Source: a virus
Strand: one strand, 5' to 3'
DNA length: 64,000 nt
IMG/VR virus record: IMGVR_UViG_3300037086_000474
Coordinates: 1-64,000 of that record
Position 1 is the first letter of the stretch, and the number at the start of each line of letters is the position of its first letter. The notes under the pieces were generated by a model that saw nothing but the letters and a program-made list of their open reading frames with translations, searched no databases and was not told the origin of the DNA. The position numbers and the translations under genes were made by a program. Shown piece by piece: positions 1 through 64,000 of this stretch.

Positions 1-390
1 GTGAAGGTGAAGATAGATAAAGATCCTCTTTTCTACAAAGATGCAAATGGAAAAAAACCTCTCGAAAAGGATTTACTAGCTTTGGATCCGCACGAAGCAG
101 TAAAGGTCAATGCTCGGATTGAAGAAATCATCAAGGGGGTTGGTTGGCTTCTGCCCCATCATCCTCATACCGAAAATCTCAAGAAAACGAACAATAAAGC
201 AAAAGGTCTCTATGCTCTCAGAGTCAAAATCAATGGTCAATACCATCATATACCATATTTCATTTATAATGGAAAAGTTTATTTGATGTTTATTGATGAA
301 GGCCACGACAAAGACAACCACGTGCCAGACAACGATATTGCTAAAGCAATCAATATGAAAGCTGATTTTATGAGGAGGAAGAAGAAATGA
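1..390 (+). CDS. Gp49/RelE-like protein, possibly cut at the window edge
   Basis: 129 residues if the GTG at base 1 is the start; the true start may lie outside the window. The C-terminal half (GLYALRVKINGQYHHIPYF, then a hydrophobic strand and VPDNDIAKAINMK) resembles the phage-derived Gp49-like family of the RelE/HigB toxin superfamily, which ends in a lysine-rich strand followed by a P-x-x-E-I-x-x-A helix. Its stop overlaps the next ATG by 4 bases, as toxin-antitoxin pairs often do. A toxin role is inference: the partner is not a recognisable antitoxin, and phage Gp49 proteins may have other roles. Confidence 0.7.
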   Translation: MKVKIDKDPLFYKDANGKKPLEKDLLALDPHEAVKVNARIEEIIKGVGWLLPHHPHTENLKKTNNKAKGLYALRVKINGQYHHIPYFIYNGKVYLMFIDEGHDKDNHVPDNDIAKAINMKADFMRRKKK

Positions 391-623
391 GTGAAGAAAA
401 AGTTATGGAGTTCTTTGGAAAGAACTTCGACAAGGAGCTTCTTGATAAGGGCAGAAAAGAAGTGGCCCTTGAACTCAAGGCTGAAGCTGAAGATGAAGAA
501 ATGAAAACTGGACTATCGGTCTTCAAAGAAAAGTTCAACACCCAAACAGAGGCCTTTACGCCTAAAATCTCTCATCCAGCACTAAATGCTCATGCTTTTG
601 TAAAGCTTCCAAAGAACGACTAA
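387..623 (+). CDS. small acidic helical protein coupled to the Gp49-like gene
   Basis: 78 residues, charged and largely helical in the first 50 (VMEFFGKNFDKELLDKGRKE). The tail is less ordered and ends PKND. The ATGA overlap with the upstream gene implies coupled translation, and a terminator follows at once, so the two form one small unit. Its position suggests an antitoxin or chaperone partner, but no helix-turn-helix or ribbon-helix-helix motif is visible. Confidence 0.6.
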   Translation: MSEEKVMEFFGKNFDKELLDKGRKEVALELKAEAEDEEMKTGLSVFKEKFNTQTEAFTPKISHPALNAHAFVKLPKND

Positions 624-645
624 CCCCTCTATGAGGAGTTTTTTA
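622..645 (+). terminator. rho-independent terminator after the Gp49-like pair
   Basis: Eight-base inverted repeat AACCCCTC / GAGGAGTT with one mismatch, a 3-base loop, then a run of T. It starts one base before the end of the stop codon of the preceding gene. Confidence 0.7.
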
Positions 646-674
646 TTGTTGAGGCACTGGATTTGTTTGTTGGA

Positions 675-702
675 TTTTAGAGCATATTTCATGATATATG
701 AT
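675..702 (+). promoter_or_regulatory. possible weak member of the TTTTAGAG promoter class
   Basis: TTTTAGAG at 675-682 is followed by TATGAT at 697-702. The gap is 14 bases rather than the 16 seen in the well-formed copies, and TATGAT overlaps the ATG of the next gene. The octamer is exact but the arrangement is irregular. Confidence 0.3.
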
Positions 703-1810
703 TTCGACTACTGTTCCTTTTGTTCTGAAATGTGATGACTGTGGCAAAGAATGGAACTCTACAAAAACCAACTATCAGTCAAGCAAAATAAGAGCAAAAA
801 CTGGAAAAGATCTCTGTAGCTCCTGTAGAAAGAAAGGTTCCAACAACCCGTTCTTCGACAAACATCACTCTCAACACACCAGACATCTCATCTCTCAAAA
901 GCAAATAGACAGTGGATGGGCAAAAGGCTCTGGAAATCCAATGTATGGAAAGCCTTTGCCAGAAGAAACCCTGAAAGAGATTGGTAGAAAACTCAGAGAA
1001 AACAACTCAAAGATGACTGCCAAGGAGAGAAAAGAGAAGTTTGATAGCGGCTTTGCCTCGTCTCATCTCAGAGGCAAAAAAAACATAGAAATCTATGGTG
1101 AGGAAAAAACTAGAGAAATGAGACTCCATCAGGACATCAATCAAAAGAAAGGTTTTGAAGCGATGTCTGATGAAGATTGGAAAAGATGGAGAGAAAACGT
1201 CTCTAGATCAATAAGAGAAAATGGATCATCAAAAGGCTCCAGAAACTCAATGTCGCTTGTTTCCATAGCAAAGCGGTATGGTTGTTCGATTGAAGAAGCC
1301 AGGAAACTGACTCCACAATATGGAAAACCCATGTCAGAAGAGGCAAAAAGAAAATCAGCCCTAGCCCATATCGGGAGGCTAGCTCCTGAAGGAAGCGGCA
1401 GAGGTATTTCTGGTCATATCATAAGTGATGGTTTCTACTTCAGAAGTTCATATGAGCTTTCATACATCGTTCAGCTTACTTCTAAAGGCATTCAATACCA
1501 ATCTGCTGAAAAAATCACTATTCCATACACGTTCGAAGGAAAACCTCGAACATATCACCCTGATTTCATCATTGACAAAACCATCATAGAAATCAAACCA
1601 AAGAGCAGGTTGAAAGAGGCTCTTGTTCAAGCCAAACTAGAGGCCGGTAGAACATGGTGTGAAGCCAATGCATATCTTTATACAGTTCTAACGGAGAAAG
1701 ACTTGGAGCTTCTTTCTAATGCCCAGATTTTAGAGCTCGATGGGCATGTGATAAGATTGTCCTACAAATGGAGAGGCAGACTGAATGAAAGACAAGTTTC
1801 AAACGCTTAG
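698..1810 (+). CDS. homing endonuclease: zinc ribbon, NUMOD3-like repeats and PD-(D/E)XK/Vsr-like nuclease domain
   Basis: 370 residues. An N-terminal zinc ribbon (CDDCGKEW near 12-19, CSSC near 46-49) is followed by NUMOD3-like segments of the G-S-x-N-P-M-Y-G-K type near residues 52 and 84, and a long basic linker. The C-terminal domain (residues about 240-345) carries FRSSYELSYIVQ and then YHPDFIIDKTIIEIKPK, which fits the E...D...E-x-K active site of PD-(D/E)XK/Vsr-like nucleases. The architecture is typical of phage homing endonucleases. It overlaps the topoisomerase start by 26 bases, so it probably arrived as a free-standing mobile gene. No SD is visible before the ATG. Confidence 0.75.
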   Translation: MISTTVPFVLKCDDCGKEWNSTKTNYQSSKIRAKTGKDLCSSCRKKGSNNPFFDKHHSQHTRHLISQKQIDSGWAKGSGNPMYGKPLPEETLKEIGRKLRENNSKMTAKERKEKFDSGFASSHLRGKKNIEIYGEEKTREMRLHQDINQKKGFEAMSDEDWKRWRENVSRSIRENGSSKGSRNSMSLVSIAKRYGCSIEEARKLTPQYGKPMSEEAKRKSALAHIGRLAPEGSGRGISGHIISDGFYFRSSYELSYIVQLTSKGIQYQSAEKITIPYTFEGKPRTYHPDFIIDKTIIEIKPKSRLKEALVQAKLEAGRTWCEANAYLYTVLTEKDLELLSNAQILELDGHVIRLSYKWRGRLNERQVSNA

Positions 1811-3503
1811 CCACAATGGTCCCTGCTTCCCGGAAGCATACGAACCTCGTCACTACAACGTGATGATCAATGGACAGAAGTGCCAACTTGAGCCTCTTGC
1901 CGAAGAGATCGCCACCTTCTGGGCGGCCAAACTCGACACCAAGTATATCAGCGACCCCGTTTGCATCACCAACTACTGGAAAGACTTTTCAGAAGCTCTG
2001 AAGCCTGCCTTTGGAAAGGCAGTTGAGAGCTTCAAGTTTCCTCAGGACTTTGATTTCTCTGAGATCTATCATGATCTCCAGAAGAGGAAGGAAGACAGGA
2101 AGCTTCAGACGAAGGTCGATCGTGAGAAGATCAAGACCCAGCGTCTTGCACTCAAGGCAAAGTATGGCATGGCTCAGTTGAACGGGAGAGAGGTTGAGCT
2201 CGGCAACTACATGATCGAACCTCCTGGCCTGTTCCTCGGAAGAGGGGAACATCCCCTTAGATTTCGTGTCAAGCCCCGCATCTTCCCCGAGGATGTCACA
2301 CTCAACCTGTCCAAAGGCACCCCTGTTCCGCCCGCCCCCGCAGGACACTCTTGGAAGAGAGTGGTAGAGAATAAGGGTGCCCTCTGGACTTGCATGTGGA
2401 TTGAGAAGATGTCGGGCGCCTACAAGAGGGTTCTCTTCTCTGCTTCTTCAGTGGTTGGACAGGACAGTGACCAGAAGAAGTTTGAAAAGGCCATCAAGCT
2501 GGCCAACAACTTCGACAAAGTTAACAACTATATCGACAGCAAGCTCACTGCTCGTGACAAGACGACCAGGGAACTGGCAACAGTTTGCAAGTTGATTGCG
2601 ACCATGTCGATCCGTGTTGGTGATGAGAAGGGCGCGGACACTGCCGACACTGTAGGAGCCTCGTCCCTTCGCGTCGAGCACATCAAGCTCACTGAGAGCA
2701 AGGTCGAGTTTGACTTCCTCGGAAAGGACAGCGTTCGCTACCACAACATCGTGGAGTTTGACATCCACACCATCCGTAATCTCCGCGAGTTCATCGAGCA
2801 CAAGAAGCCGAGCGACAAGCTGTTCTCAGACGGCATTAACTCGAAGGGCGTCAAGGAGTTTTTCAACGGCGTTCTCCCTGGCCTGACGGCAAAGCAGTTC
2901 AGGACGGCGACTGGTTCGACCCTTCTTGCAAAGGAACTGCAGAGCAAGCCAGTCGATTCCAAGCTGAGTGAGGCCAAGAAGGTCGAGATCTTTACGGAAT
3001 CCAATTTGACGGTAGCTTTGAAGTTGAATCATCAGACGGCAGTTTCGGAAGCTTATGACAAGTCTATCGACAACATGAAGGGCAAGGCCAAGGATCTTCA
3101 GGCCGAGTTGAGTACTGCGAAGTCGATCATTAGCCAGGAAAAGGAAGATGCCAAGAAGGCCATGGAAGATGGCATCGCTTACGCCGCCAAGAAGGGCAAC
3201 AAGAAAATGGCCAAGTGCTACAAGGCCATCTATGCGAAGAAGATCGAGAGACTCGATGCCAGGATCGCCAGGGTAGCGGGCAGGGTCGAGACGTTGAAGT
3301 CTCGTGTGGCCATGAAGACGAAGACTAGGGGCATTGCACTTGGAACTTCCAAGTTGAATTACAGCGATCCTCGCATTGCCATCTCATGGTGCAAGACGAA
3401 TGAAGTCGATCTCAAGCGCATCTATCCCGTCACCGCTCAGAAGAAGTTTAGCTGGGCCATGGATGCCGCCCCCGATTTCTTCATGAAGTATCCGAAAGTC
3501 TGA
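1785..3503 (+). CDS. eukaryotic-type DNA topoisomerase IB
   Basis: 572 residues. It should relax supercoils through a 3'-phosphotyrosyl intermediate. The match to the eukaryotic TOP1 core runs end to end: HNGPCFPEAYEP near residue 10, then MIEPPGLFLGRGEHP, FPEDVTLN and PPAPAGHSWK. The five catalytic residues are Arg277 (SIRVGDEK), Lys314 (LGKDSVRY), Arg373 (KQFRTATG), His416 (LNHQTAV) and Tyr526 (TSKLNYSDPRI). A lysine-rich coiled-coil linker (about 430-510) stands before the tyrosine domain, as in cellular TOP1, while the long charged eukaryotic N-terminus is absent. Third positions are richer in C/G than in neighbouring genes, which could mean a highly expressed core gene or acquisition from elsewhere. 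Confidence 0.95.
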   Translation: MKDKFQTLSHNGPCFPEAYEPRHYNVMINGQKCQLEPLAEEIATFWAAKLDTKYISDPVCITNYWKDFSEALKPAFGKAVESFKFPQDFDFSEIYHDLQKRKEDRKLQTKVDREKIKTQRLALKAKYGMAQLNGREVELGNYMIEPPGLFLGRGEHPLRFRVKPRIFPEDVTLNLSKGTPVPPAPAGHSWKRVVENKGALWTCMWIEKMSGAYKRVLFSASSVVGQDSDQKKFEKAIKLANNFDKVNNYIDSKLTARDKTTRELATVCKLIATMSIRVGDEKGADTADTVGASSLRVEHIKLTESKVEFDFLGKDSVRYHNIVEFDIHTIRNLREFIEHKKPSDKLFSDGINSKGVKEFFNGVLPGLTAKQFRTATGSTLLAKELQSKPVDSKLSEAKKVEIFTESNLTVALKLNHQTAVSEAYDKSIDNMKGKAKDLQAELSTAKSIISQEKEDAKKAMEDGIAYAAKKGNKKMAKCYKAIYAKKIERLDARIARVAGRVETLKSRVAMKTKTRGIALGTSKLNYSDPRIAISWCKTNEVDLKRIYPVTAQKKFSWAMDAAPDFFMKYPKV

Positions 3504-3513
3504 AGGAGAGGCA

Positions 3514-3714
3514 ATGAAGCCCTACGGAGTCAAGGTCATAGAATGGCCTGATGTGGGTGATATTCAGTCGATGGGAGCCAAGTCCAGCACTGGAAAGTTT
3601 GCTGGAAAGAGTGGTGACTATCATTCCTACAGCAAGGGAAACTCCAAGAAGAGGATCCGCCGCTATTGGAAGCGGAAAGCTCGCAAAGAGAAGGTAGAGA
3701 TAGACGAGTGCTGA
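3514..3714 (+). CDS. small basic protein of unknown function
   Basis: 66 residues, preceded by AAGGAGAGG. The first half is Gly/Ser-rich and the second is very basic (KKRIRRYWKRKARKEKVE), which suggests nucleic-acid binding. It lies 10 bases after the topoisomerase and shares its C/G-rich codon use, so it may be co-expressed. No family recognised. Confidence 0.6.
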   Translation: MKPYGVKVIEWPDVGDIQSMGAKSSTGKFAGKSGDYHSYSKGNSKKRIRRYWKRKARKEKVEIDEC

Positions 3715-3965
3715 AGATTGGAGAAATCTGGCACAGTGATGCTTCTGATTGGTGGCCAATGAATGTGACGGGCGTCAGTGTTTTTCAAGTTATTCCTCGC
3801 CTTCGTGGAATGGCTGAAAATGAAATCGCTATCCACTCGCTCGGTGACAAGGTGTTCTATGTCGATAATGAAGCAGTCCAGCGTTTGATTTATTTGGGTA
3901 TTGTGAGACCTGCTTCTGAAGATGAAATTGCTCATTTCATGCTCAGCCGTTCCATTGCTTGGTAG
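3708..3965 (+). CDS. small paralogue family (KIG-IY start, AK-LLG end), member 1
   Basis: GTG start at 3708 overlaps the preceding stop by 7 bases. This start yields an N-terminus (V-L-K-I-G-E-I-W-H-S) that aligns with later members of the tandem family. The tail reads ASEDEIAHFMLSRS, a diverged form of the family's terminal helix. 85 residues, no catalytic motif. Confidence 0.7.
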   Translation: MLKIGEIWHSDASDWWPMNVTGVSVFQVIPRLRGMAENEIAIHSLGDKVFYVDNEAVQRLIYLGIVRPASEDEIAHFMLSRSIAW

Positions 3966-3969
3966 AGAA

Positions 3970-4221
3970 ATGAAACTTCATGGTGCCATTTATCATAGTG
4001 ATGAAGAAATTATCGATGATCAAGGGGTACCAGTACAAGCAAGAGTGTTTTCAGCAATGAGCATATCGGGCGGAAACCTTATGCATCCGACGATAGTGCT
4101 CAAACGAATGGATGGTTGGATGCATCACGTCGATGCAAACAAAATACAAGCTCTGATAGAACAAGATATAATAAGACTAGCAACAGATGATGAAATAGCA
4201 CTTTTTCTGCTGGGAGAGTAA
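3970..4221 (+). CDS. small paralogue family, member 2
   Basis: The ATG at 3970 is preferred over the upstream in-frame ATG at 3922 because it avoids a 44-base overlap and gives the family-like opening MKLHGAIYHSDEE. The C-terminus ATDDEIALFLLGE is a clear copy of the terminal helix motif. 83 residues. Confidence 0.75.
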   Translation: MKLHGAIYHSDEEIIDDQGVPVQARVFSAMSISGGNLMHPTIVLKRMDGWMHHVDANKIQALIEQDIIRLATDDEIALFLLGE

Positions 4222-4243
4222 AAAGTGAAACAGGAGACAAAAA

Positions 4244-4723
4244 ATGTCGGACGAAAATGTTGATATGTTGAAAGACAAAATCACTGAGCTTCAGGATAAA
4301 ATCGAGGAGCTAAGCAGGGATGATGTATACGGAATGTGGACTCGTGCAGCTTTCCTCCAATTCTGTTTAGTCATGCCCAGAGGACGCAGAACCATTCTTT
4401 TTCTTGATTTTGATGGTATTCACAATCTCAATAAGGAGATTGGATACAAGGAAGTTGATAGAAAGATCAGAGCCACATTTACCATTCCTTTCAGAGCAAG
4501 TGACATTGTGGCCAGATGGTATTCTGGAGATGAGATTGTGATTCTATTTGATGGTGAGGGTGAAGGAGTGCAGCGAAAGATCACGGAGCTCGTGGAGAAG
4601 GCTAATGAAAATGGTCTCTCCTTCACATACGAAGTAGGACATTGGGAAGTTGGAAAATCAGATGTCATTGTGGCAGTAGATGATCTGTCCAACAAAAATA
4701 GAGCGAAGAGGAAGAAGGCGTGA
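4244..4723 (+). CDS. GGDEF-like (diguanylate cyclase fold) protein
   Basis: 159 residues. An N-terminal coiled coil (residues 8-25) leads into a GGDEF-type domain. DDVYGMWTRAAFLQF (26-40) matches the D-x-L-T-G-L-x-N-R-x-x-F opening. LFLDFDGIHNLNKEIGY holds the metal-binding aspartates Asp55/Asp57. RWYSGDEIVILF contains SGDEI at 94-98 in place of G-G-D-E-F. SGDEF variants can be active, but Phe to Ile at the last position is unusual and the domain is short, so activity is uncertain. It could make a cyclic dinucleotide, bind GTP, or act as a decoy. AGGAG lies 7 bases before the ATG. Confidence 0.8.
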   Translation: MSDENVDMLKDKITELQDKIEELSRDDVYGMWTRAAFLQFCLVMPRGRRTILFLDFDGIHNLNKEIGYKEVDRKIRATFTIPFRASDIVARWYSGDEIVILFDGEGEGVQRKITELVEKANENGLSFTYEVGHWEVGKSDVIVAVDDLSNKNRAKRKKA

Positions 4724-4968
4724 TAGTATATGTTCTCCCAGGTGATTGGAAGAAGGGAATTGCTCCAATTGGTTTGGTTACCCGAGCTGATATGGTCTTA
4801 GGAATTAAGGATGGTGTCATTCTCAAGGATCGTCGAGGAAAATCTGGTAGAAAGTTTGATGCTATCGGACTTCGTGCAGTTCTTCGCATACTTTCTAATG
4901 GTGAAGAGATTCCTCTGCCCGAGGATGTGAGGGCGAAAGAGATGTTGGAAGGAAATGACGGACGCTGA
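4720..4968 (+). CDS. small protein coupled to the GGDEF-like gene
   Basis: 82 residues from a GTG start sharing GTGA with the preceding stop. The C-terminal stretch IPLPEDVRAKEMLEG loosely recalls the A-K-x-x-L terminal motif of the surrounding family; the body does not align by eye. Function unknown. Confidence 0.65.
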   Translation: MIVYVLPGDWKKGIAPIGLVTRADMVLGIKDGVILKDRRGKSGRKFDAIGLRAVLRILSNGEEIPLPEDVRAKEMLEGNDGR

Positions 4969-5284
4969 ATTCAGCTCTCTCAAATGGCAAGATCTCTACT
5001 ACTTTAAAAATGATAAGGGCTTTCGGTATCTCATCAAATTGCGCTCTACTTCTCAAGATCTTATAGAAACCCCAACATGGTCAGATCCAGGGTATCGTGA
5101 ATATAAAGCCAAAAAAGTAGTAGTCGTCGAATACGCTCTCAACTATGATTACATATTTCTCCCTCTCGGGCCACAACCTAAATGGAGTAATAGCATCGCA
5201 AGAATCAGAGAAGCTGATCTCTACAGATGGGAGCTCATTCCTCTTTCAGAAGATGAGAAGGCGAAGATTTGGTTGAGTGTATGA
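4955..5284 (+). CDS. small paralogue family, member 3
   Basis: 109 residues. Overlaps the previous gene by 14 bases and the next by 4. It is aromatic-rich (WQDLYYFKNDKGFRYL) with a family-like ending LSEDEKAKIWLSV. No catalytic motif. Confidence 0.7.
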   Translation: MTDAEFSSLKWQDLYYFKNDKGFRYLIKLRSTSQDLIETPTWSDPGYREYKAKKVVVVEYALNYDYIFLPLGPQPKWSNSIARIREADLYRWELIPLSEDEKAKIWLSV

Positions 5285-5544
5285 TCTATAAAATGGACTG
5301 GCAAAGAGCATTTCCATATGCCTGCATATCCACAAAAAATCCTTCTAATCTCTTTACTTTTGTTAGAGTAGATGAACAGGAAGTTGGTTCTCCTCATGTC
5401 ACATTTCAATACCGTGATGGCAATGTTTGGAAAAAGATGCATATGGTCAGAACTGTTCTTGATGACATAGTAGATATTGGAGGGGCCAAAGAAGTCACAG
5501 ATCTTTCTGAGAAAGCAAAAGCTTTTCTTCTAGGGGCTATATGA
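5281..5544 (+). CDS. small paralogue family, member 4
   Basis: The ATG at 5281 (ATGA overlap) is chosen over an upstream TTG. 87 residues, ending VTDLSEKAKAFLLGAI, a well-preserved copy of the terminal helix. Beta-strand-like centre with FTFVRVDEQEVG and VTFQYRDGN. Confidence 0.75.
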   Translation: MIYKMDWQRAFPYACISTKNPSNLFTFVRVDEQEVGSPHVTFQYRDGNVWKKMHMVRTVLDDIVDIGGAKEVTDLSEKAKAFLLGAI

Positions 5545-5807
5545 AGAGAAAGAAAGGAGAGATGCGGCATCCTAGACCAGCTCGTCTCTATCGTCAAACA
5601 ATATGGCACGATCTTCCCAACCAATGTATTCTCAGAGATCATAACAGTATCAGTTGGGTTCTTAGCTTTTTCCACCCAGCAAAACATCGGATGAGTGGCA
5701 TAATTATAGGTGACGAGCACATTGAGAAATGGGTTTCAGCTGGCCAACTCTGTGTGGTGGAAGAAACAAACGAGGTGGAGTTAGCCAAGTTTCTATTGGA
5801 GGTTTAG
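5541..5807 (+). CDS. small paralogue family, member 5
   Basis: The ATGA overlap supports 5541. An alternative ATG at 5562 has a better SD (AAGGAGAG) and would remove a basic heptapeptide. The ending VEETNEVELAKFLLEV matches the family motif. The centre contains HRMSGIIIGDEHIEKW. Confidence 0.7.
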   Translation: MKRKKGEMRHPRPARLYRQTIWHDLPNQCILRDHNSISWVLSFFHPAKHRMSGIIIGDEHIEKWVSAGQLCVVEETNEVELAKFLLEV

Positions 5808-5832
5808 AGCTTTCTATGTTTCATTGTGTGAT
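5802..5832 (+). promoter_or_regulatory. possible weak internal promoter
   Basis: GTTTAGAG at 5802-5809, one mismatch from the TTTTAGAG octamer, with TGTGAT at 5827-5832 (gap 17). It falls in the only gap of this operon, before the gene at 5857. Both elements are imperfect. Confidence 0.25.
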
Positions 5833-5856
5833 GTTTAACATGCTCTGGAGGTAAAT

Positions 5857-6063
5857 GTGAAGCACTTTTTCTTCTATAAGGATAGTCTCTTCGTTCATGT
5901 TTTGGACCATCAGGAAAAGAAGGAAGAATACACAGCTCGCACATATGATGGAATGAGTGGCCATATTGAGAAGATCAAGATTCCGGCTGATCAGTTTTAT
6001 AGTGCTTACAAACCAGTTCTCAACAAGGCCATGATCTCTCGTCTTCTAGTAATGGGTGCATGA
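5857..6063 (+). CDS. small paralogue family, member 6
   Basis: 68 residues. GTG start with a strong SD (TGGAGGT) after a 49-base gap, the first uncoupled start in this run. The C-terminus VLNKAMISRLLVMGA is a diverged terminal helix in which the acidic turn is lost. Confidence 0.7.
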   Translation: MKHFFFYKDSLFVHVLDHQEKKEEYTARTYDGMSGHIEKIKIPADQFYSAYKPVLNKAMISRLLVMGA

Positions 6064-6308
6064 TTTACCACGACACAAAAGACGATATCTATATCACGTT
6101 CAACAGCGCTCTATCGTTAACAACAATCATTCTGGATCCTAATGATCTGCAACCGGTGTATAACGTCGTAATCTATTCACCTAAAAAAGGTGGAAAGATT
6201 GCAAAAACTTTCTTTGGCAGAACTGAGCTAGAAAAACGGCTTGGCACAAGTATGTTTCCTGTCACAGATGAAGCAACTCTTGCCAAACTGATAATGTTGG
6301 GATTGTAA
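6060..6308 (+). CDS. small paralogue family, member 7
   Basis: 82 residues, ATGA-coupled to its neighbour. Tail VTDEATLAKLIMLGL is close to the family consensus. The N-terminal IYHDTKDDIYITF has the aromatic strand pattern of its neighbours. Confidence 0.75.
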   Translation: MIYHDTKDDIYITFNSALSLTTIILDPNDLQPVYNVVIYSPKKGGKIAKTFFGRTELEKRLGTSMFPVTDEATLAKLIMLGL

Positions 6309-6563
6309 ATGAAGCTCAAAGTTGGGCAGATTTACTACGATAAAGAGTCTAGGAAATACTTTGTTGTCCATCATTTCAATTCAAAACGAATCTGTTTAAT
6401 CATTGATTTTGCAACAGAGTGGATGCAAGCCAGTCCGAACAACACTCATGATACCAAGAGAATCAAAGAATTGATAAAGAAAGATCAGCTTCGTCTTGTA
6501 GAAGATGAACCAACAGTGGCAAAACTTCTTTTGAAAGAAGCTTTTCGAGTGTTAAGCATCTGA
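6309..6563 (+). CDS. small paralogue family, member 8
   Basis: 84 residues, starting directly after the preceding TAA. One of the most typical members: opening MKLKVGQIYYDKESRKYFVV and ending VEDEPTVAKLLLKEAF. It aligns over its whole length with the next gene, so the pair is a recent duplication at protein level. Confidence 0.8.
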   Translation: MKLKVGQIYYDKESRKYFVVHHFNSKRICLIIDFATEWMQASPNNTHDTKRIKELIKKDQLRLVEDEPTVAKLLLKEAFRVLSI

Positions 6564-6814
6564 TGAAAATCAAAGATGATTCAATCTATTACTATAAGCG
6601 CAACAACAAATATTTTAAGGTTTATCGCCACACCTCCAGCAATCTCACTCTCATAAGAGATTTTGTTGTCATGGCTGGACGAACCCAAAGTCCTTATCAA
6701 TGGGTAGAGCTGAAATGGTTCAAAACAGAGTTTGAAGCAAACCGACTTGTTTTGATTGAGGACGAACCTACAATAGCCAAGCTTCTTTTGAGAGGAGCAT
6801 TTAATGTGGCATAA
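6563..6814 (+). CDS. small paralogue family, member 9
   Basis: 83 residues, overlapping the previous stop by one base. Opening MKIKDDSIYYYKRNNKYFKV and ending IEDEPTIAKLLLRGAFN. Sister of member 8 with a shared D-E-P-T-x-A-K-L-L-L core. Confidence 0.8.
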   Translation: MKIKDDSIYYYKRNNKYFKVYRHTSSNLTLIRDFVVMAGRTQSPYQWVELKWFKTEFEANRLVLIEDEPTIAKLLLRGAFNVA

Positions 6815-6825
6815 TTCTCTTTATA

Positions 6826-7113
6826 GTGGAAACCAACGAGGTCCGAGTAAAAAACACGTACTACTTTGCTATCGAGGCCATGGCCTTTCTAAGTTTCAAG
6901 ATAAGAGGTGTTTTTCGTATCTGTCTCGTTGAAGAAGATTTGGCTGGGTATATTGAACAAAACTATTTTGTTTTCTTCTTCTTACAGGGCAAGGTACAGA
7001 CACTTGGGCTTGGGGCCCCAGATATTTTTCATAAAGATCTAGATTGGCAGAAAGAGTATTTTCGTTTTGCAACTGAAGATGAGGTTGCTAAGGCCATGAT
7101 GTTGGGACTATGA
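6826..7113 (+). CDS. small paralogue family, member 10
   Basis: 95 residues from a GTG start at 6826, 11 bases after the previous stop; the SD is weak. Tail ATEDEVAKAMMLGL is near consensus. The centre is unusually hydrophobic (YFVFFFLQG), which may be a buried strand rather than a membrane segment. Confidence 0.75.
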   Translation: METNEVRVKNTYYFAIEAMAFLSFKIRGVFRICLVEEDLAGYIEQNYFVFFFLQGKVQTLGLGAPDIFHKDLDWQKEYFRFATEDEVAKAMMLGL

Positions 7114-7382
7114 ATACAGAGGAACATTACTACACCACTCTCTATGCTTTCAAACTTGACGTTTTTATCATTGAGGGCACGTTCAAGATACTTATTCACA
7201 ATGTTCCCGGAGAAGCTCCACATTATTACATTCGCTATATTGATCAGGAAAAGGGACCAATGGGGAAGTATTTGGGTCATGGAGAACAACATTTCAAGAG
7301 AATGTTTGGTGGAAGAGAGATGCTGTATCGTCCGGCAAAACGTCATGAAATCGCGAAAGCCTTTTTATTGGGGTTGAAATGA
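7110..7382 (+). CDS. small paralogue family, member 11
   Basis: 90 residues, ATGA-coupled. Ending AKRHEIAKAFLLGLK. Contains FKILIHNVPGEAPHYYIRY, a strand-turn-strand similar in position to neighbours. A second open frame on the same bases (7144-7377) is taken as a shadow because it lacks coupling and the family ending. Confidence 0.75.
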   Translation: MNTEEHYYTTLYAFKLDVFIIEGTFKILIHNVPGEAPHYYIRYIDQEKGPMGKYLGHGEQHFKRMFGGREMLYRPAKRHEIAKAFLLGLK

Positions 7383-7612
7383 TAGTTCATGTTGGTGATT
7401 ATATACAAAATAAACTCAATGGATTGATCCATGAAGTTGTGGATCTAGATCCACCTCTTCCATATACTCATAGAACCATTATCATAGAACAAGTGACTCA
7501 TCCGTCATCAGGACATCATCATTTAGGCATTCCGGCTGATAGTCTAGATGAGTATTGGGAAATGGCAAAATTGGCTGATGTAGCAAAACTCATGCTTTGG
7601 TTTATTAGTTAA
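7379..7612 (+). CDS. small paralogue family, member 12
   Basis: 77 residues, ATGA-coupled. Opens MIVHVGDYIQNKLNGLIHEV, so the glycine of the K-I-G motif is kept. Ends AKLADVAKLMLWFIS, with the L-L-G replaced. His-rich middle segment HPSSGHHHLG. Confidence 0.75.
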   Translation: MIVHVGDYIQNKLNGLIHEVVDLDPPLPYTHRTIIIEQVTHPSSGHHHLGIPADSLDEYWEMAKLADVAKLMLWFIS

Positions 7613-7872
7613 TGCCAATAGGTGATCCAAGAGATTTAGATCCTAGTCTCACGAATGATCCAAGCGTGAAGATTGGACAAATCTATGAGAATTCAGATGG
7701 GTATTTTGAGGTGCTCATGGTAAGTGGCAGTTGGACTAGTATTTTTCAATATGGAAGCAATACTCCTCGTATGGTATTGAGAAATGGTTTTGCAGCTGGA
7801 CTAATTGATGGTACTATTCGTCTTGTGACTGATGAGGTCGAGATCGCAAAAGCAATGTTGATGAGAAAATGA
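7612..7872 (+). CDS. small paralogue family, member 13
   Basis: 86 residues, overlapping by one base. Extra 18 N-terminal residues precede VKIGQIYENSDGYFEVL, showing that the family core can start internally. Ends VTDEVEIAKAMLMRK. Confidence 0.75.
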   Translation: MPIGDPRDLDPSLTNDPSVKIGQIYENSDGYFEVLMVSGSWTSIFQYGSNTPRMVLRNGFAAGLIDGTIRLVTDEVEIAKAMLMRK

Positions 7873-8117
7873 AACCCAAGATTGGAGAAGTATATCATTT
7901 TTGTGTTGAAAAAGATGATAAGACAGGGATGTGGTGGAGCTTCTATCTTAGAGTGACCATGATTTGGGGCGACTTTATCAGCTATCTGAAAGAGGATGGA
8001 AGAAGGCAAGATATGGATCTTGATCTTTTTTGTAAATATATGAAGTGGGGACAGATGATAAAGATTACAGACACAGTTCTTTTAGCAAAACTTTGTCTGC
8101 TTGGAGTTGTAAGATGA
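7869..8117 (+). CDS. small paralogue family, member 14
   Basis: 82 residues, ATGA-coupled at both ends (to member 13 and to the kinase). Opens MKPKIGEVYHFCVEKDDK and ends ITDTVLLAKLCLLGVVR. Confidence 0.75.
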   Translation: MKPKIGEVYHFCVEKDDKTGMWWSFYLRVTMIWGDFISYLKEDGRRQDMDLDLFCKYMKWGQMIKITDTVLLAKLCLLGVVR

Positions 8118-8491
8118 AAACAAATTCTTTTAAAGAACTCTTATTGAGTTTTCGACATGCTTTTAGAGGTTTCACATATGCTTTTAAGACTCAAAGAAAT
8201 CTAAGAATAGAAGCTATCATAGCTATTTTTGTCGTTGTCTTTGGCATTGTGTTAGGATTGGGTGTGATTGATTGGATTCTTGTTTTCTCATCAATCATTT
8301 TTGTCATTGTTTCTGAACTCTTTAACACCTCCATAGAAGCTCTTGCAGACGTTGTAAATGGAAAACACGACATCAGAATTAAGAACACAAAAGACATGGC
8401 TGCCGCTTCAGTGTTTCTAACAGTTTCGATTTCAGCAATAATCGGAATACTCGTATTTGGACAGCGGATTCTCATTCTGATAAAAAAATGA
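8114..8491 (+). CDS. dgkA: diacylglycerol/undecaprenol kinase (DgkA family)
   Basis: 125 residues, near the usual 120-130 of the family. Integral membrane lipid kinase; Gram-positive-type members phosphorylate undecaprenol for wall-carrier recycling. Three hydrophobic helices lie at about residues 32-50, 53-72 and 98-121. The signature SELFNTSIEALADVV and the following KNTKDMAAASV hold the conserved Glu/Asn and the K-x-x-D-x-A-A-x-x-V active-site motif. The ATG at 8114 (ATGA overlap) gives the expected N-terminus FKELLLSFRHAFRG; an upstream ATG at 8045 would add 23 unrelated residues. It sits inside the small-paralogue operon with no break. It may alter the host lipid-carrier pool during infection (inference). 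Confidence 0.93.
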   Translation: MKTNSFKELLLSFRHAFRGFTYAFKTQRNLRIEAIIAIFVVVFGIVLGLGVIDWILVFSSIIFVIVSELFNTSIEALADVVNGKHDIRIKNTKDMAAASVFLTVSISAIIGILVFGQRILILIKK

Positions 8492-8742
8492 AGTTCAAGA
8501 TCGGTTCAATCTATAAGGTCTATGACTTTCCAAAGAAATCTATGTTCAGATATATGAAAATCGTTCGACTCGACAAAAATCAGGGATTTGTTATTTTTGA
8601 CACCTTTTATCCAGAGCCTATTACGGTGAAGGGTGAGAGTTCTATGACTATTGATGTTTGGGAATACTACGTTTTGAGAGGAAAAGCCATTCGATGTTTG
8701 GACGACGAACTAGCAAAACTAAATCTATTAGGAATAGTATGA
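8488..8742 (+). CDS. small paralogue family, member 15
   Basis: 84 residues, ATGA-coupled to dgkA. Opens MKFKIGSIYKVYDFPKKSMF and ends CLDDELAKLNLLGIV. The return of the family directly after the kinase shows that dgkA is embedded in this array rather than flanking it. Confidence 0.78.
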   Translation: MKFKIGSIYKVYDFPKKSMFRYMKIVRLDKNQGFVIFDTFYPEPITVKGESSMTIDVWEYYVLRGKAIRCLDDELAKLNLLGIV

Positions 8743-9053
8743 GAATAGAACCTGGAATGGTTTTCAAAGAGAGGCACTCTGTTTCGAGGGTTGATCTTTC
8801 GACGTACTTTTCTCAAAGAGAGGCATCTCAAGAAGAAATGGATAGTGCGATCTATTATTACATTGACCACATCGACCATAAGAAGAAAGAAGTCTATTTC
8901 AATGTATATTACCCTAAGTATAGAACTGATTATGAATCTAAGAGTGCCACTCATCATTCAGTAAGACGAACTATTTTGGCGGGGGTGTGGATCAGAGTGC
9001 CAGAAGAAGAGTTTGTAGCAATGAGAGCGAAACATCTCCTAACTTATGCTTAA
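8739..9053 (+). CDS. small paralogue family, member 16 (diverged, longer)
   Basis: 104 residues from the ATGA-coupled start at 8739; an upstream ATG at 8658 lies inside member 15. Opening MRIEPGMVFKERHSVSR keeps the glycine. The ending PEEEFVAMRAKHLLTYA is a stretched version of the terminal helix. Confidence 0.7.
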   Translation: MRIEPGMVFKERHSVSRVDLSTYFSQREASQEEMDSAIYYYIDHIDHKKKEVYFNVYYPKYRTDYESKSATHHSVRRTILAGVWIRVPEEEFVAMRAKHLLTYA

Positions 9054-9297
9054 AATACAAGTTGGAGACGTTTACAAAAGTTGGCCATCCAACTATGTAT
9101 TACCGTGTTTTCATATTGTGCAAAAGATCGAAGAAACAACCAAAACTGTGTTGTTTCAAACATGGTATTTGAATAAACAGACATGGGAAGAAGGAGCGTT
9201 TCGCACATTTGATTGGATAGAATACGCATTGAGAGAAAAAATATGGACAAAGAGTTCAGAATCGGAATGGGCACAAACACTTCTCTCGACGACATGA
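9046..9297 (+). CDS. small paralogue family, member 17
   Basis: 83 residues, overlapping the previous gene by 8 bases. Opens MLKIQVGDVYKSWPSNYVL and ends SSESEWAQTLLSTT, the weakest form of the terminal motif, with Ala-Lys changed to Ala-Gln. Confidence 0.7.
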   Translation: MLKIQVGDVYKSWPSNYVLPCFHIVQKIEETTKTVLFQTWYLNKQTWEEGAFRTFDWIEYALREKIWTKSSESEWAQTLLSTT

Positions 9298-9596
9298 TTG
9301 GGGGAACTCTCTGGATTAGAATTGCAGAAAATGGTGTCTTTAAAGATAGAGAGCATGGACGAACTATTTACACTTTTAAGTACGCCTATATTAGAAAAAT
9401 AGTAGAAGACTCTATGGTTTGGTATGAGATCAACTGGTATAATGATGATGACTCTGAACCAGAAACCATCTCACATATTGGAACTTTAGAACAAAGTGTT
9501 AGAGTCGTGAAAGATAACTACAGAAGGGCTTCCTCATCCGAGGAAGTAGAAATACTATCGCATTTTGCATCCGGATTGCTGGGAGCTTCAAAATGA
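9294..9596 (+). CDS. small paralogue family, member 18 (diverged)
   Basis: 100 residues from the ATGA-coupled start at 9294; upstream in-frame ATGs lie within member 17. Opens MIGGTLWIRIAENGVFKD. Ends SSSEEVEILSHFASGLLGASK, where the L-L-G remains but the A-K is lost. Confidence 0.65.
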   Translation: MIGGTLWIRIAENGVFKDREHGRTIYTFKYAYIRKIVEDSMVWYEINWYNDDDSEPETISHIGTLEQSVRVVKDNYRRASSSEEVEILSHFASGLLGASK

Positions 9597-9931
9597 ACGA
9601 TCCCTCTCTACCAATAGAACTGGAGGAAGTAATGTCCGAGAATGGAGATTTCAATGATAAGGTCCAAATTGCTATCTTAGAAGAGATGAGTGAAGCTTTC
9701 AACGATGTTGGAGCCGAACTTGAACAAATCGTCAGTACTGAACCTAAGCAAGATGACAACAATTTTCTAAGAAATCGTCTCATCTCTATATCTCAGGCCT
9801 TTGGATACATGACCGCCCTTTTCAATCAATACTACATTTTGAACACTGGAGTCATTCCGAAAGAGCATAAGATTGGTTTTGAATCCATGCATGAAGATAA
9901 GGAAACAGAGCCAAAAGGACGTCGTAAGTAG
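9593..9931 (+). CDS. acidic helical protein of unknown function
   Basis: 112 residues, ATGA-coupled to the last member of the array. It lacks the family termini. Acidic amphipathic helices (VQIAILEEMSEAFNDVGAEL) and a basic last few residues (KGRRK). Last gene before the promoter at 9985. Confidence 0.65.
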   Translation: MNDPSLPIELEEVMSENGDFNDKVQIAILEEMSEAFNDVGAELEQIVSTEPKQDDNNFLRNRLISISQAFGYMTALFNQYYILNTGVIPKEHKIGFESMHEDKETEPKGRRK

Positions 9932-9984
9932 ACATGTTGGTAGCGGTAGCATTTAGATTGCCGGCATACTTCTAACAAGAGACA

Positions 9985-10014
9985 TTTTAGAGTAGTTCGA
10001 GGAGGTAGTATAAT
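9985..10014 (+). promoter_or_regulatory. promoter, TTTTAGAG-N16-TATAAT class, leaderless
   Basis: TTTTAGAG at 9985-9992, 16 bases, TATAAT at 10009-10014, 6 bases, then ATG at 10021. An AGGAGG at about 9999 lies upstream of the -10 and 15 bases from the ATG, so it cannot serve as SD on a transcript from this promoter. The 53 bases upstream of the octamer (9932-9984) hold no recognisable feature. Confidence 0.75.
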
Positions 10015-10020
10015 CAGCTT

Positions 10021-10572
10021 ATGAAGATGAAGATCCTCGAGAACGGCAAGATGAAGAAGGGTGTGTCTCCAGACTACAACTTCTTGTTCGACAAAACCAA
10101 TGGCAGATTCGCTCGCTGGGGCAGAGAACTCAATGATGATCCATCTTGGTCCCCAGCAGGTCCGGAGATACTTGACCTTGAACTGAGTTCAGGTGGATGT
10201 GCCGGAAAATGTCCTTGGTGTTATAAGTCAAATCCCGAACGACTTATCCATAACCTCACCTTCGATGAGTTCAAGATCATCTTCCACAAAATGCCACCCA
10301 TTCTCACTCAGATCGCTTTTGGAATCACCGACATTTCCACCAATCCAGATTTTTTCAATATTATGGAATACGCTCGAGAGCATGGAGTGATTCCAAACTA
10401 CACTACCCATGGTATTGGTGTGGATGAGGAAATTGCAAACGAAACAGTAAGAATATGCGGAGCGATTGCAGTTTCAGTGTATGAGCACACGAAGGAACAG
10501 GCCTACGAGGCCATCCAGAAATACAGAAAAGCCGTCCTACAAAGCAAGGTCTATGTAAAAATAAAGAAATAA
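10021..10572 (+). CDS. radical SAM protein, N-terminal half of a split gene
   Basis: 183 residues carrying the SAM-dependent 4Fe-4S site: Cys60, Cys64 and Cys67 in GGCAGKCPWCYKS, the C-x-x-x-C-x-x-C signature. The half-barrel continues through FGITDISTNPDF and IAVSVYEHTKEQAYEAIQKY, where homology to full-length enzymes appears to stop; the last 16 residues (RKAVLQSKVYVKIKK) look like read-through. The matching second half is at 11392-12102, with an endonuclease between. Expressed from its own leaderless promoter. C/G-rich codons unlike the inserted endonuclease. The substrate may be a peptide, since the C-terminal half is SPASM-like. Confidence 0.85.
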   Translation: MKMKILENGKMKKGVSPDYNFLFDKTNGRFARWGRELNDDPSWSPAGPEILDLELSSGGCAGKCPWCYKSNPERLIHNLTFDEFKIIFHKMPPILTQIAFGITDISTNPDFFNIMEYAREHGVIPNYTTHGIGVDEEIANETVRICGAIAVSVYEHTKEQAYEAIQKYRKAVLQSKVYVKIKK

Positions 10573-10574
10573 AT

Positions 10575-11402
10575 ATGAACTATATCCACGTGTATCAAAA
10601 CATATGTTTAGAAGCTAAAGGTAGGACCAAAACAATAGGTTTGGAAAAACATCATATTCTTCCAAAATCAATATACAGTCCTTTGGCAGCCCAAGTTCTA
10701 ACTAAAAATCAGTTTTTTGGGTTGAATTCAAAGGAGAACATTGTATTTCTAAATTTGAGAGAACATCTCTTTTGTCATCGATTGCTTGTTCGTATATTTT
10801 GTGGATTAGATGAAAATTGTTATCAGAGAATGATCTACGCATTTCATCAAATGAAAAGTCGAACTCCAAACAGTCACGTCTATGAAAGAGAAAGATCAGA
10901 ATATGCGAAAACATTATCAGTTTCTATGAGAGGAAAACCAAGTAGAGCAAAAGGAACTAAATGGACTGAAGAACATAGGAAGAGAAAGCATCATCTAAAA
11001 GATCGAACCTATGAAGACATATATGGTGAGGGAGCTCTTTTTCAAAAGAAGACGCGCTCAGAGGCTCATATTGGTATGAAGCCTTCTTTTGAAACTAAAC
11101 AGAAGATGCATTTATCAAAACTCAATCAGTCTGCTGATACGAGAAAGAAAATATCGATTAGTCACACTGGTATGAAAACTCGATTGGAAACTAAGGAAAA
11201 ACTCAGAAATATCTTTTCAGGACCTAATAGTCCAAATGCCGATAAGACAAAACATTTGTTTCTACATGAAGACGGTAGAGAGGAGCTAGCAACAAAAGCT
11301 GAAATGAAACAGAAATACGGAATTGTTGTATATCCTCTAGTGAATGGCAAACGAAATGTGATCAAAGGCTGGTCATTGAAGGAGAAAAGCTGTGGAAAAT
11401 GA
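10575..11402 (+). CDS. HNH-type homing endonuclease inserted in the radical SAM gene
   Basis: 275 residues. The N-terminal LEKHHILPKSIY, and EHLFCHRLLVRIF about 45 residues later, are the histidine motifs of a GIY/HNH-like homing nuclease core. Following basic NUMOD-like segments include SMRGKPSRAKGTKWTEEHRK and IGMKPSFETKQKM/TGMKTRLETKEKL. The end (KAEMKQKYGIVVYPLVNGKR) is a NUMOD1-like DNA-binding helix. Much more A/T-rich than both flanking halves. It starts 2 bases after one half and overlaps the next by 11, the arrangement of a gene splitter or intron-borne nuclease. Confidence 0.85.
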   Translation: MNYIHVYQNICLEAKGRTKTIGLEKHHILPKSIYSPLAAQVLTKNQFFGLNSKENIVFLNLREHLFCHRLLVRIFCGLDENCYQRMIYAFHQMKSRTPNSHVYERERSEYAKTLSVSMRGKPSRAKGTKWTEEHRKRKHHLKDRTYEDIYGEGALFQKKTRSEAHIGMKPSFETKQKMHLSKLNQSADTRKKISISHTGMKTRLETKEKLRNIFSGPNSPNADKTKHLFLHEDGREELATKAEMKQKYGIVVYPLVNGKRNVIKGWSLKEKSCGK

Positions 11403-12102
11403 AAAGATGATCGCAATCCCCAAAAAGCACATGCATGAGGACACTTCAGAATATGAAGAGATAACAGTGGCTGAGTTCTATAAACGGTATGGAGAACAGG
11501 CTGGGGAACAGCTAACTCAGGAGATTCTTGCCGTCAATATCCACTACATGTTGTCGCAGGAAACACTCAATGATGCGTTCAATGTTGTGCAAGACATTGT
11601 CCACGATGAGAGGCTGAAGGGTCTCAATGCCGTTGTATTCCTCCAATACAAAGATAAAGGTCGAGGCAAGGGAGAGTTCCATTCCATCCAGGACGCATGG
11701 GACTATAGACGCCTCATCGATTTCTGTGAGATGAGGAAGGTCGGATACGGTTTCGATAGCTGCTCCGCCCCTCTCTACTTCAAGGCAGTTGAAGAGCGCG
11801 AAAACTACAAACAGCTCGTCCAGTTTGCTGAGCCTTGCGAGAGCTCACTCTTTTCGAGCTACATCAACTGCTACGGTGAGTTCTATCCCTGTTCATTCAC
11901 TGAAGCTTCTGAAGGATGGAACACCGGTATTAGTGTTCTGAAGTGTGACAACTTTCTCAAGGATGTGTGGAATAATGAGAGAGTGGTGACATTCAGAAAC
12001 TCTCTCGTTGGCAGCTCTTCAAAGTGCATCAACTGCAAGTCTCAAAAGATTTGTAGGTCTTGTCCAGTCTACGATGTTTCTGCTTGCAAAGAGAAGGAGT
12101 AA
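11392..12102 (+). CDS. radical SAM protein, C-terminal half with SPASM-like cysteines
   Basis: 236 residues from a GTG with a good SD (AAGGAG), so it is translated on its own. The first ~47 residues have no clear counterpart in the enzyme; the barrel resumes at about AVNIHYMLSQETLNDAF. FVFLQYKD-like strands, GYGFDSCSAPLYFKAV and a cysteine-rich tail follow: CESSLFSSYINCYGEFYPC, then SSKCINCKSQKICRSCPVY. These would ligand auxiliary Fe-S clusters as in SPASM peptide-modifying enzymes. Together with 10021-10572 it could form a two-chain enzyme. Confidence 0.85.
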   Translation: MENEKMIAIPKKHMHEDTSEYEEITVAEFYKRYGEQAGEQLTQEILAVNIHYMLSQETLNDAFNVVQDIVHDERLKGLNAVVFLQYKDKGRGKGEFHSIQDAWDYRRLIDFCEMRKVGYGFDSCSAPLYFKAVEERENYKQLVQFAEPCESSLFSSYINCYGEFYPCSFTEASEGWNTGISVLKCDNFLKDVWNNERVVTFRNSLVGSSSKCINCKSQKICRSCPVYDVSACKEKE

Positions 12103-12105
12103 TAG

Positions 12106-12333
12106 GTGTATTACGAAGGACCCACTTTCTACATGGGCGGGGTGAGTGAATACGACATATTCATGCTGAAGCAGCAGAAGGCCGTGAAGGAAAACAAAAT
12201 TGCGGCCTTTGGATACGAGGTCATGATGAAGGCTGCAAATCTAGGTTTTAACAGCATTGAAGAATACGTCAAATTCATCAAAGAGTGTCACACTATTCAA
12301 CTCGCTTCTTCTACAACAAAGACACCAGAGTAG
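12106..12333 (+). CDS. small protein following the split radical SAM gene
   Basis: 75 residues from a GTG start with SD GAGAAGGAG, 3 bases after the radical SAM C-half. Opens YYEGPTFYMGGVSEYDIF, then helices (FGYEVMMKAANLGFNSIEEY). No family recognised; close linkage suggests an accessory role. Confidence 0.65.
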   Translation: MYYEGPTFYMGGVSEYDIFMLKQQKAVKENKIAAFGYEVMMKAANLGFNSIEEYVKFIKECHTIQLASSTTKTPE

Positions 12334-12368
12334 CGTCTTGATTGCCAGCAGAGGCATATTTTAAACTA

Positions 12369-12737
12369 ATGAGTAGAAATGAGAAGCGGGCCGTCATCTA
12401 CGGCGCGATGTTTGACGAGAAAGATGTTCTCGAAACTCTTCCTCCCTCCAAAAGAGCCTCATTGATGCTTGCCACAAACGAAGACATGAATGCATACGAG
12501 CTCATGCAAAACTTCGTTGAAAATAATAAAACTTTTTCCTTTTATCATGTGTTTGCACGCGAACCCCATTACGACCTTTACTTCATTGGAAGGGATTGGG
12601 ACACAATCAAAGATAATGAAACTGGAAAGCGTTTTAGGGAAAGTGTAGCACTTCGTCTCAGTAAATATTTTGACAGAAAGGTTGTCTGTAGGACGATCGT
12701 GATCCCAACAGAGGAGATGTATGAAACTTCGACATAG
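12369..12737 (+). CDS. untagged homologue of the FVSNSSSSSF-tagged protein at 21707
   Basis: 122 residues from ATG 12369. TATTTT at 12357-12362 stands 6 bases upstream, the same -10-to-ATG spacing as the leaderless genes, but without the TTTTAGAG octamer; a TTG at 12342 is the alternative start. VIYGAMFDEKD and YFIGRDWDTIKDNETGKRF align with CIYGAHFSDIN and YIGREWSSVKDDETGHQF of the tagged gene at 21707. It lacks the tag, so the tag is separable from this fold. Confidence 0.72.
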   Translation: MSRNEKRAVIYGAMFDEKDVLETLPPSKRASLMLATNEDMNAYELMQNFVENNKTFSFYHVFAREPHYDLYFIGRDWDTIKDNETGKRFRESVALRLSKYFDRKVVCRTIVIPTEEMYETST

Positions 12738-13092
12738 TTTCGTTTCAAATAGTTCAACTACTTCATTTGTCATCATCGCCAGAAGGGCCTCTCTCAAAGA
12801 GATCGATGACCCCAATGTCAAAATCTATCTTGGTGAGTATGGTGATGGAGCCGCCTACGACAGGCCGAGCGAGGCCATCATCGCTTGGATCAAGGCAGAG
12901 AAAAGAGATGATCTCGATTTCTACTACGAATACCTTTCTGCTGGAGAAGAGCAAGAAGTCGAAGGATCTGATCTCGTCTCAAAGCTTGCTCTTCTCGCTC
13001 TCGATCCCAAGAAAGTGGTGATCAAGACTTTTGAGAAGAGCTACTATTTTCCAGAAGACGTGGAACAGTTCAAGGGGGTTGTAGAAAGATGA
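12721..13092 (+). CDS. FVSNSSSSSF-tagged protein 1
   Basis: 123 residues. N-terminal MKLRHSFVSNSSTTSFVII is a variant of the tag (T-T for S-S). The acidic body resembles tagged protein 7 (15342): both have G-D/E-G-A-A-Y, a tryptophan helix and a YYEYLSAGEE/YYSYVDFRDGED strand. SD GAGGAG; overlaps the preceding gene by 17 bases. The tag has no hydrophobic core and is not a Sec signal. Confidence 0.8.
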   Translation: MKLRHSFVSNSSTTSFVIIARRASLKEIDDPNVKIYLGEYGDGAAYDRPSEAIIAWIKAEKRDDLDFYYEYLSAGEEQEVEGSDLVSKLALLALDPKKVVIKTFEKSYYFPEDVEQFKGVVER

Positions 13093-13427
13093 AAATCAGG
13101 ACAGGTTTCGTCAGCAATAGTTCGTCATCGAGTTTTGTGGCTTGTCTTCCGGACAATTTTGATATCAATACTATCAACTTCGAGGAATGGGCACAGAGGG
13201 CTAGTGAGTACCACAGTCACAAAACCTTTACCACTGAAGACATCAAGAAGATGACCGAAGATTGTATCCTCTACAATGGTTGCTGTGAAGAGGACACCTT
13301 CTTTCACATCGCTCCCGACATGTTTAAAGACTATATCATCTGTCAAGTCGACGTTAGTAGCGACAGTGGAAGCTTCGCTTTTCTGAATACGAAGGAGAAA
13401 CAGAAGCTAAGGGAGATTCTGAAATGA
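13089..13427 (+). CDS. FVSNSSSSSF-tagged protein 2
   Basis: 112 residues, ATGA-coupled on both sides. Tag MKIRTGFVSNSSSSSFVA, then DFDINTINFEEWAQRASEY, a cysteine pair (CCEED) and IAPDMFKDYIICQVDV. It is a full-length paralogue of the next gene; the cysteines are only partly kept. Confidence 0.85.
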   Translation: MKIRTGFVSNSSSSSFVACLPDNFDINTINFEEWAQRASEYHSHKTFTTEDIKKMTEDCILYNGCCEEDTFFHIAPDMFKDYIICQVDVSSDSGSFAFLNTKEKQKLREILK

Positions 13428-13726
13428 AGATTCGAACAGGTTTTGTGAGCAATAGTTCCTCCTCAAGTTTCGTTGCCAAGCTGCCTGAAGATTTTGACAT
13501 CAACTCGATTGATTTCGAGGATTGGGCAACAAAGGCTTCTGTCTACGGCAAATCCTTTTGTGCTCAGGATATCAGAAAGATGACTGAGAGTTGTATCAAA
13601 AAGGGCAGGTGTCGTGAGGACGAAGAGTTCTTTGGCATTGCTCCAAAAATGTTTGAACGGTTCATCACCTACCGAACAAATGTCGAAGGATTTGGAAGTT
13701 TTGTCTTCCTGAAAAATACTCTTTAG
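13424..13726 (+). CDS. FVSNSSSSSF-tagged protein 3
   Basis: 100 residues, paralogue of protein 2 (DFDINSIDFEDWATKASVY; FFGIAPKMFERFITYR). The tag peptide is identical to protein 2 for its first 17 residues, but its DNA differs at several synonymous positions. Confidence 0.85.
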   Translation: MKIRTGFVSNSSSSSFVAKLPEDFDINSIDFEDWATKASVYGKSFCAQDIRKMTESCIKKGRCREDEEFFGIAPKMFERFITYRTNVEGFGSFVFLKNTL

Positions 13727-13736
13727 GAGAAATAAG

Positions 13737-14135
13737 ATGAAGGTAAGAAGCGGGTTTGTGAGCAACAGTTCGTCCTCGAGTTTCGTCATGCTCTTTCCGG
13801 AAGATTTCGATGTCGAAAAAATTGACTGGTCGAAGTTCGATTTCGTGGAGTTCGCAGCAGATTACTGCTACGAGGACGGCGACTATGACGATGACGCTGA
13901 AGAGATTGATGATCGAAAGCCGGTTGATGAGACTCTCAAGACTGACATCGTCAAGGGTCTCAAGAAACTTCTTGGTGGTGAAACGCTTTGGGACGAGGAA
14001 GATGCCACTGCCATGGCGGCAATTGAACTGCTTTTCCCGGACTACATCATCGCCGAAATTAGCACTGATAGTGACGGCGGTCAAATGGCTCTTGCTGACA
14101 GGGTAAAGGCCAAGAAGATTCTTGGGGTAGCATGA
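13737..14135 (+). CDS. FVSNSSSSSF-tagged protein 4
   Basis: 132 residues. SD AGGAGA 6 bases before the ATG. Tag MKVRSGFVSNSSSSSFVML, then PEDFDVEKIDWSKFDFVEF, a very acidic loop and FPDYIIAEISTDSDGGQ. Paralogue of protein 5 (14754): shared G-L-K-K-L, T/M-L-W-D and FPxYxIAE blocks. The D-F-D-x-x-x-I-D/N opening also links it to proteins 2 and 3. Confidence 0.85.
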   Translation: MKVRSGFVSNSSSSSFVMLFPEDFDVEKIDWSKFDFVEFAADYCYEDGDYDDDAEEIDDRKPVDETLKTDIVKGLKKLLGGETLWDEEDATAMAAIELLFPDYIIAEISTDSDGGQMALADRVKAKKILGVA

Positions 14136-14455
14136 TGAAGAAATTTCTGATTATCCTTGGACTTATTGTCATCGTAACAGGCGGGTTTGCCAGTGGATCC
14201 ATTGAGGATGGTTCCCACTGGCTTCCAGTTGAAGGAACTGCTAGTAATCACATTATCACCGACGGTCGGAACTACTCAATCTCGATAGATGAAATAGCAG
14301 CAGTTCAACTCTATACCAGCATTTCAGCGGCTATTTTTCTCAAGGGCAATGATAGGCCACTTTATATTCAGTTCGGCAGCAAAGAGGAAACTCAAAATTT
14401 TATTGCTGAAGTCTATAAAAGAATGGCTGCTATTCAGATACCAAAGGTGAAATGA
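14132..14455 (+). CDS. small secreted protein A (signal peptide)
   Basis: 107 residues with a signal peptide: MMKK, hydrophobic core FLIILGLIVIVTGG, then FASGS, a likely cleavage region. The mature part has IITDGRNYSISIDEIAAVQL and a C-terminal helix. Paralogue of the next gene. ATGA-coupled inside the tagged-protein array but itself untagged. Role unknown. Confidence 0.8.
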   Translation: MMKKFLIILGLIVIVTGGFASGSIEDGSHWLPVEGTASNHIITDGRNYSISIDEIAAVQLYTSISAAIFLKGNDRPLYIQFGSKEETQNFIAEVYKRMAAIQIPKVK

Positions 14456-14757
14456 TGAAGAAACTTTTGATTGTTTTGGCTCTCATTCTCTTGTCGCTCA
14501 ATGCCTTTGCTCAGGCAAATAGTTCTTACAACTATCACATGGTGACCGACAATGCCACATATGTGATCTCGATGGATGATGTTGTGAGTGCTATGATTTG
14601 GGACGGTAATCGTATCGAAGTCTTCTTCAAAGCTGATAAAGAGCCAATGTGGATTGTTCTCAAAAATAAAGAAGAGGCCGTTGCCCTTCTCAAAGAGATC
14701 ATCAGCAAGATGCAGACTTTGAAGTACAATTTTCCAAACGATAAAGCGAATCGATGA
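14452..14757 (+). CDS. small secreted protein B (signal peptide)
   Basis: 101 residues. Signal peptide MMKKLLIVLALILLSLNAFA with a canonical A-F-A cleavage site. The mature part aligns with protein A: MVTDNATYVISMDDVVSAMI and a final helix LLKEIISKM. ATGA-coupled on both sides. Confidence 0.82.
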   Translation: MMKKLLIVLALILLSLNAFAQANSSYNYHMVTDNATYVISMDDVVSAMIWDGNRIEVFFKADKEPMWIVLKNKEEAVALLKEIISKMQTLKYNFPNDKANR

Positions 14758-15158
14758 AGACTCGATCGGGGTTTATCAGTAACAGCTCCTCCTCAAGTTT
14801 CGTCATGCTTTTCCCTGATGATTTCGATATCGATAAGATTGATTGGAACAAACTTGATTACTCTATCTTCATGAAGTCGTTATCAACGATCGATGAGCAA
14901 GACATCAAAGAAAAGTTTAAGAATGCAGCTGCTGATGGTCTCAAGAAACTTTTCGAACGTGGTCCCATTGGAACCAGTGTCGAAGATGAAGGTTCTTTTG
15001 ATCGAGGAATGCTTTGGGACAGTGAAATCACTGATGCAACATGGGCCGTCACCAATCTCTTTCCTCAGTATGTGATAGCTGAATTCGAAACTGGTCCAGA
15101 AGATGGTAAAATCATTCTTATCAACACCGCAAAAGCAAAGACAGCTCTGAAAATATGA
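14754..15158 (+). CDS. FVSNSSSSSF-tagged protein 5
   Basis: 134 residues. Tag MKTRSGFISNSSSSSFVML (Val to Ile). Body paralogous to protein 4: PDDFDIDKIDWNKLDY, GLKKLFERG, GMLWDSEITDATWAV, LFPQYVIAEF. ATGA overlap with secreted protein B. Confidence 0.85.
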   Translation: MKTRSGFISNSSSSSFVMLFPDDFDIDKIDWNKLDYSIFMKSLSTIDEQDIKEKFKNAAADGLKKLFERGPIGTSVEDEGSFDRGMLWDSEITDATWAVTNLFPQYVIAEFETGPEDGKIILINTAKAKTALKI

Positions 15159-15307
15159 AAGTTCGATTAGGTTTTGTGAGCAACAGTTCCTCTAGTTCTT
15201 TCATAATATCAAACGGAGCAGAACCCGATCTGTATGAGAAGGCTTTTTCTGCCGTTGTTGAAGATTTGATCGAACACGGTCATTCATTTGAAAGGCACAC
15301 ACTCTAG
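15155..15307 (+). CDS. FVSNSSSSSF-tagged protein 6, short form
   Basis: Only 50 residues. The ATGA overlap at 15155 and the full tag (MKVRLGFVSNSSSSSFIIS) support it as real. The short body (NGAEPDLYEKAFSAVVEDL, then IEHGHSFERHTL) resembles the first part of tagged protein 9 (18069: NGVAPLYGKAVKALRDSGH), so it is a natural short form or a truncated relative. A tag on so small a body suggests that the tag is the functional part. Confidence 0.75.
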   Translation: MKVRLGFVSNSSSSSFIISNGAEPDLYEKAFSAVVEDLIEHGHSFERHTL

Positions 15308-15341
15308 CAGAAATAGATTCTGAAGAGGTGAAGGAGAAGAT

Positions 15342-15743
15342 ATGAAAATCAGGCAGGGATTCGTAAGTAACAGTTCCACGAGTTCTTTTTTCATGCTTTA
15401 TCGTGAGGCTACGAAGGAAGAGCTTGGTGACGAACATATCGTCATGAGCATGGATGGTGGAGAGGGCGCCGCTTATTTCCATGTCACACCTGAGATCGCA
15501 GAATGGCTCAAGAACAATGAGCCTTCTGAGCCTTATGATCTCTATTACAGCTATGTCGATTTCCGCGATGGAGAAGACACAATCAACAAAGCAGAACTTA
15601 TGGCCAAGGTTGCCACCATTCCTGACGGAGACATCAAATATCTCGTTCAGGATGTGGATCAGTGGTATCCTGAGAGTCTTGGTGACTTTCTCGAGTATTT
15701 CGACATGGAAGAAGAGGAAGAAGACGAGGACGAGGACACCTAG
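15342..15743 (+). CDS. FVSNSSSSSF-tagged protein 7
   Basis: 133 residues, SD GAAGGAGA. Tag MKIRQGFVSNSSTSSFFML. Body similar to tagged protein 1 (GGEGAAYFHVTPEIAEWLK; YYSYVDFRDGED). Ends in a run of Glu/Asp. Confidence 0.82.
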   Translation: MKIRQGFVSNSSTSSFFMLYREATKEELGDEHIVMSMDGGEGAAYFHVTPEIAEWLKNNEPSEPYDLYYSYVDFRDGEDTINKAELMAKVATIPDGDIKYLVQDVDQWYPESLGDFLEYFDMEEEEEDEDEDT

Positions 15744-15773
15744 TTTTAGAGTCATAACCACCTGATGTATAAT
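15744..15773 (+). promoter_or_regulatory. promoter, TTTTAGAG-N16-TATAAT class
   Basis: TTTTAGAG at 15744-15751, exactly 16 bases, TATAAT at 15768-15773. Unlike the leaderless copies, the gene starts 20 bases later with an SD (GAGAGGTGA), so this message has a short leader. Confidence 0.75.
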
Positions 15774-15793
15774 CATACTCAGAGAGGTGAAAG

Positions 15794-16666
15794 ATGTATC
15801 GTACTTTGAGCGGCAAAAAGATTGATGTTCTGAGCACGGATGCCATCGTCATTTCCTACGAAGATATCAGGGCTTCAGGACGTCCTTCTTTTTCTCGAGA
15901 GAATGCTCTTTATCATGAGCTTTGGAATCGAATTGATCAGTTCAGAGCGTCAAAGACCGCCACACTTGCCTTCACCTCCAAGACCCAGACACCCATAAAG
16001 AAGGACGTTTTTTCCATGTTCTCTGGACATTCTGACGGTTGGGATCAAATGCTGAGGTATTTTCAGCATGCCACCGACAAGCGGATGTTGCCGGTTCTGG
16101 ATCGCATCTTCCTTCAGGAAGACATCCACGATCTTCTCAAAGATCATCTCGAATACTACAAGAAGGCCATAGAGTACTTCGACAACAGCAGAAAGCTGCA
16201 GGCTGCCAAGAAGAAGAAACACGAACAGCTCGAAAAAAAGATCTCAACCAATCAGGCTCAGGTCTCTGCGGCTGTTTCACTTCTCATTCCCGAAATCGGA
16301 ACAAAGATGGTTCTTGCCGAAGACTGGCACATGAATCTTTACAACGAGTATCGCAACGTTGGTGTGCTGGAACTGACAGAGATCATCACAAGGAAGAATC
16401 AAAACCGGTTGGATCTCTACGGTGGCGAACGCATGAAGCACAATGAGATCGTGTTTCCCAAGGGCTCCATGCTGACTGTCGATCGCATCTACATCAGAAA
16501 GGGAGCCTCAGATTTCTCCTCACTGACTTTCTACATCGCTAAGGGTTCCAAGATCCAGCGTGCTGGACAGGAATATGTTTCTTCCAAGGCTCTCCGCTTC
16601 TGGGCCAAGCTGAGGGATGTCAATAACATGAAGGTTCAGTTTGTCGAAGAAACGGTCGTAAAGTAG
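15794..16666 (+). CDS. phage protein with central coiled coil and C-terminal beta domain
   Basis: 290 residues. The central segment (about 115-165) is a charged helix (AAKKKKHEQLEKKI). The C-terminal 90 residues form a beta-rich domain with FPKGSMLTVDRIYIRKGASD and ALRFWAKLRDVNNM, a module that I believe recurs in unrelated large-phage hypotheticals. It has its own promoter and interrupts the tagged array. Function unknown. Confidence 0.75.
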   Translation: MYRTLSGKKIDVLSTDAIVISYEDIRASGRPSFSRENALYHELWNRIDQFRASKTATLAFTSKTQTPIKKDVFSMFSGHSDGWDQMLRYFQHATDKRMLPVLDRIFLQEDIHDLLKDHLEYYKKAIEYFDNSRKLQAAKKKKHEQLEKKISTNQAQVSAAVSLLIPEIGTKMVLAEDWHMNLYNEYRNVGVLELTEIITRKNQNRLDLYGGERMKHNEIVFPKGSMLTVDRIYIRKGASDFSSLTFYIAKGSKIQRAGQEYVSSKALRFWAKLRDVNNMKVQFVEETVVK

Positions 16667-16667
16667 T

Positions 16668-17084
16668 ATGGAAACTGGAACGATCTATAAATTCAGCCTC
16701 AAAGTTGGTCACAAGCTCAAACACTGGCAATATAAGATTGCAGCGACCCATGAGGTCACTATTCTCATGGGGATGGTATTTCTTCTCAACAAAGTCTGCA
16801 TTCTATTGGGGTACGACTACAAAGATCGTGACATGATCTACGACTTTTCAATGTCTGATGCGCCTTTTGAAGGATATCAGATTATGCTTCATCGCATGGA
16901 TGATGTTCCATTAGAGGTGGATCAGCGATTGGGTCGCCTTTATTCTGTAGAGCTTTCAACAATCGGTGATTTTCAAGCAGAACCGTGCGTTCCAGAGTTT
17001 TTCAACAATAAGTATTTCAAACATTGGCCTGATCACATCTTTTTCAAGTTTGAAAAAACTACAGGATCTGGGATCATAAACTGA
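16668..17084 (+). CDS. unknown protein with a KIG-IY-like opening
   Basis: 138 residues, starting one base after the previous stop. METGTIYKFSLKV resembles the opening of the 3.7-9.6 kb family, but the terminal helix motif is absent. Contains a hydrophobic stretch VTILMGMVFLLNKVCILLG, possibly a membrane or buried segment. Confidence 0.6.
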   Translation: METGTIYKFSLKVGHKLKHWQYKIAATHEVTILMGMVFLLNKVCILLGYDYKDRDMIYDFSMSDAPFEGYQIMLHRMDDVPLEVDQRLGRLYSVELSTIGDFQAEPCVPEFFNNKYFKHWPDHIFFKFEKTTGSGIIN

Positions 17085-17103
17085 GAGAGGCATATTTCAC
17101 TCT

Positions 17104-17643
17104 ATGAAGATCCGGACCGGTTTCATCAGCAACAGCTCTTCAAGCTCTTTCATTATAGCATTCGCTAAGCTTCCTCATTCTATTGAGGAGATTCAAGAAA
17201 TGCTCTTTGGTAAAAAGGAACTCTACTACGACGCCTCCAAGCCTGGCAGCTACTACAACGCTTCTGCAACCGTGACCGCTCGTCGGGCTGCTGAAGATGT
17301 ATTTGCCAAGATTATGGAACAAGGTGCCCCCCTTACCATAAAGGAAATGACAGAAGAAGTCAGTCACGGAACTCTCTATAAGAGCAAGTGGTCGATCGGT
17401 CTCGACATCTCTGCAATCTACGACAAATTTGAAGACAAAAAAACTGGCGACGTTGATTATGATGCGGCCAACAAGGTTGTGGAAAAGCATGCTAGGGTCA
17501 TTGTCAAGAACTTTGTGAAGGATCACAAAGGAAAGTATTTCTTCATCTTTCACTATGCAGATGAAGATGGAAGCTTTGGCAGCATCATGGAACATCAGGG
17601 CCTTTTCAAGAAACTGCCGAGTTTGGTGATCAGCAATCACTAG
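17104..17643 (+). CDS. FVSNSSSSSF-tagged protein 8
   Basis: 179 residues. Tag MKIRTGFISNSSSSSFIIA. GCATATTT ends 7 bases before the ATG and there is no SD, which hints at a leaderless start, though no -35 octamer is seen. The body contains KLPHSIEEIQEMLFG and ends DEDGSFGSIMEHQGLFKKL, aligned with the end of tagged protein 10 (19690). Confidence 0.82.
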   Translation: MKIRTGFISNSSSSSFIIAFAKLPHSIEEIQEMLFGKKELYYDASKPGSYYNASATVTARRAAEDVFAKIMEQGAPLTIKEMTEEVSHGTLYKSKWSIGLDISAIYDKFEDKKTGDVDYDAANKVVEKHARVIVKNFVKDHKGKYFFIFHYADEDGSFGSIMEHQGLFKKLPSLVISNH

Positions 17644-17924
17644 TGAACAGGCTTACAGTTATTGACAGCGTGCTCCTCAAGGAGATACTTATTGATCTTG
17701 AGAAACATAAGGCCAAACATTCAAAGGCCAGACATCAGGTCAAAGAAACTTTTTTCAAAAAGGAATATTATCTAGAGTTTCTTGATCATGATGAGGCATT
17801 TAAAGCTTGCATATATCTGCTAGCAAGCAAAAAAAGGTATTTGCTGAAGTATCGTATTAGTTTTGTACATGAAAAAAACCGATTGTATTTAGTTTATGTT
17901 CCTCCGGAGATACTCGCACAATAG
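17643..17924 (+). CDS. small basic protein of unknown function
   Basis: 93 residues from a GTG overlapping the previous stop by one base. Lysine-rich helix (KHKAKHSKARHQVKETFFKK), then two strands. No family recognised. Confidence 0.6.
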   Translation: MNRLTVIDSVLLKEILIDLEKHKAKHSKARHQVKETFFKKEYYLEFLDHDEAFKACIYLLASKKRYLLKYRISFVHEKNRLYLVYVPPEILAQ

Positions 17925-17935
17925 GAGAAAACAAA

Positions 17936-18097
17936 ATGTCGGTAGACGCCAGAGTAGAAATTGAACTTGATTTAGCCCTTGAAGATTTTGAGCTTCTTGA
18001 AGAAGAGGCAAAGAATCTTAGCATAACGGTCGATGAACTTATTTTGAGGATGGTGAGGAGTCACATAGATGAAGGTACGCCAGGGATTCGTCAGTAA
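17936..18097 (+). CDS. small ribbon-helix-helix-like protein
   Basis: 53 residues, SD AGGAG 7 bases before the ATG. A beta strand (ARVEIELDL) followed by two helices, the second SITVDELILRMVRSHI, is the pattern of ribbon-helix-helix DNA-binding or antitoxin proteins. It overlaps tagged protein 9 by 29 bases in another frame. The assignment rests on pattern only. Confidence 0.5.
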   Translation: MSVDARVEIELDLALEDFELLEEEAKNLSITVDELILRMVRSHIDEGTPGIRQ

Positions 18098-18656
18098 CAG
18101 TTCTTCAGCATCGTTTGTTGTCATGCTGAATGGAGTGGCACCTCTTTATGGAAAAGCCGTAAAGGCTCTTCGAGACAGCGGTCATCTCAAGGATCTTAAG
18201 TTCCCTACTCCAAAACAAATCGCAATCGAAATGCTCACTGCGGCAAATGGACATGAAAGTTACGACGGAGCTGATGAGCGTTATTCTGCGATGATTGCAA
18301 GTATTACTAAGGTAGATGATGACATCGACTATGTTGCCTTTCCGTCAATCAATTATGAAACAGAAATCTTCAAGAAAGAGGAGGGTGTTGTTCTCGTCCA
18401 GACTTGCAACAACCAGTGGGATGACTGGATGGTTGCCATCGAAAAAATCAAGACCAAGTATCCAGATGCTCAGATTGAGATTTTTGACGAGGGTGGTGAA
18501 CCGGATGATCTCTTCTCTGAAGAGTGGAACATTTGGAACAGTGAGGATGACAACAAAAACAATCCCCACTTCCTTCACTTCAACCATTTGAAGATGGTGA
18601 GAGAGGGAAAGAAGGTTTGTTTTCTTCATGAAGATAAATTTTACAAAAGAAGTTAG
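18069..18656 (+). CDS. FVSNSSSSSF-tagged protein 9
   Basis: 195 residues, the largest tagged protein. Tag MKVRQGFVSNSSSASFVVM. Beginning (NGVAPLYGKAVKALRDSGH) related to the short protein 6. Later segments KTKYPDAQIEIFDEGGEPD and NPHFLHFNHLKMVREGKK suggest an alpha/beta fold. It precedes the second radical SAM gene by 22 bases. Confidence 0.82.
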   Translation: MKVRQGFVSNSSSASFVVMLNGVAPLYGKAVKALRDSGHLKDLKFPTPKQIAIEMLTAANGHESYDGADERYSAMIASITKVDDDIDYVAFPSINYETEIFKKEEGVVLVQTCNNQWDDWMVAIEKIKTKYPDAQIEIFDEGGEPDDLFSEEWNIWNSEDDNKNNPHFLHFNHLKMVREGKKVCFLHEDKFYKRS

Positions 18657-18678
18657 GATGCTTCTCATAAGGAATTAA

Positions 18679-19674
18679 ATGAATCTAATGTTGACATCGA
18701 AATGCAATAAGGGTTGTCCTTATTGTTTTTCGTCTAAATATAGAATCTCTGGTGGAATCGATACTAGTGAAATGAGCTTTGAGTATTTCACTAGTCTTCT
18801 CGACAAATTTCAGGATCTGAACATCGTGAAACTTCTAGGAGGAGAACCCACAAATCATCCAGAGTTCAAGAAATTTGTTACAGAGTTGATTAGGAGAAAA
18901 ATAGATTACATTCTCTTTACCAATCTTCTTTTTCCTGATGACATTACGGAATTTATGGCAGAGGCAGTCAAGGCTCCGCAAACTCGCCTTCTTATCAACT
19001 CAACTGACATTGACGTAAAAGACAGAATCAAAGTATGGTCTTCTAACTACAATAGGATCTATGAAAGTGCCTACGCTGTAAATAGAGAAGAAAATCTAAC
19101 TTGTGGAATCACTTTCGATGAGGAAAAAGACTATAAATATTACATAAACTATATTGATTTCTTATTGCAACACATTCATAAGATTGAATACGTAAGACTG
19201 AGTCTTACTTTTCCTGAAAAGTTGGATGACAAGAATCAGTTTTATGCAATCAACAACAAGGCCCTTGGTGAAAAGATGTTGATTGTTTCTAGAAAGATAA
19301 TTGATCTCAACGCTAAGCCAAATATAGATTGTACAATTTATCCTTGTATGTTTGAAAACAAAGAAGAGTGGAAATTTTTGAGAAAGTTCTCGGATTCGCC
19401 GATTTCTACTAGATGCATGAACAATCATCACCAAGTTCTAAATACTGGTGAGATGTTCTATTGTTATCCTCTGAGAGGATCTTTAGACGATGATATTATT
19501 GGATATGAAACGAATGCTCAGATTCTAAAAGAAATGAAACGGCGATATGATGTACTTTTTTCTATGGTGGAAAAACCGGAAGTATGTAAAGCGTGCGCCT
19601 TTTTTAAGGCAGAAGAATGTCCTGGGCCATGCTTGGGGTTTTACGATTTGTCGAAGATTGAGAAACCATTTTAG
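18679..19674 (+). CDS. radical SAM protein with C-terminal cysteine cluster
   Basis: 331 residues. CNKGCPYC at residues 9-16 is the C-x-x-x-C-x-x-C cluster site. KLLGGEPTNHPEFKKF is the G-G-E-P SAM-binding motif. The C-terminal part has CTIYPCMF, STRCMNNHHQVLNTGEMFYC and CKACAFFKAEECPGPC, fitting auxiliary Fe-S cluster binding (SPASM/twitch-like). SD AAGGAA. Placed between tagged proteins 9 and 10 and more A/T-rich than the split radical SAM gene, so it is a separate lineage rather than a duplicate. A peptide substrate is plausible but unproven. Confidence 0.9.
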   Translation: MNLMLTSKCNKGCPYCFSSKYRISGGIDTSEMSFEYFTSLLDKFQDLNIVKLLGGEPTNHPEFKKFVTELIRRKIDYILFTNLLFPDDITEFMAEAVKAPQTRLLINSTDIDVKDRIKVWSSNYNRIYESAYAVNREENLTCGITFDEEKDYKYYINYIDFLLQHIHKIEYVRLSLTFPEKLDDKNQFYAINNKALGEKMLIVSRKIIDLNAKPNIDCTIYPCMFENKEEWKFLRKFSDSPISTRCMNNHHQVLNTGEMFYCYPLRGSLDDDIIGYETNAQILKEMKRRYDVLFSMVEKPEVCKACAFFKAEECPGPCLGFYDLSKIEKPF

Positions 19675-19689
19675 AAACAGGAGAAATAT

Positions 19690-20103
19690 ATGAAAATGAG
19701 AAGTGGATTTGTATCAAACAGTTCTTCAAGTTCGTTCATGATTGCCTTCAAGGGAAAGCCAACTAAGGATCAGTGGGATCAAATTTTCAAGATTGACAAG
19801 ACCTCACCAATCTATGGTATCATAGCAGAAATTGTTTCAACCATCGAAGAATGTGTTGAACACACCTTCTATCCGTCTGCCGACTATCCAGCTTCACCGT
19901 CAAATGACTACTCCGACTATTTAAGAGATGAGGAGGGCGGAGACGAAGGAGATAAAAACGTTTGGGAAGCCCTCAAAAACGGCTATACTGTAATGATCGG
20001 TGATTTCGCAGATGACAATGGTCCAATCGAGTCAATGCTCTGTGGGCAGGATCTCTTCTACAAAGACGAAAATTTGATTATCAAGCATGATGGAGGCTAT
20101 TGA
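19690..20103 (+). CDS. FVSNSSSSSF-tagged protein 10
   Basis: 137 residues, SD AGGAGA, 15 bases after the radical SAM stop. Tag MKMRSGFVSNSSSSSFMIA; body FKGKPTKDQWDQIFKIDK and an end (DDNGPIESMLCGQDLFYKD) matching tagged protein 8. Confidence 0.85.
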   Translation: MKMRSGFVSNSSSSSFMIAFKGKPTKDQWDQIFKIDKTSPIYGIIAEIVSTIEECVEHTFYPSADYPASPSNDYSDYLRDEEGGDEGDKNVWEALKNGYTVMIGDFADDNGPIESMLCGQDLFYKDENLIIKHDGGY

Positions 20104-20447
20104 TGAAGATCAGAAGTGGATTTGTTTCAAATAGTTCAACCAGTTCATTCATCATGCTTGGTTTCAAGGTCAAATATGAAGAAGATCTTGAAACCAAGGT
20201 GGATGAATTCAACGAGCGCATAGCCAATTATGTGAAACTTGAACACTTAAGTGGAGACAGTGATGATACCTATCTCGGTAAGATTCTACTCTATGAATCT
20301 GATGAAGATGGTTACATTTCACCCAAGTCTATCTCTCTCGATGAGGTCAAAAAGTTTGAGAAAGGACTTGATCTTCATCGATATATTTTCAAAGGTGTCT
20401 TTGGATATGAGATGCCAGAACTCTCAATCATAGGTGGTTCAATCTGA
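20103..20447 (+). CDS. FVSNSSSSSF-tagged protein 11
   Basis: 114 residues from 20103, or one more from the ATGA-overlapping ATG at 20100; tag alignment (MKIRSGFVSNSSTSSF) favours 20103. The body shares a Y/F-L-G-K/R-I/V-L pattern and a final G-V-x-Y/F segment with tagged protein 13 (21369). Confidence 0.82.
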   Translation: MKIRSGFVSNSSTSSFIMLGFKVKYEEDLETKVDEFNERIANYVKLEHLSGDSDDTYLGKILLYESDEDGYISPKSISLDEVKKFEKGLDLHRYIFKGVFGYEMPELSIIGGSI

Positions 20448-20881
20448 GAATTCGAATGGGTTTCGTCAGCAATAGCTCATCATCCTCTTTCTATATCACC
20501 AACAAATCTGACAAAACTCTCACTCTTGTAGATTTTGTGAAAGAGAACCCTCAACTTATCAAACAATATCTTGATAGGTATTGGGACAACCATGGTGAAG
20601 GAGAATACCCTGATCCATATGCTGAGGACGACGACGAATATACCATTTATGAAGCCAAACAACTTCTAAGTAATGGGTATCCTACTAAACACTTTACTCA
20701 GAAAAGAATGATTGAGGAGGCTGCTGATAAATTCTATTTCGAATGGAATCCACGCGAGATGTCCTCATGCACTTTTGCGGATGATGATGGTTCGACGCTT
20801 GGACAAGTTCTCCGAATAATACTTGAAAAAGATGGAGAAAGTAAAAATTTTCGATGGCACTTTAGCCAATCCAATCAATAG
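20444..20881 (+). CDS. FVSNSSSSSF-tagged protein 12, probable CTG start
   Basis: The only nearby ATG (20456) would begin inside the tag (MGFVSNSS). Reading back four codons gives CTG-AGA-ATT-CGA, i.e. (M)-R-I-R-M-G-F-V-S-N-S, which aligns position for position with the other tags. That CTG shares CTGA with the preceding stop, the same 4-base coupling as its neighbours. 145 residues. Body paralogous to the next gene (LTLVDFVKENPQLIKQYLD). Confidence 0.75.
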   Translation: MRIRMGFVSNSSSSSFYITNKSDKTLTLVDFVKENPQLIKQYLDRYWDNHGEGEYPDPYAEDDDEYTIYEAKQLLSNGYPTKHFTQKRMIEEAADKFYFEWNPREMSSCTFADDDGSTLGQVLRIILEKDGESKNFRWHFSQSNQ

Positions 20882-20896
20882 CATATTTTATTCATC

Positions 20897-21343
20897 ATGA
20901 AACTTAGACAAGGATTCGTCAGCAATAGCTCATCTTGCTCATTTCTTATTACGAACACATCCGATAAATCTCTTACATTAGTGGATTTTGTGAAAGAAAA
21001 TCCTCAACTCATCAAAGAATACCTTGACGAATACTGGAGCAATGAAAGTGACGATCCATATCCTGATCCTTATATTGAAGAATTCGAGGGAGATGAGGCC
21101 GTTAAGGAAGCCAAAAAACTTCTGAGTGGTAACGAGGGTAGATACGAATACACTCAGGCTGCTCTTGTATTGGGTGCAGGCACGGGTCCCCGATATAAAA
21201 CCAATTTTTCTCCTCATTCAAGCAAGCTCTGTGAGTTTGGAGATGAAGATGGTACAGTAATTGGTCAGGTTTTTGATTATGCTCTTAGACATGGTGGTCA
21301 CAGCAAGAATTGGAAGTGGAAACTTGACCACATGAATCGATAG
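20897..21343 (+). CDS. FVSNSSSSSF-tagged protein 13a (sister of protein 12)
   Basis: 148 residues. Tag MKLRQGFVSNSSSCSFLIT; body LTLVDFVKENPQLIKEYLD and GDEDGTVIGQVFDYAL parallel the previous gene. No SD: TATTTT at 20884-20889 lies 7 bases before the ATG with CTTTAGCC 16 bases further up, a degenerate copy of the leaderless promoter. Confidence 0.83.
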   Translation: MKLRQGFVSNSSSCSFLITNTSDKSLTLVDFVKENPQLIKEYLDEYWSNESDDPYPDPYIEEFEGDEAVKEAKKLLSGNEGRYEYTQAALVLGAGTGPRYKTNFSPHSSKLCEFGDEDGTVIGQVFDYALRHGGHSKNWKWKLDHMNR

Positions 21344-21368
21344 CCTCTTTTAAAAGGAAAAAAAACAA

Positions 21369-21710
21369 ATGAAAATCAGAGAAGGTTTTGTCAGCAACAG
21401 TTCTACGAGTTCATTCATAGTTTTGGCCTGTGAGATTCCAGAAAATATTCTCACAGATGACGCGAGAAAAGCTCTGATAGAGAAAAGCATGCTTTTGCAA
21501 AATGACGGCGAGGAGTTTCTTGGAAGAGTTCTTTGGACTGCCAGTGATGATAGTGGCTTTGAAGTCAGAGACTTCCAAGAGTTCAGAGATGACATGGCAA
21601 ATGAATATGGCAAAGTTGTTGCAGAGGCTTCAAATCTGGGCATCAATAGCCCAGTAAAAATAATTTATGGAGTCGCCTATGAAGGTGGATTCTGTGAGGT
21701 GGATGAATGA
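21369..21710 (+). CDS. FVSNSSSSSF-tagged protein 13
   Basis: 113 residues, SD AAGGAAA. Tag MKIREGFVSNSSTSSFIVL. Body CEIPENILTDDARKALIEK, EEFLGRVLWTASDDSG and a final strand IIYGVAYEGGF. Distantly like tagged protein 11. Confidence 0.82.
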   Translation: MKIREGFVSNSSTSSFIVLACEIPENILTDDARKALIEKSMLLQNDGEEFLGRVLWTASDDSGFEVRDFQEFRDDMANEYGKVVAEASNLGINSPVKIIYGVAYEGGFCEVDE

Positions 21711-22087
21711 AGATCAGACAGGGGTTTGTTTCAAACAGTTCTGCTAGTTCTTTTTGTATTTATGGGGCTCACTTTTCAGACATCAATGAGGCCGTTGAGT
21801 TGATTTCTGAGATCGGTGGAGATATTATGCTTGTCGACCAGGCTAAAGCTTTACTTGGTGGTGACGAGGGTGACCCAAACGATCTCTTAGAACAGTGGGC
21901 TGATAAAGAGGATCTCTCTTTTATCAGAGGTCCAGATGGAGATGGAGTGTATATTGGCCGTGAATGGTCATCAGTCAAAGATGATGAAACTGGTCACCAG
22001 TTCAAAGATTCTATAGAAGAAAAACTCAAAACAATTTTCGGAAAGGTTGCTTTCGGTACTTTATCTGAAGCATGGTATGATGGATAA
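21707..22087 (+). CDS. FVSNSSSSSF-tagged protein 14, last of the array
   Basis: 126 residues, ATGA-coupled. Tag MKIRQGFVSNSSASSFCIY. The body is homologous to the untagged protein at 12369 (YIGREWSSVKDDETGHQF). A strong terminator follows, ending the array. Confidence 0.84.
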   Translation: MKIRQGFVSNSSASSFCIYGAHFSDINEAVELISEIGGDIMLVDQAKALLGGDEGDPNDLLEQWADKEDLSFIRGPDGDGVYIGREWSSVKDDETGHQFKDSIEEKLKTIFGKVAFGTLSEAWYDG

Positions 22088-22093
22088 CACTTT

Positions 22094-22115
22094 GGGGCCC
22101 AACGGCCCCTTTTTT
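22094..22115 (+). terminator. rho-independent terminator closing the tagged-protein array
   Basis: GGGGCC / GGCCCC stem with a 4-base loop followed by six T. Separates early/middle-type genes from the fibre block. Confidence 0.85.
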
Positions 22116-22137
22116 ATTTCTGTTCATTCTGCCCTAT

Positions 22138-22196
22138 AAGATAACCTAAATCACTACTCCCAAACATAATCTTTTAACTGAAAATAAACAAGATAA
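22138..22196 (+). promoter_or_regulatory. candidate late promoter motifs (two copies)
   Basis: AAGATAA at 22138-22144 and again at 22190-22196, the second 34 bases before the ATG of the first fibre gene, the spacing seen at other structural genes. No conserved -35. The intergenic region 22116-22230 holds nothing else recognisable. Confidence 0.5.
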
Positions 22197-22230
22197 GCTA
22201 AAGTCGTTTGCTCATAGGAGATAATGTCGA

Positions 22231-24327
22231 ATGGCTATTTTATATCTAAAAAACTTGACAGGTTCAGAACAAACAGTCGATGATCTAGGCATTGTCATTG
22301 ACGATCATCAGTCTATTCAGATCGATGAAAACGACATCAATGGAATGCTCACTACGGACATGATTTCAACCTTGGCAAATGATAGTAACCCATCACATGG
22401 ATTGATTTTGTCTACAACTGACATTGGTGATACTTCTGGAGATTTGCCATATGCTGTCGCTCTAGAACGCATTGCACTCAAAACACATTGGAAGCCACCA
22501 GTAGCCACTCATGCAAATCTTCCTATCAGTGGAAATGAGCTTGGTGATTTGAGATATGTTGAAGATGTTGGGGCTATTTATCGATGGGATCAACCAAGTG
22601 TTTCTTGGATAAAGATTACCAGCAATACTACTCTTACTGTTACGGAGATTGATTATAATCCTATAGGAACTGACATCACTAAGTTAGTTTTCGTAGATAT
22701 ACCTGAAGATGGTGTTTTTGTCGATCAATCAAACAATACTGCCTATATTGGTGCTCCTATTCCACCAGGAACTTTGAATGCTAAATCTCTTGCAATAACT
22801 GGACCAACTCTAGTTAGTGCAGGGCTTTCGCAAGGAAATACAAACTACAAGGTTTCTGATCCAGCCGGAAATGTTGTCAATTATGATACAAACTTGGCTA
22901 GTGTTCCAGTAGTTTCTTTTTCAACTCCATCAGGAGACTATTGCAATTATGGTGACAAGGGAACGGCTTCTGTTTGGATTAATGGAACGAAAGTCGTAAC
23001 AATCGATCTTGTAGTAAATTTCAACGAGACTAATAGAAACTTATCACAAAACATTGCAACCGATTATCATACTACTGGAACTGGTAATCCACTCACTTCT
23101 GGAGTTGCAAACTTTATCGGTGGGGCTGCTGGAAAGGGAAATTTAACAATTAATTCAGTTGCTATTTATCAAAATTTTCCATTCTTCCAGAAATGGACCG
23201 CCACTATCAACGTAACAGACCATAGTCTTTTCAGACAGGGATATAATTCAATCTATATGACACACGATAGTCTTAGTTCGTATGGTGGGGACCAGACATC
23301 AAACACTGTTGATCTATTCTATGATATAGCCATTACAACTCCAGCAGTCAATACACCAACGGTTACTGAAGATGTTCCAGTCTACAGAGATTTATCAGGT
23401 GTAAAATATTATGACGCAAATTCTACTTGGAAAATTGGCTTTGTTGGGTCACATTGTTTCGATGATGTTTATCATCCATCTGGTGCACCACTAGTTGTTT
23501 CTGGATGGCCAGGAATGACATCAACTCCAATTATGTATAGTGATACCCATGTCACTGGTGTGAGTGCTCCTCCAGCGATTGGTGATGTCATGACAGTTTC
23601 TAATTTGGGGATAACTGTTGGTATCAACCAAGTTTCCAGTAATGCCACAATAACAGTAACACCGAGAGGTCCATATGGATCTTATACTGCACAAACATCT
23701 GCTTCCCAAAACATCTTAATTTGGACCTATACTACTTCTTCAACCGATACTACCGAGTATTTCAGAGACGAACAATATCGTTTACTCAATGGTAATTATA
23801 CTACTATTCCTGCTACGATTACCAATCAATGGGATAGCTCACAGAGTCTTGTGACGTATGATGATACAAAGGGGTTGCAACTTTATCTGAATCAGCTCAT
23901 TCAACCGGCTCTGAATTTCTCAACTTATTATCCAACTGGAAATCCAAATTACTCTTCACTTTCATCTACTACAAATAGAATCTATTTGCGAGCTTTTAGA
24001 GGAATGAATGTCTCACACGCTAATGGAACTTTGAGATTAACTGGTGTAACAAAAACTCAGCTTAGTGCTGGATCAATCAAAATTGAAATCAAGGCACCAT
24101 CTCAAACCGGTTGGCTTGATTTGAGCAAGGATTACAACTTTGCTACATTTACAGGCATTGATGGAGATGGGTGCTGGGTAAATAAAGACATTCAATCGAA
24201 TTCAGATTTCCAATTCTCTCTCGGTAGTTTCTATACACAAAATAGTGGATGGATGGTTATAGTAAGAGTAACGTATCCATTAAATACGGCTCCAATCCTT
24301 ACGGGCATGTCGATAACCGACTGGTAA
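22231..24327 (+). CDS. tail-fibre/virion protein with shared N-terminal anchor domain
   Basis: 698 residues. The first ~70 residues (LYLKNLTGSEQTVDDLGIVI, then DDHQSIQIDENDINGML) are the anchor domain shared with the proteins at 27838, 44502, 47383, 58743 and 60857. IDQSNNTAYIG-like strands follow, and GAIYRWDQPSVSWIKI recalls the Y-x-W-x-x-x-x-x-W-I repeats of the 1,808-residue fibre. The rest is beta-rich, Thr/Ser/Asn-rich sequence with no enzyme motif. SD AGGAG. Confidence 0.75.
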   Translation: MAILYLKNLTGSEQTVDDLGIVIDDHQSIQIDENDINGMLTTDMISTLANDSNPSHGLILSTTDIGDTSGDLPYAVALERIALKTHWKPPVATHANLPISGNELGDLRYVEDVGAIYRWDQPSVSWIKITSNTTLTVTEIDYNPIGTDITKLVFVDIPEDGVFVDQSNNTAYIGAPIPPGTLNAKSLAITGPTLVSAGLSQGNTNYKVSDPAGNVVNYDTNLASVPVVSFSTPSGDYCNYGDKGTASVWINGTKVVTIDLVVNFNETNRNLSQNIATDYHTTGTGNPLTSGVANFIGGAAGKGNLTINSVAIYQNFPFFQKWTATINVTDHSLFRQGYNSIYMTHDSLSSYGGDQTSNTVDLFYDIAITTPAVNTPTVTEDVPVYRDLSGVKYYDANSTWKIGFVGSHCFDDVYHPSGAPLVVSGWPGMTSTPIMYSDTHVTGVSAPPAIGDVMTVSNLGITVGINQVSSNATITVTPRGPYGSYTAQTSASQNILIWTYTTSSTDTTEYFRDEQYRLLNGNYTTIPATITNQWDSSQSLVTYDDTKGLQLYLNQLIQPALNFSTYYPTGNPNYSSLSSTTNRIYLRAFRGMNVSHANGTLRLTGVTKTQLSAGSIKIEIKAPSQTGWLDLSKDYNFATFTGIDGDGCWVNKDIQSNSDFQFSLGSFYTQNSGWMVIVRVTYPLNTAPILTGMSITDW

Positions 24328-24353
24328 AATATATTTTCTAAAGAGGTAAAACT

Positions 24354-24572
24354 ATGAAAATTGAACAATTGAAAGTGGCTTTGAATGGTGCGGTGACTCC
24401 AAAGATGCAGAAGGCTATCAAGGAGCGACTCATTCGCGCAATTAAGAATGATCCAGATCTTGAAAGTCTTTTGGAAGATATGGCAGCTAAGAAGGGTAAT
24501 GCAGTGCGTGTTTATACTGATGGATTGAAAAAGGCTGTTGAAGCATTTGTAACCTTTTATAAGGGAAAATAA
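24354..24572 (+). CDS. small helical protein, fibre-linked
   Basis: 72 residues, SD GAGGT. Basic helices (AVTPKMQKAIKERLIRAIKN). Overlaps the next ATG by one base. Possibly an assembly factor; function not visible. Confidence 0.65.
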   Translation: MKIEQLKVALNGAVTPKMQKAIKERLIRAIKNDPDLESLLEDMAAKKGNAVRVYTDGLKKAVEAFVTFYKGK

Positions 24573-24799
24573 TGCAGTTAGACAGCTTATTTCTAGAAGA
24601 GAAACAACAATTGCCAGCCCAAAAAATGAAAGTCCCAGAAACTTCGGTGAATTTAACTGAACCTCAAGTAAGAGATTTCATCAAGTTTCTAAATGAACAC
24701 ATACATGATTTATCAAAAGTTAAAATAGTAAAATTTGGAAACGGTCTGATGCTAAGAGAGGGCAATGAAAAGTCCTATATCAGACTAGAGAAGGAGTAA
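24572..24799 (+). CDS. small protein, fibre-linked
   Basis: 75 residues. Contains VRDFIKFLNEHIHDLSKV and a terminal strand pair. No family recognised. Confidence 0.62.
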   Translation: MQLDSLFLEEKQQLPAQKMKVPETSVNLTEPQVRDFIKFLNEHIHDLSKVKIVKFGNGLMLREGNEKSYIRLEKE

Positions 24800-24803
24800 G
24801 TAA

Positions 24804-25163
24804 ATGAAATCAGTGAAAGATTTAGTTAAGAGACTCGCAGAAGAGACTTATCAAATAAAGGAAGGAGATGGCGACAAGGATTTAGCAAAAGAGGACGCTC
24901 TTTCTCTTATTGCCGACTTTGTAAAAGAAGTGAAGAAATCCTTCAAAGACAAAGAAGATGAACTCGAGATTTTGAGGGCCGCTTCTAAAACTCTTGAATT
25001 CTTTATCAATGAAATTGCTAGTGCAGATATGGAACCAACTGAACCAAGTTCGGCTCTTGGATTTGGTTCTCCTTCGATGGGACCAGAAGGTGGAGAGGAA
25101 GAGGAAGAAGAAGATGGGGAAGATGAGATTCCAGTAGAAGAACCAAGAAGTATCAAAAAGTAA
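24804..25163 (+). CDS. acidic protein with poly-Glu tail region
   Basis: 119 residues. Helical N-terminal 80 residues (DALSLIADFVKEVKKSFKD), then a Gly/Pro linker and an extreme acidic run near residues 98-110. Two reverse-strand open frames here are products of this low complexity. Confidence 0.68.
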   Translation: MKSVKDLVKRLAEETYQIKEGDGDKDLAKEDALSLIADFVKEVKKSFKDKEDELEILRAASKTLEFFINEIASADMEPTEPSSALGFGSPSMGPEGGEEEEEEDGEDEIPVEEPRSIKK

Positions 25164-25190
25164 ATTATTGCAACAAAATGGAGGATTATT

Positions 25191-25973
25191 ATGGCTTATG
25201 ATCAAACAGAGATAACAGCCCTCAATGCACCATGGAGATGGGTAAGACAGATAAAGTGGCTAAAGGGTGATTCAGCCCCACTAGACCCAGCTCCTACAAA
25301 TGCAGCTGCACAACTTGCAGCCTTGGATCCAAGCTACAGGTCAGTACTTGAATATGTCGAAGGAATCGACATTGGAGATGTTCATGGAGCAACAATCCCA
25401 ACAGTTGCGATCAAATCAGTTGGAGCAACATCTGTAGTGTTCTCAATTACTGATCAAGACGTCGATTGTGACGGAGTATTCTATGGACTCAATACACAAA
25501 ACTATGATGGATCGACAACTCCATCGGCCCCAGGAAGCTGGTCGAATGATACAGGTCTCACGAGTTATGTCAACAAGACTTTCACAGCATCTGGATTGAC
25601 TCCTGGAAAGCATCTCGCATTCTCATTCAAGGGAAAACAGGGTGCGGCAACATACAGCACAGCGACCGCTGTTCTCTACGCAATACTAGCTCCTGCTGCT
25701 GTTGCTGATCTTGCAGCAGTTGATGGAACGGGGCACGCGAATGTTAGTTGGACTCCTTCTGCTGGTATCGCTTCTCAGACTTTATATTACAAAACGGGAT
25801 TGACTGCAACAGTTTCGAGTATAGTATCAACAGGAACTGCAGTGACTCTCTTGAAGACAGACACTACAAAAGCAGTCACACTGGCCGCAGGTGATTATTC
25901 ATTCGCTATTGTTTCGACAAACCCAAGCGGTTCTGTAAATAACACAGCAGCTGCGCGTGTCACGCTCGTATAA
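25191..25973 (+). CDS. virion protein with fibronectin-III-like domains
   Basis: 260 residues, SD TGGAGG. Two beta-sandwich repeats are likely: VKSVGATSVVFSITDQ-like strands at about 80-160 and AVADLAAVDGTGHANVSWTP at about 165-260, the V-x-W-T-P pattern of FN3-like decorations. C/G-richer than its neighbours. Confidence 0.65.
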   Translation: MAYDQTEITALNAPWRWVRQIKWLKGDSAPLDPAPTNAAAQLAALDPSYRSVLEYVEGIDIGDVHGATIPTVAIKSVGATSVVFSITDQDVDCDGVFYGLNTQNYDGSTTPSAPGSWSNDTGLTSYVNKTFTASGLTPGKHLAFSFKGKQGAATYSTATAVLYAILAPAAVADLAAVDGTGHANVSWTPSAGIASQTLYYKTGLTATVSSIVSTGTAVTLLKTDTTKAVTLAAGDYSFAIVSTNPSGSVNNTAAARVTLV

Positions 25974-25986
25974 TAGGGAGTTTTAA

Positions 25987-26157
25987 ATGAAAATCAGAAT
26001 TGAGAAAAAAAGTGCAAGACAGTATCTGATTCTTCTTGGATCAGAAACAGAAGTGAACGGTTTCTTTCTTACACCAGAAGATCTTGCCAAGCTTAAGACA
26101 AATGTGACTGAAGCTGTTGAATTTCCAGACAGACAGGCCGTTGGAGATGTCATCTAA
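25987..26157 (+). CDS. 56-residue protein of unknown function
   Basis: ATG at 25987 preceded by AGGGAG. MKIRIEKKSARQYLILLGSE, then FLTPEDLAKLKTNVTEAVEF. The first four residues resemble the tag opening (M-K-I-R) but the F-V-S-N-S part is absent, so it is not a tagged protein. Confidence 0.6.
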   Translation: MKIRIEKKSARQYLILLGSETEVNGFFLTPEDLAKLKTNVTEAVEFPDRQAVGDVI

Positions 26158-26228
26158 ATAGAATTCATTGAGCGTTAAAAATAGCAAACTCAATTCATTT
26201 GTTTTTGAAATTATAGGGAGACATAGCA

Positions 26229-27353
26229 ATGGCTGATCTAACTAGTCAAGAGAAAACCAACCTCGCACTCAAAATGGTTTTTGGCATCCAAGGCCTATCA
26301 AATACAGAAGACAGCACGGGTCTAAAATGGTATGAAGAGAAAAACTCTTGGAGACCATTTCTAGTCAATCAAGATCTGTGGGCGAATACTGTTCCATCAG
26401 CCGCTGATTCTACGGCTGCTGACGACAATGTCACCGCACACCCAGGAACTCTTGAAAAGAGGGACATCAAGTTGTCTCTTGTGAATGGAACAAATTACAG
26501 AGCTTGGTCAGCCTATATTACTCTCGATACTCCGTCCTCGGGGATGTATGATAACTGGCTTCTCCCACAAATCTTTGGACAAGGATATGCAATGAGATTG
26601 TTCCAGGACAATGGTTCTGGAACTGGAGTTGGAACAGAAATTCCAACAACTCAAGGTGCTTGGATTCCGTCTTACAAATTAGGGTTTATAGTGTTGGGAG
26701 CTGCTAATACCGCATCTGCAATGAGTTGGACTACACCCCTATGGGCTAGAGTTTATAGATATATTGGACCAAAAGGAATCAGCGGATCAACAGCCAACGT
26801 CTCTCTACAAGATGCATATGATAATGATACAACTATTACGATTGATAGTAGTGGACCGGTGATTCTTGACTCATCTACTACTACAAATGCTCCATTTGAA
26901 ATCGTATCAACAACCGCTGCTCCAACTACAAATCTTGCTACTGGTCAAATGGCGGTTGTAAATGGTGAATTCTATATGTATGACTCAATTAGAGGAAAAT
27001 GGCTGTCTGTAGACAAGAGAGATGTTTCTTTTCAGGTTAGATATGGAGATGGAATTTATTTGGCCACCGGTGTTCAGACTGATCATGCTACGGGATGGAC
27101 AGCTCTTAATAACGGAACGATTATTGGAATAACTGCGGTAGGCGGATATGGAAATCAAACAAAGAGCTTCTCTGTCAGGAAAAATGGTGTTGATACCGAT
27201 CTTCTTTCTTTCTCTTTGACTACGGGCAAATACTCCAGTGCTTCTACCAATCTTGATTTTTCAGCTGGAGACGTTATTCAAGTTTATTGTACAGCAACCG
27301 GTGGCCCTATTTTCTCTCCTAGAGTTTCACTCAATGTAGCTTGGAGGGCATAA
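26229..27353 (+). CDS. virion protein with shared C-terminal head module
   Basis: 374 residues, SD AGGGAGA. The C-terminal ~120 residues (GEFYMYDSIRGKWLSVDK, then GTIIGITAVGGYGNQTKSF and a W-R-A end) are the module shared with 27838, 44502, 51059 and 58743, probably a receptor-binding or trimerisation head. The N-terminal part (LKWYEEKNSWRPFLV) is unique here. Confidence 0.75.
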   Translation: MADLTSQEKTNLALKMVFGIQGLSNTEDSTGLKWYEEKNSWRPFLVNQDLWANTVPSAADSTAADDNVTAHPGTLEKRDIKLSLVNGTNYRAWSAYITLDTPSSGMYDNWLLPQIFGQGYAMRLFQDNGSGTGVGTEIPTTQGAWIPSYKLGFIVLGAANTASAMSWTTPLWARVYRYIGPKGISGSTANVSLQDAYDNDTTITIDSSGPVILDSSTTTNAPFEIVSTTAAPTTNLATGQMAVVNGEFYMYDSIRGKWLSVDKRDVSFQVRYGDGIYLATGVQTDHATGWTALNNGTIIGITAVGGYGNQTKSFSVRKNGVDTDLLSFSLTTGKYSSASTNLDFSAGDVIQVYCTATGGPIFSPRVSLNVAWRA

Positions 27354-27541
27354 TGAATTTGCAAGAAATGCTTGATGAATTGATACTTGAGCTAATTGAT
27401 AGTGGAAACCCTAATAAAAAGAAAGATTTGATGCCTAAAGAGGCTGATGCTGAGGTTCTCAAAGCCATTAAAAAAGCGATGGACGTTCATAATATGAGTT
27501 TCGATGAATATTTTGAGTATATGAAGGAGCGGATAGGATAA
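27353..27541 (+). CDS. small helical protein, fibre-linked
   Basis: 62 residues; the start at 27353 (TAATG overlap) is preferred to an in-frame ATG 12 bases upstream. Acidic helices, with VHNMSFDEYFEYMKERI at the end. Confidence 0.65.
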   Translation: MNLQEMLDELILELIDSGNPNKKKDLMPKEADAEVLKAIKKAMDVHNMSFDEYFEYMKERIG

Positions 27542-27825
27542 TGAAACTACAAGAAATGGCCAAAGAATTAGACGAGTATGTGAGCATTACCGACAAAGAT
27601 GGAAACTTGGATCTTGGGTATCTTGAGCTTAGACTCATTACTCTTTCTTCAAAAGAAGAAGCTCAAAGACTTGCTAAGAGAGTTTTTGACAGACTTCATC
27701 CAGCAGATTTAAAAAAGGCTGAAAAGCTTGCAAAGAGCCTTGGAAGCCATTATGCAAACATGTTTTTTCTAGACGCGTTGAAAAAGCATCAAATGACAAG
27801 TTTAGAAACAGTTAGAGCAAAATAG
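27541..27825 (+). CDS. small helical protein, fibre-linked
   Basis: 94 residues, overlapping the previous stop by one base. LGYLELRLITLSSKEEAQRL and KKAEKLAKSLGSHYAN predict helices. Likely co-translated with its neighbour; may be a fibre-assembly chaperone by position only. Confidence 0.63.
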   Translation: MKLQEMAKELDEYVSITDKDGNLDLGYLELRLITLSSKEEAQRLAKRVFDRLHPADLKKAEKLAKSLGSHYANMFFLDALKKHQMTSLETVRAK

Positions 27826-27837
27826 GAGTTTAGATAA

Positions 27838-30800
27838 ATGGCGACTACTTATTATCTTAAAAATACTTCAGGTAGCACTGTCACTGTTGCAGACATTGGT
27901 GTGCAGTTGCCAAACAATCAATCGATACAGATTGACCACAATGCAATCAATGGTTGGTTAACCAACCAACTGGCAAGTGCGCTAAATGCTGGAACTCTTG
28001 TTTTATCAATCACAGATATTGGAGATGTTGGTGGTGATTTTACTGGTGCAGAAGCAATTAGGGCTCTAACTATCACCTCCTATCATGATACAGACAACCC
28101 ACACGAAACAACCATTTCTCAAACAATTACGGCTGATACTAGCGCTCCTCCTATTACCCTTCAGCTTTTAAAAGACTTGACAGATGCGGCACGTGATGTT
28201 GATGTATCAGATCCTATCGCCTATCCTGCTGGAGGGTTACACAATCACAATAGTCTATATTGGACCAAAATACAACTTGGAACTGATAATCACGCCACTG
28301 TTCATATTGATTGGGCGAATATAACAAATGCTCCTTCATTTGGATCTCCAAACTGGGAACCTCCGGTTCAAGTAATTATTAACAATCAGGGACCAACAGC
28401 CCCCTCAAATCCAACAACAAATGAATTTTGGTTGAATACCACTAGCAATCATATAGAACAGTGGAATGGAACAACTTGGGTTGATGAGGGAGCTCCAACT
28501 AATGGTGAGAGAATTATTGACGGACCTGGCGGCGGTGGAGATATTCTAATATATAACACTACGAATAATAGTTGGAATCCAGTTGCTCCAGAGGTCACCT
28601 TAGGTGAAAGGGGAAACACCCCCCCATCAAATCCTACTATCAATGAAAATTATCTAGATACTCAAAACAACCACATTTATCAATGGAACGGAACTACTTG
28701 GGTTGATCAAGGAACACCAACTAATGGTGAGAAAATTATCGACGATGCTATACAGCCAGCCCAAGTTCTTATCTACAATTCAACAACTAACACTTGGGAT
28801 CAAGCTGGTCCTCAGATTGATATAGGAGAAAGAGGAAATAATCCTCCATCAACTCCAACAAATGGTGAAGAATATGTGGATACAGACAATGGACATGTCT
28901 ATATCTACAATGGTACAACTTGGGTAGATCAAGGTGCTCCAACAAACGGCGACACGATCATCGACAATACTTCGCAACCAGCACAGGTGTTGATCTATAA
29001 TTCAACTACTCATCTTTGGGAACCAGGTGGTCCAGCGGTAGTGGTTGAATCAAAGAGTCCAACGCCTCCTTCAAATCCAACGATCAATGAACAATACCTC
29101 AACACAACTGACAATCATATTTACCAGTGGGATGGAACAAATTGGATTGATCAGGGTGCTCCAACAAACGGCGAGACAATCGTCGATGGCACCACAAATC
29201 CAAATACAATTCTCACCTACAATTCATCCACTGATACTTGGATCACATCGACCCCAACAGACGGCATAGTAAATGAAAAGGGCGACAATCCTCCATCAAC
29301 TCCAACTCTTGGTGAAACCTATCTCAATAATACCAACAATCATATTTATCAGTGGAATGGAACAACTTGGGTAGATCAAGGTGGTCCAACCAATGGTGAA
29401 TCAATTGTTGATAGCAGTAATCGTCCAAATACAATTCTCACCTACAACTCAACCACAAATACTTGGATTACCACTACGCCGGATTCTACTATTGAAATTC
29501 AAGGAGGCAATCCTCCTGCAAGTCCAGTTATCAATGAGACTTATCTCGATAATTCAAACAACCATATTTACAAGTGGGATGGAACAAATTGGATTGATCA
29601 GGGCGCTCCAACAAACAATGAAACAATTGTTGATGGAAGTGGAAAACCAGAGGCTGTTCTAGTATATAATCTGATTCAAAACACCTGGAATCCTATTGTT
29701 CCTGAGATCACAATTGCCGATAAGTCGCCCACTCCTCCTTTAAATCCAACTCCAAACGAGTATTATCTCAACACAACTAATAATCATCTCTATGAATGGA
29801 ACGGAACTAATTGGGTTGATCAGGGTCCTCCAACAAACAATGAAACAATAATTGATGGTTCTGGTACTCAAGGAACTGGAAATATAGAGACCTATAACTC
29901 AACCACTAATACTTGGGTTCTTACAAATCCAACCCCAGATACAGCAGTTATTGTAAATAATGACGGCGACGGACAACCAGCAGAATATATCTTCAATTCT
30001 GTCAGCAATTCTTGGGTTAAACTAGCTGATATCAATTGGGGTGAGCACAATGCTCTTGGTGGAAGAAGTGCCGAAGATTCTCACCCAGCCACAGCAATTT
30101 CCTACGACAATTCAGTAAGCCACATCAACGCAACCAATGTCCAAGTGGCAATAGATCAGATGGTTGCTTCTGTTGGAGTGTTGGTAAGCAATTATGTTGT
30201 TGTCGCTAAAGATGGTTCAGACGCTTCAATTGCTGGAGAAGTTCGCGGAGGGTTTGAGACTCCATTCTTGACCGTTCAAGCAGCAATTACTGCAATCCCA
30301 ACTATTGGAATTGGAGCTGCTTCTTCTGGAAATAGATACGCTGTTTGGATGGCTCCTGGAGATTATAATGAGAATGTGGTTCTTAACAAGGCTTGGGTGT
30401 ATATAGTGGCGGACCAAAATGGAGGAACAGAGTTACTAAGTTCAACGGGAAACACTCTAACACTATCTTCAACAGTTGATAGTTCAACTGGTGTCTATGG
30501 TTTGAAAGTCATTTCAAATTCTAGCAATACGACAGATAACGCAATTTTTGTTACTGGAAGTAATCCTATAATTATTTCTACCGATGCTCTCGCTCCTTCG
30601 GGAGCGCGCGCTATTTATTTCGATGGGGCCCATAATCAATTTGTCAGAGGATCTACTTTTGTTGGACCGGTGAGAATCGATGCTGGAACAATTCAATTCT
30701 TGGAGAGCAGAGTCGACGGTCTAACAAACGTCACAAATGGCAATCTCAGAGTAATTGATGGTTATTTCAACAATAATGGTGGTGATGCAATTGCTCAAAC

Positions 30801-33264
30801 TGGTGGAACCGTTACGCTTGTTTCAGCTAAATTGATTTCCGGTTCTGGTTCAATAGACTATAATCAAACAGCTGGAACTGTGTATTGGGGATGGGTAGAG
30901 TATGATCATTCTTCTGGAAAAACAGTGTTTAGCGGAACAAAAACACTTCTGTTCCCAGCAGGAGACTTATATTTTGACAACACTGTTTATGGTGGGAGTG
31001 CTACAACAGTTCAACAAGCAATAAACAATCTCTTTCAACAAACCAGTTCAATGATTACTCCATATATTGTTGGAAAAGACGCTACTGATCCATATGCTCT
31101 CATTCACACAGCAATTGCTCAGGCAGTTGCTGATGGACACGGAATTGCAAATCCAGCCATAATTCTTGTAAAACCAGGAACATATACTGAAGATGTCGTT
31201 GAGTATCCTGGAATTAATGTTATATCATTGATGAATGATAAGGCATATCAAACAAAAGTAAATGGAACATTGACTTATAGTTGCACGACTGGAACGCTTG
31301 GAAACAATTTAGCTTCTTGGTTGGGAGTTGATGTTTCAAGTGGATCTCCAACCGTCGCATCACTAGTTTTTAGTGGAACCGCTCCTCAGAGATTAAATGT
31401 TTCAAATTGTGAAATTAATTCTGGCAGTGCAAATCCTGCACTTGAGATGAATAATTCAGGAACTGGATCGGTGTTGGTCAATAGCAATGTAAATTATAAT
31501 AACATATCAACAGGATTTGCAGCGAAGATTGATGCTGGAACATTCTCTCTATTTAAGACTCAAACGGTTGCCATGGGGAATGCTACCGCAGTTCAATTCA
31601 ACAATGCTGCTCAGCTTCAGGGAATGTTGAACTACTCTCAAGGAAATTTGGATTTCAATGGAACTTCTGGTGGTTTATTTGGACAACTTACAGTTGCAAA
31701 TGGAACGAATCCCGCAATTGATTTCAGTTGTGCCGCAAGCCAATTATTTCTTATGGATCCTATTCAAACTGGAAATGGTGCAATAAAGGGTGGAACTCAT
31801 CCAGAAAATGTATTTATTCATCCAAACGCAACCGATATTTACTACAACAACACAACATCAGGACTTTCCTCAGTTACGGTTCAAAATGCAATTGATGAAA
31901 TTGCAACTGAATTTGGAGTTGGACTTGACAATATCGTGTGGGTTGCTAAAAATGGAAATGATTCAGCAGTTGGAGTGTTGATTGGAACAATTTCAAATCC
32001 TTTCTTGACGGTTCAGGCCGCAATCACTTCTATTGTTGACGCAGCTTCTACGAAAGTTTATATCGTTATGGTAATGCCAGGTAGATATTTAGAAAATCTG
32101 ACATTTAAACCCTGGGTTAACGTTTGTGGTATTTCGAAAGAAGCCACGGTCATTGCTACTGGTTCTGGAACTCACTCAGGAACTTTCTCTTCTGGTGGAA
32201 GAATAGCTCTTAAAGACATTTCGTTCGGTGGTGCAACTCAATTAATGACCTTCACCCATCCTGCAAGTTCTCCGGGTGGTACTTCTATTACTATCGACAA
32301 TGCAAATATTGGCACACCATTATTCAACATGCTTGGAGGTGGGGTAGACTACGTTCAATTCAGAAATGATTTCTATTGTGCTGCAACGACAACCGTTCAT
32401 TCAGCAAATTTGACGGCATTTAACGGCATATTCTTGGGTGGACTGCGACAAGATGATACTGGCTGTGAACACGTTGATGGCTACGGTTCAGCAAGCACAA
32501 ATACAATAAAAGACTGCATGGGCGACACTCTAAATTGCGTTGGAAATGTGTGGGTTGAATTCTACAACAATTACAGTTGGTCAACACTAACTTCTAATGG
32601 AGCAACTTGTACGGTGAGTTATGATGCTCAATCAGCTCCAGATACTCCTGCAGGACTTATAAGTCTAAACGGTGGATTATTTCAGAGAACAGATAATGCA
32701 TTCGCAATTGGTTTCGATAAAACAATCAAAAACAAACTAGTTGCTGAAGAAGTTCAGGCTGCAATTGATGAACTCACAGATAAGATTGTGGCTTTTGATA
32801 TTCCTCAAGGAACTTCTTTCCCAGTATCTCCGGCACCAGCAGCTGGTGATCTATTTTATAGAACCGATTTAAATTTGACATTCCAGTATGATTCATCGAG
32901 AAGCAAATGGCTATCAATCACACAAATGTTCTTAGACTGGGGAAGCAACAGTGCTGATGGAAAATATTTGAACATCCATGGAGCTGCTGCAACTCAGACT
33001 GGTTACTTGATGCCTAGAAATGGAACGATCATAGCAGTCACTGCGAAGTGTGCTTCTGGAAATCAAAGCAAGGCATTTGAGATTAGAAAAAACAATGTCG
33101 GAGCCACCCCGCTTAAGTCTTTTTCTTTAAGCAGTGGAAGTTACAGCTCAATAAATGACAACATTGATTTCAGTACTACAGATTACATTCAAGCGTTCGC
33201 TGTATCTGGTGGAGAACCAGCTAGAGATGCCGTAGTGATGATTATTATAGGTTGGCGAGGTTAG
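27838..33264 (+). CDS. 1,808-residue tail fibre/tailspike-like protein with three beta-helix regions
   Basis: Order of parts: shared anchor domain (residues 1-75); HNHNSLYWTK near 138, the H-x-H fibre motif; seven repeats of about 74 residues (184-700) built on N-N-H-I-Y-Q-W-N-G-T-T-W-V-D-Q-G; three right-handed beta-helix (pectin-lyase-like) segments starting near residues 786 (YVVVAKDGSD), 1075 (YIVGKDATDP) and 1365 (IVWVAKNGND), each with a P-F-L-T-V-Q-A-A-I-T-like or related opening; and the shared C-terminal head (from about 1674, YDSSRSKWLS). Beta-helices of this type often bind or cleave polysaccharide, but no catalytic pair can be assigned. Confidence 0.85.
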   Translation: MATTYYLKNTSGSTVTVADIGVQLPNNQSIQIDHNAINGWLTNQLASALNAGTLVLSITDIGDVGGDFTGAEAIRALTITSYHDTDNPHETTISQTITADTSAPPITLQLLKDLTDAARDVDVSDPIAYPAGGLHNHNSLYWTKIQLGTDNHATVHIDWANITNAPSFGSPNWEPPVQVIINNQGPTAPSNPTTNEFWLNTTSNHIEQWNGTTWVDEGAPTNGERIIDGPGGGGDILIYNTTNNSWNPVAPEVTLGERGNTPPSNPTINENYLDTQNNHIYQWNGTTWVDQGTPTNGEKIIDDAIQPAQVLIYNSTTNTWDQAGPQIDIGERGNNPPSTPTNGEEYVDTDNGHVYIYNGTTWVDQGAPTNGDTIIDNTSQPAQVLIYNSTTHLWEPGGPAVVVESKSPTPPSNPTINEQYLNTTDNHIYQWDGTNWIDQGAPTNGETIVDGTTNPNTILTYNSSTDTWITSTPTDGIVNEKGDNPPSTPTLGETYLNNTNNHIYQWNGTTWVDQGGPTNGESIVDSSNRPNTILTYNSTTNTWITTTPDSTIEIQGGNPPASPVINETYLDNSNNHIYKWDGTNWIDQGAPTNNETIVDGSGKPEAVLVYNLIQNTWNPIVPEITIADKSPTPPLNPTPNEYYLNTTNNHLYEWNGTNWVDQGPPTNNETIIDGSGTQGTGNIETYNSTTNTWVLTNPTPDTAVIVNNDGDGQPAEYIFNSVSNSWVKLADINWGEHNALGGRSAEDSHPATAISYDNSVSHINATNVQVAIDQMVASVGVLVSNYVVVAKDGSDASIAGEVRGGFETPFLTVQAAITAIPTIGIGAASSGNRYAVWMAPGDYNENVVLNKAWVYIVADQNGGTELLSSTGNTLTLSSTVDSSTGVYGLKVISNSSNTTDNAIFVTGSNPIIISTDALAPSGARAIYFDGAHNQFVRGSTFVGPVRIDAGTIQFLESRVDGLTNVTNGNLRVIDGYFNNNGGDAIAQTGGTVTLVSAKLISGSGSIDYNQTAGTVYWGWVEYDHSSGKTVFSGTKTLLFPAGDLYFDNTVYGGSATTVQQAINNLFQQTSSMITPYIVGKDATDPYALIHTAIAQAVADGHGIANPAIILVKPGTYTEDVVEYPGINVISLMNDKAYQTKVNGTLTYSCTTGTLGNNLASWLGVDVSSGSPTVASLVFSGTAPQRLNVSNCEINSGSANPALEMNNSGTGSVLVNSNVNYNNISTGFAAKIDAGTFSLFKTQTVAMGNATAVQFNNAAQLQGMLNYSQGNLDFNGTSGGLFGQLTVANGTNPAIDFSCAASQLFLMDPIQTGNGAIKGGTHPENVFIHPNATDIYYNNTTSGLSSVTVQNAIDEIATEFGVGLDNIVWVAKNGNDSAVGVLIGTISNPFLTVQAAITSIVDAASTKVYIVMVMPGRYLENLTFKPWVNVCGISKEATVIATGSGTHSGTFSSGGRIALKDISFGGATQLMTFTHPASSPGGTSITIDNANIGTPLFNMLGGGVDYVQFRNDFYCAATTTVHSANLTAFNGIFLGGLRQDDTGCEHVDGYGSASTNTIKDCMGDTLNCVGNVWVEFYNNYSWSTLTSNGATCTVSYDAQSAPDTPAGLISLNGGLFQRTDNAFAIGFDKTIKNKLVAEEVQAAIDELTDKIVAFDIPQGTSFPVSPAPAAGDLFYRTDLNLTFQYDSSRSKWLSITQMFLDWGSNSADGKYLNIHGAAATQTGYLMPRNGTIIAVTAKCASGNQSKAFEIRKNNVGATPLKSFSLSSGSYSSINDNIDFSTTDYIQAFAVSGGEPARDAVVMIIIGWRG
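28389..29940 (+). repeat. seven ~74-residue coding repeats in the fibre
   Basis: Each unit runs N-P-P-S-x-P-T-x-x-E-x-Y-L-x-x-x-N-N-H-I-Y-x-W-N-G-T-x-W-x-D-Q-G-x-P-T-N, then a I-L-x-Y-N-S-x-T-x-T-W strand. Units differ in DNA and protein, so they are older than the repeats in the 2,555-residue fibre. Confidence 0.85.
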
Positions 33265-33316
33265 AAATTTTCAATTTTCATAACAATTGTGTTTCCTATC
33301 TACAGTTTTCACCCCA

Positions 33317-33345
33317 AGCCCCTCTCTTGAGGGGCTCTTCATCTC
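33317..33345 (+). terminator. terminator after the 1,808-residue fibre
   Basis: AGCCCCTC / GAGGGGCT perfect 8-base stem with a TCTT loop, followed by a T-rich but interrupted tract. Confidence 0.65.
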
Positions 33346-33357
33346 TATTTCTGCGAT

Positions 33358-33364
33358 AAGATAA
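33358..33364 (+). promoter_or_regulatory. candidate late promoter motif
   Basis: AAGATAA within GATAAGATAATAG, 35 bases before the ATG at 33400. Confidence 0.5.
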
Positions 33365-33399
33365 TAGTTCTTAGCCTAAATCTTGGGAGGTAACCTAAG

Positions 33400-33618
33400 A
33401 TGGACAAAAAGATTCGAGATTTATACAAACATAAACGATGGATCGAGATGCGAGATAAAGAGATTGCACATCACCCTATCTGCGCTCTCTGTGGGTCAAA
33501 AGCTACGTTGACAGCTGATCATATTAATCCTCCTGCAAATGAGGATGCGTTTTGGTCTTCACCAATTCAAACAATTTGTCGAAAATGCCATTCAAAGAAA
33601 CTGCAAAGCAGACGATAA
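33400..33618 (+). CDS. small HNH endonuclease
   Basis: 72 residues, close to the minimal HNH size. CALCGSKATLTADHINPP carries the first zinc cysteines and the catalytic D-H; TICRKCHSKK supplies the second C-x-x-C-H. SD GGGAGGT. It sits alone between two fibre transcription units with its own late-type motif and a terminator on each side. Could be a free-standing mobile endonuclease or a packaging-associated HNH; no terminase is adjacent. Confidence 0.85.
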   Translation: MDKKIRDLYKHKRWIEMRDKEIAHHPICALCGSKATLTADHINPPANEDAFWSSPIQTICRKCHSKKLQSRR

Positions 33619-33640
33619 CCCCTCATTTTCTCTATTATGG

Positions 33641-33664
33641 GCCCCTTTCTTGAGGGGCTTCTCT
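33641..33664 (+). terminator. terminator after the HNH gene
   Basis: GCCCCT / AGGGGC stem with a short loop, followed by TTCTCT. No clean T run, so efficiency is uncertain. Confidence 0.55.
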
Positions 33665-33681
33665 ATCTCTACCTCAAGGAT

Positions 33682-33688
33682 AAGATAA
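33682..33688 (+). promoter_or_regulatory. candidate late promoter motif
   Basis: AAGATAA within GGATAAGATAATC, 28 bases before the ATG at 33717. Confidence 0.5.
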
Positions 33689-33716
33689 TCTTAACCTGAT
33701 TTTAGGAGAAATACCG

Positions 33717-35663
33717 ATGCCAACAGTGTCACCAGGCGAGCTTAAGGGTGGTACGCCCACTGGAACTTCAACAACAGAACAAAATAGAGATCCAACAATT
33801 GCTGTAGTAAATGGCCTCACTATTCAACCTCTGAAAAATTGGGAACCGGATGGAGTTAATGTAATAACTCTGAACAGCACGCAAAAGCTGCAGGCAATTC
33901 AATCTATATTGCAAGCCATGGTTGCCAACAGAAATGAAGCGTCTAATTTCAGTTCACTGCCAACATCTTTGATGGGCGCTACCATAGCTTGGTCCGATGA
34001 AAATCCTGGTAATACTGAGATTTCTTACACCATCACTCTAGATGGTATTAAGGTCACGCAAAATTCTAATTCTATGTTGGCTTCTCCAGTTGCTACAATT
34101 GGAACATTTGCAATGACGGATGCACAGGCCGTAGCTAGGGCCTCAGAAATTTTAGTAATTAGTCTTGGAAAAAATAAAGATCTACAACACCTCATCTCTA
34201 ATATTATTCTTCCAACTTCTGGATCATTTGGAACAACTATTAGTTGGAATTCTTCTGATACTGCTCATATTGCCAATAATGGTATTGTCAACCAACCACC
34301 GCTCGGTAGTACTGCGGCCTCTGTTACTCTAACGGCCACCATTACTAAAAATGCTGCCAGTACGAGTAAGATTTTTTCCATCATAGTTAGACAATCATTT
34401 ATTGTTGCAAGTGATGCTGATGATGTTGCAACTGATAAGGCTGTCTTATCAGTTGGTCTTGGATCTAATCCTGATTTTACTCACGTTACAACGAACCTTA
34501 CATTGGCATCGTCTGGCTCACATGGCACTTCAATTTCTTGGGGTTCTTCCAACACAGGAACCATTTCTAACTCAGGAGTTATTGTGAGGCCATCTGGATC
34601 TGATGCCAACTTGACATTGACTGCAACGATCATGAAAAATGCAGCTAGTGATACTAAGGTGTTTAATGTGACGGTTTTGCAAGTCCCTGTCACGGGCGTA
34701 TATGCTGCTGGGTACTATCACGGGGATAGTGTTGATGCTCCTGCCTACTGGGTGAATGATTCGGCAGGTAAAGTAAATCTCGGTTTCGTACTGCCAACAA
34801 ATAATCGTGCACTTGCGATAACGATGCATGAATCAACTCCATTATCTGCGGGATGGTACAATGATTCCTCTTACCAACAGGCTTGCTACTGGGTGAGTAC
34901 CACTCCAGTTGCACTAAGCTCTTCTAATGCCTTAGGCTCTCAAGCCAATGCCATTGCAGTTGATGGTTCTGATATATACATAGCAGGATCCTACAATCCA
35001 ACTGGCAGCAATTATGCTTGTTATTGGAAAAACGGAATTTTTACAGGTGACTATTCAGCTCCTGGAGACGGAGAACTTCTTGGAATAGCAGTGTCGGGAT
35101 CAGACGTAGTTGTTGGTGGATATTTCTTTGTTGATCCCGTGCACTATCCATTCATCTGGATAAATAGCACACCGTTGCAGTATATGGTTGATGATGGAAT
35201 CGTTAGTGGAGTCGCAATATCAGGATCTACTATGTACGCTTCAGGATACAAAGTAGTGAGTGGAGTTCGGCACCCTTGCTATTGGAGCGGACCGCTTAGT
35301 GCTACTGGCATTGGTGATCTGACACGAGTTGACTTGAGTGAAATTGGTACAAGCGGTGGAGAGGCGACAGGCGTGACAGCGTCTGGATCCGATGTGTACG
35401 TTTCGGGATACATCAACTCTGGTACGGGTTTTACGTTTGCGTGCTATTGGAAGAATGGCGTAAGAAAAACTGCTGATGGAACAGCAAGAGCAGATTCTAT
35501 AGCAGTTTCTGGATCGGACGTTTATATTTCGGGATGGAAAAATGATGGCACTACTCAGCTTGCATGCTATTGGAAAAATCCGACTGGTCCTGGCGCGCCG
35601 TCAGGATGCCGAAAAGATCTCAGCATCTATCCTTCTGAGGCTCACTCTATTATAGTTGGATAA
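33717..35663 (+). CDS. fibre protein: two Ig-like repeats and a predicted seven-bladed beta-propeller
   Basis: 648 residues, SD AGGAGA. The N-terminus (LKGGTPTGTST; LTIQPLKNWE) is shared with the next gene. Two bacterial Ig-like repeats (about 155-322) carry S-G-S-H-G-T-S-I-S-W-G-S-S-N-type strands, resembling the atrophied Big_2 family. From 325 on, seven units of the form D-V-Y-V-S-G-Y...A-C-Y-W-K-N-G can be counted, fitting one closed seven-bladed propeller. Probably a virion-surface adhesin. Confidence 0.78.
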   Translation: MPTVSPGELKGGTPTGTSTTEQNRDPTIAVVNGLTIQPLKNWEPDGVNVITLNSTQKLQAIQSILQAMVANRNEASNFSSLPTSLMGATIAWSDENPGNTEISYTITLDGIKVTQNSNSMLASPVATIGTFAMTDAQAVARASEILVISLGKNKDLQHLISNIILPTSGSFGTTISWNSSDTAHIANNGIVNQPPLGSTAASVTLTATITKNAASTSKIFSIIVRQSFIVASDADDVATDKAVLSVGLGSNPDFTHVTTNLTLASSGSHGTSISWGSSNTGTISNSGVIVRPSGSDANLTLTATIMKNAASDTKVFNVTVLQVPVTGVYAAGYYHGDSVDAPAYWVNDSAGKVNLGFVLPTNNRALAITMHESTPLSAGWYNDSSYQQACYWVSTTPVALSSSNALGSQANAIAVDGSDIYIAGSYNPTGSNYACYWKNGIFTGDYSAPGDGELLGIAVSGSDVVVGGYFFVDPVHYPFIWINSTPLQYMVDDGIVSGVAISGSTMYASGYKVVSGVRHPCYWSGPLSATGIGDLTRVDLSEIGTSGGEATGVTASGSDVYVSGYINSGTGFTFACYWKNGVRKTADGTARADSIAVSGSDVYISGWKNDGTTQLACYWKNPTGPGAPSGCRKDLSIYPSEAHSIIVG

Positions 35664-35718
35664 AATATTAACTTAGTCTCTCGAAAGAGTAATTTTCCAT
35701 CTATTCAGTCAAATAATA

Positions 35719-35725
35719 AAGATAA
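35719..35725 (+). promoter_or_regulatory. candidate late promoter motif
   Basis: AAGATAA, 34 bases before the ATG at 35760. The preceding intergenic stretch has only a weak CTCT-CGAA-AGAG hairpin near 35680. Confidence 0.5.
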
Positions 35726-35759
35726 ATTAAACTCTCATATTTTTATAGGAGAAATAAAC

Positions 35760-38700
35760 ATGGCACAACTCAAAGGTGGAGACCCAACACTTTTTTGGAA
35801 ACGTGGTTTTAATATTCAACCACTGAAAGATTTTGTATATACAGATGCTCAAAAACTAGCAGCGATTCAATCGATAATTAATGCAACCTTGCGAGGCGTT
35901 AGCAACATTCCAGATGCTAATCAATTGCCTACGACTTTAATGGATGTTACTATCGATTGGTCTATCGGTACACAAGCTGATGACATTTACCAATTGACTA
36001 TTGATGGGCTCACTCTGGTTCAGGATGCAAATGAGGCTCCAGTTTCGGCCGCCCCAACAACTGGAATGACTGATCAACAAATGGCCACATTTGCAGCCCA
36101 AGCCCTAATAGTTGGACTTGGAACAAATACTGATCTGCAACATGTTCAGACAAATCTTACACTTCCGGTAACAGGACTTTATTCAACAACGGTGGGTTGG
36201 AGTTCTTCTAGTACAGGAACAGTTTCTAATTCAGGAGTTGTCTCAAGACCATCCGGATCTGATGCAAGTATCGTATTCACCGCAACTGTCACTAAAAATG
36301 CCGCAAATGTTACAAAAACATTCAACGCAACAGTATCACACTCAACCAACACTGATGCGGCCGATGTTGCAACCGACAAGGCAGCTCTATCAGTTGGTCT
36401 TGGATCGAATTCTGATCTTAATAACGTTGTAAGCAATCTTACATTGGTATTGTCTGGTTCACATGGCACTTCAATTTCTTGGGGCTCTTCTAACACAGGA
36501 GCTATTTCTAACTCAGGAGTTGTTGTAAAGCCTTCTGGATCTAATGCGAGTGTGACTTTGACCGCAACAATTTCTAAGGGTGCAGCTTCAGACACGAAAG
36601 AATTTAACGCAATAGTATTGCAAAATGCTGACACATCTAATGTAGCTACAGACAAGGCAGCTCTATCAGTTGGTCTCGGATCTAATCCTGATCTTGAGGA
36701 TGTCACAACAAATCTTACACTCTCAACAAGTGGCTCGAATGGCACTTCAATTTCTTGGCAGTCTTCTAGCACGGGAGTTGTTTCTAACTCTGGAGTTGTC
36801 TCAAGGCCTTCTGAATCGAACGCGAGTGTAACACTCACTGCAACAATTTCTAAGGGTGCAGCATCAGACACGAAAGAATTCAATTTGACTGTATTATTTT
36901 TAGTTGATACTTCGGCTGCTGATGTTGCAACGGACAAAGCAGCTCTATCGATTGGTCTTGGATTAAACAGTGGCTTAAGCAATGTGGTGGGTCATCTTAT
37001 ATTCGCCACATCTGGATCGAATGGCACCACTATTTCTTGGGAAACAAACAATGTTGCAGTAACTAGTGAAGGAAATATTGTTCGACCACCAGCATCTGGC
37101 AGTGATGCTTCAGTGGCTATAACTGCTACAATATCTAAGGGTCGCTACTCAGATACAAAACAGTTCAATGTCACTGTAAAGAAATTGGTTGCCGTTGGAG
37201 CAGCATTCCAGCCTCTCAATGTGAACGGTGGTAATATTTTGGGAGGAACAAGAGAAAATGCTAGCATTTACTCTCTGAGTGTTTTTGGCACTAAGCTTGT
37301 TGTTGGAACAGATCAGGGAAGAATATCATCATATGATAGTTCAAACTCAACTTGGACTTATTATGATGCTTCAAGCGGACTCAGAGACAATCAAACAATG
37401 TTTGGGGCAGGTATTTTGAGTTGTGTTTATGGATCAACGATAGTGTTTAATGATGCATACAGCAATATTGCTTCTTGGGATGGAACTGCGTGGAAAAAAC
37501 CTGATGGGAGTGGAACTGGAACTGGCATATATGCTAAACTTTCCGATTATGTTTATCCTTCGGGTAGCGGCATGGCGACGACTCCCGTAGTTTACAATGG
37601 CAGTATTGTATTTGCTAGTTCTGCTTATGTTGCTTCTTGGGATGGATCGGCTTGGAAAAAATATAATGGAAATGGAACAGGAACCGGACCATATAGTATG
37701 GGGACAGTTGTTGGAAATCAGATAATTCAAGCTATGACAGTATGGAACGGTTTCCTTATTGTCGCAGGAGGACTTGGTCGAATTGGCTCATTTGATGGAA
37801 CAAATTGGAAGAATTATGATGGTACCGGTACGGGAACGGGTCCATATTCAAATGGGTCTTGGTTCCCTCAAAATACTGGGGATGCTATTTATGCAGTATT
37901 TTCGTATGGAAGTCAATTACTAGTTGGTGGACCCAATGATAGTGTTTCTTCTTGGGACGGATCGGCTTGGAAATATTATGATGGAACTGGGACAGGGTCT
38001 GGAATTTATCATCAAAGTATCTTCGCAGATAGAACCTCAATTACAAAAATTGTTCAACTTGGGAGCGTTTTGATGTTCTTCGGCTACAACAATATCGCTT
38101 CTTATGATGGATCTGCTTGGAAGCTTTCAGATGGAACAGGAGGAGGAACAGGTCCTCACGCTGATGCGGCTACTGGCAGTGATCACATTCTCGCGTATCC
38201 AAAAGCAGTATTTTTCAATTCGACTATTGTATATGGTGGTAACGCGGGGAGAGTCAATTCTTGGGACGGAACCAAGTTTGGAGATCAATCGGGTGCAACA
38301 GGACTCTATAAAGCCATGTCTGCCGACTTTGGAACTAAGCAATACCCAACATATTCAATTGAATTGCTCGGTGATAAATTGCTAGTTGGATCCGGTGCGG
38401 GTGCATTGTCTTATTATGATTTCACAGGATCAGTATGGCATCCATATACGGAAACAAGTAATCCATTGACCGACAATTCAGATTCTAATAAAACCCAGGA
38501 AGAAATTGGCTTGATGCTAAAGTATCAATCAGGTTCGGTCATTTTATCCCCAGGAATGCACGGAAGTAGCGTAATATGTTCTTATGACGGAATCAATTGG
38601 AAGACGGCTGATGGCAGTGGAACAGGAACTGGTCCATATTATACCTCGCCTATGTTTCCATATTCTACAATAGGTCTCTATGGAAATTATATAATAACTG

Positions 38701-39410
38701 GAGATATGATTGGAAACATAGAATCTTGGGATTTAATTGCCTCAGATTGGAAACACTCTGATGGATCAGGAAGTGGAAATGGTCCCTATGCTAGCTATTT
38801 CATGAATCCCATTGTACAGTCAATGATAACATCGATCGTCAAATACGGTGATAATTTGGTTGTGGCCGATATGGGCGGAAACATTACTTCTTGGGATGGA
38901 ACTAATTGGAAAAAATATGATGGAGCTGGTACAGGAACAGGACCATATCGTGCTGCGACCGGAGAGGCTCAACTAGTTGTATATGATGGAATGTTGGTCG
39001 CAGGTGGAAATCTTTTGTCTTCGTATGATGGCTCTAACTGGAAAAACTATGATGGAACTGGTGCGGGAACAGGAATATATTCTATGGGCGCACCGTGGAA
39101 TAGCGAGGTCATCACAGTACTTCTTGTCGAGGGTAATACTCTAGTAGTTGTAACTGAGTCTGGAAAAGTTGCTTCATACGATGGTTCTAACTGGAAAAAC
39201 TATGACGGAACTGGGACAGGCACGGGTCCTTATAATGATGGAACAATGATTGGAGTCTCCGACAATTTGCCGGGAGAGCAACTAGTTCAAGATGCTTATG
39301 CGGTTGATGGTGGTTTCTACATTGTTGGAGGTCGAGAGAGACTCGCGTCTTATAAAGTGTCCAACAAGACATGGTACAATTACGACGGAACGACAACAAA
39401 TCAATCATAA
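35760..39410 (+). CDS. 1,216-residue fibre protein: four Ig-like repeats and 14 propeller-like units
   Basis: SD AGGAGA. N-terminus LKGGDPTLFW plus NIQPLKDFVY as in the upstream paralogue. Four Ig-like repeats (about 124-475), the middle two nearly identical over TLTATISKGAASDTKEFN. The C-terminal ~700 residues contain 14 units of the form A-S-W-D-G-S-A-W-K-K-Y-D-G-T-G-T-G-T-G-P-Y; 14 is twice seven, suggesting two propellers in tandem. No enzyme motif seen. Likely receptor binding. Confidence 0.8.
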   Translation: MAQLKGGDPTLFWKRGFNIQPLKDFVYTDAQKLAAIQSIINATLRGVSNIPDANQLPTTLMDVTIDWSIGTQADDIYQLTIDGLTLVQDANEAPVSAAPTTGMTDQQMATFAAQALIVGLGTNTDLQHVQTNLTLPVTGLYSTTVGWSSSSTGTVSNSGVVSRPSGSDASIVFTATVTKNAANVTKTFNATVSHSTNTDAADVATDKAALSVGLGSNSDLNNVVSNLTLVLSGSHGTSISWGSSNTGAISNSGVVVKPSGSNASVTLTATISKGAASDTKEFNAIVLQNADTSNVATDKAALSVGLGSNPDLEDVTTNLTLSTSGSNGTSISWQSSSTGVVSNSGVVSRPSESNASVTLTATISKGAASDTKEFNLTVLFLVDTSAADVATDKAALSIGLGLNSGLSNVVGHLIFATSGSNGTTISWETNNVAVTSEGNIVRPPASGSDASVAITATISKGRYSDTKQFNVTVKKLVAVGAAFQPLNVNGGNILGGTRENASIYSLSVFGTKLVVGTDQGRISSYDSSNSTWTYYDASSGLRDNQTMFGAGILSCVYGSTIVFNDAYSNIASWDGTAWKKPDGSGTGTGIYAKLSDYVYPSGSGMATTPVVYNGSIVFASSAYVASWDGSAWKKYNGNGTGTGPYSMGTVVGNQIIQAMTVWNGFLIVAGGLGRIGSFDGTNWKNYDGTGTGTGPYSNGSWFPQNTGDAIYAVFSYGSQLLVGGPNDSVSSWDGSAWKYYDGTGTGSGIYHQSIFADRTSITKIVQLGSVLMFFGYNNIASYDGSAWKLSDGTGGGTGPHADAATGSDHILAYPKAVFFNSTIVYGGNAGRVNSWDGTKFGDQSGATGLYKAMSADFGTKQYPTYSIELLGDKLLVGSGAGALSYYDFTGSVWHPYTETSNPLTDNSDSNKTQEEIGLMLKYQSGSVILSPGMHGSSVICSYDGINWKTADGSGTGTGPYYTSPMFPYSTIGLYGNYIITGDMIGNIESWDLIASDWKHSDGSGSGNGPYASYFMNPIVQSMITSIVKYGDNLVVADMGGNITSWDGTNWKKYDGAGTGTGPYRAATGEAQLVVYDGMLVAGGNLLSSYDGSNWKNYDGTGAGTGIYSMGAPWNSEVITVLLVEGNTLVVVTESGKVASYDGSNWKNYDGTGTGTGPYNDGTMIGVSDNLPGEQLVQDAYAVDGGFYIVGGRERLASYKVSNKTWYNYDGTTTNQS

Positions 39411-39415
39411 AAATC

Positions 39416-39438
39416 AGCCCCTCGAAAGAGGGGCTTTT
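39416..39438 (+). terminator. terminator after the double-propeller fibre
   Basis: Perfect AGCCCCTC / GAGGGGCT stem with a GAAA loop and a TTTT tail. Lies 4 bases upstream of the next promoter octamer. Confidence 0.85.
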
Positions 39439-39441
39439 CTA

Positions 39442-39471
39442 TTTTAGAGATCCACTCCATCAGCATATAAT
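39442..39471 (+). promoter_or_regulatory. promoter, TTTTAGAG-N16-TATAAT class, leaderless
   Basis: TTTTAGAG 39442-39449, 16 bases, TATAAT 39466-39471, 6 bases, ATG 39478. No SD is present. Confidence 0.78.
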
Positions 39472-39477
39472 CATTTT

Positions 39478-40077
39478 ATGAACATACAAGTGTTCGGAGA
39501 AGAGACACTCATAGACCATCTTTGTGCTCTGGGCAACCACTACTCTCACTGCATCTCTATCAGGGATCCCCAGCTGAAGATGCCCCAGATCATCAAAGAA
39601 AGTTTTCAGGCTATTCTCGAGCTCAAATTTGCAGACATCCCATATGAAATAGAAGGAGTAAGAGCTCCTGAGAAGAGAGACATTAGGGGTGTCATAGAGT
39701 TTTTCAATCAAACTAAAGACAGTGCAACTGGATACACCATTCATTGCCATGCTGGTATTTCTCGTTCTACTGCAGTAGCTCTTGGAATAGCTTATCTCAT
39801 CACTGGAGATGAGAGGGCTGCTGCAGATATGTTTCGGGCTGCTGTTGGAAAAAAGAGCATTAGTCCCAATATAAGGATCGTTCAATTTTTTGATGAGCTT
39901 CTTGGAAGCAATCTGAAATCCATTGCTCATGAGTTTCATAGAGCCACCGATGATGCAATGAAGAAAGAGCTGCTTGATCTCTTCGAACCAAAAGGGCTCT
40001 TGGCTAAGGCCGATAGTGTGCGGTCAAAGCATATTTATTCTGGTTTAGACAAGAAAGGAGCTCAAAGTGAGCTATAA
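39478..40077 (+). CDS. dual-specificity protein phosphatase-like protein
   Basis: 199 residues. IHCHAGISRSTAVALGIAY contains the P-loop H-C-x-x-G-x-S-R-S: His89, Cys90 (nucleophile), Arg96 and Ser97. Upstream IRDPQLKMPQI and a segment at 60-80 may supply the general acid. Cytoplasmic by lack of any signal. Leaderless start. The stop overlaps the STAS gene, suggesting that the two products act together; phosphatase on the STAS serine is a testable idea, not shown. Confidence 0.85.
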   Translation: MNIQVFGEETLIDHLCALGNHYSHCISIRDPQLKMPQIIKESFQAILELKFADIPYEIEGVRAPEKRDIRGVIEFFNQTKDSATGYTIHCHAGISRSTAVALGIAYLITGDERAAADMFRAAVGKKSISPNIRIVQFFDELLGSNLKSIAHEFHRATDDAMKKELLDLFEPKGLLAKADSVRSKHIYSGLDKKGAQSEL

Positions 40078-40618
40078 TAACCAGATCGTCCCGGGATTTG
40101 ATGAAGATTTGAACAATGAAATCATCATTACCTTGAGGAAGATCGGCACAGTGCCCCAATGTCTTTCTTTTGAGCTGAAGGGACATATTGACACTTACAA
40201 CTCTGGATTCTTTCAGAAGCAAGTCAATAAGGTCATTGCAGCTGGGTACATCTATCTCATCTTCAATGCCAATGGACTCAACTACCTCTCGAGCACAGGC
40301 ATCGGTTCCTTCACCTCGTTTCTCAAGACAGTAAAGACGAAGAATGGAGACGTTGTGTTTGTTGGAATGCAAAGCAAGGTGTTCGAAATTTTTCAGCTTC
40401 TTGGGTTCCAACAGTTCTTCAAGTTCTCGAACACAATCGAAGACGCCATTTTATTTTTCACGACTACTAAGAAAGGTCCTGCGAGCCTTTTTCCAAAAAC
40501 TTTTGCATGTCCTATCTGTGATCACAAGCTCAGGGCGTCGAAGAACGGAAGGTTTCGCTGTCCTTCTTGCAAAACTGTTCTTCTTCTGACCGAAAAGGCA
40601 GAGGTGCTTCTCGGATGA
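40067..40618 (+). CDS. STAS-domain (anti-sigma-antagonist-like) protein with C-terminal zinc ribbon
   Basis: 183 residues from a GTG, overlapping the phosphatase by 11 bases. Residues 25-130 fit STAS: SFELKGHIDTYNSGFFQKQV, then LNYLSSTGIGSF, where Ser76 aligns with the phosphorylated serine of SpoIIAA/RsbV-type proteins, though the preceding Asp is Ser. The tail holds a zinc ribbon (CPICDHKL...RCPSCK). Could mimic or titrate a host partner-switching regulator and so affect sigma-factor use (inference). Confidence 0.85.
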   Translation: MSYNNQIVPGFDEDLNNEIIITLRKIGTVPQCLSFELKGHIDTYNSGFFQKQVNKVIAAGYIYLIFNANGLNYLSSTGIGSFTSFLKTVKTKNGDVVFVGMQSKVFEIFQLLGFQQFFKFSNTIEDAILFFTTTKKGPASLFPKTFACPICDHKLRASKNGRFRCPSCKTVLLLTEKAEVLLG

Positions 40619-40694
40619 AAGGGCATTCCAAACTTCGCTCCACAGCCTATGAGAACATATTTGCCTCATGGCATATTTTTAGTAGGAGACACAC

Positions 40695-40949
40695 ATGATA
40701 CTTCAAACATTTGACCATGCGAAACTGAAGCTTCTCTTTTCAGATGGAAGAACGTTTGTTTGTACTGAGGACTCACACTATAAGGTATGGACCGTCGCTC
40801 AGAAGGGAAATGAAGTAGTAGTGCAGTGGGGTAGGATTGGCAACAAGATCCAAGACCAGACCAAAAAGTTTTACAATGATTTTTCAGCCAAACGCTTCAT
40901 CAACGAAAAGATTGAAGAGAAGAAAAAGAAAGGCTATGTGGAGATATGA
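40695..40949 (+). CDS. stand-alone WGR-domain protein
   Basis: 84 residues, essentially only a WGR domain: YKVWTVAQKGNEVVVQWGRI with the Q-W-G-R-I-G core, then FINEKIEEKKKKGYVEI, the K-x-K-x-G-Y ending. WGR domains in PARPs and some bacterial proteins bind nucleic-acid ends. No catalytic domain is attached, so a DNA-binding or adaptor role is likely. SD AGGAGA; GCATATTTTT precedes it. Confidence 0.88.
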   Translation: MILQTFDHAKLKLLFSDGRTFVCTEDSHYKVWTVAQKGNEVVVQWGRIGNKIQDQTKKFYNDFSAKRFINEKIEEKKKKGYVEI

Positions 40950-41242
40950 GAATCGGTTCTTGGGAGATCAAACGAATCGTTCCCAAATGGGCAACTCAAC
41001 GCAACATGTATTGGCGATGTCCTGTTTGCAAAAACATAAGTCGACTTGCTTTTGCAAAAGATGGTAGGACTCTCTTCCAAATCATGCTCGATGAGAAAAC
41101 CACAAAGCTTGACAGCATGACACTCACCTGTGGAACTTGCAAATCGAAGATCACATTCATGGCTGCTGATGAAATTGCTGTGAAGATTGCAGAAATCAAA
41201 GCAGAAGAGCTCGAGAAAGCGTCGGCGTCTGGTGATAACTAA
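40946..41242 (+). CDS. zinc-ribbon protein
   Basis: 98 residues, ATGA-coupled to the WGR gene. YWRCPVCKNISRL and LTCGTCKSKITF form a four-cysteine zinc ribbon separated by a basic strand region. Acidic helix at the end. May work with the WGR protein on DNA; inferred from coupling only. Confidence 0.78.
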   Translation: MRIGSWEIKRIVPKWATQRNMYWRCPVCKNISRLAFAKDGRTLFQIMLDEKTTKLDSMTLTCGTCKSKITFMAADEIAVKIAEIKAEELEKASASGDN

Positions 41243-41411
41243 AGACCTTTCAAAATCTTTAATTTGGCAAGAAGCCAAGCGTCTTTTGGATCCAGAACCA
41301 CTTCTGACTTGTGCGTATTGTAAATATCATTCGCACAACAATTATTGCTTGAAATCATCCAATAGTCAGGAAACTGAAGATGAAGATTCCTGTCAGTATT
41401 TTACCACATAG
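41232..41411 (+). CDS. Cys-rich mini-protein 1 (diverged)
   Basis: 59 residues from a GTG overlapping the preceding stop by 11 bases. WQEAKRLLDPEPLLTCAYCK, then YC and SCQYF give four cysteines in the order and approximate spacing of the following mini-proteins. Confidence 0.65.
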   Translation: MITKDLSKSLIWQEAKRLLDPEPLLTCAYCKYHSHNNYCLKSSNSQETEDEDSCQYFTT

Positions 41412-41422
41412 GGGATAGAGAT

Positions 41423-41587
41423 ATGAAGAAACGGGTGTCACTTTCGAAATGGGTTGGAATGAGGATTCTTCATAAACCCAACCGTGGTCTTTCCAAAAAC
41501 CATCAACCACAGCCTTTTACACTTCGCGTTTCAGCCGCCGAACTTGAGCGAAGAATTGAGTCTCTGAGTAAAAGAGACGGGGCATAG
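41423..41587 (+). CDS. small basic protein
   Basis: 54 residues, SD GGGGAT weak. Basic N-terminus (MKKRVSLSKWVGMRILHK), then a short helix LRVSAAELERRIESLSKR. No cysteines, so not a member of the flanking family. Possibly DNA-binding. Confidence 0.5.
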   Translation: MKKRVSLSKWVGMRILHKPNRGLSKNHQPQPFTLRVSAAELERRIESLSKRDGA

Positions 41588-41601
41588 TGTCTCCATATTT
41601 G

Positions 41602-41766
41602 ATGGCAAAAAATCTTTTAGAGAACAAAAAATGCAAATCTTGCATTGGAACTCTCTATAACTCTGAATGTCCTCTTCATCCTCATCGCCCCCGCGCGGAG
41701 ACATGCTCTTGTTGGGAAAAGAAACCATCGAACACTCCAGAAGAGTATTTTGGTATAAAAGTTTAG
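41602..41766 (+). CDS. Cys-rich mini-protein 2
   Basis: 54 residues. AKNLLENKKCKSCIGTLYNS, then C and ETCSCWEKK. Family pattern A-K-x-L-L-x-x-K-x-C-x-x-C...C...C-x-W. No strong SD. Confidence 0.65.
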   Translation: MAKNLLENKKCKSCIGTLYNSECPLHPHRPRAETCSCWEKKPSNTPEEYFGIKV

Positions 41767-41767
41767 A

Positions 41768-41920
41768 ATGAGCGAGGATCAAATTGCAAAGATGCTTCTA
41801 GAGGGAAAGAATTGTGAGACATGTTGGCGTATGGGAGTGGAATGCGGAGAGTCCACTCAAAATATTGATGCCAATTTTGTTTGCAGGAGTTGGGAGGAGA
41901 ATATATTCTTAAAAAAATGA
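41768..41920 (+). CDS. Cys-rich mini-protein 3
   Basis: 50 residues. IAKMLLEGKNCETCWRMGVE, then C and FVCRSWEE. Overlaps the next ATG by 4 bases (ATGA). Four cysteines suggest one zinc site. Confidence 0.72.
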   Translation: MSEDQIAKMLLEGKNCETCWRMGVECGESTQNIDANFVCRSWEENIFLKK

Positions 41921-42114
41921 CTGAGGATAAAATCGCCAAAAATCTTCTTGCCAATAAAACGTGTGACACTTGCATGTCATTAGAATGCTCTCGTCATGAT
42001 CACACGGCCGACGACACTTGTGAAAGATGGAGAGGGTCTAGTTGGCAGAAGACATTGCCAAGAAATGGCTTGATGGAACCCTTAGTAGAAGGACCACTTG
42101 GAAAAATCTATTGA
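41917..42114 (+). CDS. Cys-rich mini-protein 4
   Basis: 65 residues. IAKNLLANKTCDTCMSLEC and ADDTCERW. An added Pro/Leu-rich tail of about 20 residues. The ATGA start is preferred to longer in-frame readings. Confidence 0.75.
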   Translation: MTEDKIAKNLLANKTCDTCMSLECSRHDHTADDTCERWRGSSWQKTLPRNGLMEPLVEGPLGKIY

Positions 42115-42268
42115 ACCTTACAAACTTGCTAAGATCCTTCTTTTGATGGATGAGAGATCTTGTAAAAACTGCACTAGCGCAGATTGCGGAGCTAACCAAT
42201 ATGAGCCTTTTCTTCAGCAATTTGGAGACTATTTATGTGAAAACTGGGAAAATTTCGACACACCGTGA
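42098..42268 (+). CDS. Cys-rich mini-protein 5, probable TTG start
   Basis: 56 residues from TTG 42098 (SD AGAAGG; in-frame stop just upstream), or 40 from ATG 42146. LAKILLLMDERSCKNCTSAD, then C and YLCENWEN complete the family pattern. Its stop abuts the next promoter octamer directly. Confidence 0.65.
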   Translation: MEKSIEPYKLAKILLLMDERSCKNCTSADCGANQYEPFLQQFGDYLCENWENFDTP

Positions 42269-42298
42269 TTTTAGAGCAAATGGACAATAAGTTAGAAT
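42269..42298 (+). promoter_or_regulatory. promoter, TTTTAGAG-N16-TAGAAT class, leaderless
   Basis: TTTTAGAG 42269-42276, 16 bases, TAGAAT 42293-42298, 6 bases, ATG 42305 (another in-frame ATG at 42299). No SD. Same A-T-G-N-N-N-A-T-G arrangement as the promoter at 43608. Confidence 0.75.
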
Positions 42299-42304
42299 AT
42301 GATC

Positions 42305-43057
42305 ATGTTGGAAACCTCTAAAAAGGTGATTGAGACTCTTCGCAAAGCAGGATTTGAAGCCCTGGTCGCTGGTGGAGCGGTCCGGGACATGGTCATGGGT
42401 CTCCAGCCAAAAGATGTAGACATCGCCTCAGATGCCAGTGTGGAAGATATCAAGAAACTCTTCAAAACCATTCCTGTTGGAGAGAGTTTTGGAGTTTGTA
42501 TCGTTCTGGTAGATGGGCATTCCTTCGAAATTGCGCGTTTCCGCGCGGACGGTGAGTATCTGGATGGAAGACGCCCTTCATCCGTGGAGTTTAGCTCGAT
42601 GGAGGAGGATGCGAAAAGGCGCGATCTCACCGTGAATGGTCTTTTCTGGGATCCCACTTCCGACAAGGTGATCGACTTCGTGGGTGGAATGGAAGACATC
42701 AAGGCGGGAAGAATCCGCTTCATTGGCAATGCTCAGTCTCGTATCGACGAGGATCGGCTGAGGATGCTGAGGGCGGTTCGCTTTGCGCTGAAACTGGGGT
42801 TCAAATTCGATCAGAAGGATTTCGAGGTGGTGAAGAGCAACGCGCATCGTATCCACGACATTTCTGCCGAGAGGATCCGCGAGGAGCTGAACAAGATGCT
42901 GCGCATTGGAAAACCTCGTCAGATGCTGGAGATGCTGCGAGACACTGGTCTCCTGAAGGAGATTCTGCCTGAAGTCATGAAGATGATCGACTGTGGTCAG
43001 AATCCCAAGTGGCATCCGGAGGGAGCCCGGGTCCAGAAAATCATTTACATAGATTGA
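42305..43057 (+). CDS. cca: CCA-adding enzyme/poly(A) polymerase, N-terminal nucleotidyltransferase part
   Basis: 250 residues (252 from ATG 42299). ALVAGGAVRDMVMG is the G-G-x-V-R-D motif and KDVDIASDA the catalytic D-x-D. RRDLTVNGLFWDP and IDEDRLRMLRAVRFALKLGF are the base-binding/flexible-loop motifs of class II tRNA nucleotidyltransferases; the arm domain ends at QNPKWHPEG. In intact enzymes H-P-E-G is followed by D-V-W-E-H-T and an HD domain; here nine unrelated residues and a stop follow, and the HD part is a separate gene at 43644. C/G-rich in its second half. It would maintain tRNA 3' CCA ends if the halves cooperate. Confidence 0.9.
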   Translation: MLETSKKVIETLRKAGFEALVAGGAVRDMVMGLQPKDVDIASDASVEDIKKLFKTIPVGESFGVCIVLVDGHSFEIARFRADGEYLDGRRPSSVEFSSMEEDAKRRDLTVNGLFWDPTSDKVIDFVGGMEDIKAGRIRFIGNAQSRIDEDRLRMLRAVRFALKLGFKFDQKDFEVVKSNAHRIHDISAERIREELNKMLRIGKPRQMLEMLRDTGLLKEILPEVMKMIDCGQNPKWHPEGARVQKIIYID

Positions 43058-43064
43058 AAGTAGA

Positions 43065-43088
43065 AACCCCTCGAAAGAGGGGTTTTTT
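43065..43088 (+). terminator. terminator after the CCA N-terminal gene
   Basis: AACCCCTC / GAGGGGTT stem, GAAA loop, six T. Ends the leaderless transcript. Confidence 0.88.
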
Positions 43089-43141
43089 GTTTCTTTAATA
43101 AAAGTTATATTTCCGTTTTTCATCATCCATGTCCCTGTTCT

Positions 43142-43148
43142 AAGATAA
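43142..43148 (+). promoter_or_regulatory. candidate late promoter motif inside the split cca locus
   Basis: AAGATAA within CTAAGATAATAC, 35 bases before the ATG at 43184, matching the spacing at fibre genes. Confidence 0.5.
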
Positions 43149-43183
43149 TACTGAATGCATTCATTTCTATAGGAGGACACAAC

Positions 43184-43564
43184 ATGTCTAGATCTCGTCA
43201 CAGTAGAGAGTTTCAACTCGTTCGCAGTGTTCAAGCAGAAATCATCGTGCTCAAGCAGCAAGTTCTTGATCTGCAGGACAGAGTGGCAGCATTGGATGGT
43301 GCACCAGCACCAACTCCAATCATTCCACCCGTAGTAGATCCAGTAACTCAACCACCTGTTGATCCAGATGTTCATCAGGATCCACCACCACCCGTTGTTC
43401 CTATTACTCCAGTTCCAGAACCAGCACCAACTCCTGATCCGACACCAGTTCCAGCTCCTGATGCTCCTGCCCCTGCGCAAGCTCCAGATCAGCCAGCACC
43501 TGCACCAGCAGTTGATCCAAATGCTCCTGTCCCTCCATCAACTGCAGCTCGCAGAATGAACTAG
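43184..43564 (+). CDS. Pro/Ala-rich protein with short coiled coil, inserted between the cca halves
   Basis: 126 residues, strong SD AGGAGG. First 40 residues basic then coiled coil (EIIVLKQQVLDLQDRVAAL); the rest is a Pro/Ala/Asp linker (VPEPAPTPDPTPVPAPDAPA). Looks like a virion surface or spacer protein; a similar Pro-rich start occurs in the holin-like gene at 61959. Own late motif and terminator: a complete late unit between two enzyme halves. Confidence 0.75.
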   Translation: MSRSRHSREFQLVRSVQAEIIVLKQQVLDLQDRVAALDGAPAPTPIIPPVVDPVTQPPVDPDVHQDPPPPVVPITPVPEPAPTPDPTPVPAPDAPAPAQAPDQPAPAPAVDPNAPVPPSTAARRMN

Positions 43565-43588
43565 AAACTAGAGATCACAAGCATAATA

Positions 43589-43611
43589 TGGGGCCGAAAG
43601 GCCCCATTTTT
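43589..43611 (+). terminator. terminator whose T-run is the -35 of the next promoter
   Basis: TGGGGCC / GGCCCCA stem with GAAA loop, T-run 43607-43611. The last four T are the first four bases of the TTTTAGAG octamer. Confidence 0.85.
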
Positions 43612-43637
43612 AGAGCCCATAGCATATATGATAAGAT
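43608..43637 (+). promoter_or_regulatory. promoter, TTTTAGAG-N16-TAAGAT class, leaderless
   Basis: TTTTAGAG 43608-43615, 16 bases, TAAGAT 43632-43637, 6 bases, ATG 43644 (in-frame ATG also at 43638). No SD. Confidence 0.75.
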
Positions 43638-43643
43638 ATGTTC

Positions 43644-44354
43644 ATGAATGACGAACTGCTGATCAATGGACGCAAAGCAATCCTTGGACCCGTGGAGCCC
43701 TACGATCAGCACAACCCTGATCACAATGACCCTACCAAATATGTCCTCACTCCTGGAGATGTGTGGGAGCACACCATCCGTGTCATGGAGGGGATGGTTG
43801 AGCTGGGCAAGAAGGATGACGATGTGATGATGTGGTCCGTTCTGCTGCACGATGTTGGAAAGCCCGTTGTTTCCACTATTGAGAACGGTGTCATCAGGTC
43901 GAAGGGGCACTCTAAAGCTGGTGCGGAGATCACTGAGGATATTCTGACCAGGCTGAAGTTCTCCAATGACTTCATTGAGTCTGTTCGTGAGATTGTGTAT
44001 GCTCACATGATCCCCTTTGATGTTGATAGGATGAAGAAGTCCACTCTGAGGAAGTTCCTGGCGAGGAAGGACATCGAAGGCCTGATCAACATTGGAATGG
44101 CGGATTGTATGGGAACTGAGGGAAACTCCGAGTTCATTCTGGAGTGGAAGGGTTTCATTGACAAGAAGAGGGAGGAATTCAAGGCTCAGGAACTGCTGCC
44201 CAGGCCCTTCATCACCGGTCGGGATCTGATCGAGCTGGGAATGAGTCCTGGACCCACCTTCAAGAAAATTCTGGGAGAGGTCTTCGACAAGCAGCTGGAA
44301 GGAGAGCTGATCAGCAAAGAGGATGCGATCCATTACGTGAAGAGTAATTATTAG
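43644..44354 (+). CDS. CCA-adding enzyme, C-terminal HD-domain part
   Basis: 236 residues. After ~35 residues of unique N-terminus, GDVWEHTIRVMEGMVELGKK begins exactly where the N-terminal gene stops. SVLLHDVGKPVV is the HD motif, with GHSKAGAEITEDILTRLKFS following. Then KKSTLRKFLARK, PFITGRDLIELGMSPGPTFK and the KQLEGELISKEDAI end, as in bacterial tRNA nucleotidyltransferases with 2',3'-phosphohydrolase HD domains. Codon use is C/G-rich like the end of the N-terminal gene, supporting a common origin. Confidence 0.9.
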   Translation: MNDELLINGRKAILGPVEPYDQHNPDHNDPTKYVLTPGDVWEHTIRVMEGMVELGKKDDDVMMWSVLLHDVGKPVVSTIENGVIRSKGHSKAGAEITEDILTRLKFSNDFIESVREIVYAHMIPFDVDRMKKSTLRKFLARKDIEGLINIGMADCMGTEGNSEFILEWKGFIDKKREEFKAQELLPRPFITGRDLIELGMSPGPTFKKILGEVFDKQLEGELISKEDAIHYVKSNY

Positions 44355-44397
44355 AAAAAGCGCAGTGGATTGAAATTGTACCGCATTATTGAAAACC

Positions 44398-44424
44398 AAG
44401 GCCGCTGAAAAGCGGCCTTCTCTT
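44398..44424 (+). terminator. terminator after the cca C-terminal gene
   Basis: Perfect 9-base stem AAGGCCGCT / AGCGGCCTT, GAAA loop, T-rich tail. The gap to the next gene holds only this and the late motif. Confidence 0.85.
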
Positions 44425-44462
44425 TTATCAGTCTGCCATAGCATTTCTCCTAAGCCGCCCGA

Positions 44463-44469
44463 AAGATAA
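44463..44469 (+). promoter_or_regulatory. candidate late promoter motif
   Basis: AAGATAA in GAAAGATAAAC, 32 bases before the ATG at 44502. Confidence 0.45.
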
Positions 44470-44501
44470 ACAAAACACTACTTTCTCAAATGGGGGAAAC
44501 T

Positions 44502-46064
44502 ATGGCCGTAGATACACTAATTCTTCTTAATGGAAGTACGGGACAACTTGTCATTCCTGATCTTGGAATAGAACTTCCTGCAGGAGATGATCTTGATCTT
44601 CTACAATCATCAGAGGACGAACAACTTTTAGAATCTACTGATCTTTCTACCGCCATGGGAGTTACCGGCGTTACGGTGAAGCTCAATGGTGGTTCGGCGA
44701 TGACATACCAGAACGTCATCGATTATCTACAAAAAATTTCTTTCTATTTCAATCTTGATTATGCCTACATTTCTGGAAAAGATTCTGCCACAGATATCAC
44801 TGGAGCAGAACTAGAGAGATTGACTGATGGGAGTGATGTATCTTCATCACCACAGTTGCATAATCACGACACTAGATATTACACACAGACACAACTTTCA
44901 ACTTCTGGACAATCAACCGTAAATTGGGGCAACATTTCTGGTGCTCCATCTTTTGGATCATTGCATTGGAAAGATCCAGCTGATAGAACAAATGCTGGCT
45001 ATGGTTCTGGCACAATGTTACCACTTACTGGAAATGCCATAGATGATGCTAGGATCGTTACTGATGATGGAGATGGCAAGGCTGCACAGTATGTTTGCGT
45101 GGCGATCTCCGGAGCTTGGAATGTTCAATGGATAAAAATAGCCGATGTCGATTGGGGAAATGCCTCTTCAATTGGGGTAACTCCAAATGGTAATCTAGGA
45201 TCATCTAATGTTCAGGCGGCTCTTTATGAACTGCAAGACGACATTGATGGTTTGTCTCTTGATGAGGCATACAACCGTGGATCATTGATCACTGTTGACA
45301 ATACAAATGTTAATTGGAAATTGACAAGTGCAAAGGTTTTTGAAGTAACTGACTCTGGTGGATCGAATGTTATATTTAGCGTGACTGGTGGAACAACCGG
45401 TGGTTCATTCTATTTCAATGGAACTGTGGCATCCACTATTGGAACAACAGCCGCTAATCTCACAATTTCTACAACAACTTCTGGAACCTTGAATATAAGT
45501 TCTTCTGGTACCTTGAATCTAAAAGATCAATACCTTACTTCAGGTATTCCTCTCAGTGAGAGTGGCGTAACAGGATTAGATGCTTATTTCTCTACTCACG
45601 CAACATCAATCATTGGAGCAATCAACTACTTAGCTGAAAATGTGGCTGGTGGAATGACTATAGTTGATGGCCAACTTTATATCTATGATTCGACTAGATC
45701 AAAACATCTCTCAGCCGCAAATATTGAATATGTTTTTGCAGATCTTAGTACTAAGGGAACCTATCTTGCAATTGGCAACGCACAAGCAACAACGATTGGA
45801 TACAAGCTTCCTACAAAAGCTACAATTATAGGAATTACTGCAATTGCAGACACCGCTGCTGATGGACAACAAATAGAAATACGAAAGAATAGTTCTGCAA
45901 CTCCAGTTGCCACATTCACATTTACTTCACAAGCTTATTCATCTTGGACAACTGATGTAGATCTTTTAGCTGGAGATATTCTACAAGCATTCTCCACTTG
46001 GTCAAGTGGAAGTCCAATCAAAAATGTGGTTGTTAGTGTATACGTTCGCTGGCGTACACCTTAA
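44502..46064 (+). CDS. tail-fibre protein with anchor, H-x-H motif and C-terminal head
   Basis: 520 residues; ATG 44502 preferred to 44490 because GGGGGAA then serves as SD. Anchor (IPDLGIELPAGDDLDLL, residues ~15-35) with a subdomain NGGSAMTYQNVIDYLQKIS shared with 47383 and 60857. HNHDTRYYTQTQLSTSGQ near 120 is the classical fibre H-x-H module. The C-terminal head begins near YDSTRSKHLSAA and ends W-R-T-P. A complete medium-size fibre. Confidence 0.8.
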   Translation: MAVDTLILLNGSTGQLVIPDLGIELPAGDDLDLLQSSEDEQLLESTDLSTAMGVTGVTVKLNGGSAMTYQNVIDYLQKISFYFNLDYAYISGKDSATDITGAELERLTDGSDVSSSPQLHNHDTRYYTQTQLSTSGQSTVNWGNISGAPSFGSLHWKDPADRTNAGYGSGTMLPLTGNAIDDARIVTDDGDGKAAQYVCVAISGAWNVQWIKIADVDWGNASSIGVTPNGNLGSSNVQAALYELQDDIDGLSLDEAYNRGSLITVDNTNVNWKLTSAKVFEVTDSGGSNVIFSVTGGTTGGSFYFNGTVASTIGTTAANLTISTTTSGTLNISSSGTLNLKDQYLTSGIPLSESGVTGLDAYFSTHATSIIGAINYLAENVAGGMTIVDGQLYIYDSTRSKHLSAANIEYVFADLSTKGTYLAIGNAQATTIGYKLPTKATIIGITAIADTAADGQQIEIRKNSSATPVATFTFTSQAYSSWTTDVDLLAGDILQAFSTWSSGSPIKNVVVSVYVRWRTP

Positions 46065-46089
46065 TTTTTTGGTAAAAAGAAAAATAAAG

Positions 46090-46290
46090 ATGACGGGGTA
46101 TTGGATAGCTTATGACAAAACAGTGATGGTAGTTGATCAGAATGATTTCAATAGTGGATCTCTTGTGAAGAAGATCATAGCAGATCCAACAGGAGATTGG
46201 AGTGGATCAGTTGGTCAATCACCACATTTGTATAGCGGGCATTTTGTCATCTCACAAGATGAAGTAATAAGATTGATTTTTGGAGATTAG
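46090..46290 (+). CDS. small protein, fibre-linked
   Basis: 66 residues; ATG 46090 avoids overlap with the fibre gene that an upstream ATG (46006) would cause. MTGYWIAYDKTVMVVDQNDF and a terminal helix QDEVIRLIFGD, loosely like the ends of the 3.7-9.6 kb family. SD weak. Confidence 0.6.
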   Translation: MTGYWIAYDKTVMVVDQNDFNSGSLVKKIIADPTGDWSGSVGQSPHLYSGHFVISQDEVIRLIFGD

Positions 46291-46292
46291 AA

Positions 46293-47381
46293 TTGAGAAA
46301 ATTTGCGTCTGTCACAGATCGATTGATTTTTGAAACTCGTGCAAAGAACCTCACTAAGCTTGGAGAAGAACCAGTTCTTTCAGTGGTAACCGATTTCCCA
46401 CTCGAATTCACGAGAATGGTTTTTAAAGGTCTTCAGCAGGTGTGGGAAATAGATCCAGATGTTGTTGAAACTGCTGTGAGAAAGATGGGTGAAACCATTG
46501 TTGGAAGCTCTCTTTCAAATAGAAACCCTTGGTTTGATAGCAATAACGACAATAGATTTGAATTCAAAGATGGAAAAAGTGGGCACGACATTCAATTCGA
46601 ACTCAATTTTATTGGAAATGAAGCACTGTGGAGCATTAGGATTTCATATGAAAGAGTTCTTGAAAAAAATCGAACTCTTCCGATAAGAATAGGAAGAATA
46701 ACTGCTAATGAAATGATTGCTAATTTCGTTGGTAAAGCAAAACAGATGATGACTGATATGAAACCTAGATATCCAAGGACCGCAGAAGGGGATGAAGCTG
46801 TTGAAAGAGCCGAAAAGGGATTGAAAAAAGAATGGCCTCAAATTATCAACAAGCTTCAGCCATTTGCAATGGCTCATTATTTGTTTTTTGGAGAAGAGCG
46901 CCAGGAAAAAAGAAATGTCCATCGTCTATTCTTGAGACCATCATTTTCAAAACACGGTATTGGTAGTTGGACACGTCATGTAGAAGACGCTCTTTCTTGG
47001 AACGACATCAATAGAAATTGGGGCTTTAATGATCCTCTCAAAGACTTTACTTATTCTTTTCAATTTGAGGCATTGGAAAAAGCATTGCCAGGAATATGGA
47101 AGCGTTTGAGAGCCAACAGTGTTTTGATCATGGGTGGAGGTTTCACTGGAGATTACATTTGGCTCGACACGTCTCCAGCATCAAGATCTGCAAGGCATCC
47201 ATCCTCTAGCAAAAAAGATGATGGTGGTTGGTATTCTTATGGAGAAGTAGAAGAAGACATAGAAAAGAGACTCGACATGCAAATTCAGGGTGCCAAAGAA
47301 AAAGCCAAATCAATGACACTCGAAGAATTCAAACGATTTCTCATAATAAATGCTCTAGACAATGTAAAAGAGGAGAAATAA
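46293..47381 (+). CDS. 362-residue protein of unknown function
   Basis: TTG start with GGAGA just upstream. Helical protein with LVFKGLQQVWEIDPDVVETA-like segment, a beta stretch around SGHDIQFELNFIGNEALWSI, and SVLIMGGGFTGDYIWLD near residue 295. Two lysine-rich helices at the end. No known family recognised. Between two anchor-domain genes, so probably a virion component or assembly factor. Confidence 0.65.
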   Translation: MRKFASVTDRLIFETRAKNLTKLGEEPVLSVVTDFPLEFTRMVFKGLQQVWEIDPDVVETAVRKMGETIVGSSLSNRNPWFDSNNDNRFEFKDGKSGHDIQFELNFIGNEALWSIRISYERVLEKNRTLPIRIGRITANEMIANFVGKAKQMMTDMKPRYPRTAEGDEAVERAEKGLKKEWPQIINKLQPFAMAHYLFFGEERQEKRNVHRLFLRPSFSKHGIGSWTRHVEDALSWNDINRNWGFNDPLKDFTYSFQFEALEKALPGIWKRLRANSVLIMGGGFTGDYIWLDTSPASRSARHPSSSKKDDGGWYSYGEVEEDIEKRLDMQIQGAKEKAKSMTLEEFKRFLIINALDNVKEEK

Positions 47382-47382
47382 G

Positions 47383-47904
47383 GTGATAATCCTCTTGACT
47401 AATATTTCAAATGATACTGTCGTCATCAATGACTTGGGAATAGAGCTTCCCACGCAAGTTAGCTTAGACATAAGACCAAGGTATTCTGATGAACAAATAC
47501 TTGGATCTTCTAGTTTAATAGAAGCCATAGATGCCAGGGCATTTTCTTTGGCTGTTGATGGAGTTTCAACCACCTTTCCTCAACTCGTGGTTCTTTTAAC
47601 CTATTTGAATCGAATAAACCATGAAACTTTACCGACCTTAATACATGAAATTAGTCAACCTTCTTTTTATACTGTCACTAGAGACAGCAAAGGATTAGTC
47701 GCAAGTGTTATTGGATACACAGATGAGACTATGGTTCTTAAAGTAAGAGAGGAGATCTACACTAGAATTCCTAATTCTATTGCCATTACTTCAATTACTA
47801 CTCATCAATATAATACAAGTGGAAACATAGTGTCCACTGAAATTAATTATCCAATGAGAGATACAACTAATAAGATTTCCAACTATACGGCTACGAAGTC
47901 ATAG
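47383..47904 (+). CDS. short anchor-domain virion protein
   Basis: 173 residues from a GTG one base after the previous stop. VINDLGIELPTQVSLDIRPR is the anchor; FSLAVDGVSTTFPQLVVLLT matches the second subdomain of 44502. A beta-rich tail of ~90 residues replaces the fibre shaft and head, so this is an anchor with a minimal attachment. Confidence 0.7.
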   Translation: MIILLTNISNDTVVINDLGIELPTQVSLDIRPRYSDEQILGSSSLIEAIDARAFSLAVDGVSTTFPQLVVLLTYLNRINHETLPTLIHEISQPSFYTVTRDSKGLVASVIGYTDETMVLKVREEIYTRIPNSIAITSITTHQYNTSGNIVSTEINYPMRDTTNKISNYTATKS

Positions 47905-47916
47905 GAGAATAAGAAA

Positions 47917-48264
47917 ATGGATCTTAATCTATTAGCCACCCAACTTAATGAAGGCATCATGGGTGAGATTTATTACAGAGCAAAAGAGCTCAGAGCTTTA
48001 AAGAATTCTGGGACAGAAATTGTTAACAAAGTCGCACAAGAGTTCAAAAAAGATCCAAAGGATATAGAGAAACTCTTCTTGCCATATGCCATAAAGGATT
48101 TGGCCGATAATTCTGAGATTGATGATAAGAGATTTGAGACGCTGAAGACAAATTACAGAGATCTTTTTGACCAAAGAGAGTTAAAAACTCTTGGTAAGAC
48201 AACATTTGTCAATCGTCTTGTAGATAGGGTTATTGCAAAAGGACAGTGGGCTCAGGTAGAATAA
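47917..48264 (+). CDS. small helical protein, fibre-linked
   Basis: 115 residues, SD AGGAGAA. Helical throughout (GEIYYRAKELRALKNSG; FVNRLVDRVIAKGQWAQV). No family recognised. Confidence 0.65.
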   Translation: MDLNLLATQLNEGIMGEIYYRAKELRALKNSGTEIVNKVAQEFKKDPKDIEKLFLPYAIKDLADNSEIDDKRFETLKTNYRDLFDQRELKTLGKTTFVNRLVDRVIAKGQWAQVE

Positions 48265-48563
48265 TGACCTTCGACTATGTTGATAAAAGAACAACAAGCA
48301 AAGGATGCAGAATAGTTGCAAATAAAGCAGAGGGCAAAAATTTTTGGGGCGTGATTAAGGCTGATGGAAGTTTTCTCGTGCCTCTCTTTTTTCACAATAT
48401 AGTCATTGATGAAGATCATGGAAAGAAAGATGTTTTCAGAGTTGATTTAAGCAGAAAGCAAGAAGTTCATTCCTATTGGATTAGAGATGATGGCAAATGG
48501 GTGGATAATGGAAGGGACATGATTAGAGGGCTTTTCAAATTTGTTGGAGGATATGATTACTAA
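48264..48563 (+). CDS. small protein of the 48-51 kb cluster
   Basis: 99 residues from ATG 48264, overlapping the previous stop by one base. MTFDYVDKRTTSKGCRIVAN, then FWGVIKADGSFLVPLFFH, a WG-repeat-like beta hairpin. Ends MIRGLFKFVGGYDY. Confidence 0.62.
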   Translation: MTFDYVDKRTTSKGCRIVANKAEGKNFWGVIKADGSFLVPLFFHNIVIDEDHGKKDVFRVDLSRKQEVHSYWIRDDGKWVDNGRDMIRGLFKFVGGYDY

Positions 48564-48907
48564 TGCCAGAACCTTATCGATATAAAACACAGATTTTTGC
48601 AGTTGACGTTTTGGGAGAACCAGTCCCAAACAAAGTAGATAGATACTCAGAAGAACCAAGCGTTCATGTCAGTTTTGATACTAGAGACACTGAACGATAT
48701 GCAGACCACGTGGCCAAGGCTTATCATAAAGCCAAACGCATCGAGTGGCAAAAATCATATAAAGAACTTATGATGAATAAAAGAGCAGATCAAGCAATTG
48801 CTAGAGGGGTTGCTCTTTCTTCTACCCCCTTTGATGCAGACGAATATGAAAAGAGATATGGTGCAAATCTTGTAAGGACTACTGCCGTTCCCAAGGATGC
48901 TATGTAA
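48563..48907 (+). CDS. small protein of the 48-51 kb cluster
   Basis: 114 residues, one-base overlap. VHVSFDTRDTERYADHVAKA and a long basic helix (KAYHKAKRIEWQKSYKEL). No recognised motif. Confidence 0.6.
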   Translation: MPEPYRYKTQIFAVDVLGEPVPNKVDRYSEEPSVHVSFDTRDTERYADHVAKAYHKAKRIEWQKSYKELMMNKRADQAIARGVALSSTPFDADEYEKRYGANLVRTTAVPKDAM

Positions 48908-48909
48908 AG

Positions 48910-49194
48910 ATGATTAGTCTTGAGAATGTAATTGAAACATACAGAAACAAAGGCAAAGACTATCGCTCATTTGAATATCTCGGTCTAGAGACAGATTGCT
49001 CATATAAGGGATATCAACATGAGTGGGAATGTAGAGTGGGTGGCATAATAGATATGCGAGGTCGATATAGTCCATATTATTTTACAATAAAAAGACTAAC
49101 AATAAAGGCATTGGCAGAGGCGCTTGAGAATATGTTTAGGAGAAATGAAGTCAAGAAACTTTTTTTTGATAAAATTTTTGAGGTTGCTAGATGA
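48910..49194 (+). CDS. small protein of the 48-51 kb cluster
   Basis: 94 residues starting 2 bases after the previous stop. LGLETDCSYKGYQHEWECRV and a final helix VKKLFFDKIFEVAR, similar to the aromatic-lysine ends of the next genes. Confidence 0.62.
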   Translation: MISLENVIETYRNKGKDYRSFEYLGLETDCSYKGYQHEWECRVGGIIDMRGRYSPYYFTIKRLTIKALAEALENMFRRNEVKKLFFDKIFEVAR

Positions 49195-49466
49195 TCAAAC
49201 TGTACACTTGGTGCTTTTATACTCCAGATGGAACTCGTACTTATTTTTTCAGTCTCAATGAAGAAAAGACTGTTGGAAAGGGGATTACATTTCCAAAATG
49301 GGCTGAGAAACCTATCTATCAATGGGATGCAATAGCTCACAAAGAAGATCCTGAAAACTGGGTTAATGCCCACAAGCCAAAGGAATTTTCTAGAAAAGTA
49401 ATTAGCTTTATTTTTGAAGACACTGCTTATGTCAAAAAGGTATGGGACCCATTCGATGAGTACTGA
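49191..49466 (+). CDS. small protein of the 48-51 kb cluster
   Basis: 91 residues, ATGA-coupled. MIKLYTWCFYTPDGTRTYFF opening; ends ISFIFEDTAYVKKVWDPFDE. Confidence 0.62.
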   Translation: MIKLYTWCFYTPDGTRTYFFSLNEEKTVGKGITFPKWAEKPIYQWDAIAHKEDPENWVNAHKPKEFSRKVISFIFEDTAYVKKVWDPFDEY

Positions 49467-49815
49467 TGTAGAAACAGGACAATGGATGACACGACAAATA
49501 GGAGCTCCTGGAACACACCTGGAACTATTTTTCTCTCTTGGTGACGCACACATCAAGAGCTTTATGAGAGGTGGTTGGATGGACGCAATACAGTGTGGAT
49601 CGATTGGAAACAACTATCTTAGACAACTGACTTGCACTTTGTATGAAACATCTAAACATCTCAGGAGAACAGCTATTCAATATGCTTCAAAACCAAGGCT
49701 TCTAACTCCAAAAGAACTGAGACTAGTGAAGAAAGAAATAAAAGAATGGGAAGAAGGCCCAAGACAGATATTTATGAAGTGTATTTTTGAAAATCCAAAT
49801 TCGAGAGTTCGATAA
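49459..49815 (+). CDS. small protein of the 48-51 kb cluster, paralogue of the next gene
   Basis: 118 residues from ATG 49459 (8-base overlap); an upstream ATG at 49414 would overlap more. GGWMDAIQCGSIGNNY aligns with GWFEAIKCGSFGTNI of 49815, and the end ELRLVKKEIKEWEEGPRQIF aligns with its LFKAAFKRWGKTGRRLF. Confidence 0.68.
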   Translation, partial: STDVETGQWMTRQIGAPGTHLELFFSLGDAHIKSFMRGGWMDAIQCGSIGNNYLRQLTCTLYETSKHLRRTAIQYASKPRLLTPKELRLVKKEIKEWEEGPRQIFMKCIFENPNSRVR

Positions 49816-50147
49816 TGGAAGGCAAGTGGATAACGAGAGACGAAGGTGGTGACGATCGTTTGCTCTACTTTTGCATAAGTGGTGGACATGTTGATGATGC
49901 GCACGACGGATGGTTTGAAGCAATAAAATGTGGAAGTTTTGGGACCAATATAAATGGCAAAGACTTTTGTTTGATTTACGATAGTCCTGATGGTATGTGG
50001 AAAACAGGCATATGGGATCAATCGGATCCAAAATATTTAAATGCGAATGAAGAAAAACTCTTCAAAGCAGCATTCAAAAGATGGGGAAAAACTGGTCGAA
50101 GATTGTTTGTGAAAATATTTTTCGAGGATATGAAATGGAAGAAGTAA
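49815..50147 (+). CDS. small protein of the 48-51 kb cluster, paralogue of the previous gene
   Basis: 110 residues, one-base overlap. MEGKWITRDEGGDDRLLYFC opening, C-terminal KTGRRLFVKIFFEDMKWKK. Confidence 0.68.
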   Translation: MEGKWITRDEGGDDRLLYFCISGGHVDDAHDGWFEAIKCGSFGTNINGKDFCLIYDSPDGMWKTGIWDQSDPKYLNANEEKLFKAAFKRWGKTGRRLFVKIFFEDMKWKK

Positions 50148-50368
50148 AGCAAGAATGCGATGAACTCAAAGAGTTCTTAGACGTAGAAAGAAGAATTATT
50201 CTCAAACACATTGACAGCCACAAATGGTTCAATGGCATTGCTGATAAAAATGAAGCCATTGCAGACTTCATTTCCCGTTATGCATGGCTTATCCGGGAAA
50301 CTTACTGCATGAGCATTTGTGGCAATAGCAAGAATTGTGCTGTTTTGGATAGCTTGGAAGAAAAATGA
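50135..50368 (+). CDS. small helical protein
   Basis: 77 residues from ATG 50135 with GAGGAT upstream; overlaps the previous gene by 13 bases. Helical (ECDELKEFLDVERRIILKHI), with a C-terminal CMSICGNSKNC cysteine trio. Not a relative of its neighbours. Confidence 0.62.
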   Translation: MEEVKQECDELKEFLDVERRIILKHIDSHKWFNGIADKNEAIADFISRYAWLIRETYCMSICGNSKNCAVLDSLEEK

Positions 50369-50709
50369 AATCAGATACTAAGTTTAGAATTGGTGCCACA
50401 GTCTATTGGGCTGAAATAGATAATGCTAATTTATCACATCAGCCTGACGGTGTCAATCTTTTTAGTGGAACTGTAATTGAAGACAAGATGAGTCAGGACA
50501 GTCCATATATCAAATTCAAAGAGATACTTTACCACGTTGGAAAATACACTTATGCTGGTGAAGGACGAAAATTGGATCCAGTACATCAAAATGCTAGGTT
50601 CAGCCTCTATGGATTTATCAACTCAATGCATTATAAGATTTTCAAAAAACTAGAAAAGGCTCAGAAAGATATGATTGTTCGTATCTTTGAAAAAGAAAAA
50701 TGGCTCTAA
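50365..50709 (+). CDS. small protein of the 48-51 kb cluster, paralogue of the next gene
   Basis: 114 residues, ATGA-coupled. ATVYWAEIDNANLSHQPDGV matches TVYWVEVENSKNIPFIENPDG of the next gene in order and spacing. Ends QKDMIVRIFEKEKWL. Confidence 0.7.
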   Translation: MKSDTKFRIGATVYWAEIDNANLSHQPDGVNLFSGTVIEDKMSQDSPYIKFKEILYHVGKYTYAGEGRKLDPVHQNARFSLYGFINSMHYKIFKKLEKAQKDMIVRIFEKEKWL

Positions 50710-51011
50710 AAAGATCTCTTTACGATGATGAGACCGTTTATTGGGTAGAAGTGGAGAATAGCAAAAACATTCCATTTATTGAAAATCCAGATGGTGTTTT
50801 TCTTTATCGTGGCAAGGTTCAATACACATATGAAAGTGGGCGCTATTATGTCAATAATATGGAATTGTTGTTCTCTACAGACGATAAAAAGAGATCAAAA
50901 TATGGAAAAAGAGATGCAGATTTCCATAACCAGGACACGCTTTTTGACAATCTGCAAAAGGTGAAGAAAGAAATGATACGGATGATGTTCCAAAAACAAC
51001 ACTGGATGTAA
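50700..51011 (+). CDS. small protein of the 48-51 kb cluster, paralogue of the previous gene
   Basis: 103 residues overlapping by 10 bases. Ends VKKEMIRMMFQKQHWM, the clearest copy of this cluster's terminal helix (K-x-M-I-x-x-x-F-x-K-x-x-W). Confidence 0.7.
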   Translation: MALKRSLYDDETVYWVEVENSKNIPFIENPDGVFLYRGKVQYTYESGRYYVNNMELLFSTDDKKRSKYGKRDADFHNQDTLFDNLQKVKKEMIRMMFQKQHWM

Positions 51012-51016
51012 GATAA
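51010..51016 (+). promoter_or_regulatory. candidate late promoter motif
   Basis: AAGATAA in GTAAGATAAAA, overlapping the preceding stop codon and 42 bases before the giant fibre gene. Confidence 0.45.
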
Positions 51017-51058
51017 AAAATCCTGGCCAACAAAGATAGTCGTAGGAGCTAATACAGA

Positions 51059-54000
51059 ATGGCTGAAAATTATCGCATAGTAGAAATAAATGGCCTAGCC
51101 ATTGATCCAATCACTCAAAAAATGCCAGTAGAAATTACTGCTGAGCCACACGCTCTTTTTGGAGTTGAACATTATGGCTTGTTAGATGACAGTCAAATTC
51201 CTAGTGGAATAATGAGAGATCTCGAACATCAGCTCGATCCTCATACTATGATAATTGATGGAAGAGATGTTTCAGTGGATGGAACAAAACTCGATACAAT
51301 TGAAACAGGCGCTGAAGTAAACAATCTCACTGATCAACAAGCTCAGAGTTTGACATCTGGAATTGATTGTAATTGGCACACCCATGACAATAGATATTTC
51401 ACTAAAGCCCAGCTTTCAACATCAGGAATGTCGATGGTTGATTGGGGAAATATCACAGATGCTCCGACAGCATTCAATCCGACTATTGCTACTACCTCCA
51501 CTCTTGGTGGAGTTATTATTGGAAGTGGTGTCAATGTTTCTTCAAATGGAACAATTAGTGTCACTCCGTATACTCTTCCCAAAGCGACACAAACAACTCT
51601 TGGTGGAGTGATTATAGGGCACGATATCAATATCGATGTCAATGGTGTCATCAGCATCGACAATTACGAACCATATATGATGGAGCCTGTTATTTCTGGA
51701 TACTTGCTCTCTTCAAGTGCCGCGGGACTTCGCCATTGGGTTCCACCCTATTCATTACCTCCGGCCACAACTTCTACACTTGGTGGAGTTGTTGTAGGAA
51801 CCAACATTGGAGTTGATGCTAATGGAACAATAAGTGTCACCAATATTCCTTGGTCAATTATTTCATCAACACCAACTTCTATTGCTGGGTACGGAATTGT
51901 TCTCACGTTTTCCAACATCACAACTGCTCTTGGTTACACTCCAATCAATGTCAATCAAATTGGCGTTGCAAATGGTCTCGCTACGCTTGATGGTTCAGGA
52001 CATTTGACCAATTCTCAAATTCCTCTATCTCTTATTGGAGCACTCGTTTATCAGGGAGTTTGGGATGCCAATACAAACACTCCACATTTAGTATCTGGAG
52101 TTGGAACAAAAGGATGGTATTATAAAGTTAGTGTGGCTGGTTCGACAAATATTGATGGAACGACTTCTTGGGATATTGGAGATTTGATTATATTTGATGG
52201 AACGACTTGGGATGCAGTTGAAGAAGTGGCACCAGCAGTTGACAGTTTCAATGGAAGAACCGGCAATGTTGTACTTTCTTCTTCAGATGTCACAACAGCT
52301 CTTACATATACTCCATACAATGTCACAAACCCTGCTGGCTATTTGACACTTTCTACACTTCCAATTGGCTCAACAACAGTTCAAGGTATTTTGGAAGTTG
52401 GTGGTGAATTAGGTGTCTCAAATGGTGTAGTGTCCTATACACTTCCACAAGCCACGACTTCTACTTTAGGTGGAGTAATTGTAGGAACAGGACTTTCTGT
52501 TTCTGCTGGAAATATCAGTATTGTTTATGCAGGAACGGGTTCCATTAATTCAGCTTCTCACAGCGATCATACTCATTCTAATGGCTCCAACATTGGTGGC
52601 CCCTATGAACTCGCTGATGGAAATCCATCAGCTGATGGTTATTTGTTTTCATCCACAATTCTTGGTTCGAGATCTTGGGTGGCTCCATATTCTTTGCCAG
52701 CGGCAACATCCTTTGCTCTAGGTGGAGTAAAGATTGGATCCAACATTGATGTTGAGAGTGATGGAACAATCAGTGTCACTTTCCCAGCTGCCTATTCTCT
52801 TCCAATTGCATCTTCTTCGGTTCTTGGAGGAATAAAGATTGGGGCAAATGTTTCAGTTGCTGGTGACGGAACCATTTCTGTTGCAATTCCATATGTTCTT
52901 CCACCTGCGACCACTTCTGTTCTTGGTGGAGTAATTGTTGGAAGCAACATTAGTGTTGATGTGAATGGTGTAATTAGTATAACTGGATACGAATTAGCAC
53001 TTGGAAATCCATCGACCAATGGCTACCTGCTCTCATCAACAACTTCTGGCACCAGATCTTGGGTTGCACCATATTCTCTTCCTGCCGCTACTTCTTCTGT
53101 TCTTGGAGGAGTAATTATTGGAAGTGGCATCAACAATAGCAGTGGAACTATTTCAGTAACTCCATATTCTCTTCCTGCCGCTACTTCTTCTGTTCTTGGA
53201 GGAGTAATTATTGGAAGTGGCATCAACAATAGCAGTGGAACTATTTCAGTAACTCCATATTCTCTTCCTGCCGCTACTACTTCTGTTCTTGGTGGAATAA
53301 TAGTAGGAACCAACATTTCAGTTTCTTCTGGAACTATATCAGTTGCTACTGCCACCACGGCAGTTCTTGGTGTTGTCAAAGTAGGAACCAACATTACTGT
53401 ATCGTCTGGAACTATATCAGTTGCTACTGCCACCACGGCAGTTCTTGGTGTTGTCAAAGTAGGAACTAATATTTCAGTAGCTTCTGGAGTTATTTCTGTT
53501 GCGACAGCTACTTCATCGGTGCTTGGACTTGTAAAGCCAGATGGAACCATTATTACCATATCCTCTGGAGCCATCACTGTTGCCACCTCTACAACAGCGG
53601 CTCTTGGTGTTGTGAAGCCAGATGGAACAACAATTACTATTGCCGCTGGAGTTATTTCGGCGACACAATACTCTTTGCCAACAGCATCTACCACAGTTCT
53701 TGGTGGAGTAAAGATTGATGGATCCACCATCACTATTTCTGGTGGAGTAATTTCTGCTCCATATACCTATACTTTGCCATCTGCAACAACCGTCACTCTT
53801 GGTGGAGTGATCATTGGAAGTGGCATCACCCTTTCAAATGATGGAACAATCTCAGTCACTCCCTACACTCTTTCACAGGCCACGTCTTCCATTTTAGGTG
53901 GAGTAATTATTGGAAGTGGTATCAATGTTTCAAATGGAACCATAAGCATTGACAACTATGAATTGGCACTTGGAGATCCAACGGCAGATGGATATTTGCT

Positions 54001-57000
54001 TTCTTCTACTACATCTGGAACGAGGTCTTGGGTTGCTCCATACTCTTATTCATTACCAGCCGCCACTACCTCTACTCTTGGAGGAGTGATTGTTGGATCC
54101 AACATTTCGGTTTCATCTGGAACGATCAGCATAACTGCAATTCCTTGGTCAATAGTTTCATCAACACCAACAACAATTTCTGGCTATGGTATTGTGATGA
54201 CTTCTTCTAATGTCACCACCGCACTCGGATATACTCCAATCAATGTCAATCAGATTGGTGTTGCCAATGGGCTTGCAACTCTTGATAGTTCAGGTCACCT
54301 TACCAATTCACAAATACCCCTTTCATTAGTTGGAGCTCTCGTTTATCAAGGTGTTTGGGATGCTTCAGCCAACTCTCCTCATCTAACTAGTGGTGTTGGA
54401 ACTAAAGGGTGGTATTATAAAGTAAGCGTGACTGGAACAACATCTATTGATGGAACATCGGCTTGGGGTGTTGGTGATCTTCTTATTTTCAATGGAACGA
54501 CTTGGGATAGTGTTGAAGAAGTTGCTGCTGAGGTCACATCATTCAACACAAGAACTGGTAATGTTGTATTAACTTCTTCTGATATTACGACGGCTCTTAC
54601 ATACACTCCATATAATGTCAGTAACCCAGCTGGATATTTGACATTGGCCACACTTCCCATTGCTTCATCTTCTACTTTTGGTATTGTAGAAATTGGAAGT
54701 GGCATTGATATCTCTGGCGGTGTAATTTCAGTCACTCCCTATTCTCTACCAACAGCATCCACCACAGTTCTTGGTGGAGTAAAGGTTGATGGTTCTACAA
54801 TCACAATTTCAAATGGGGTCATAACCGCTCCTTACACCTACACTCTTCCAATCGCTACTTCTACAATTCTAGGTGGAGTGAAGATCGGCGCCAATATCAA
54901 TATTTCAAGTGGCACCATAAGCATTGCTAATTATGAATTGGCTCTTGGAATTCCATCCACAAATGGATACTTGCTTTCTTCCACAACCTCTGGAACGAGA
55001 TCTTGGACTGTTCCATATTCTTTGCCAGTGGCAACATCCTCTGTTCTTGGTGGAGTGATCATTGGAAGCGGTATTAATCTAAACAGTGGAACAATTAGTG
55101 TCACACCATATTCGCTCCCAACTGCATCCACCACTGTTCTGGGTGGAGTAAAGATTGATGGATCTACCATCACAATCTCTAGTGGTGTAATTTCTGCTCC
55201 ATATATATACACTCTTCCACAGGCCACCACGTCAGTTCTTGGTGGAATTATCATCGGAAGTGGCATTAATGTTTCAAGTGGAACAATCAGCGTTACTCCA
55301 TATACTCTTCCAGTTGCCACTTCTTCAATTCTTGGAGGAGTAAAAATTGGAAGCAATATTGCTGTTGGTGGAGATGGAACTATCAGCATCGCCAACTATG
55401 AGTTAGTACTTGGAAATCCATCTACAAATGGATACATTCTTTCATCAACCGCTTCTGGAACAAGATCTTGGATTGCCCCATATTCTTTGCCAACTGCATC
55501 GACTACAGTATTGGGTGGTGTCAAAATTGATGGAACATCTGTAGTTATTTCTAGCGGAATCATCTCTGCTACTTACACATACACTCTTCCTGTGGCTACT
55601 TCTTCAACCCTTGGAGGAGTTGTTGTTGGATCAGGACTTAGCGTAAATGCTGGAACAATTTCAGTCAATTTCCCAACTCCATATTCTCTTTCAATTGCAA
55701 CCTCCTCAACATTGGGTGGAGTGAAGATTGGATCTAACATCAATATTGCTGGCGATGGAACTATTTCAATAACTCCATATAGTCTTCCAATTGCAACTTC
55801 TTCTGTTCTTGGAGGAGTAAAGATTGGAAACAATATCACTGTTGGTGGTGATGGAACTATATCTGTAGCAGCACCATATTCTCTACCAGCAGCAACAACG
55901 TCTGCACTTGGTGGAATTATTATAGGAAGCGGTCTTGGTGTGACTAGTGGAGGAACTCTATCAGTTAATTTTCCAGCATCTTATATTCTTCCAGTCGCTA
56001 CAGCTTCTGTTTTGGGTGGAGTAAAAATTGGAGCTAATGTTAGTGTGACTGGAGACGGAACCATTTCAGTAGCCACTCCATATTCACTACCAACCGCTTC
56101 AACCACCATATTAGGTGGTGTAAAAATTGATGGAACAACTGTTACAATTTCATCTGGAATTATTTCAGCTCCCTACACATATACTCTTCCACAGGCAACT
56201 ACTTCTACACTTGGTGGAGTGATAGTTGGGACAGGATTTTCTGTTTCCTTTGGAAACATTTCAGTGGTATATGCTGGAACTGGTTCAGCTAATTTTGCTG
56301 CTCATAGCGATCACAATCACACTGGAATTTATGAACCAGTGCTTGGAAATCCAGGAACGAATGGATATATTCTTTCTTCTACAACTAGTGGAACAAGATC
56401 TTGGATTGTACCATATTCACTTCCTGCTGCCACAACATCTACGCTTGGTGGAGTGATCGTTGGAACGAACATCTCCGTATCAGCTGGAACTATCAGTATC
56501 ACTGCAATTCCTTGGTCCATAATAACATCAACTCCAACCACAATTTCCGGTTATGGAATAGTTCTTACTTCATCAAACATTACCACTGCCCTTGGATATA
56601 CTCCAATCAACTCCAACTTAATCGGAGCCGTTAATGGACTTGCCACCCTTGACGTAACAGGCCACTTGACGACGGCACAAATACCAACTTCTCTTCTTGG
56701 TGGTTTGAATTATCAGGGAATTTGGAATGCTTCTACAAACTCCCCTGCTTTGGCCTCTGGTGTTGGAACTAAAGGGTGGTATTATAAAGTAAGCGTGGCT
56801 GGAACAACCTCCATTGATGGAATTTCTGCTTGGGAGCTTGGTGACTTAATCATATTTGACGGCACTACTTGGGATAGAGTTGAAGGTGGAGTGACAGATG
56901 TCACATCTGTTTTTGGCAGAACTGGTGCAGTCACTTTAATATCTTCAGATGTCACTACCGCTCTTGGGTATACTCCTTACAATGTCACCAACCCTGCTGG

Positions 57001-58726
57001 TTACATCACTGCCTCAACAGTTCCAATTGCAACAGCGTCAGTGCTTGGTGGAGTAAAGATTGGAGCCAATGTAAGTGTTGCAGGAGATGGGACAATCTCT
57101 GTTGCAACACCATATTCTTTGCCAACTGCTTCAACAACCGTATTGGGTGGTGTAAAAGTTGATGGAGCAACCATTACAATTTCATCTGGAGTGATTAGTG
57201 CTCCATATACATATACACTTCCTACCGCCACAACATCTACACTTGGTGGAGTGATTGTGGGCAGTGGCATCAATTTAGCGTCAGGAACTATATCAGTCAC
57301 TCCATATTCTTTGCCAACTGCTTCAACAACCGTATTGGGTGGTGTAAAAGTTGATGGAGCAACCATTACAATTTCATCTGGAGTGATAAGTGCTGCTACT
57401 TATGTTGATGCTCTCGCTACCACTTCTACTGCTGGTGATGTAATAATTGGTACGGGACTTTCTGTTTCTTCAGGAACTATTTCAGTAATTTATGCCGGAA
57501 CTGGATCAGCCAATTCCGCTGCTCATAGTGACCATACTCATATCAATTCTTCTTCAATTGGTGGTCCATATGAACTTACACTCGGAAATCCTGGAAGCAA
57601 TGGTTATGTTCTTTCTTCTACTACTTCTGGAACTAGATCTTGGGTTGCTCAAAGTTCTTACACACTTCCACAGGCCACAGCATCAGTTCTTGGTGGAGTA
57701 ATTGTAGGATCCAACATTAGTGTTGCTAATGGTGTAATTAGCATTGCCAACTATGAACCAGCACTTGGAAATCCGGCAGGAAATGGTTATGTTCTTTCTT
57801 CTACGACCGGTGGAGTGAGATCTTGGGTGAGCGTTGCCACCACATTACAAGGTGCCTATAATGGTGGCCAAACGGTCAATGTAAGCGGAAGTAACGTGGT
57901 ATGGCAATTACCAGTCAGTAAGGGATTTGTTATTCAAGATAGCACCGGTGCCAATACCATGTTCTCAATTTATGGTAATAATACTTCTGGTTCTTTTGGG
58001 CTTGCAGGAAATCAATACAGCTCAATTCAGGTTAGTGATGTCCAGCTAGACATCTATTCAAATGGAACAGGAAGCTCCATCACAATTCGTTCTGCAGGGA
58101 CATTGACATTTGATGATAAGTTTACATCGAGTGCCATTTCACTAAGTGAAACTGGTGTAACTGGTTTGGCAGCTTCATTCTCTGGTCACGCAACCTCCAT
58201 TATTGGCGCTATCAATTATATGCAGACGGAGGTCATGAGTGGTGGTGTTCAAAATGGTGTTCTCCAACTCACTAATCAGAGTTCCGCTCCAACTGGTGCC
58301 GCTGGCCAGATAGCAATGATTAATAGCGATCTTTATTTTTATGACGCTACAAGAGGAAAGTGGCTTACTCCATCTAAGACAGCTCAGTGTGCTAAGAATG
58401 GAAACTCAAAGGGTTATTATCTCAGATGGCCTGATGGTGCTCCTGGATCTGGAACATCTGGTCTTACTTTCCACAGAATTGGTACAATTGTTGGAGCCGC
58501 CATCAACACTACTACAACCGGAACTCCTGCAGTTGGAATGCACGCGTTCATAACACTCAATGGTTCTAATGTGGCTACCCTCACATTTGACAGCACGGGA
58601 GATGCCCTAAATACAACGTTCAATGTAGATTTCAATCTTCACGATGTTCTAGGAGTGAAAATGGACAATGGCACAACTGATTTACAGAACCCAATTGCCA
58701 GCATAGAGTATAGTTTTCGTCCGTAA
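51059..58726 (+). CDS. 2,555-residue repetitive tail fibre
   Basis: SD AGGAG. After a unique N-terminus (MAENYRIVEINGLAIDPITQ) and the H-x-H module HTHDNRYFTKAQLSTSG near residue 108, the shaft consists of about 39 beta units of 24-31 residues of the form L-P-x-A-T-x-S-x-L-G-G-V-x-I-G-x-x-I-x-V-x-x-G-T-I-S-V. They are interrupted three times by a ~180-residue module (GWYYKVSVAG, GDLIIFDGTTWD, FNTRTGNVVLTSSDVTTAL). The C-terminal head follows at about 2,415 (FYDATRGKWLTPS) and ends F-R-P. A long triple-beta fibre is expected. Several repeats are identical in DNA. Confidence 0.85.
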   Translation: MAENYRIVEINGLAIDPITQKMPVEITAEPHALFGVEHYGLLDDSQIPSGIMRDLEHQLDPHTMIIDGRDVSVDGTKLDTIETGAEVNNLTDQQAQSLTSGIDCNWHTHDNRYFTKAQLSTSGMSMVDWGNITDAPTAFNPTIATTSTLGGVIIGSGVNVSSNGTISVTPYTLPKATQTTLGGVIIGHDINIDVNGVISIDNYEPYMMEPVISGYLLSSSAAGLRHWVPPYSLPPATTSTLGGVVVGTNIGVDANGTISVTNIPWSIISSTPTSIAGYGIVLTFSNITTALGYTPINVNQIGVANGLATLDGSGHLTNSQIPLSLIGALVYQGVWDANTNTPHLVSGVGTKGWYYKVSVAGSTNIDGTTSWDIGDLIIFDGTTWDAVEEVAPAVDSFNGRTGNVVLSSSDVTTALTYTPYNVTNPAGYLTLSTLPIGSTTVQGILEVGGELGVSNGVVSYTLPQATTSTLGGVIVGTGLSVSAGNISIVYAGTGSINSASHSDHTHSNGSNIGGPYELADGNPSADGYLFSSTILGSRSWVAPYSLPAATSFALGGVKIGSNIDVESDGTISVTFPAAYSLPIASSSVLGGIKIGANVSVAGDGTISVAIPYVLPPATTSVLGGVIVGSNISVDVNGVISITGYELALGNPSTNGYLLSSTTSGTRSWVAPYSLPAATSSVLGGVIIGSGINNSSGTISVTPYSLPAATSSVLGGVIIGSGINNSSGTISVTPYSLPAATTSVLGGIIVGTNISVSSGTISVATATTAVLGVVKVGTNITVSSGTISVATATTAVLGVVKVGTNISVASGVISVATATSSVLGLVKPDGTIITISSGAITVATSTTAALGVVKPDGTTITIAAGVISATQYSLPTASTTVLGGVKIDGSTITISGGVISAPYTYTLPSATTVTLGGVIIGSGITLSNDGTISVTPYTLSQATSSILGGVIIGSGINVSNGTISIDNYELALGDPTADGYLLSSTTSGTRSWVAPYSYSLPAATTSTLGGVIVGSNISVSSGTISITAIPWSIVSSTPTTISGYGIVMTSSNVTTALGYTPINVNQIGVANGLATLDSSGHLTNSQIPLSLVGALVYQGVWDASANSPHLTSGVGTKGWYYKVSVTGTTSIDGTSAWGVGDLLIFNGTTWDSVEEVAAEVTSFNTRTGNVVLTSSDITTALTYTPYNVSNPAGYLTLATLPIASSSTFGIVEIGSGIDISGGVISVTPYSLPTASTTVLGGVKVDGSTITISNGVITAPYTYTLPIATSTILGGVKIGANINISSGTISIANYELALGIPSTNGYLLSSTTSGTRSWTVPYSLPVATSSVLGGVIIGSGINLNSGTISVTPYSLPTASTTVLGGVKIDGSTITISSGVISAPYIYTLPQATTSVLGGIIIGSGINVSSGTISVTPYTLPVATSSILGGVKIGSNIAVGGDGTISIANYELVLGNPSTNGYILSSTASGTRSWIAPYSLPTASTTVLGGVKIDGTSVVISSGIISATYTYTLPVATSSTLGGVVVGSGLSVNAGTISVNFPTPYSLSIATSSTLGGVKIGSNINIAGDGTISITPYSLPIATSSVLGGVKIGNNITVGGDGTISVAAPYSLPAATTSALGGIIIGSGLGVTSGGTLSVNFPASYILPVATASVLGGVKIGANVSVTGDGTISVATPYSLPTASTTILGGVKIDGTTVTISSGIISAPYTYTLPQATTSTLGGVIVGTGFSVSFGNISVVYAGTGSANFAAHSDHNHTGIYEPVLGNPGTNGYILSSTTSGTRSWIVPYSLPAATTSTLGGVIVGTNISVSAGTISITAIPWSIITSTPTTISGYGIVLTSSNITTALGYTPINSNLIGAVNGLATLDVTGHLTTAQIPTSLLGGLNYQGIWNASTNSPALASGVGTKGWYYKVSVAGTTSIDGISAWELGDLIIFDGTTWDRVEGGVTDVTSVFGRTGAVTLISSDVTTALGYTPYNVTNPAGYITASTVPIATASVLGGVKIGANVSVAGDGTISVATPYSLPTASTTVLGGVKVDGATITISSGVISAPYTYTLPTATTSTLGGVIVGSGINLASGTISVTPYSLPTASTTVLGGVKVDGATITISSGVISAATYVDALATTSTAGDVIIGTGLSVSSGTISVIYAGTGSANSAAHSDHTHINSSSIGGPYELTLGNPGSNGYVLSSTTSGTRSWVAQSSYTLPQATASVLGGVIVGSNISVANGVISIANYEPALGNPAGNGYVLSSTTGGVRSWVSVATTLQGAYNGGQTVNVSGSNVVWQLPVSKGFVIQDSTGANTMFSIYGNNTSGSFGLAGNQYSSIQVSDVQLDIYSNGTGSSITIRSAGTLTFDDKFTSSAISLSETGVTGLAASFSGHATSIIGAINYMQTEVMSGGVQNGVLQLTNQSSAPTGAAGQIAMINSDLYFYDATRGKWLTPSKTAQCAKNGNSKGYYLRWPDGAPGSGTSGLTFHRIGTIVGAAINTTTTGTPAVGMHAFITLNGSNVATLTFDSTGDALNTTFNVDFNLHDVLGVKMDNGTTDLQNPIASIEYSFRP
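53069..53254 (+). repeat. two identical 93-base tandem repeats
   Basis: Unit 53069-53161 is followed directly by an identical copy 53162-53254 (31 codons each); a third copy begins at 53255 and diverges after about 20 bases. Identity at synonymous sites shows very recent duplication. Confidence 0.9.
53343..53466 (+). repeat. 78-base tandem repeat
   Basis: The segment beginning at 53343 recurs at 53421 with no difference for about 46 bases; period 78 bases, 26 codons. Units here read L-G-V-V-K-V in place of L-G-G-V-x-I. Confidence 0.85.
57107..57392 (+). repeat. ~87-base direct repeat, 192 bases apart
   Basis: The segment starting near 57108 (CCATATTCTTTGCCAACTGC) recurs near 57300 and is the same for about 85 bases, with one different shaft unit between. 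Confidence 0.8.
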
Positions 58727-58742
58727 TTTTTAGGGAGTAAAT

Positions 58743-60854
58743 ATGCTTACGACTTTTCAGATCAAAAATACGAGTGGCTCATCAATCTTTATAAGCGAAC
58801 TTAGTCTCACCATTCCTGCAAGTAGTTATGCAACCGTAACTAACGAGGATGTTTGGGAAGCGAACGCCTCTGGTGATTTGAGAGGTTTCATCAATGCTGG
58901 TACCACAATCATCAACAATGGTTCAGATCTAAATCAAGCCGACAGCCTTTCCTTCCTTGATGACACTCTTTATCTCAAAACCATTTTTTCTGTTTTAGGT
59001 CACACCCACCCTGGAACGTATGAACCAGTACTTGGAAATCCAGCAAGCAGTGGCTATGTTCTTTCTTCAACTACTGCCGGAGTAAGATCTTGGGTGTCAA
59101 ATATGAGTTACACCCTTCCAGCAGCTACGACTTCTACTCTTGGTGGAGTGATCATTGGAACTAATATTTCAGTTTCTGCCGGAACGATTTCGATCGCTTC
59201 TATTCCTTGGTCAATTGTTGCCTCTACTCCAACCACAATCTCTGGTTATGGAATAGTTCTTACTTCTTCCAACATTACTACTGCTCTTGGGTATACTCCA
59301 ATCAACTCCAACCTCGTTGGAGCAGCTAGTGGTCTTGCTACTTTAGATGGAACAGGAAAACTCACGACTGCACAAATACCCGCGTCTCTTGTTGGAGCCC
59401 TAGTTTATCAAGGAACCTGGAATGCTTCTACAAATACTCCCACCTTAACTTCTGGAGTTGGAACAAAGGGGTGGTATTACAAGGTTTCTGTTGCAGGAAC
59501 TACTAGTCTTGATGGTTTTGCCAATTGGGGAGTAGGAGATCTTGTTATTTTTGATGGAACAACTTGGGATGGTGTAGAAGACACAGAAAATGTAGTTACG
59601 TCATTCAACACAAGATATGGTGCCGTCACGCTCACATCTTCAGATGTAACAACGGCCCTAACCTACACTCCCTACAATTCAACAAATCCAGCGGGGTATA
59701 TAACGGCAGCCACCTTACCAACAGCATCAACCACTGTTCTTGGTGGAGTAAAGATTGATGGTACTACAATAATAATTTCTAGTGGAGTGATTAGTCACCC
59801 ACTTGCTGGAACCGGAACTACCAACTCTTCTGCACATAGTGACCACACTCATACAAATGCAAGTGGAATTGGTGGCCCATATGAATTAGCTCTTGGAAAC
59901 CCAGGAACAAGTGGATATATTTTGTCTTCGACAACTACTGGAATTAGATCTTGGGTTGCCTCCGCCTATACGCTTCCAGCAGCTACAATTTCTACTCTCG
60001 GTGGAATTATTGTAGGAACAGGTCTGGGAGTATCCACTGGAACAATTAGCGTTTCATATGCTGGAACTGGAACTGCTACCTCGGCAGCCCACTCCGACCA
60101 TACACACTCTGGAACATATGAACCCGTACTCGGAAATCCTGGAACGAATGGATATGTTGTTTCTTCGACAACTGCTGGTGTTAGATCTTGGATCGCTCCA
60201 AGTTCCTATACTCTTCCGACGGCCTCTACTACAGTGCTTGGAGGAGTGAAGGTTGATGGAACTTCAATCACAATTACTAATGGCGTTATTTCAACGAAAA
60301 ACTTTTCGCTCAACGACATATACAATAATGGAACCACAATCACCACTGGAGCAGGTGCTTTTAATTTAGACTCGGCCAACGGATATGCCCCTCTACAAAT
60401 TGGTCCTGAGACGTCTGCACCAACTGCTGGACTTGCAGCGGGACAAATTTGTACTTATGATAACACACTTTTTATGTATGATGCAGTTAGAGGCCATTGG
60501 CTTTCTGTTGATAGCGTGGCCTTTTCGGCAGCTATAGTTGGTTCGAGTGTTAAGAACTCTTATATGCTCGTTCACGGAGACAGTTGTTCAGCAACAGTAG
60601 GGTATGTAATGCCATTTAATGGAACAATTGTTATGATGGGAGCAGTTTCATCTTCAGCAACTAGCAATAGTTTTGCGATCTATAGGAGTGGGGCATCTTT
60701 GGTGAGTTTGGCGTGGAGTGGAGTTGCCTCGGTCTATTCAAACACGACTAATGCAGATTTTTCTGCTGGTGACATACTCTCACCCTATATTAGTGGCACA
60801 TCCAACTATTGTACAAATCCAGTCTGTTGGTTCAGCGTCAGAAGGAGAATATAA
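58743..60854 (+). CDS. 703-residue tail fibre, shortened relative of the giant fibre
   Basis: SD AGGGAG. Anchor domain (FQIKNTSGSSIFISELSLTI, residues 1-75), then the shaft units and one copy of the ~180-residue module (GWYYKVSVAGTTSLDG...), several HSDHTHS segments, and the C-terminal head (FMYDAVRGHWLSVD...). It combines the anchor absent from the giant fibre with shaft and head of the same type, pointing to module exchange. Confidence 0.83.
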   Translation: MLTTFQIKNTSGSSIFISELSLTIPASSYATVTNEDVWEANASGDLRGFINAGTTIINNGSDLNQADSLSFLDDTLYLKTIFSVLGHTHPGTYEPVLGNPASSGYVLSSTTAGVRSWVSNMSYTLPAATTSTLGGVIIGTNISVSAGTISIASIPWSIVASTPTTISGYGIVLTSSNITTALGYTPINSNLVGAASGLATLDGTGKLTTAQIPASLVGALVYQGTWNASTNTPTLTSGVGTKGWYYKVSVAGTTSLDGFANWGVGDLVIFDGTTWDGVEDTENVVTSFNTRYGAVTLTSSDVTTALTYTPYNSTNPAGYITAATLPTASTTVLGGVKIDGTTIIISSGVISHPLAGTGTTNSSAHSDHTHTNASGIGGPYELALGNPGTSGYILSSTTTGIRSWVASAYTLPAATISTLGGIIVGTGLGVSTGTISVSYAGTGTATSAAHSDHTHSGTYEPVLGNPGTNGYVVSSTTAGVRSWIAPSSYTLPTASTTVLGGVKVDGTSITITNGVISTKNFSLNDIYNNGTTITTGAGAFNLDSANGYAPLQIGPETSAPTAGLAAGQICTYDNTLFMYDAVRGHWLSVDSVAFSAAIVGSSVKNSYMLVHGDSCSATVGYVMPFNGTIVMMGAVSSSATSNSFAIYRSGASLVSLAWSGVASVYSNTTNADFSAGDILSPYISGTSNYCTNPVCWFSVRRRI
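59201..59730 (+). repeat. fourth copy of the ~530-base fibre module
   Basis: Homologous to modules at about 51846-52370, 54139-54660 and 56503-57030 in the giant fibre. All encode I-P-W-S-I...T-P-T-x-I-x-G-Y-G-I-V through Y-N-x-x-N-P-A-G-Y. Copies differ at many synonymous sites but keep length. Confidence 0.8.
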
Positions 60855-60856
60855 AA

Positions 60857-61714
60857 ATGGCTCAACGAATTATCAAAAACTATACTAATCAAGATTTAAT
60901 TTTAATCGATTTAGGAGACGTTGTCATTCCCGCTAATGGAGCCACAGATATCGGTGGTGAAGAAAATAAACTCATTCAGCTCGCCTCTTCAAACGATTTG
61001 ATTGCTGCGATTGGTCAAGGTATCAATAAATATCAAGTAAACGATGGAATGAAAGACATGTCTTTTTCTGAGGGTATTGATTGTATTAGAAAGATACAAG
61101 TTCCCACACTGAGAGACCCTCAAGGAAGATGGCGAGTTAGAGCAGACTCAATTCCTACAAACTATGACGTTCAATTTACTGGTTCTGGCGATAATTTAAC
61201 AACTCGAGAAATTTGTGGAGGAGAGCCACTATACTGGAATTTTCACGGGGATGAACATGAGGTCACCGAAGGCGTACCAAGTGGATATCGAAGAAAAAGA
61301 ATAGATTTTCAATTTATAGATGGTGTATATGTCAAAGACGGAATTATCAAATACGTCGGCGCACCCCCCTCGTCATACATAGATATGATGTTGGTTTGTC
61401 CCACGGGCTATTATTACGATAAAAAATGGGTTGATGACGGTGGCAACATATCTTGGACTTATCATGAGGCAACCGAAGATACTGTTTTCGCTTGTTGGGT
61501 GAATAAGTTTTGGATATACGGCGACGACGATTGTACTTTGGGAACAGAAACTGCTTCTGATATACTTGCTCCAGAGTATTTGATCTGGAGAATAGAAATC
61601 ACGGCGCCCGCGGATATGCCTGATACTGTTCCATTTCACGACATCACAGGATTGCACGGTACATGTATTTTTCAACTTTATCGAGCGAGAACAATCGCTT
61701 GGCCCGCGGAGTAG
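60857..61714 (+). CDS. anchor-domain virion protein with unique C-terminal domain
   Basis: 285 residues; ATG 60857 preferred over 60809, which lies inside the upstream gene. Anchor (LILIDLGDVVIPANGATDIG) and second subdomain (QVNDGMKDMSFSEGIDCIRK). From residue ~100 a unique domain (TLRDPQGRWRVRADSIP; GGEPLYWNFHGDEHE; ending ARTIAWPAE). Possibly a capping or adaptor protein. Confidence 0.72.
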   Translation: MAQRIIKNYTNQDLILIDLGDVVIPANGATDIGGEENKLIQLASSNDLIAAIGQGINKYQVNDGMKDMSFSEGIDCIRKIQVPTLRDPQGRWRVRADSIPTNYDVQFTGSGDNLTTREICGGEPLYWNFHGDEHEVTEGVPSGYRRKRIDFQFIDGVYVKDGIIKYVGAPPSSYIDMMLVCPTGYYYDKKWVDDGGNISWTYHEATEDTVFACWVNKFWIYGDDDCTLGTETASDILAPEYLIWRIEITAPADMPDTVPFHDITGLHGTCIFQLYRARTIAWPAE

Positions 61715-61741
61715 GTTTTATCAAACTATAGGAGTAAAAAA

Positions 61742-61927
61742 ATGATTGAAGGATTTTATTTTTTTGATTGGAAAGACTTAACCGAAGAACAGACAGCAGA
61801 CATCATTGAATTTATGACTTCTGGAGGAAAACAAAGGCTTCAGTCTGATAGAAAGTTTATCAATATGCAGAAGATGAGTAACTTCTTGAGAAGAAATCCT
61901 GATCTATCACAATACTTTGTAGGATGA
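61742..61927 (+). CDS. 61-residue protein of unknown function
   Basis: SD AGGAG. MIEGFYFFDWKDLTEEQTAD, then a basic helix. No family recognised. Confidence 0.6.
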   Translation: MIEGFYFFDWKDLTEEQTADIIEFMTSGGKQRLQSDRKFINMQKMSNFLRRNPDLSQYFVG

Positions 61928-61933
61928 CAAGTA

Positions 61934-61940
61934 AAGATAA
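61934..61940 (+). promoter_or_regulatory. candidate late promoter motif, short spacing
   Basis: AAGATAA in TAAAGATAATC, only 18 bases before the ATG at 61959, shorter than at other genes. Confidence 0.35.
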
Positions 61941-61958
61941 TCTAGTAAGGAGTTCAAT

Positions 61959-62396
61959 ATGCCAGATACACCAGTTGTTCCAATCACACCACCAACGTCA
62001 CCAGTATTGCCTGGACCAACAGTTCAAGATATACAAAAACAAATTGAAGAGCTCAGAAACTCACTTCTGTCTCAAGATCAGGGAGATCAGGGAGTAGAAG
62101 TTGGAGCAGCGCCCACAGTGGGAGGAATACCGGTAAAGACCGATAGTACTTCTAAGTGGATGATCAATATTTCATTTGTTGTTTTTGGACTCTGTGGAGT
62201 AGTTGGATCAGTGTGGCAGGGATTTGATATGACTAAATATACTCAGTTCTTGCAGACATTTGCCTATATTTGGGCGCCACTTGTTGTTGCAGTCGGTGGA
62301 GGTCGTGCTTTCAAGAATTGGGTCAGCAAGAAATATGTGCCACCCGAGACACCATTAAATCCATCTGTTCCTGCATCAGTTGCGGGCGGAAAATAG
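61959..62396 (+). CDS. holin-like membrane protein with Pro-rich N-terminus
   Basis: 145 residues, SD AAGGAG. Pro-rich start (VVPITPPTSPVLPGPT), short coiled coil, then two hydrophobic helices (WMINISFVVFGLCGVVGSVW and FLQTFAYIWAPLVVAVGGG) separated by a short charged loop, and a basic/Pro tail. Size and topology fit a class II holin or a tail-membrane protein. No endolysin is adjacent. Confidence 0.65.
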   Translation: MPDTPVVPITPPTSPVLPGPTVQDIQKQIEELRNSLLSQDQGDQGVEVGAAPTVGGIPVKTDSTSKWMINISFVVFGLCGVVGSVWQGFDMTKYTQFLQTFAYIWAPLVVAVGGGRAFKNWVSKKYVPPETPLNPSVPASVAGGK

Positions 62397-62405
62397 GGAA
62401 TTTAT

Positions 62406-62702
62406 ATGAAATGGATCCTTACGTTGGAGGAAAATGGCTATGAGATCCGTTATTGGGATCAAATTACTGAGCAAATCGGTGAATCAATAGCCACTAATTG
62501 GAACAAAAAAAGGCTTTATGAGACTCTGTTAGAAAGCGGCTTCAACATCAAGAAAGAAGATCTGAAGGAGGCCTTCAGCATACTTGATAGTGGTGAGAGG
62601 CCTTTTGTTGTATTAACTTCTTTGTCGAAGGGTCCCATCGACCTGGACACCTTTATTCACGACCAATTTGTCATCGACAAAGAAACTCAAGATGGAAAAT
62701 AA
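62406..62702 (+). CDS. small protein of unknown function
   Basis: 98 residues, weak SD. MKWILTLEENGYEIRYWDQI and a helical centre (LYETLLESGFNIKKEDLKEA). No motif recognised. Confidence 0.6.
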   Translation: MKWILTLEENGYEIRYWDQITEQIGESIATNWNKKRLYETLLESGFNIKKEDLKEAFSILDSGERPFVVLTSLSKGPIDLDTFIHDQFVIDKETQDGK

Positions 62703-62928
62703 TGAAAAAATACTCGCGACCCATTATTTAGAGCAAGTTGCTATAGGGTTGGAAGATTTTGGTAGATTCAAAGAATTATTTAATGCTGAACACATATATT
62801 CGTTCTATGTCAAAGACAAAAGAGTCGATGGCACGAAAGTAATACTTAGTGTTCGAGCGATGAGGATCAATGAATTTGCTGATCTTCTTCGCGCAAATAA
62901 AATCGAGTACGAAGTATTAGATCAATAG
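62692..62928 (+). CDS. small protein of unknown function
   Basis: 78 residues from ATG 62692 (11-base overlap), preferred to 62668. Alternating strands and helices (HYLEQVAIGLEDFGRFKELF; MRINEFADLLRANKIEYEVL). Ferredoxin-like fold possible. Confidence 0.6.
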   Translation: MENNEKILATHYLEQVAIGLEDFGRFKELFNAEHIYSFYVKDKRVDGTKVILSVRAMRINEFADLLRANKIEYEVLDQ

Positions 62929-62937
62929 GAGATCATA

Positions 62938-63633
62938 ATGAAAAGGTCATCGAAAAAGTTGGAACTCTATAAGGAAGAGAAGCAAGAAGTTCTCAATAGA
63001 ATTCTGAAACTTTATAAAGATTGGGCTTCTTCCAAGGGACAAAAGGCCATTCAAGAAATGAAAATGACTCTCAATGAGGCAATTACTAGCCCAATTAATT
63101 TCTTGAAGATAGTTGAGAAGATGGGATCAGATGGAAAAACGATGCTAGATATCTATGGTAAAGAATGGACACGATTTGGAAAAAGTCCCCTAGAGGCCAA
63201 AAAGAACATAATTAAGACATTAGTCAAAGAAAATAAGATGAGAGCCCTAAAAGAAGACAAAAACGATGGATCTGTCGTTGGTGAGTTTGGATTGGCCTAT
63301 TACCCCATTACTGATAGATCAAATGCAATGGAATCTGCAGTAGATTTGAATGACCGTGATATTGTTATCCAAATTAGACATGCTATCACTGGTGGCAATA
63401 TGGAAATTGCCAAGCAATTGATTTTGAGTTCTTGGGGCAGTCTGACTCTTAATGACCGCAATAGTTTAATTGAGTGGATTAATGGAATGCAACAGTACAA
63501 TGCGTTTGAAAATGCTCCAGAAAAGGGCAGAAAGTTGCTAATTAAGCCATTAAAGACTAAAAATGAAATGCCAAAAGATGAATTCGCTGAAAGATTTGTT
63601 AAAACAGCAATTGAAAACATGAAAATTAGTTAG
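62938..63633 (+). CDS. 231-residue helical protein of unknown function
   Basis: SD AGGAGA. Charged helical N-terminus (KEEKQEVLNRILKLYKDWAS); centre contains YPITDRSNAMESAVDLNDRD and GGNMEIAKQLILSSWGSLTL. No recognised family. Confidence 0.65.
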   Translation: MKRSSKKLELYKEEKQEVLNRILKLYKDWASSKGQKAIQEMKMTLNEAITSPINFLKIVEKMGSDGKTMLDIYGKEWTRFGKSPLEAKKNIIKTLVKENKMRALKEDKNDGSVVGEFGLAYYPITDRSNAMESAVDLNDRDIVIQIRHAITGGNMEIAKQLILSSWGSLTLNDRNSLIEWINGMQQYNAFENAPEKGRKLLIKPLKTKNEMPKDEFAERFVKTAIENMKIS

Positions 63634-63645
63634 ACCTTGCGTGAA

Positions 63646-64000
63646 CTATTGTAATCTTGCGATTACGTTTTCCTGTTTCATAGAAGCATGGCTTGGAACT
63701 AATCGCTTAGATCTAGAGGTCTTCTTCTCCACAGGCTTTACTTCGGGAGGTTCCATCCCTAGTTGTTTTATTCCGTAATTTGCCAGATTTGTCCCAGCAT
63801 TTTGGTCTCTATCTAAATAGGCACCACAGCTGGGACAATTCCAACTTCTTTCCTGCAGCATCAAATCCTTTTTTACATACCCACAACTCGAACAAGTTTT
63901 ACTGGATGCAAACCACTTGTCCGCTTGAATGAGTGTTTTATCATTCCATAGTGTTTTGTATTTTAGTTTCTGTACGAACGTTGCATATCCAAGATCTGAT
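63646..64000 (-). CDS. tnpB: TnpB-like (IS200/IS605 OrfB) nuclease, C-terminal part, runs off the window
   Basis: Only reverse-strand gene. Reading frame open from the window edge to the stop at 63646. TLWNDKTLIQADKWFASSKT leads into CSSCG, then CPSCGAYLDRDQNAGTNLAN: the four-cysteine zinc finger inside the RuvC domain and the third RuvC aspartate of TnpB. The last ~40 residues are basic and variable. In this family the guide RNA overlaps the 3' end of the gene, here near 63640-63700. Whether TnpA and the left end exist cannot be seen. Convergent with the upstream gene. Confidence 0.9.
   Translation of the reverse strand, partial: SDLGYATFVQKLKYKTLWNDKTLIQADKWFASSKTCSSCGYVKKDLMLQERSWNCPSCGAYLDRDQNAGTNLANYGIKQLGMEPPEVKPVEKKTSRSKRLVPSHASMKQENVIARLQ

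Follow-up and report, generated by a model that had tools for sequence, protein, structure and literature searches.

A gene cluster encoding fifteen proteins that share one N-terminal peptide, accompanied by genes for radical-SAM (rSAM) proteins, was analyzed in a viral DNA stretch of 64,000 nucleotides (the window), which belongs to a 112,462-bp IMG/VR virus record. Fifteen ORFs between positions 12721 and 22087 open with MKxRxGFVSNSSSSSF (the tag; consensus M-K-x-R-x-[GS]-F-[VI]-S-N-S-S-x-x-S-F). Every start listed in an earlier sequence-only reading of this DNA was checked, and all proved to be genuine tagged ORFs, one of which (20444) needs CTG as its start codon, the first ATG (20456) lying within the tag. 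A degenerate DNA pattern of the tag matched the window 15 times, exactly at these ORFs, compared with a chance expectation of 0.19 matches from 100 shuffles of the window (sd 0.46, never more than 2), and a search of the rest of the record revealed no further tags. The bodies behind the tag are, as that reading had held, unlike one another, since they sort into 10 sequence clusters. All 15 proteins match PHROG 7397, a family with unknown function (best 1.8e-13), residues 1-54 of the first protein (12721) being aligned to profile positions 1-51; Pfam and NCBIfam searches of the tagged proteins gave no useful match. The features of the locus are listed in Table 1.

Table 1. Tagged genes and radical-SAM genes in the window (the A3 profile was built from 38 rSAM partner proteins of tagged genes).
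Feature	Position	Strand	Remarks
rSAM/SPASM enzyme, N-terminal half	10021..10572	+	CAGKCPWC cluster motif; Pfam Radical_SAM 1e-5; A3 profile 5.5e-63; aligned with bacterial partners
HNH/NUMOD3-like ORF in insert splitting the rSAM gene	10575..11402	+	weak Pfam AHH and NUMOD3 matches
rSAM/SPASM enzyme, C-terminal half (SPASM part)	11392..12102	+	Pfam SPASM 3e-4; A3 profile 5.1e-66
Tagged protein 1	12721..13092	+	123 aa; cluster with 15342
Tagged protein 2	13089..13427	+	112 aa; LPxxFD cluster
Tagged protein 3	13424..13726	+	100 aa; LPxxFD cluster
Tagged protein 4	13737..14135	+	132 aa; LPxxFD cluster
Tagged protein 5	14754..15158	+	134 aa; LPxxFD cluster
Tagged protein 6	15155..15307	+	50 aa; singleton
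Tagged protein 7	15342..15743	+	133 aa; cluster with 12721
Tagged protein 8	17104..17643	+	179 aa; 31-member cluster; structure modelled
Tagged protein 9	18069..18656	+	195 aa; 14-member cluster
Further radical-SAM protein, unlike the first, within the tag cluster	18679..19674	+	Pfam Radical_SAM 2e-12; only 23 bits with partner profile
Tagged protein 10	19690..20103	+	137 aa; 51-member cluster, including bacterial AVAST-operon proteins; structure modelled
Tagged protein 11	20103..20447	+	114 aa; singleton
Tagged protein 12	20444..20881	+	145 aa; CTG at tag position 1; cluster with 20897
Tagged protein 13	20897..21343	+	148 aa; cluster with 20444
Tagged protein 14	21369..21710	+	113 aa; singleton
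Tagged protein 15	21707..22087	+	126 aa; 47-member CIYG cluster

Directly upstream of the tag cluster lies a split rSAM gene (10021-12102). An Rfam search within this gene found no intron family; judging from the reading frame around the junction, the putative exon boundary of its C-terminal half is likely located near 11530.

A wider set of 454 distinct tagged proteins with 108 body clusters was collected from the loci analyzed, in which the lock of the tag to the N-terminus was borne out: the tag is N-terminal to within one codon in 453 proteins, its position 1 being a start codon (ATG, GTG or TTG) in 447, preceded by an ATG one codon upstream in six, and CTG solely in the window ORF at 20444. 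Among 278 tags from loci selected by their rSAM gene, N10 and S12 are conserved in 100%, S11 and R4 in 99.6%, F7 in 99% and K2 in 98% (R in the remainder), and position 16 is only F or Y. The center of the tag (FVSNSSSSSF) is polar, and a Sec-type hydrophobic core following the basic N-terminus is absent, in agreement with the earlier view that it is not a Sec signal. When an ATG-anchored tag pattern was used for scanning, at least 120 stretches of viral contigs were matched, compared with 27 stretches in one genome each from ~85,000 bacterial and archaeal species; the tag is therefore mainly viral and rare in cellular assemblies. The cellular matches were distributed in Bacillota, Spirochaetia including Treponema, Verrucomicrobia, Deltaproteobacteria, Sulfuricurvum, and metagenome-derived Asgard and Thermoplasmata genomes (MAGs), and part of them may represent viral contigs inside MAGs. 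A tblastn search of the phage collection with the short tag peptide gave no match, its serines being likely masked as low-complexity sequence.

Switching of the tag serines between AGY and TCN codons had been described as a general feature and taken as a sign that the peptide itself is selected. In the window, only some positions switch (position 11 is AGY and position 12 is TCN throughout), whereas in the wider set each Ser position uses both codon boxes (e.g., 296 AGY and 126 TCN codons at position 11). The residues are therefore fixed while their codon boxes change across genomes, which upholds selection on the peptide. On the other hand, unrelated bodies in the same locus share the Ser codon box more often than expected (0.75 versus 0.58 at position 11, and 0.68 versus 0.50 at position 12), so that, in addition to protein-level selection, 5' ends have likely been copied to some extent between genes of one genome. 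Such agreement, together with the invariable AGY-TCN pair in the window, would also be expected of a 5' nucleic-acid element (a translation signal or recombination module) that yields the peptide as a by-product; however, this explanation is extremely improbable considering the constancy of the residues under both codon boxes at all Ser positions and the absence of any match in an Rfam search of the window.

The tagged proteins have a median length of ~134 aa, and 97% of the bodies in the 454-protein set are net acidic. When profiles of the 17 largest wider-set clusters and of four small window clusters were compared, only two pairs were joined; several body families close with short conserved C-terminal sequences. 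A DxDG-like loop, frequent in the window bodies, was considered as a second common motif and rejected, as its occurrence in cluster representatives was only about twofold over shuffles. Structures were modelled for two body families: the 17104 model has a pLDDT of 87, with residues 1-3 and 7-9 below 50 and strand 1 at residues 13-20, and the 19690 model has a pLDDT of 79.5, with residues 6-10 below 50 and strand 1 at residues 13-21. Residues 1-10 have a mean pLDDT of 47-48 in both models, and S13-F16 open the first beta-strand of the body; the first half of the tag (to about N10) would therefore be a free tail, and S13-F16 part of the strand. Foldseek found no confident match for the 17104 model in PDB and viral models, or for the 19690 model in viral models.

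The sequence-only reading had also raised the case that the tag is simply the first strand of a shared domain, which applies to S13-F16 but not to the residues up to about N10, disordered in the models. In its full form, this explanation holds that the bodies are one very diverged common domain and that the tag residues are kept for folding. Both modelled bodies are folded domains with a similar broad order of elements, so that many of the bodies could conceivably go back to one very remote fold; no such fold is shown by sequence or profile comparison, which did not unite the bodies. Moreover, K2, R4, F7 and N10 are at least 98% conserved (278 tags) within the low-confidence segment (residues 1-10), and folding alone would not explain the pairing with rSAM genes described below, making this explanation very unlikely.

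The association between the tag and rSAM genes was observed in both directions. Of 50 viral records that bear the tag and measure 50 kb or more, 38 were found with the A3 profile to encode an rSAM; the 12 records without it are shorter (by median) and have fewer tags (mean 1.9 versus 5.6, p 5e-5), and they are perhaps fragments, or may depend on an rSAM supplied by the host. In the reverse search, viral contigs were scanned by rSAM motifs only (a 9-row alignment) and hence blind to the tag: a regular expression located a tagged ORF at 68 of 80 rSAM loci, and a tag HMM, whose scores were cleanly bimodal across the rSAM loci, near 76 of 85 (five Lachnospiraceae loci included). In the 67 viral loci with both elements located, all 244 tags share the strand of the rSAM gene and 205 follow it downstream, and the median gap between the rSAM and the nearest tag is 548 bp. 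Clustering of 1,572 ORFs around 80 rSAM loci revealed tagged genes as the only recurrent neighbor family (65 of 80 loci), the next family (11 of 80) being read by eye as RNA ligase. In phages and bacteria alike, the N-terminally locked tag is tightly paired with a single rSAM family, and the two are close to a closed two-component system. In addition, Thr at tag position 14 was found in 12 of 12 tags in the bacterial A7-type clade and in 29 of 410 elsewhere. Direct recognition of the tag by the rSAM is indicated by their pairing, their common strand and their adjacency, as well as by the tag variants specific to a clade; common descent, however, could also produce such variants.

The bacterial partner adjoining a tagged gene is a radical-SAM protein of ~350 aa that matches both Radical_SAM and SPASM in Pfam. 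Among rSAM enzymes of solved structure, the peptide maturases SkfB and SuiB come nearest to it, and its best NCBIfam relatives are also peptide maturase models (e.g., mycofactocin and WgkB), all below their cut-offs. An RRE (PqqD-like) domain, which is common but not universal in rSAM maturases, was not seen among the rSAM proteins scanned with Pfam.

Among 50,697 phage records, 173 had the rSAM. Besides Vibrio phage D479, nearly all rSAM-bearing isolates were Klebsiella, Enterobacter, Cronobacter, Citrobacter and Escherichia phages of the RB16/RB43 kind, including the E. coli phages RB16 and RB43, both of which carry the tag-rSAM system. In RB16, the tagged genes RB16p111 and RB16p106 sit among small accessory genes, ~20 kb from the rSAM gene (RB16p156) and on the same strand. 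The system is present in culturable enterobacterial phages (RB16, RB43 and KP27).

In cellular organisms, the rSAM was found in all 13 tag-bearing genomes tested, and each of the five rSAM loci detected in 299 Lachnospiraceae had an adjacent tagged ORF; these loci were read directly, as the tag pattern for whole genomes overlooks genuine tags with Asp at position 6. In eight loci, a STAND-type protein with partial PADLOC matches to Avs2 profiles was located beside the tag-rSAM pair: Acetatifactor (L124), Lachnospiraceae (L131), Clostridia (L128), Lachnobacterium (L138), Veillonella (L145/L242), Sulfuricurvum (L137) and two Verrucomicrobia loci (L126 and L148), where the L148 gene is cut and its match weak (0.003). 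Most of the eight loci encode a small untagged protein between the STAND gene and the pair. The Acetatifactor and Veillonella operons encode a trypsin-STAND protein, ahead of which lies an MBL-fold protein of Avs1a/LmuA type (Avs1a 4.9e-52 and 1.7e-36, respectively); in the finished chromosome of Veillonella parvula SKV38, the order is MBL protein, trypsin-STAND protein, small protein, tagged protein, rSAM and a 302-aa protein. Other bacterial loci (L125, L143, L132, L147 and L234-L237) had the rSAM and at least one tagged gene, with no STAND gene seen.

These distributions also bear on the idea that the tag is a capsid-targeting sequence like that of phage T4, by which the proteins would enter the phage head for injection. 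In T4, internal proteins with different bodies begin with one short shared sequence, the same plan as observed here. However, the tag accompanies an rSAM gene rather than a prohead protease, in bacteria the pair is found in chromosomes next to STAND genes, and the tagged genes of RB16 belong to a region of small accessory genes, all of which render capsid targeting very improbable.

The sequence-only reading had proposed a targeting, processing or modification tag and had missed the enzyme partner; of these roles, modification fits the co-occurring rSAM, and the finding of this enzyme replaces the open list with one specific hypothesis. The tag is probably the substrate-recognition sequence of the co-encoded rSAM/SPASM enzyme, which would act on many substrates, with the modified residue more likely in the tag. 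We infer the enzyme-substrate contact from the genetic pairing, as we do the modified residue, the chemistry and the purpose. The relationship of the rSAM to the maturases SkfB and SuiB and the disorder of the tail in the models are in line with this reading. The rSAM may bind the basic-then-polar tail through K2, R4, F7, V8, N10, S11, S12 and F/Y16 and could thereby modify any tail-bearing protein, whatever body comes after. Since ~100 sequence-unrelated bodies have nothing but the tag in common, the modification would more likely fall inside the tag than in the variable body. Candidate chemistries of SPASM enzymes are an aromatic cross-link at F7 or F16, serine oxidation and epimerization. 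Several observations count against such an enzyme-substrate relationship: the rSAM is absent in 12 of 50 records, it is about 20 kb from the tagged genes in RB16 and RB43, S13-F16 also have a structural role, no PqqD/RRE domain was seen, and the rSAM gene of the window is interrupted.

Alternatively, the tag might be a pure leader, on which the rSAM docks in order to modify the variable bodies, perhaps near their conserved C-terminal ends, as in classical RiPPs, where a conserved leader precedes a variable core. Leader-dependent rSAM/SPASM enzymes exist, such as the streptide maturase (PMC8326336), and the short conserved sequences at the end of several body families would provide possible sites. 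Nevertheless, the bodies have no common residue or motif (the DxDG-like loop, about twofold over shuffles, included) and are folded domains of ~134 aa (median) rather than core peptides, and we regard this alternative as unlikely.

If the tag is the recognition and modification site, its purpose in phages might be host take-over or counter-defence, as rapidly varying accessory proteins would fit such a role, and in bacteria, sensing or switching within AVAST-like operons, which suggest that the mark matters in phage-host conflict, a proposal that is directly testable. It is conceivable, and advanced here tentatively, that we are dealing with a general tagging system, in which a 16-residue N-terminal handle allows one rSAM to equip every protein bearing it with an identical new modification: fast-changing small proteins in phages, and proteins of AVAST-like operons in bacteria, where the modified tag may serve as a signal or switch. 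We found no description of the tag string, or of the rSAM partner in phages or AVAST, in the open-access literature, and to our knowledge, an rSAM maturase has no precedent in phages, nor in acting on numerous folded proteins (up to 15 per genome). For the many phage proteins of this kind that lack annotation, these findings should provide a concrete putative enzyme-substrate pair, and a tag-directed promiscuous radical-SAM enzyme, if true, would represent a new route to modifying folded proteins.

Among known systems, the RiPP maturases of the rSAM/SPASM type (SkfB, SuiB/streptide and mycofactocin MftC) resemble the present one in enzyme family and in a conserved substrate N-terminus followed by a variable remainder, and here too an rSAM with cluster motif and SPASM domain is encoded with its putative substrates. 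In contrast to short precursor peptides with leader and core, these substrates are many proteins of ~134 aa (median), up to 15 per genome, and both of those modelled are folded; the rSAM proteins scanned lack an RRE domain, no recurrent export or leader-cleavage gene occurs nearby, and the partner rSAM reaches no curated maturase model. PHROG 7397 covers all the window proteins as an unannotated family that records neither the tag nor the rSAM partner. The T4 internal proteins likewise combine one short N-terminal sequence with different bodies, but the tag differs in sequence, has an rSAM as its partner and occurs also in bacterial chromosomes. In AVAST and Hachiman, such MBL-protease pairs are reported to be gated nucleases (PMC12799240), and AVAST with an MBL nuclease and trypsin-STAND protein is matched by the MBL and trypsin-STAND genes of the Acetatifactor and Veillonella operons, to which the tag operons add the small protein, the tagged protein and the rSAM. 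Unlike AVAST, the phage tag-rSAM loci have no STAND gene seen nearby, whereas the bacterial tag operons encode a STAND NTPase of Avs type in eight loci, with partial matches, most of them to Avs2 profiles.

The cluster motif of the radical-SAM/SPASM enzymes paired with the tag (the N-terminal peptide MKxRxGFVSNSSSSSF) was found to differ in spacing among members, as seen in the alignment of 38 partner proteins and in bacterial loci that carry the enzyme and tagged genes with no STAND gene seen (L234-L237, L125, and L143). Cx3Cx2C is the form present in the window enzyme and the bacterial enzymes, many phage enzymes have a longer first gap, and the motif of a Lachnospiraceae-type clade is devoid of CxxC.

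Several other genes accompany tagged genes. In AVAST-like operons, the STAND gene is separated from the tagged gene by a gene for an untagged protein of ~124-143 aa; scans of two copies, those of L124 and L137, against Pfam and PADLOC gave no family match. RB16p109, annotated with a vWA-like N-terminus, lies between both tagged genes of RB16. The window tag cluster contains a second radical-SAM protein, distinct from the partner enzyme, and is broken up by two neighbouring paralogous ORFs, both of which have Sec-like hydrophobic N-termini (MMKKFLIILGLIVIV and MMKKLLIVLALILLS).

Features discussed in the text
Feature	Locus	Position
Untagged small protein	L124 (Acetatifactor)	3437-3865
Untagged small protein	L137 (Sulfuricurvum)	2088-2495
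Untagged small protein	L242 (Veillonella)	2831-3241
RB16p109	L243 (RB16)	4062-6281 (RB16 67920-70139)
Interrupted partner enzyme gene	Window	10021-12102
Paralogous ORF pair	Window	14132-14757
Second radical-SAM protein	Window	18679-19674

In the window, the partner enzyme gene is broken by an insert of ~1 kb with an HNH/NUMOD3-like ORF; an Rfam search of the split gene returned no intron family match. Since the corresponding gene of Cronobacter phage leB is also in two pieces, homing elements may target this enzyme gene recurrently.
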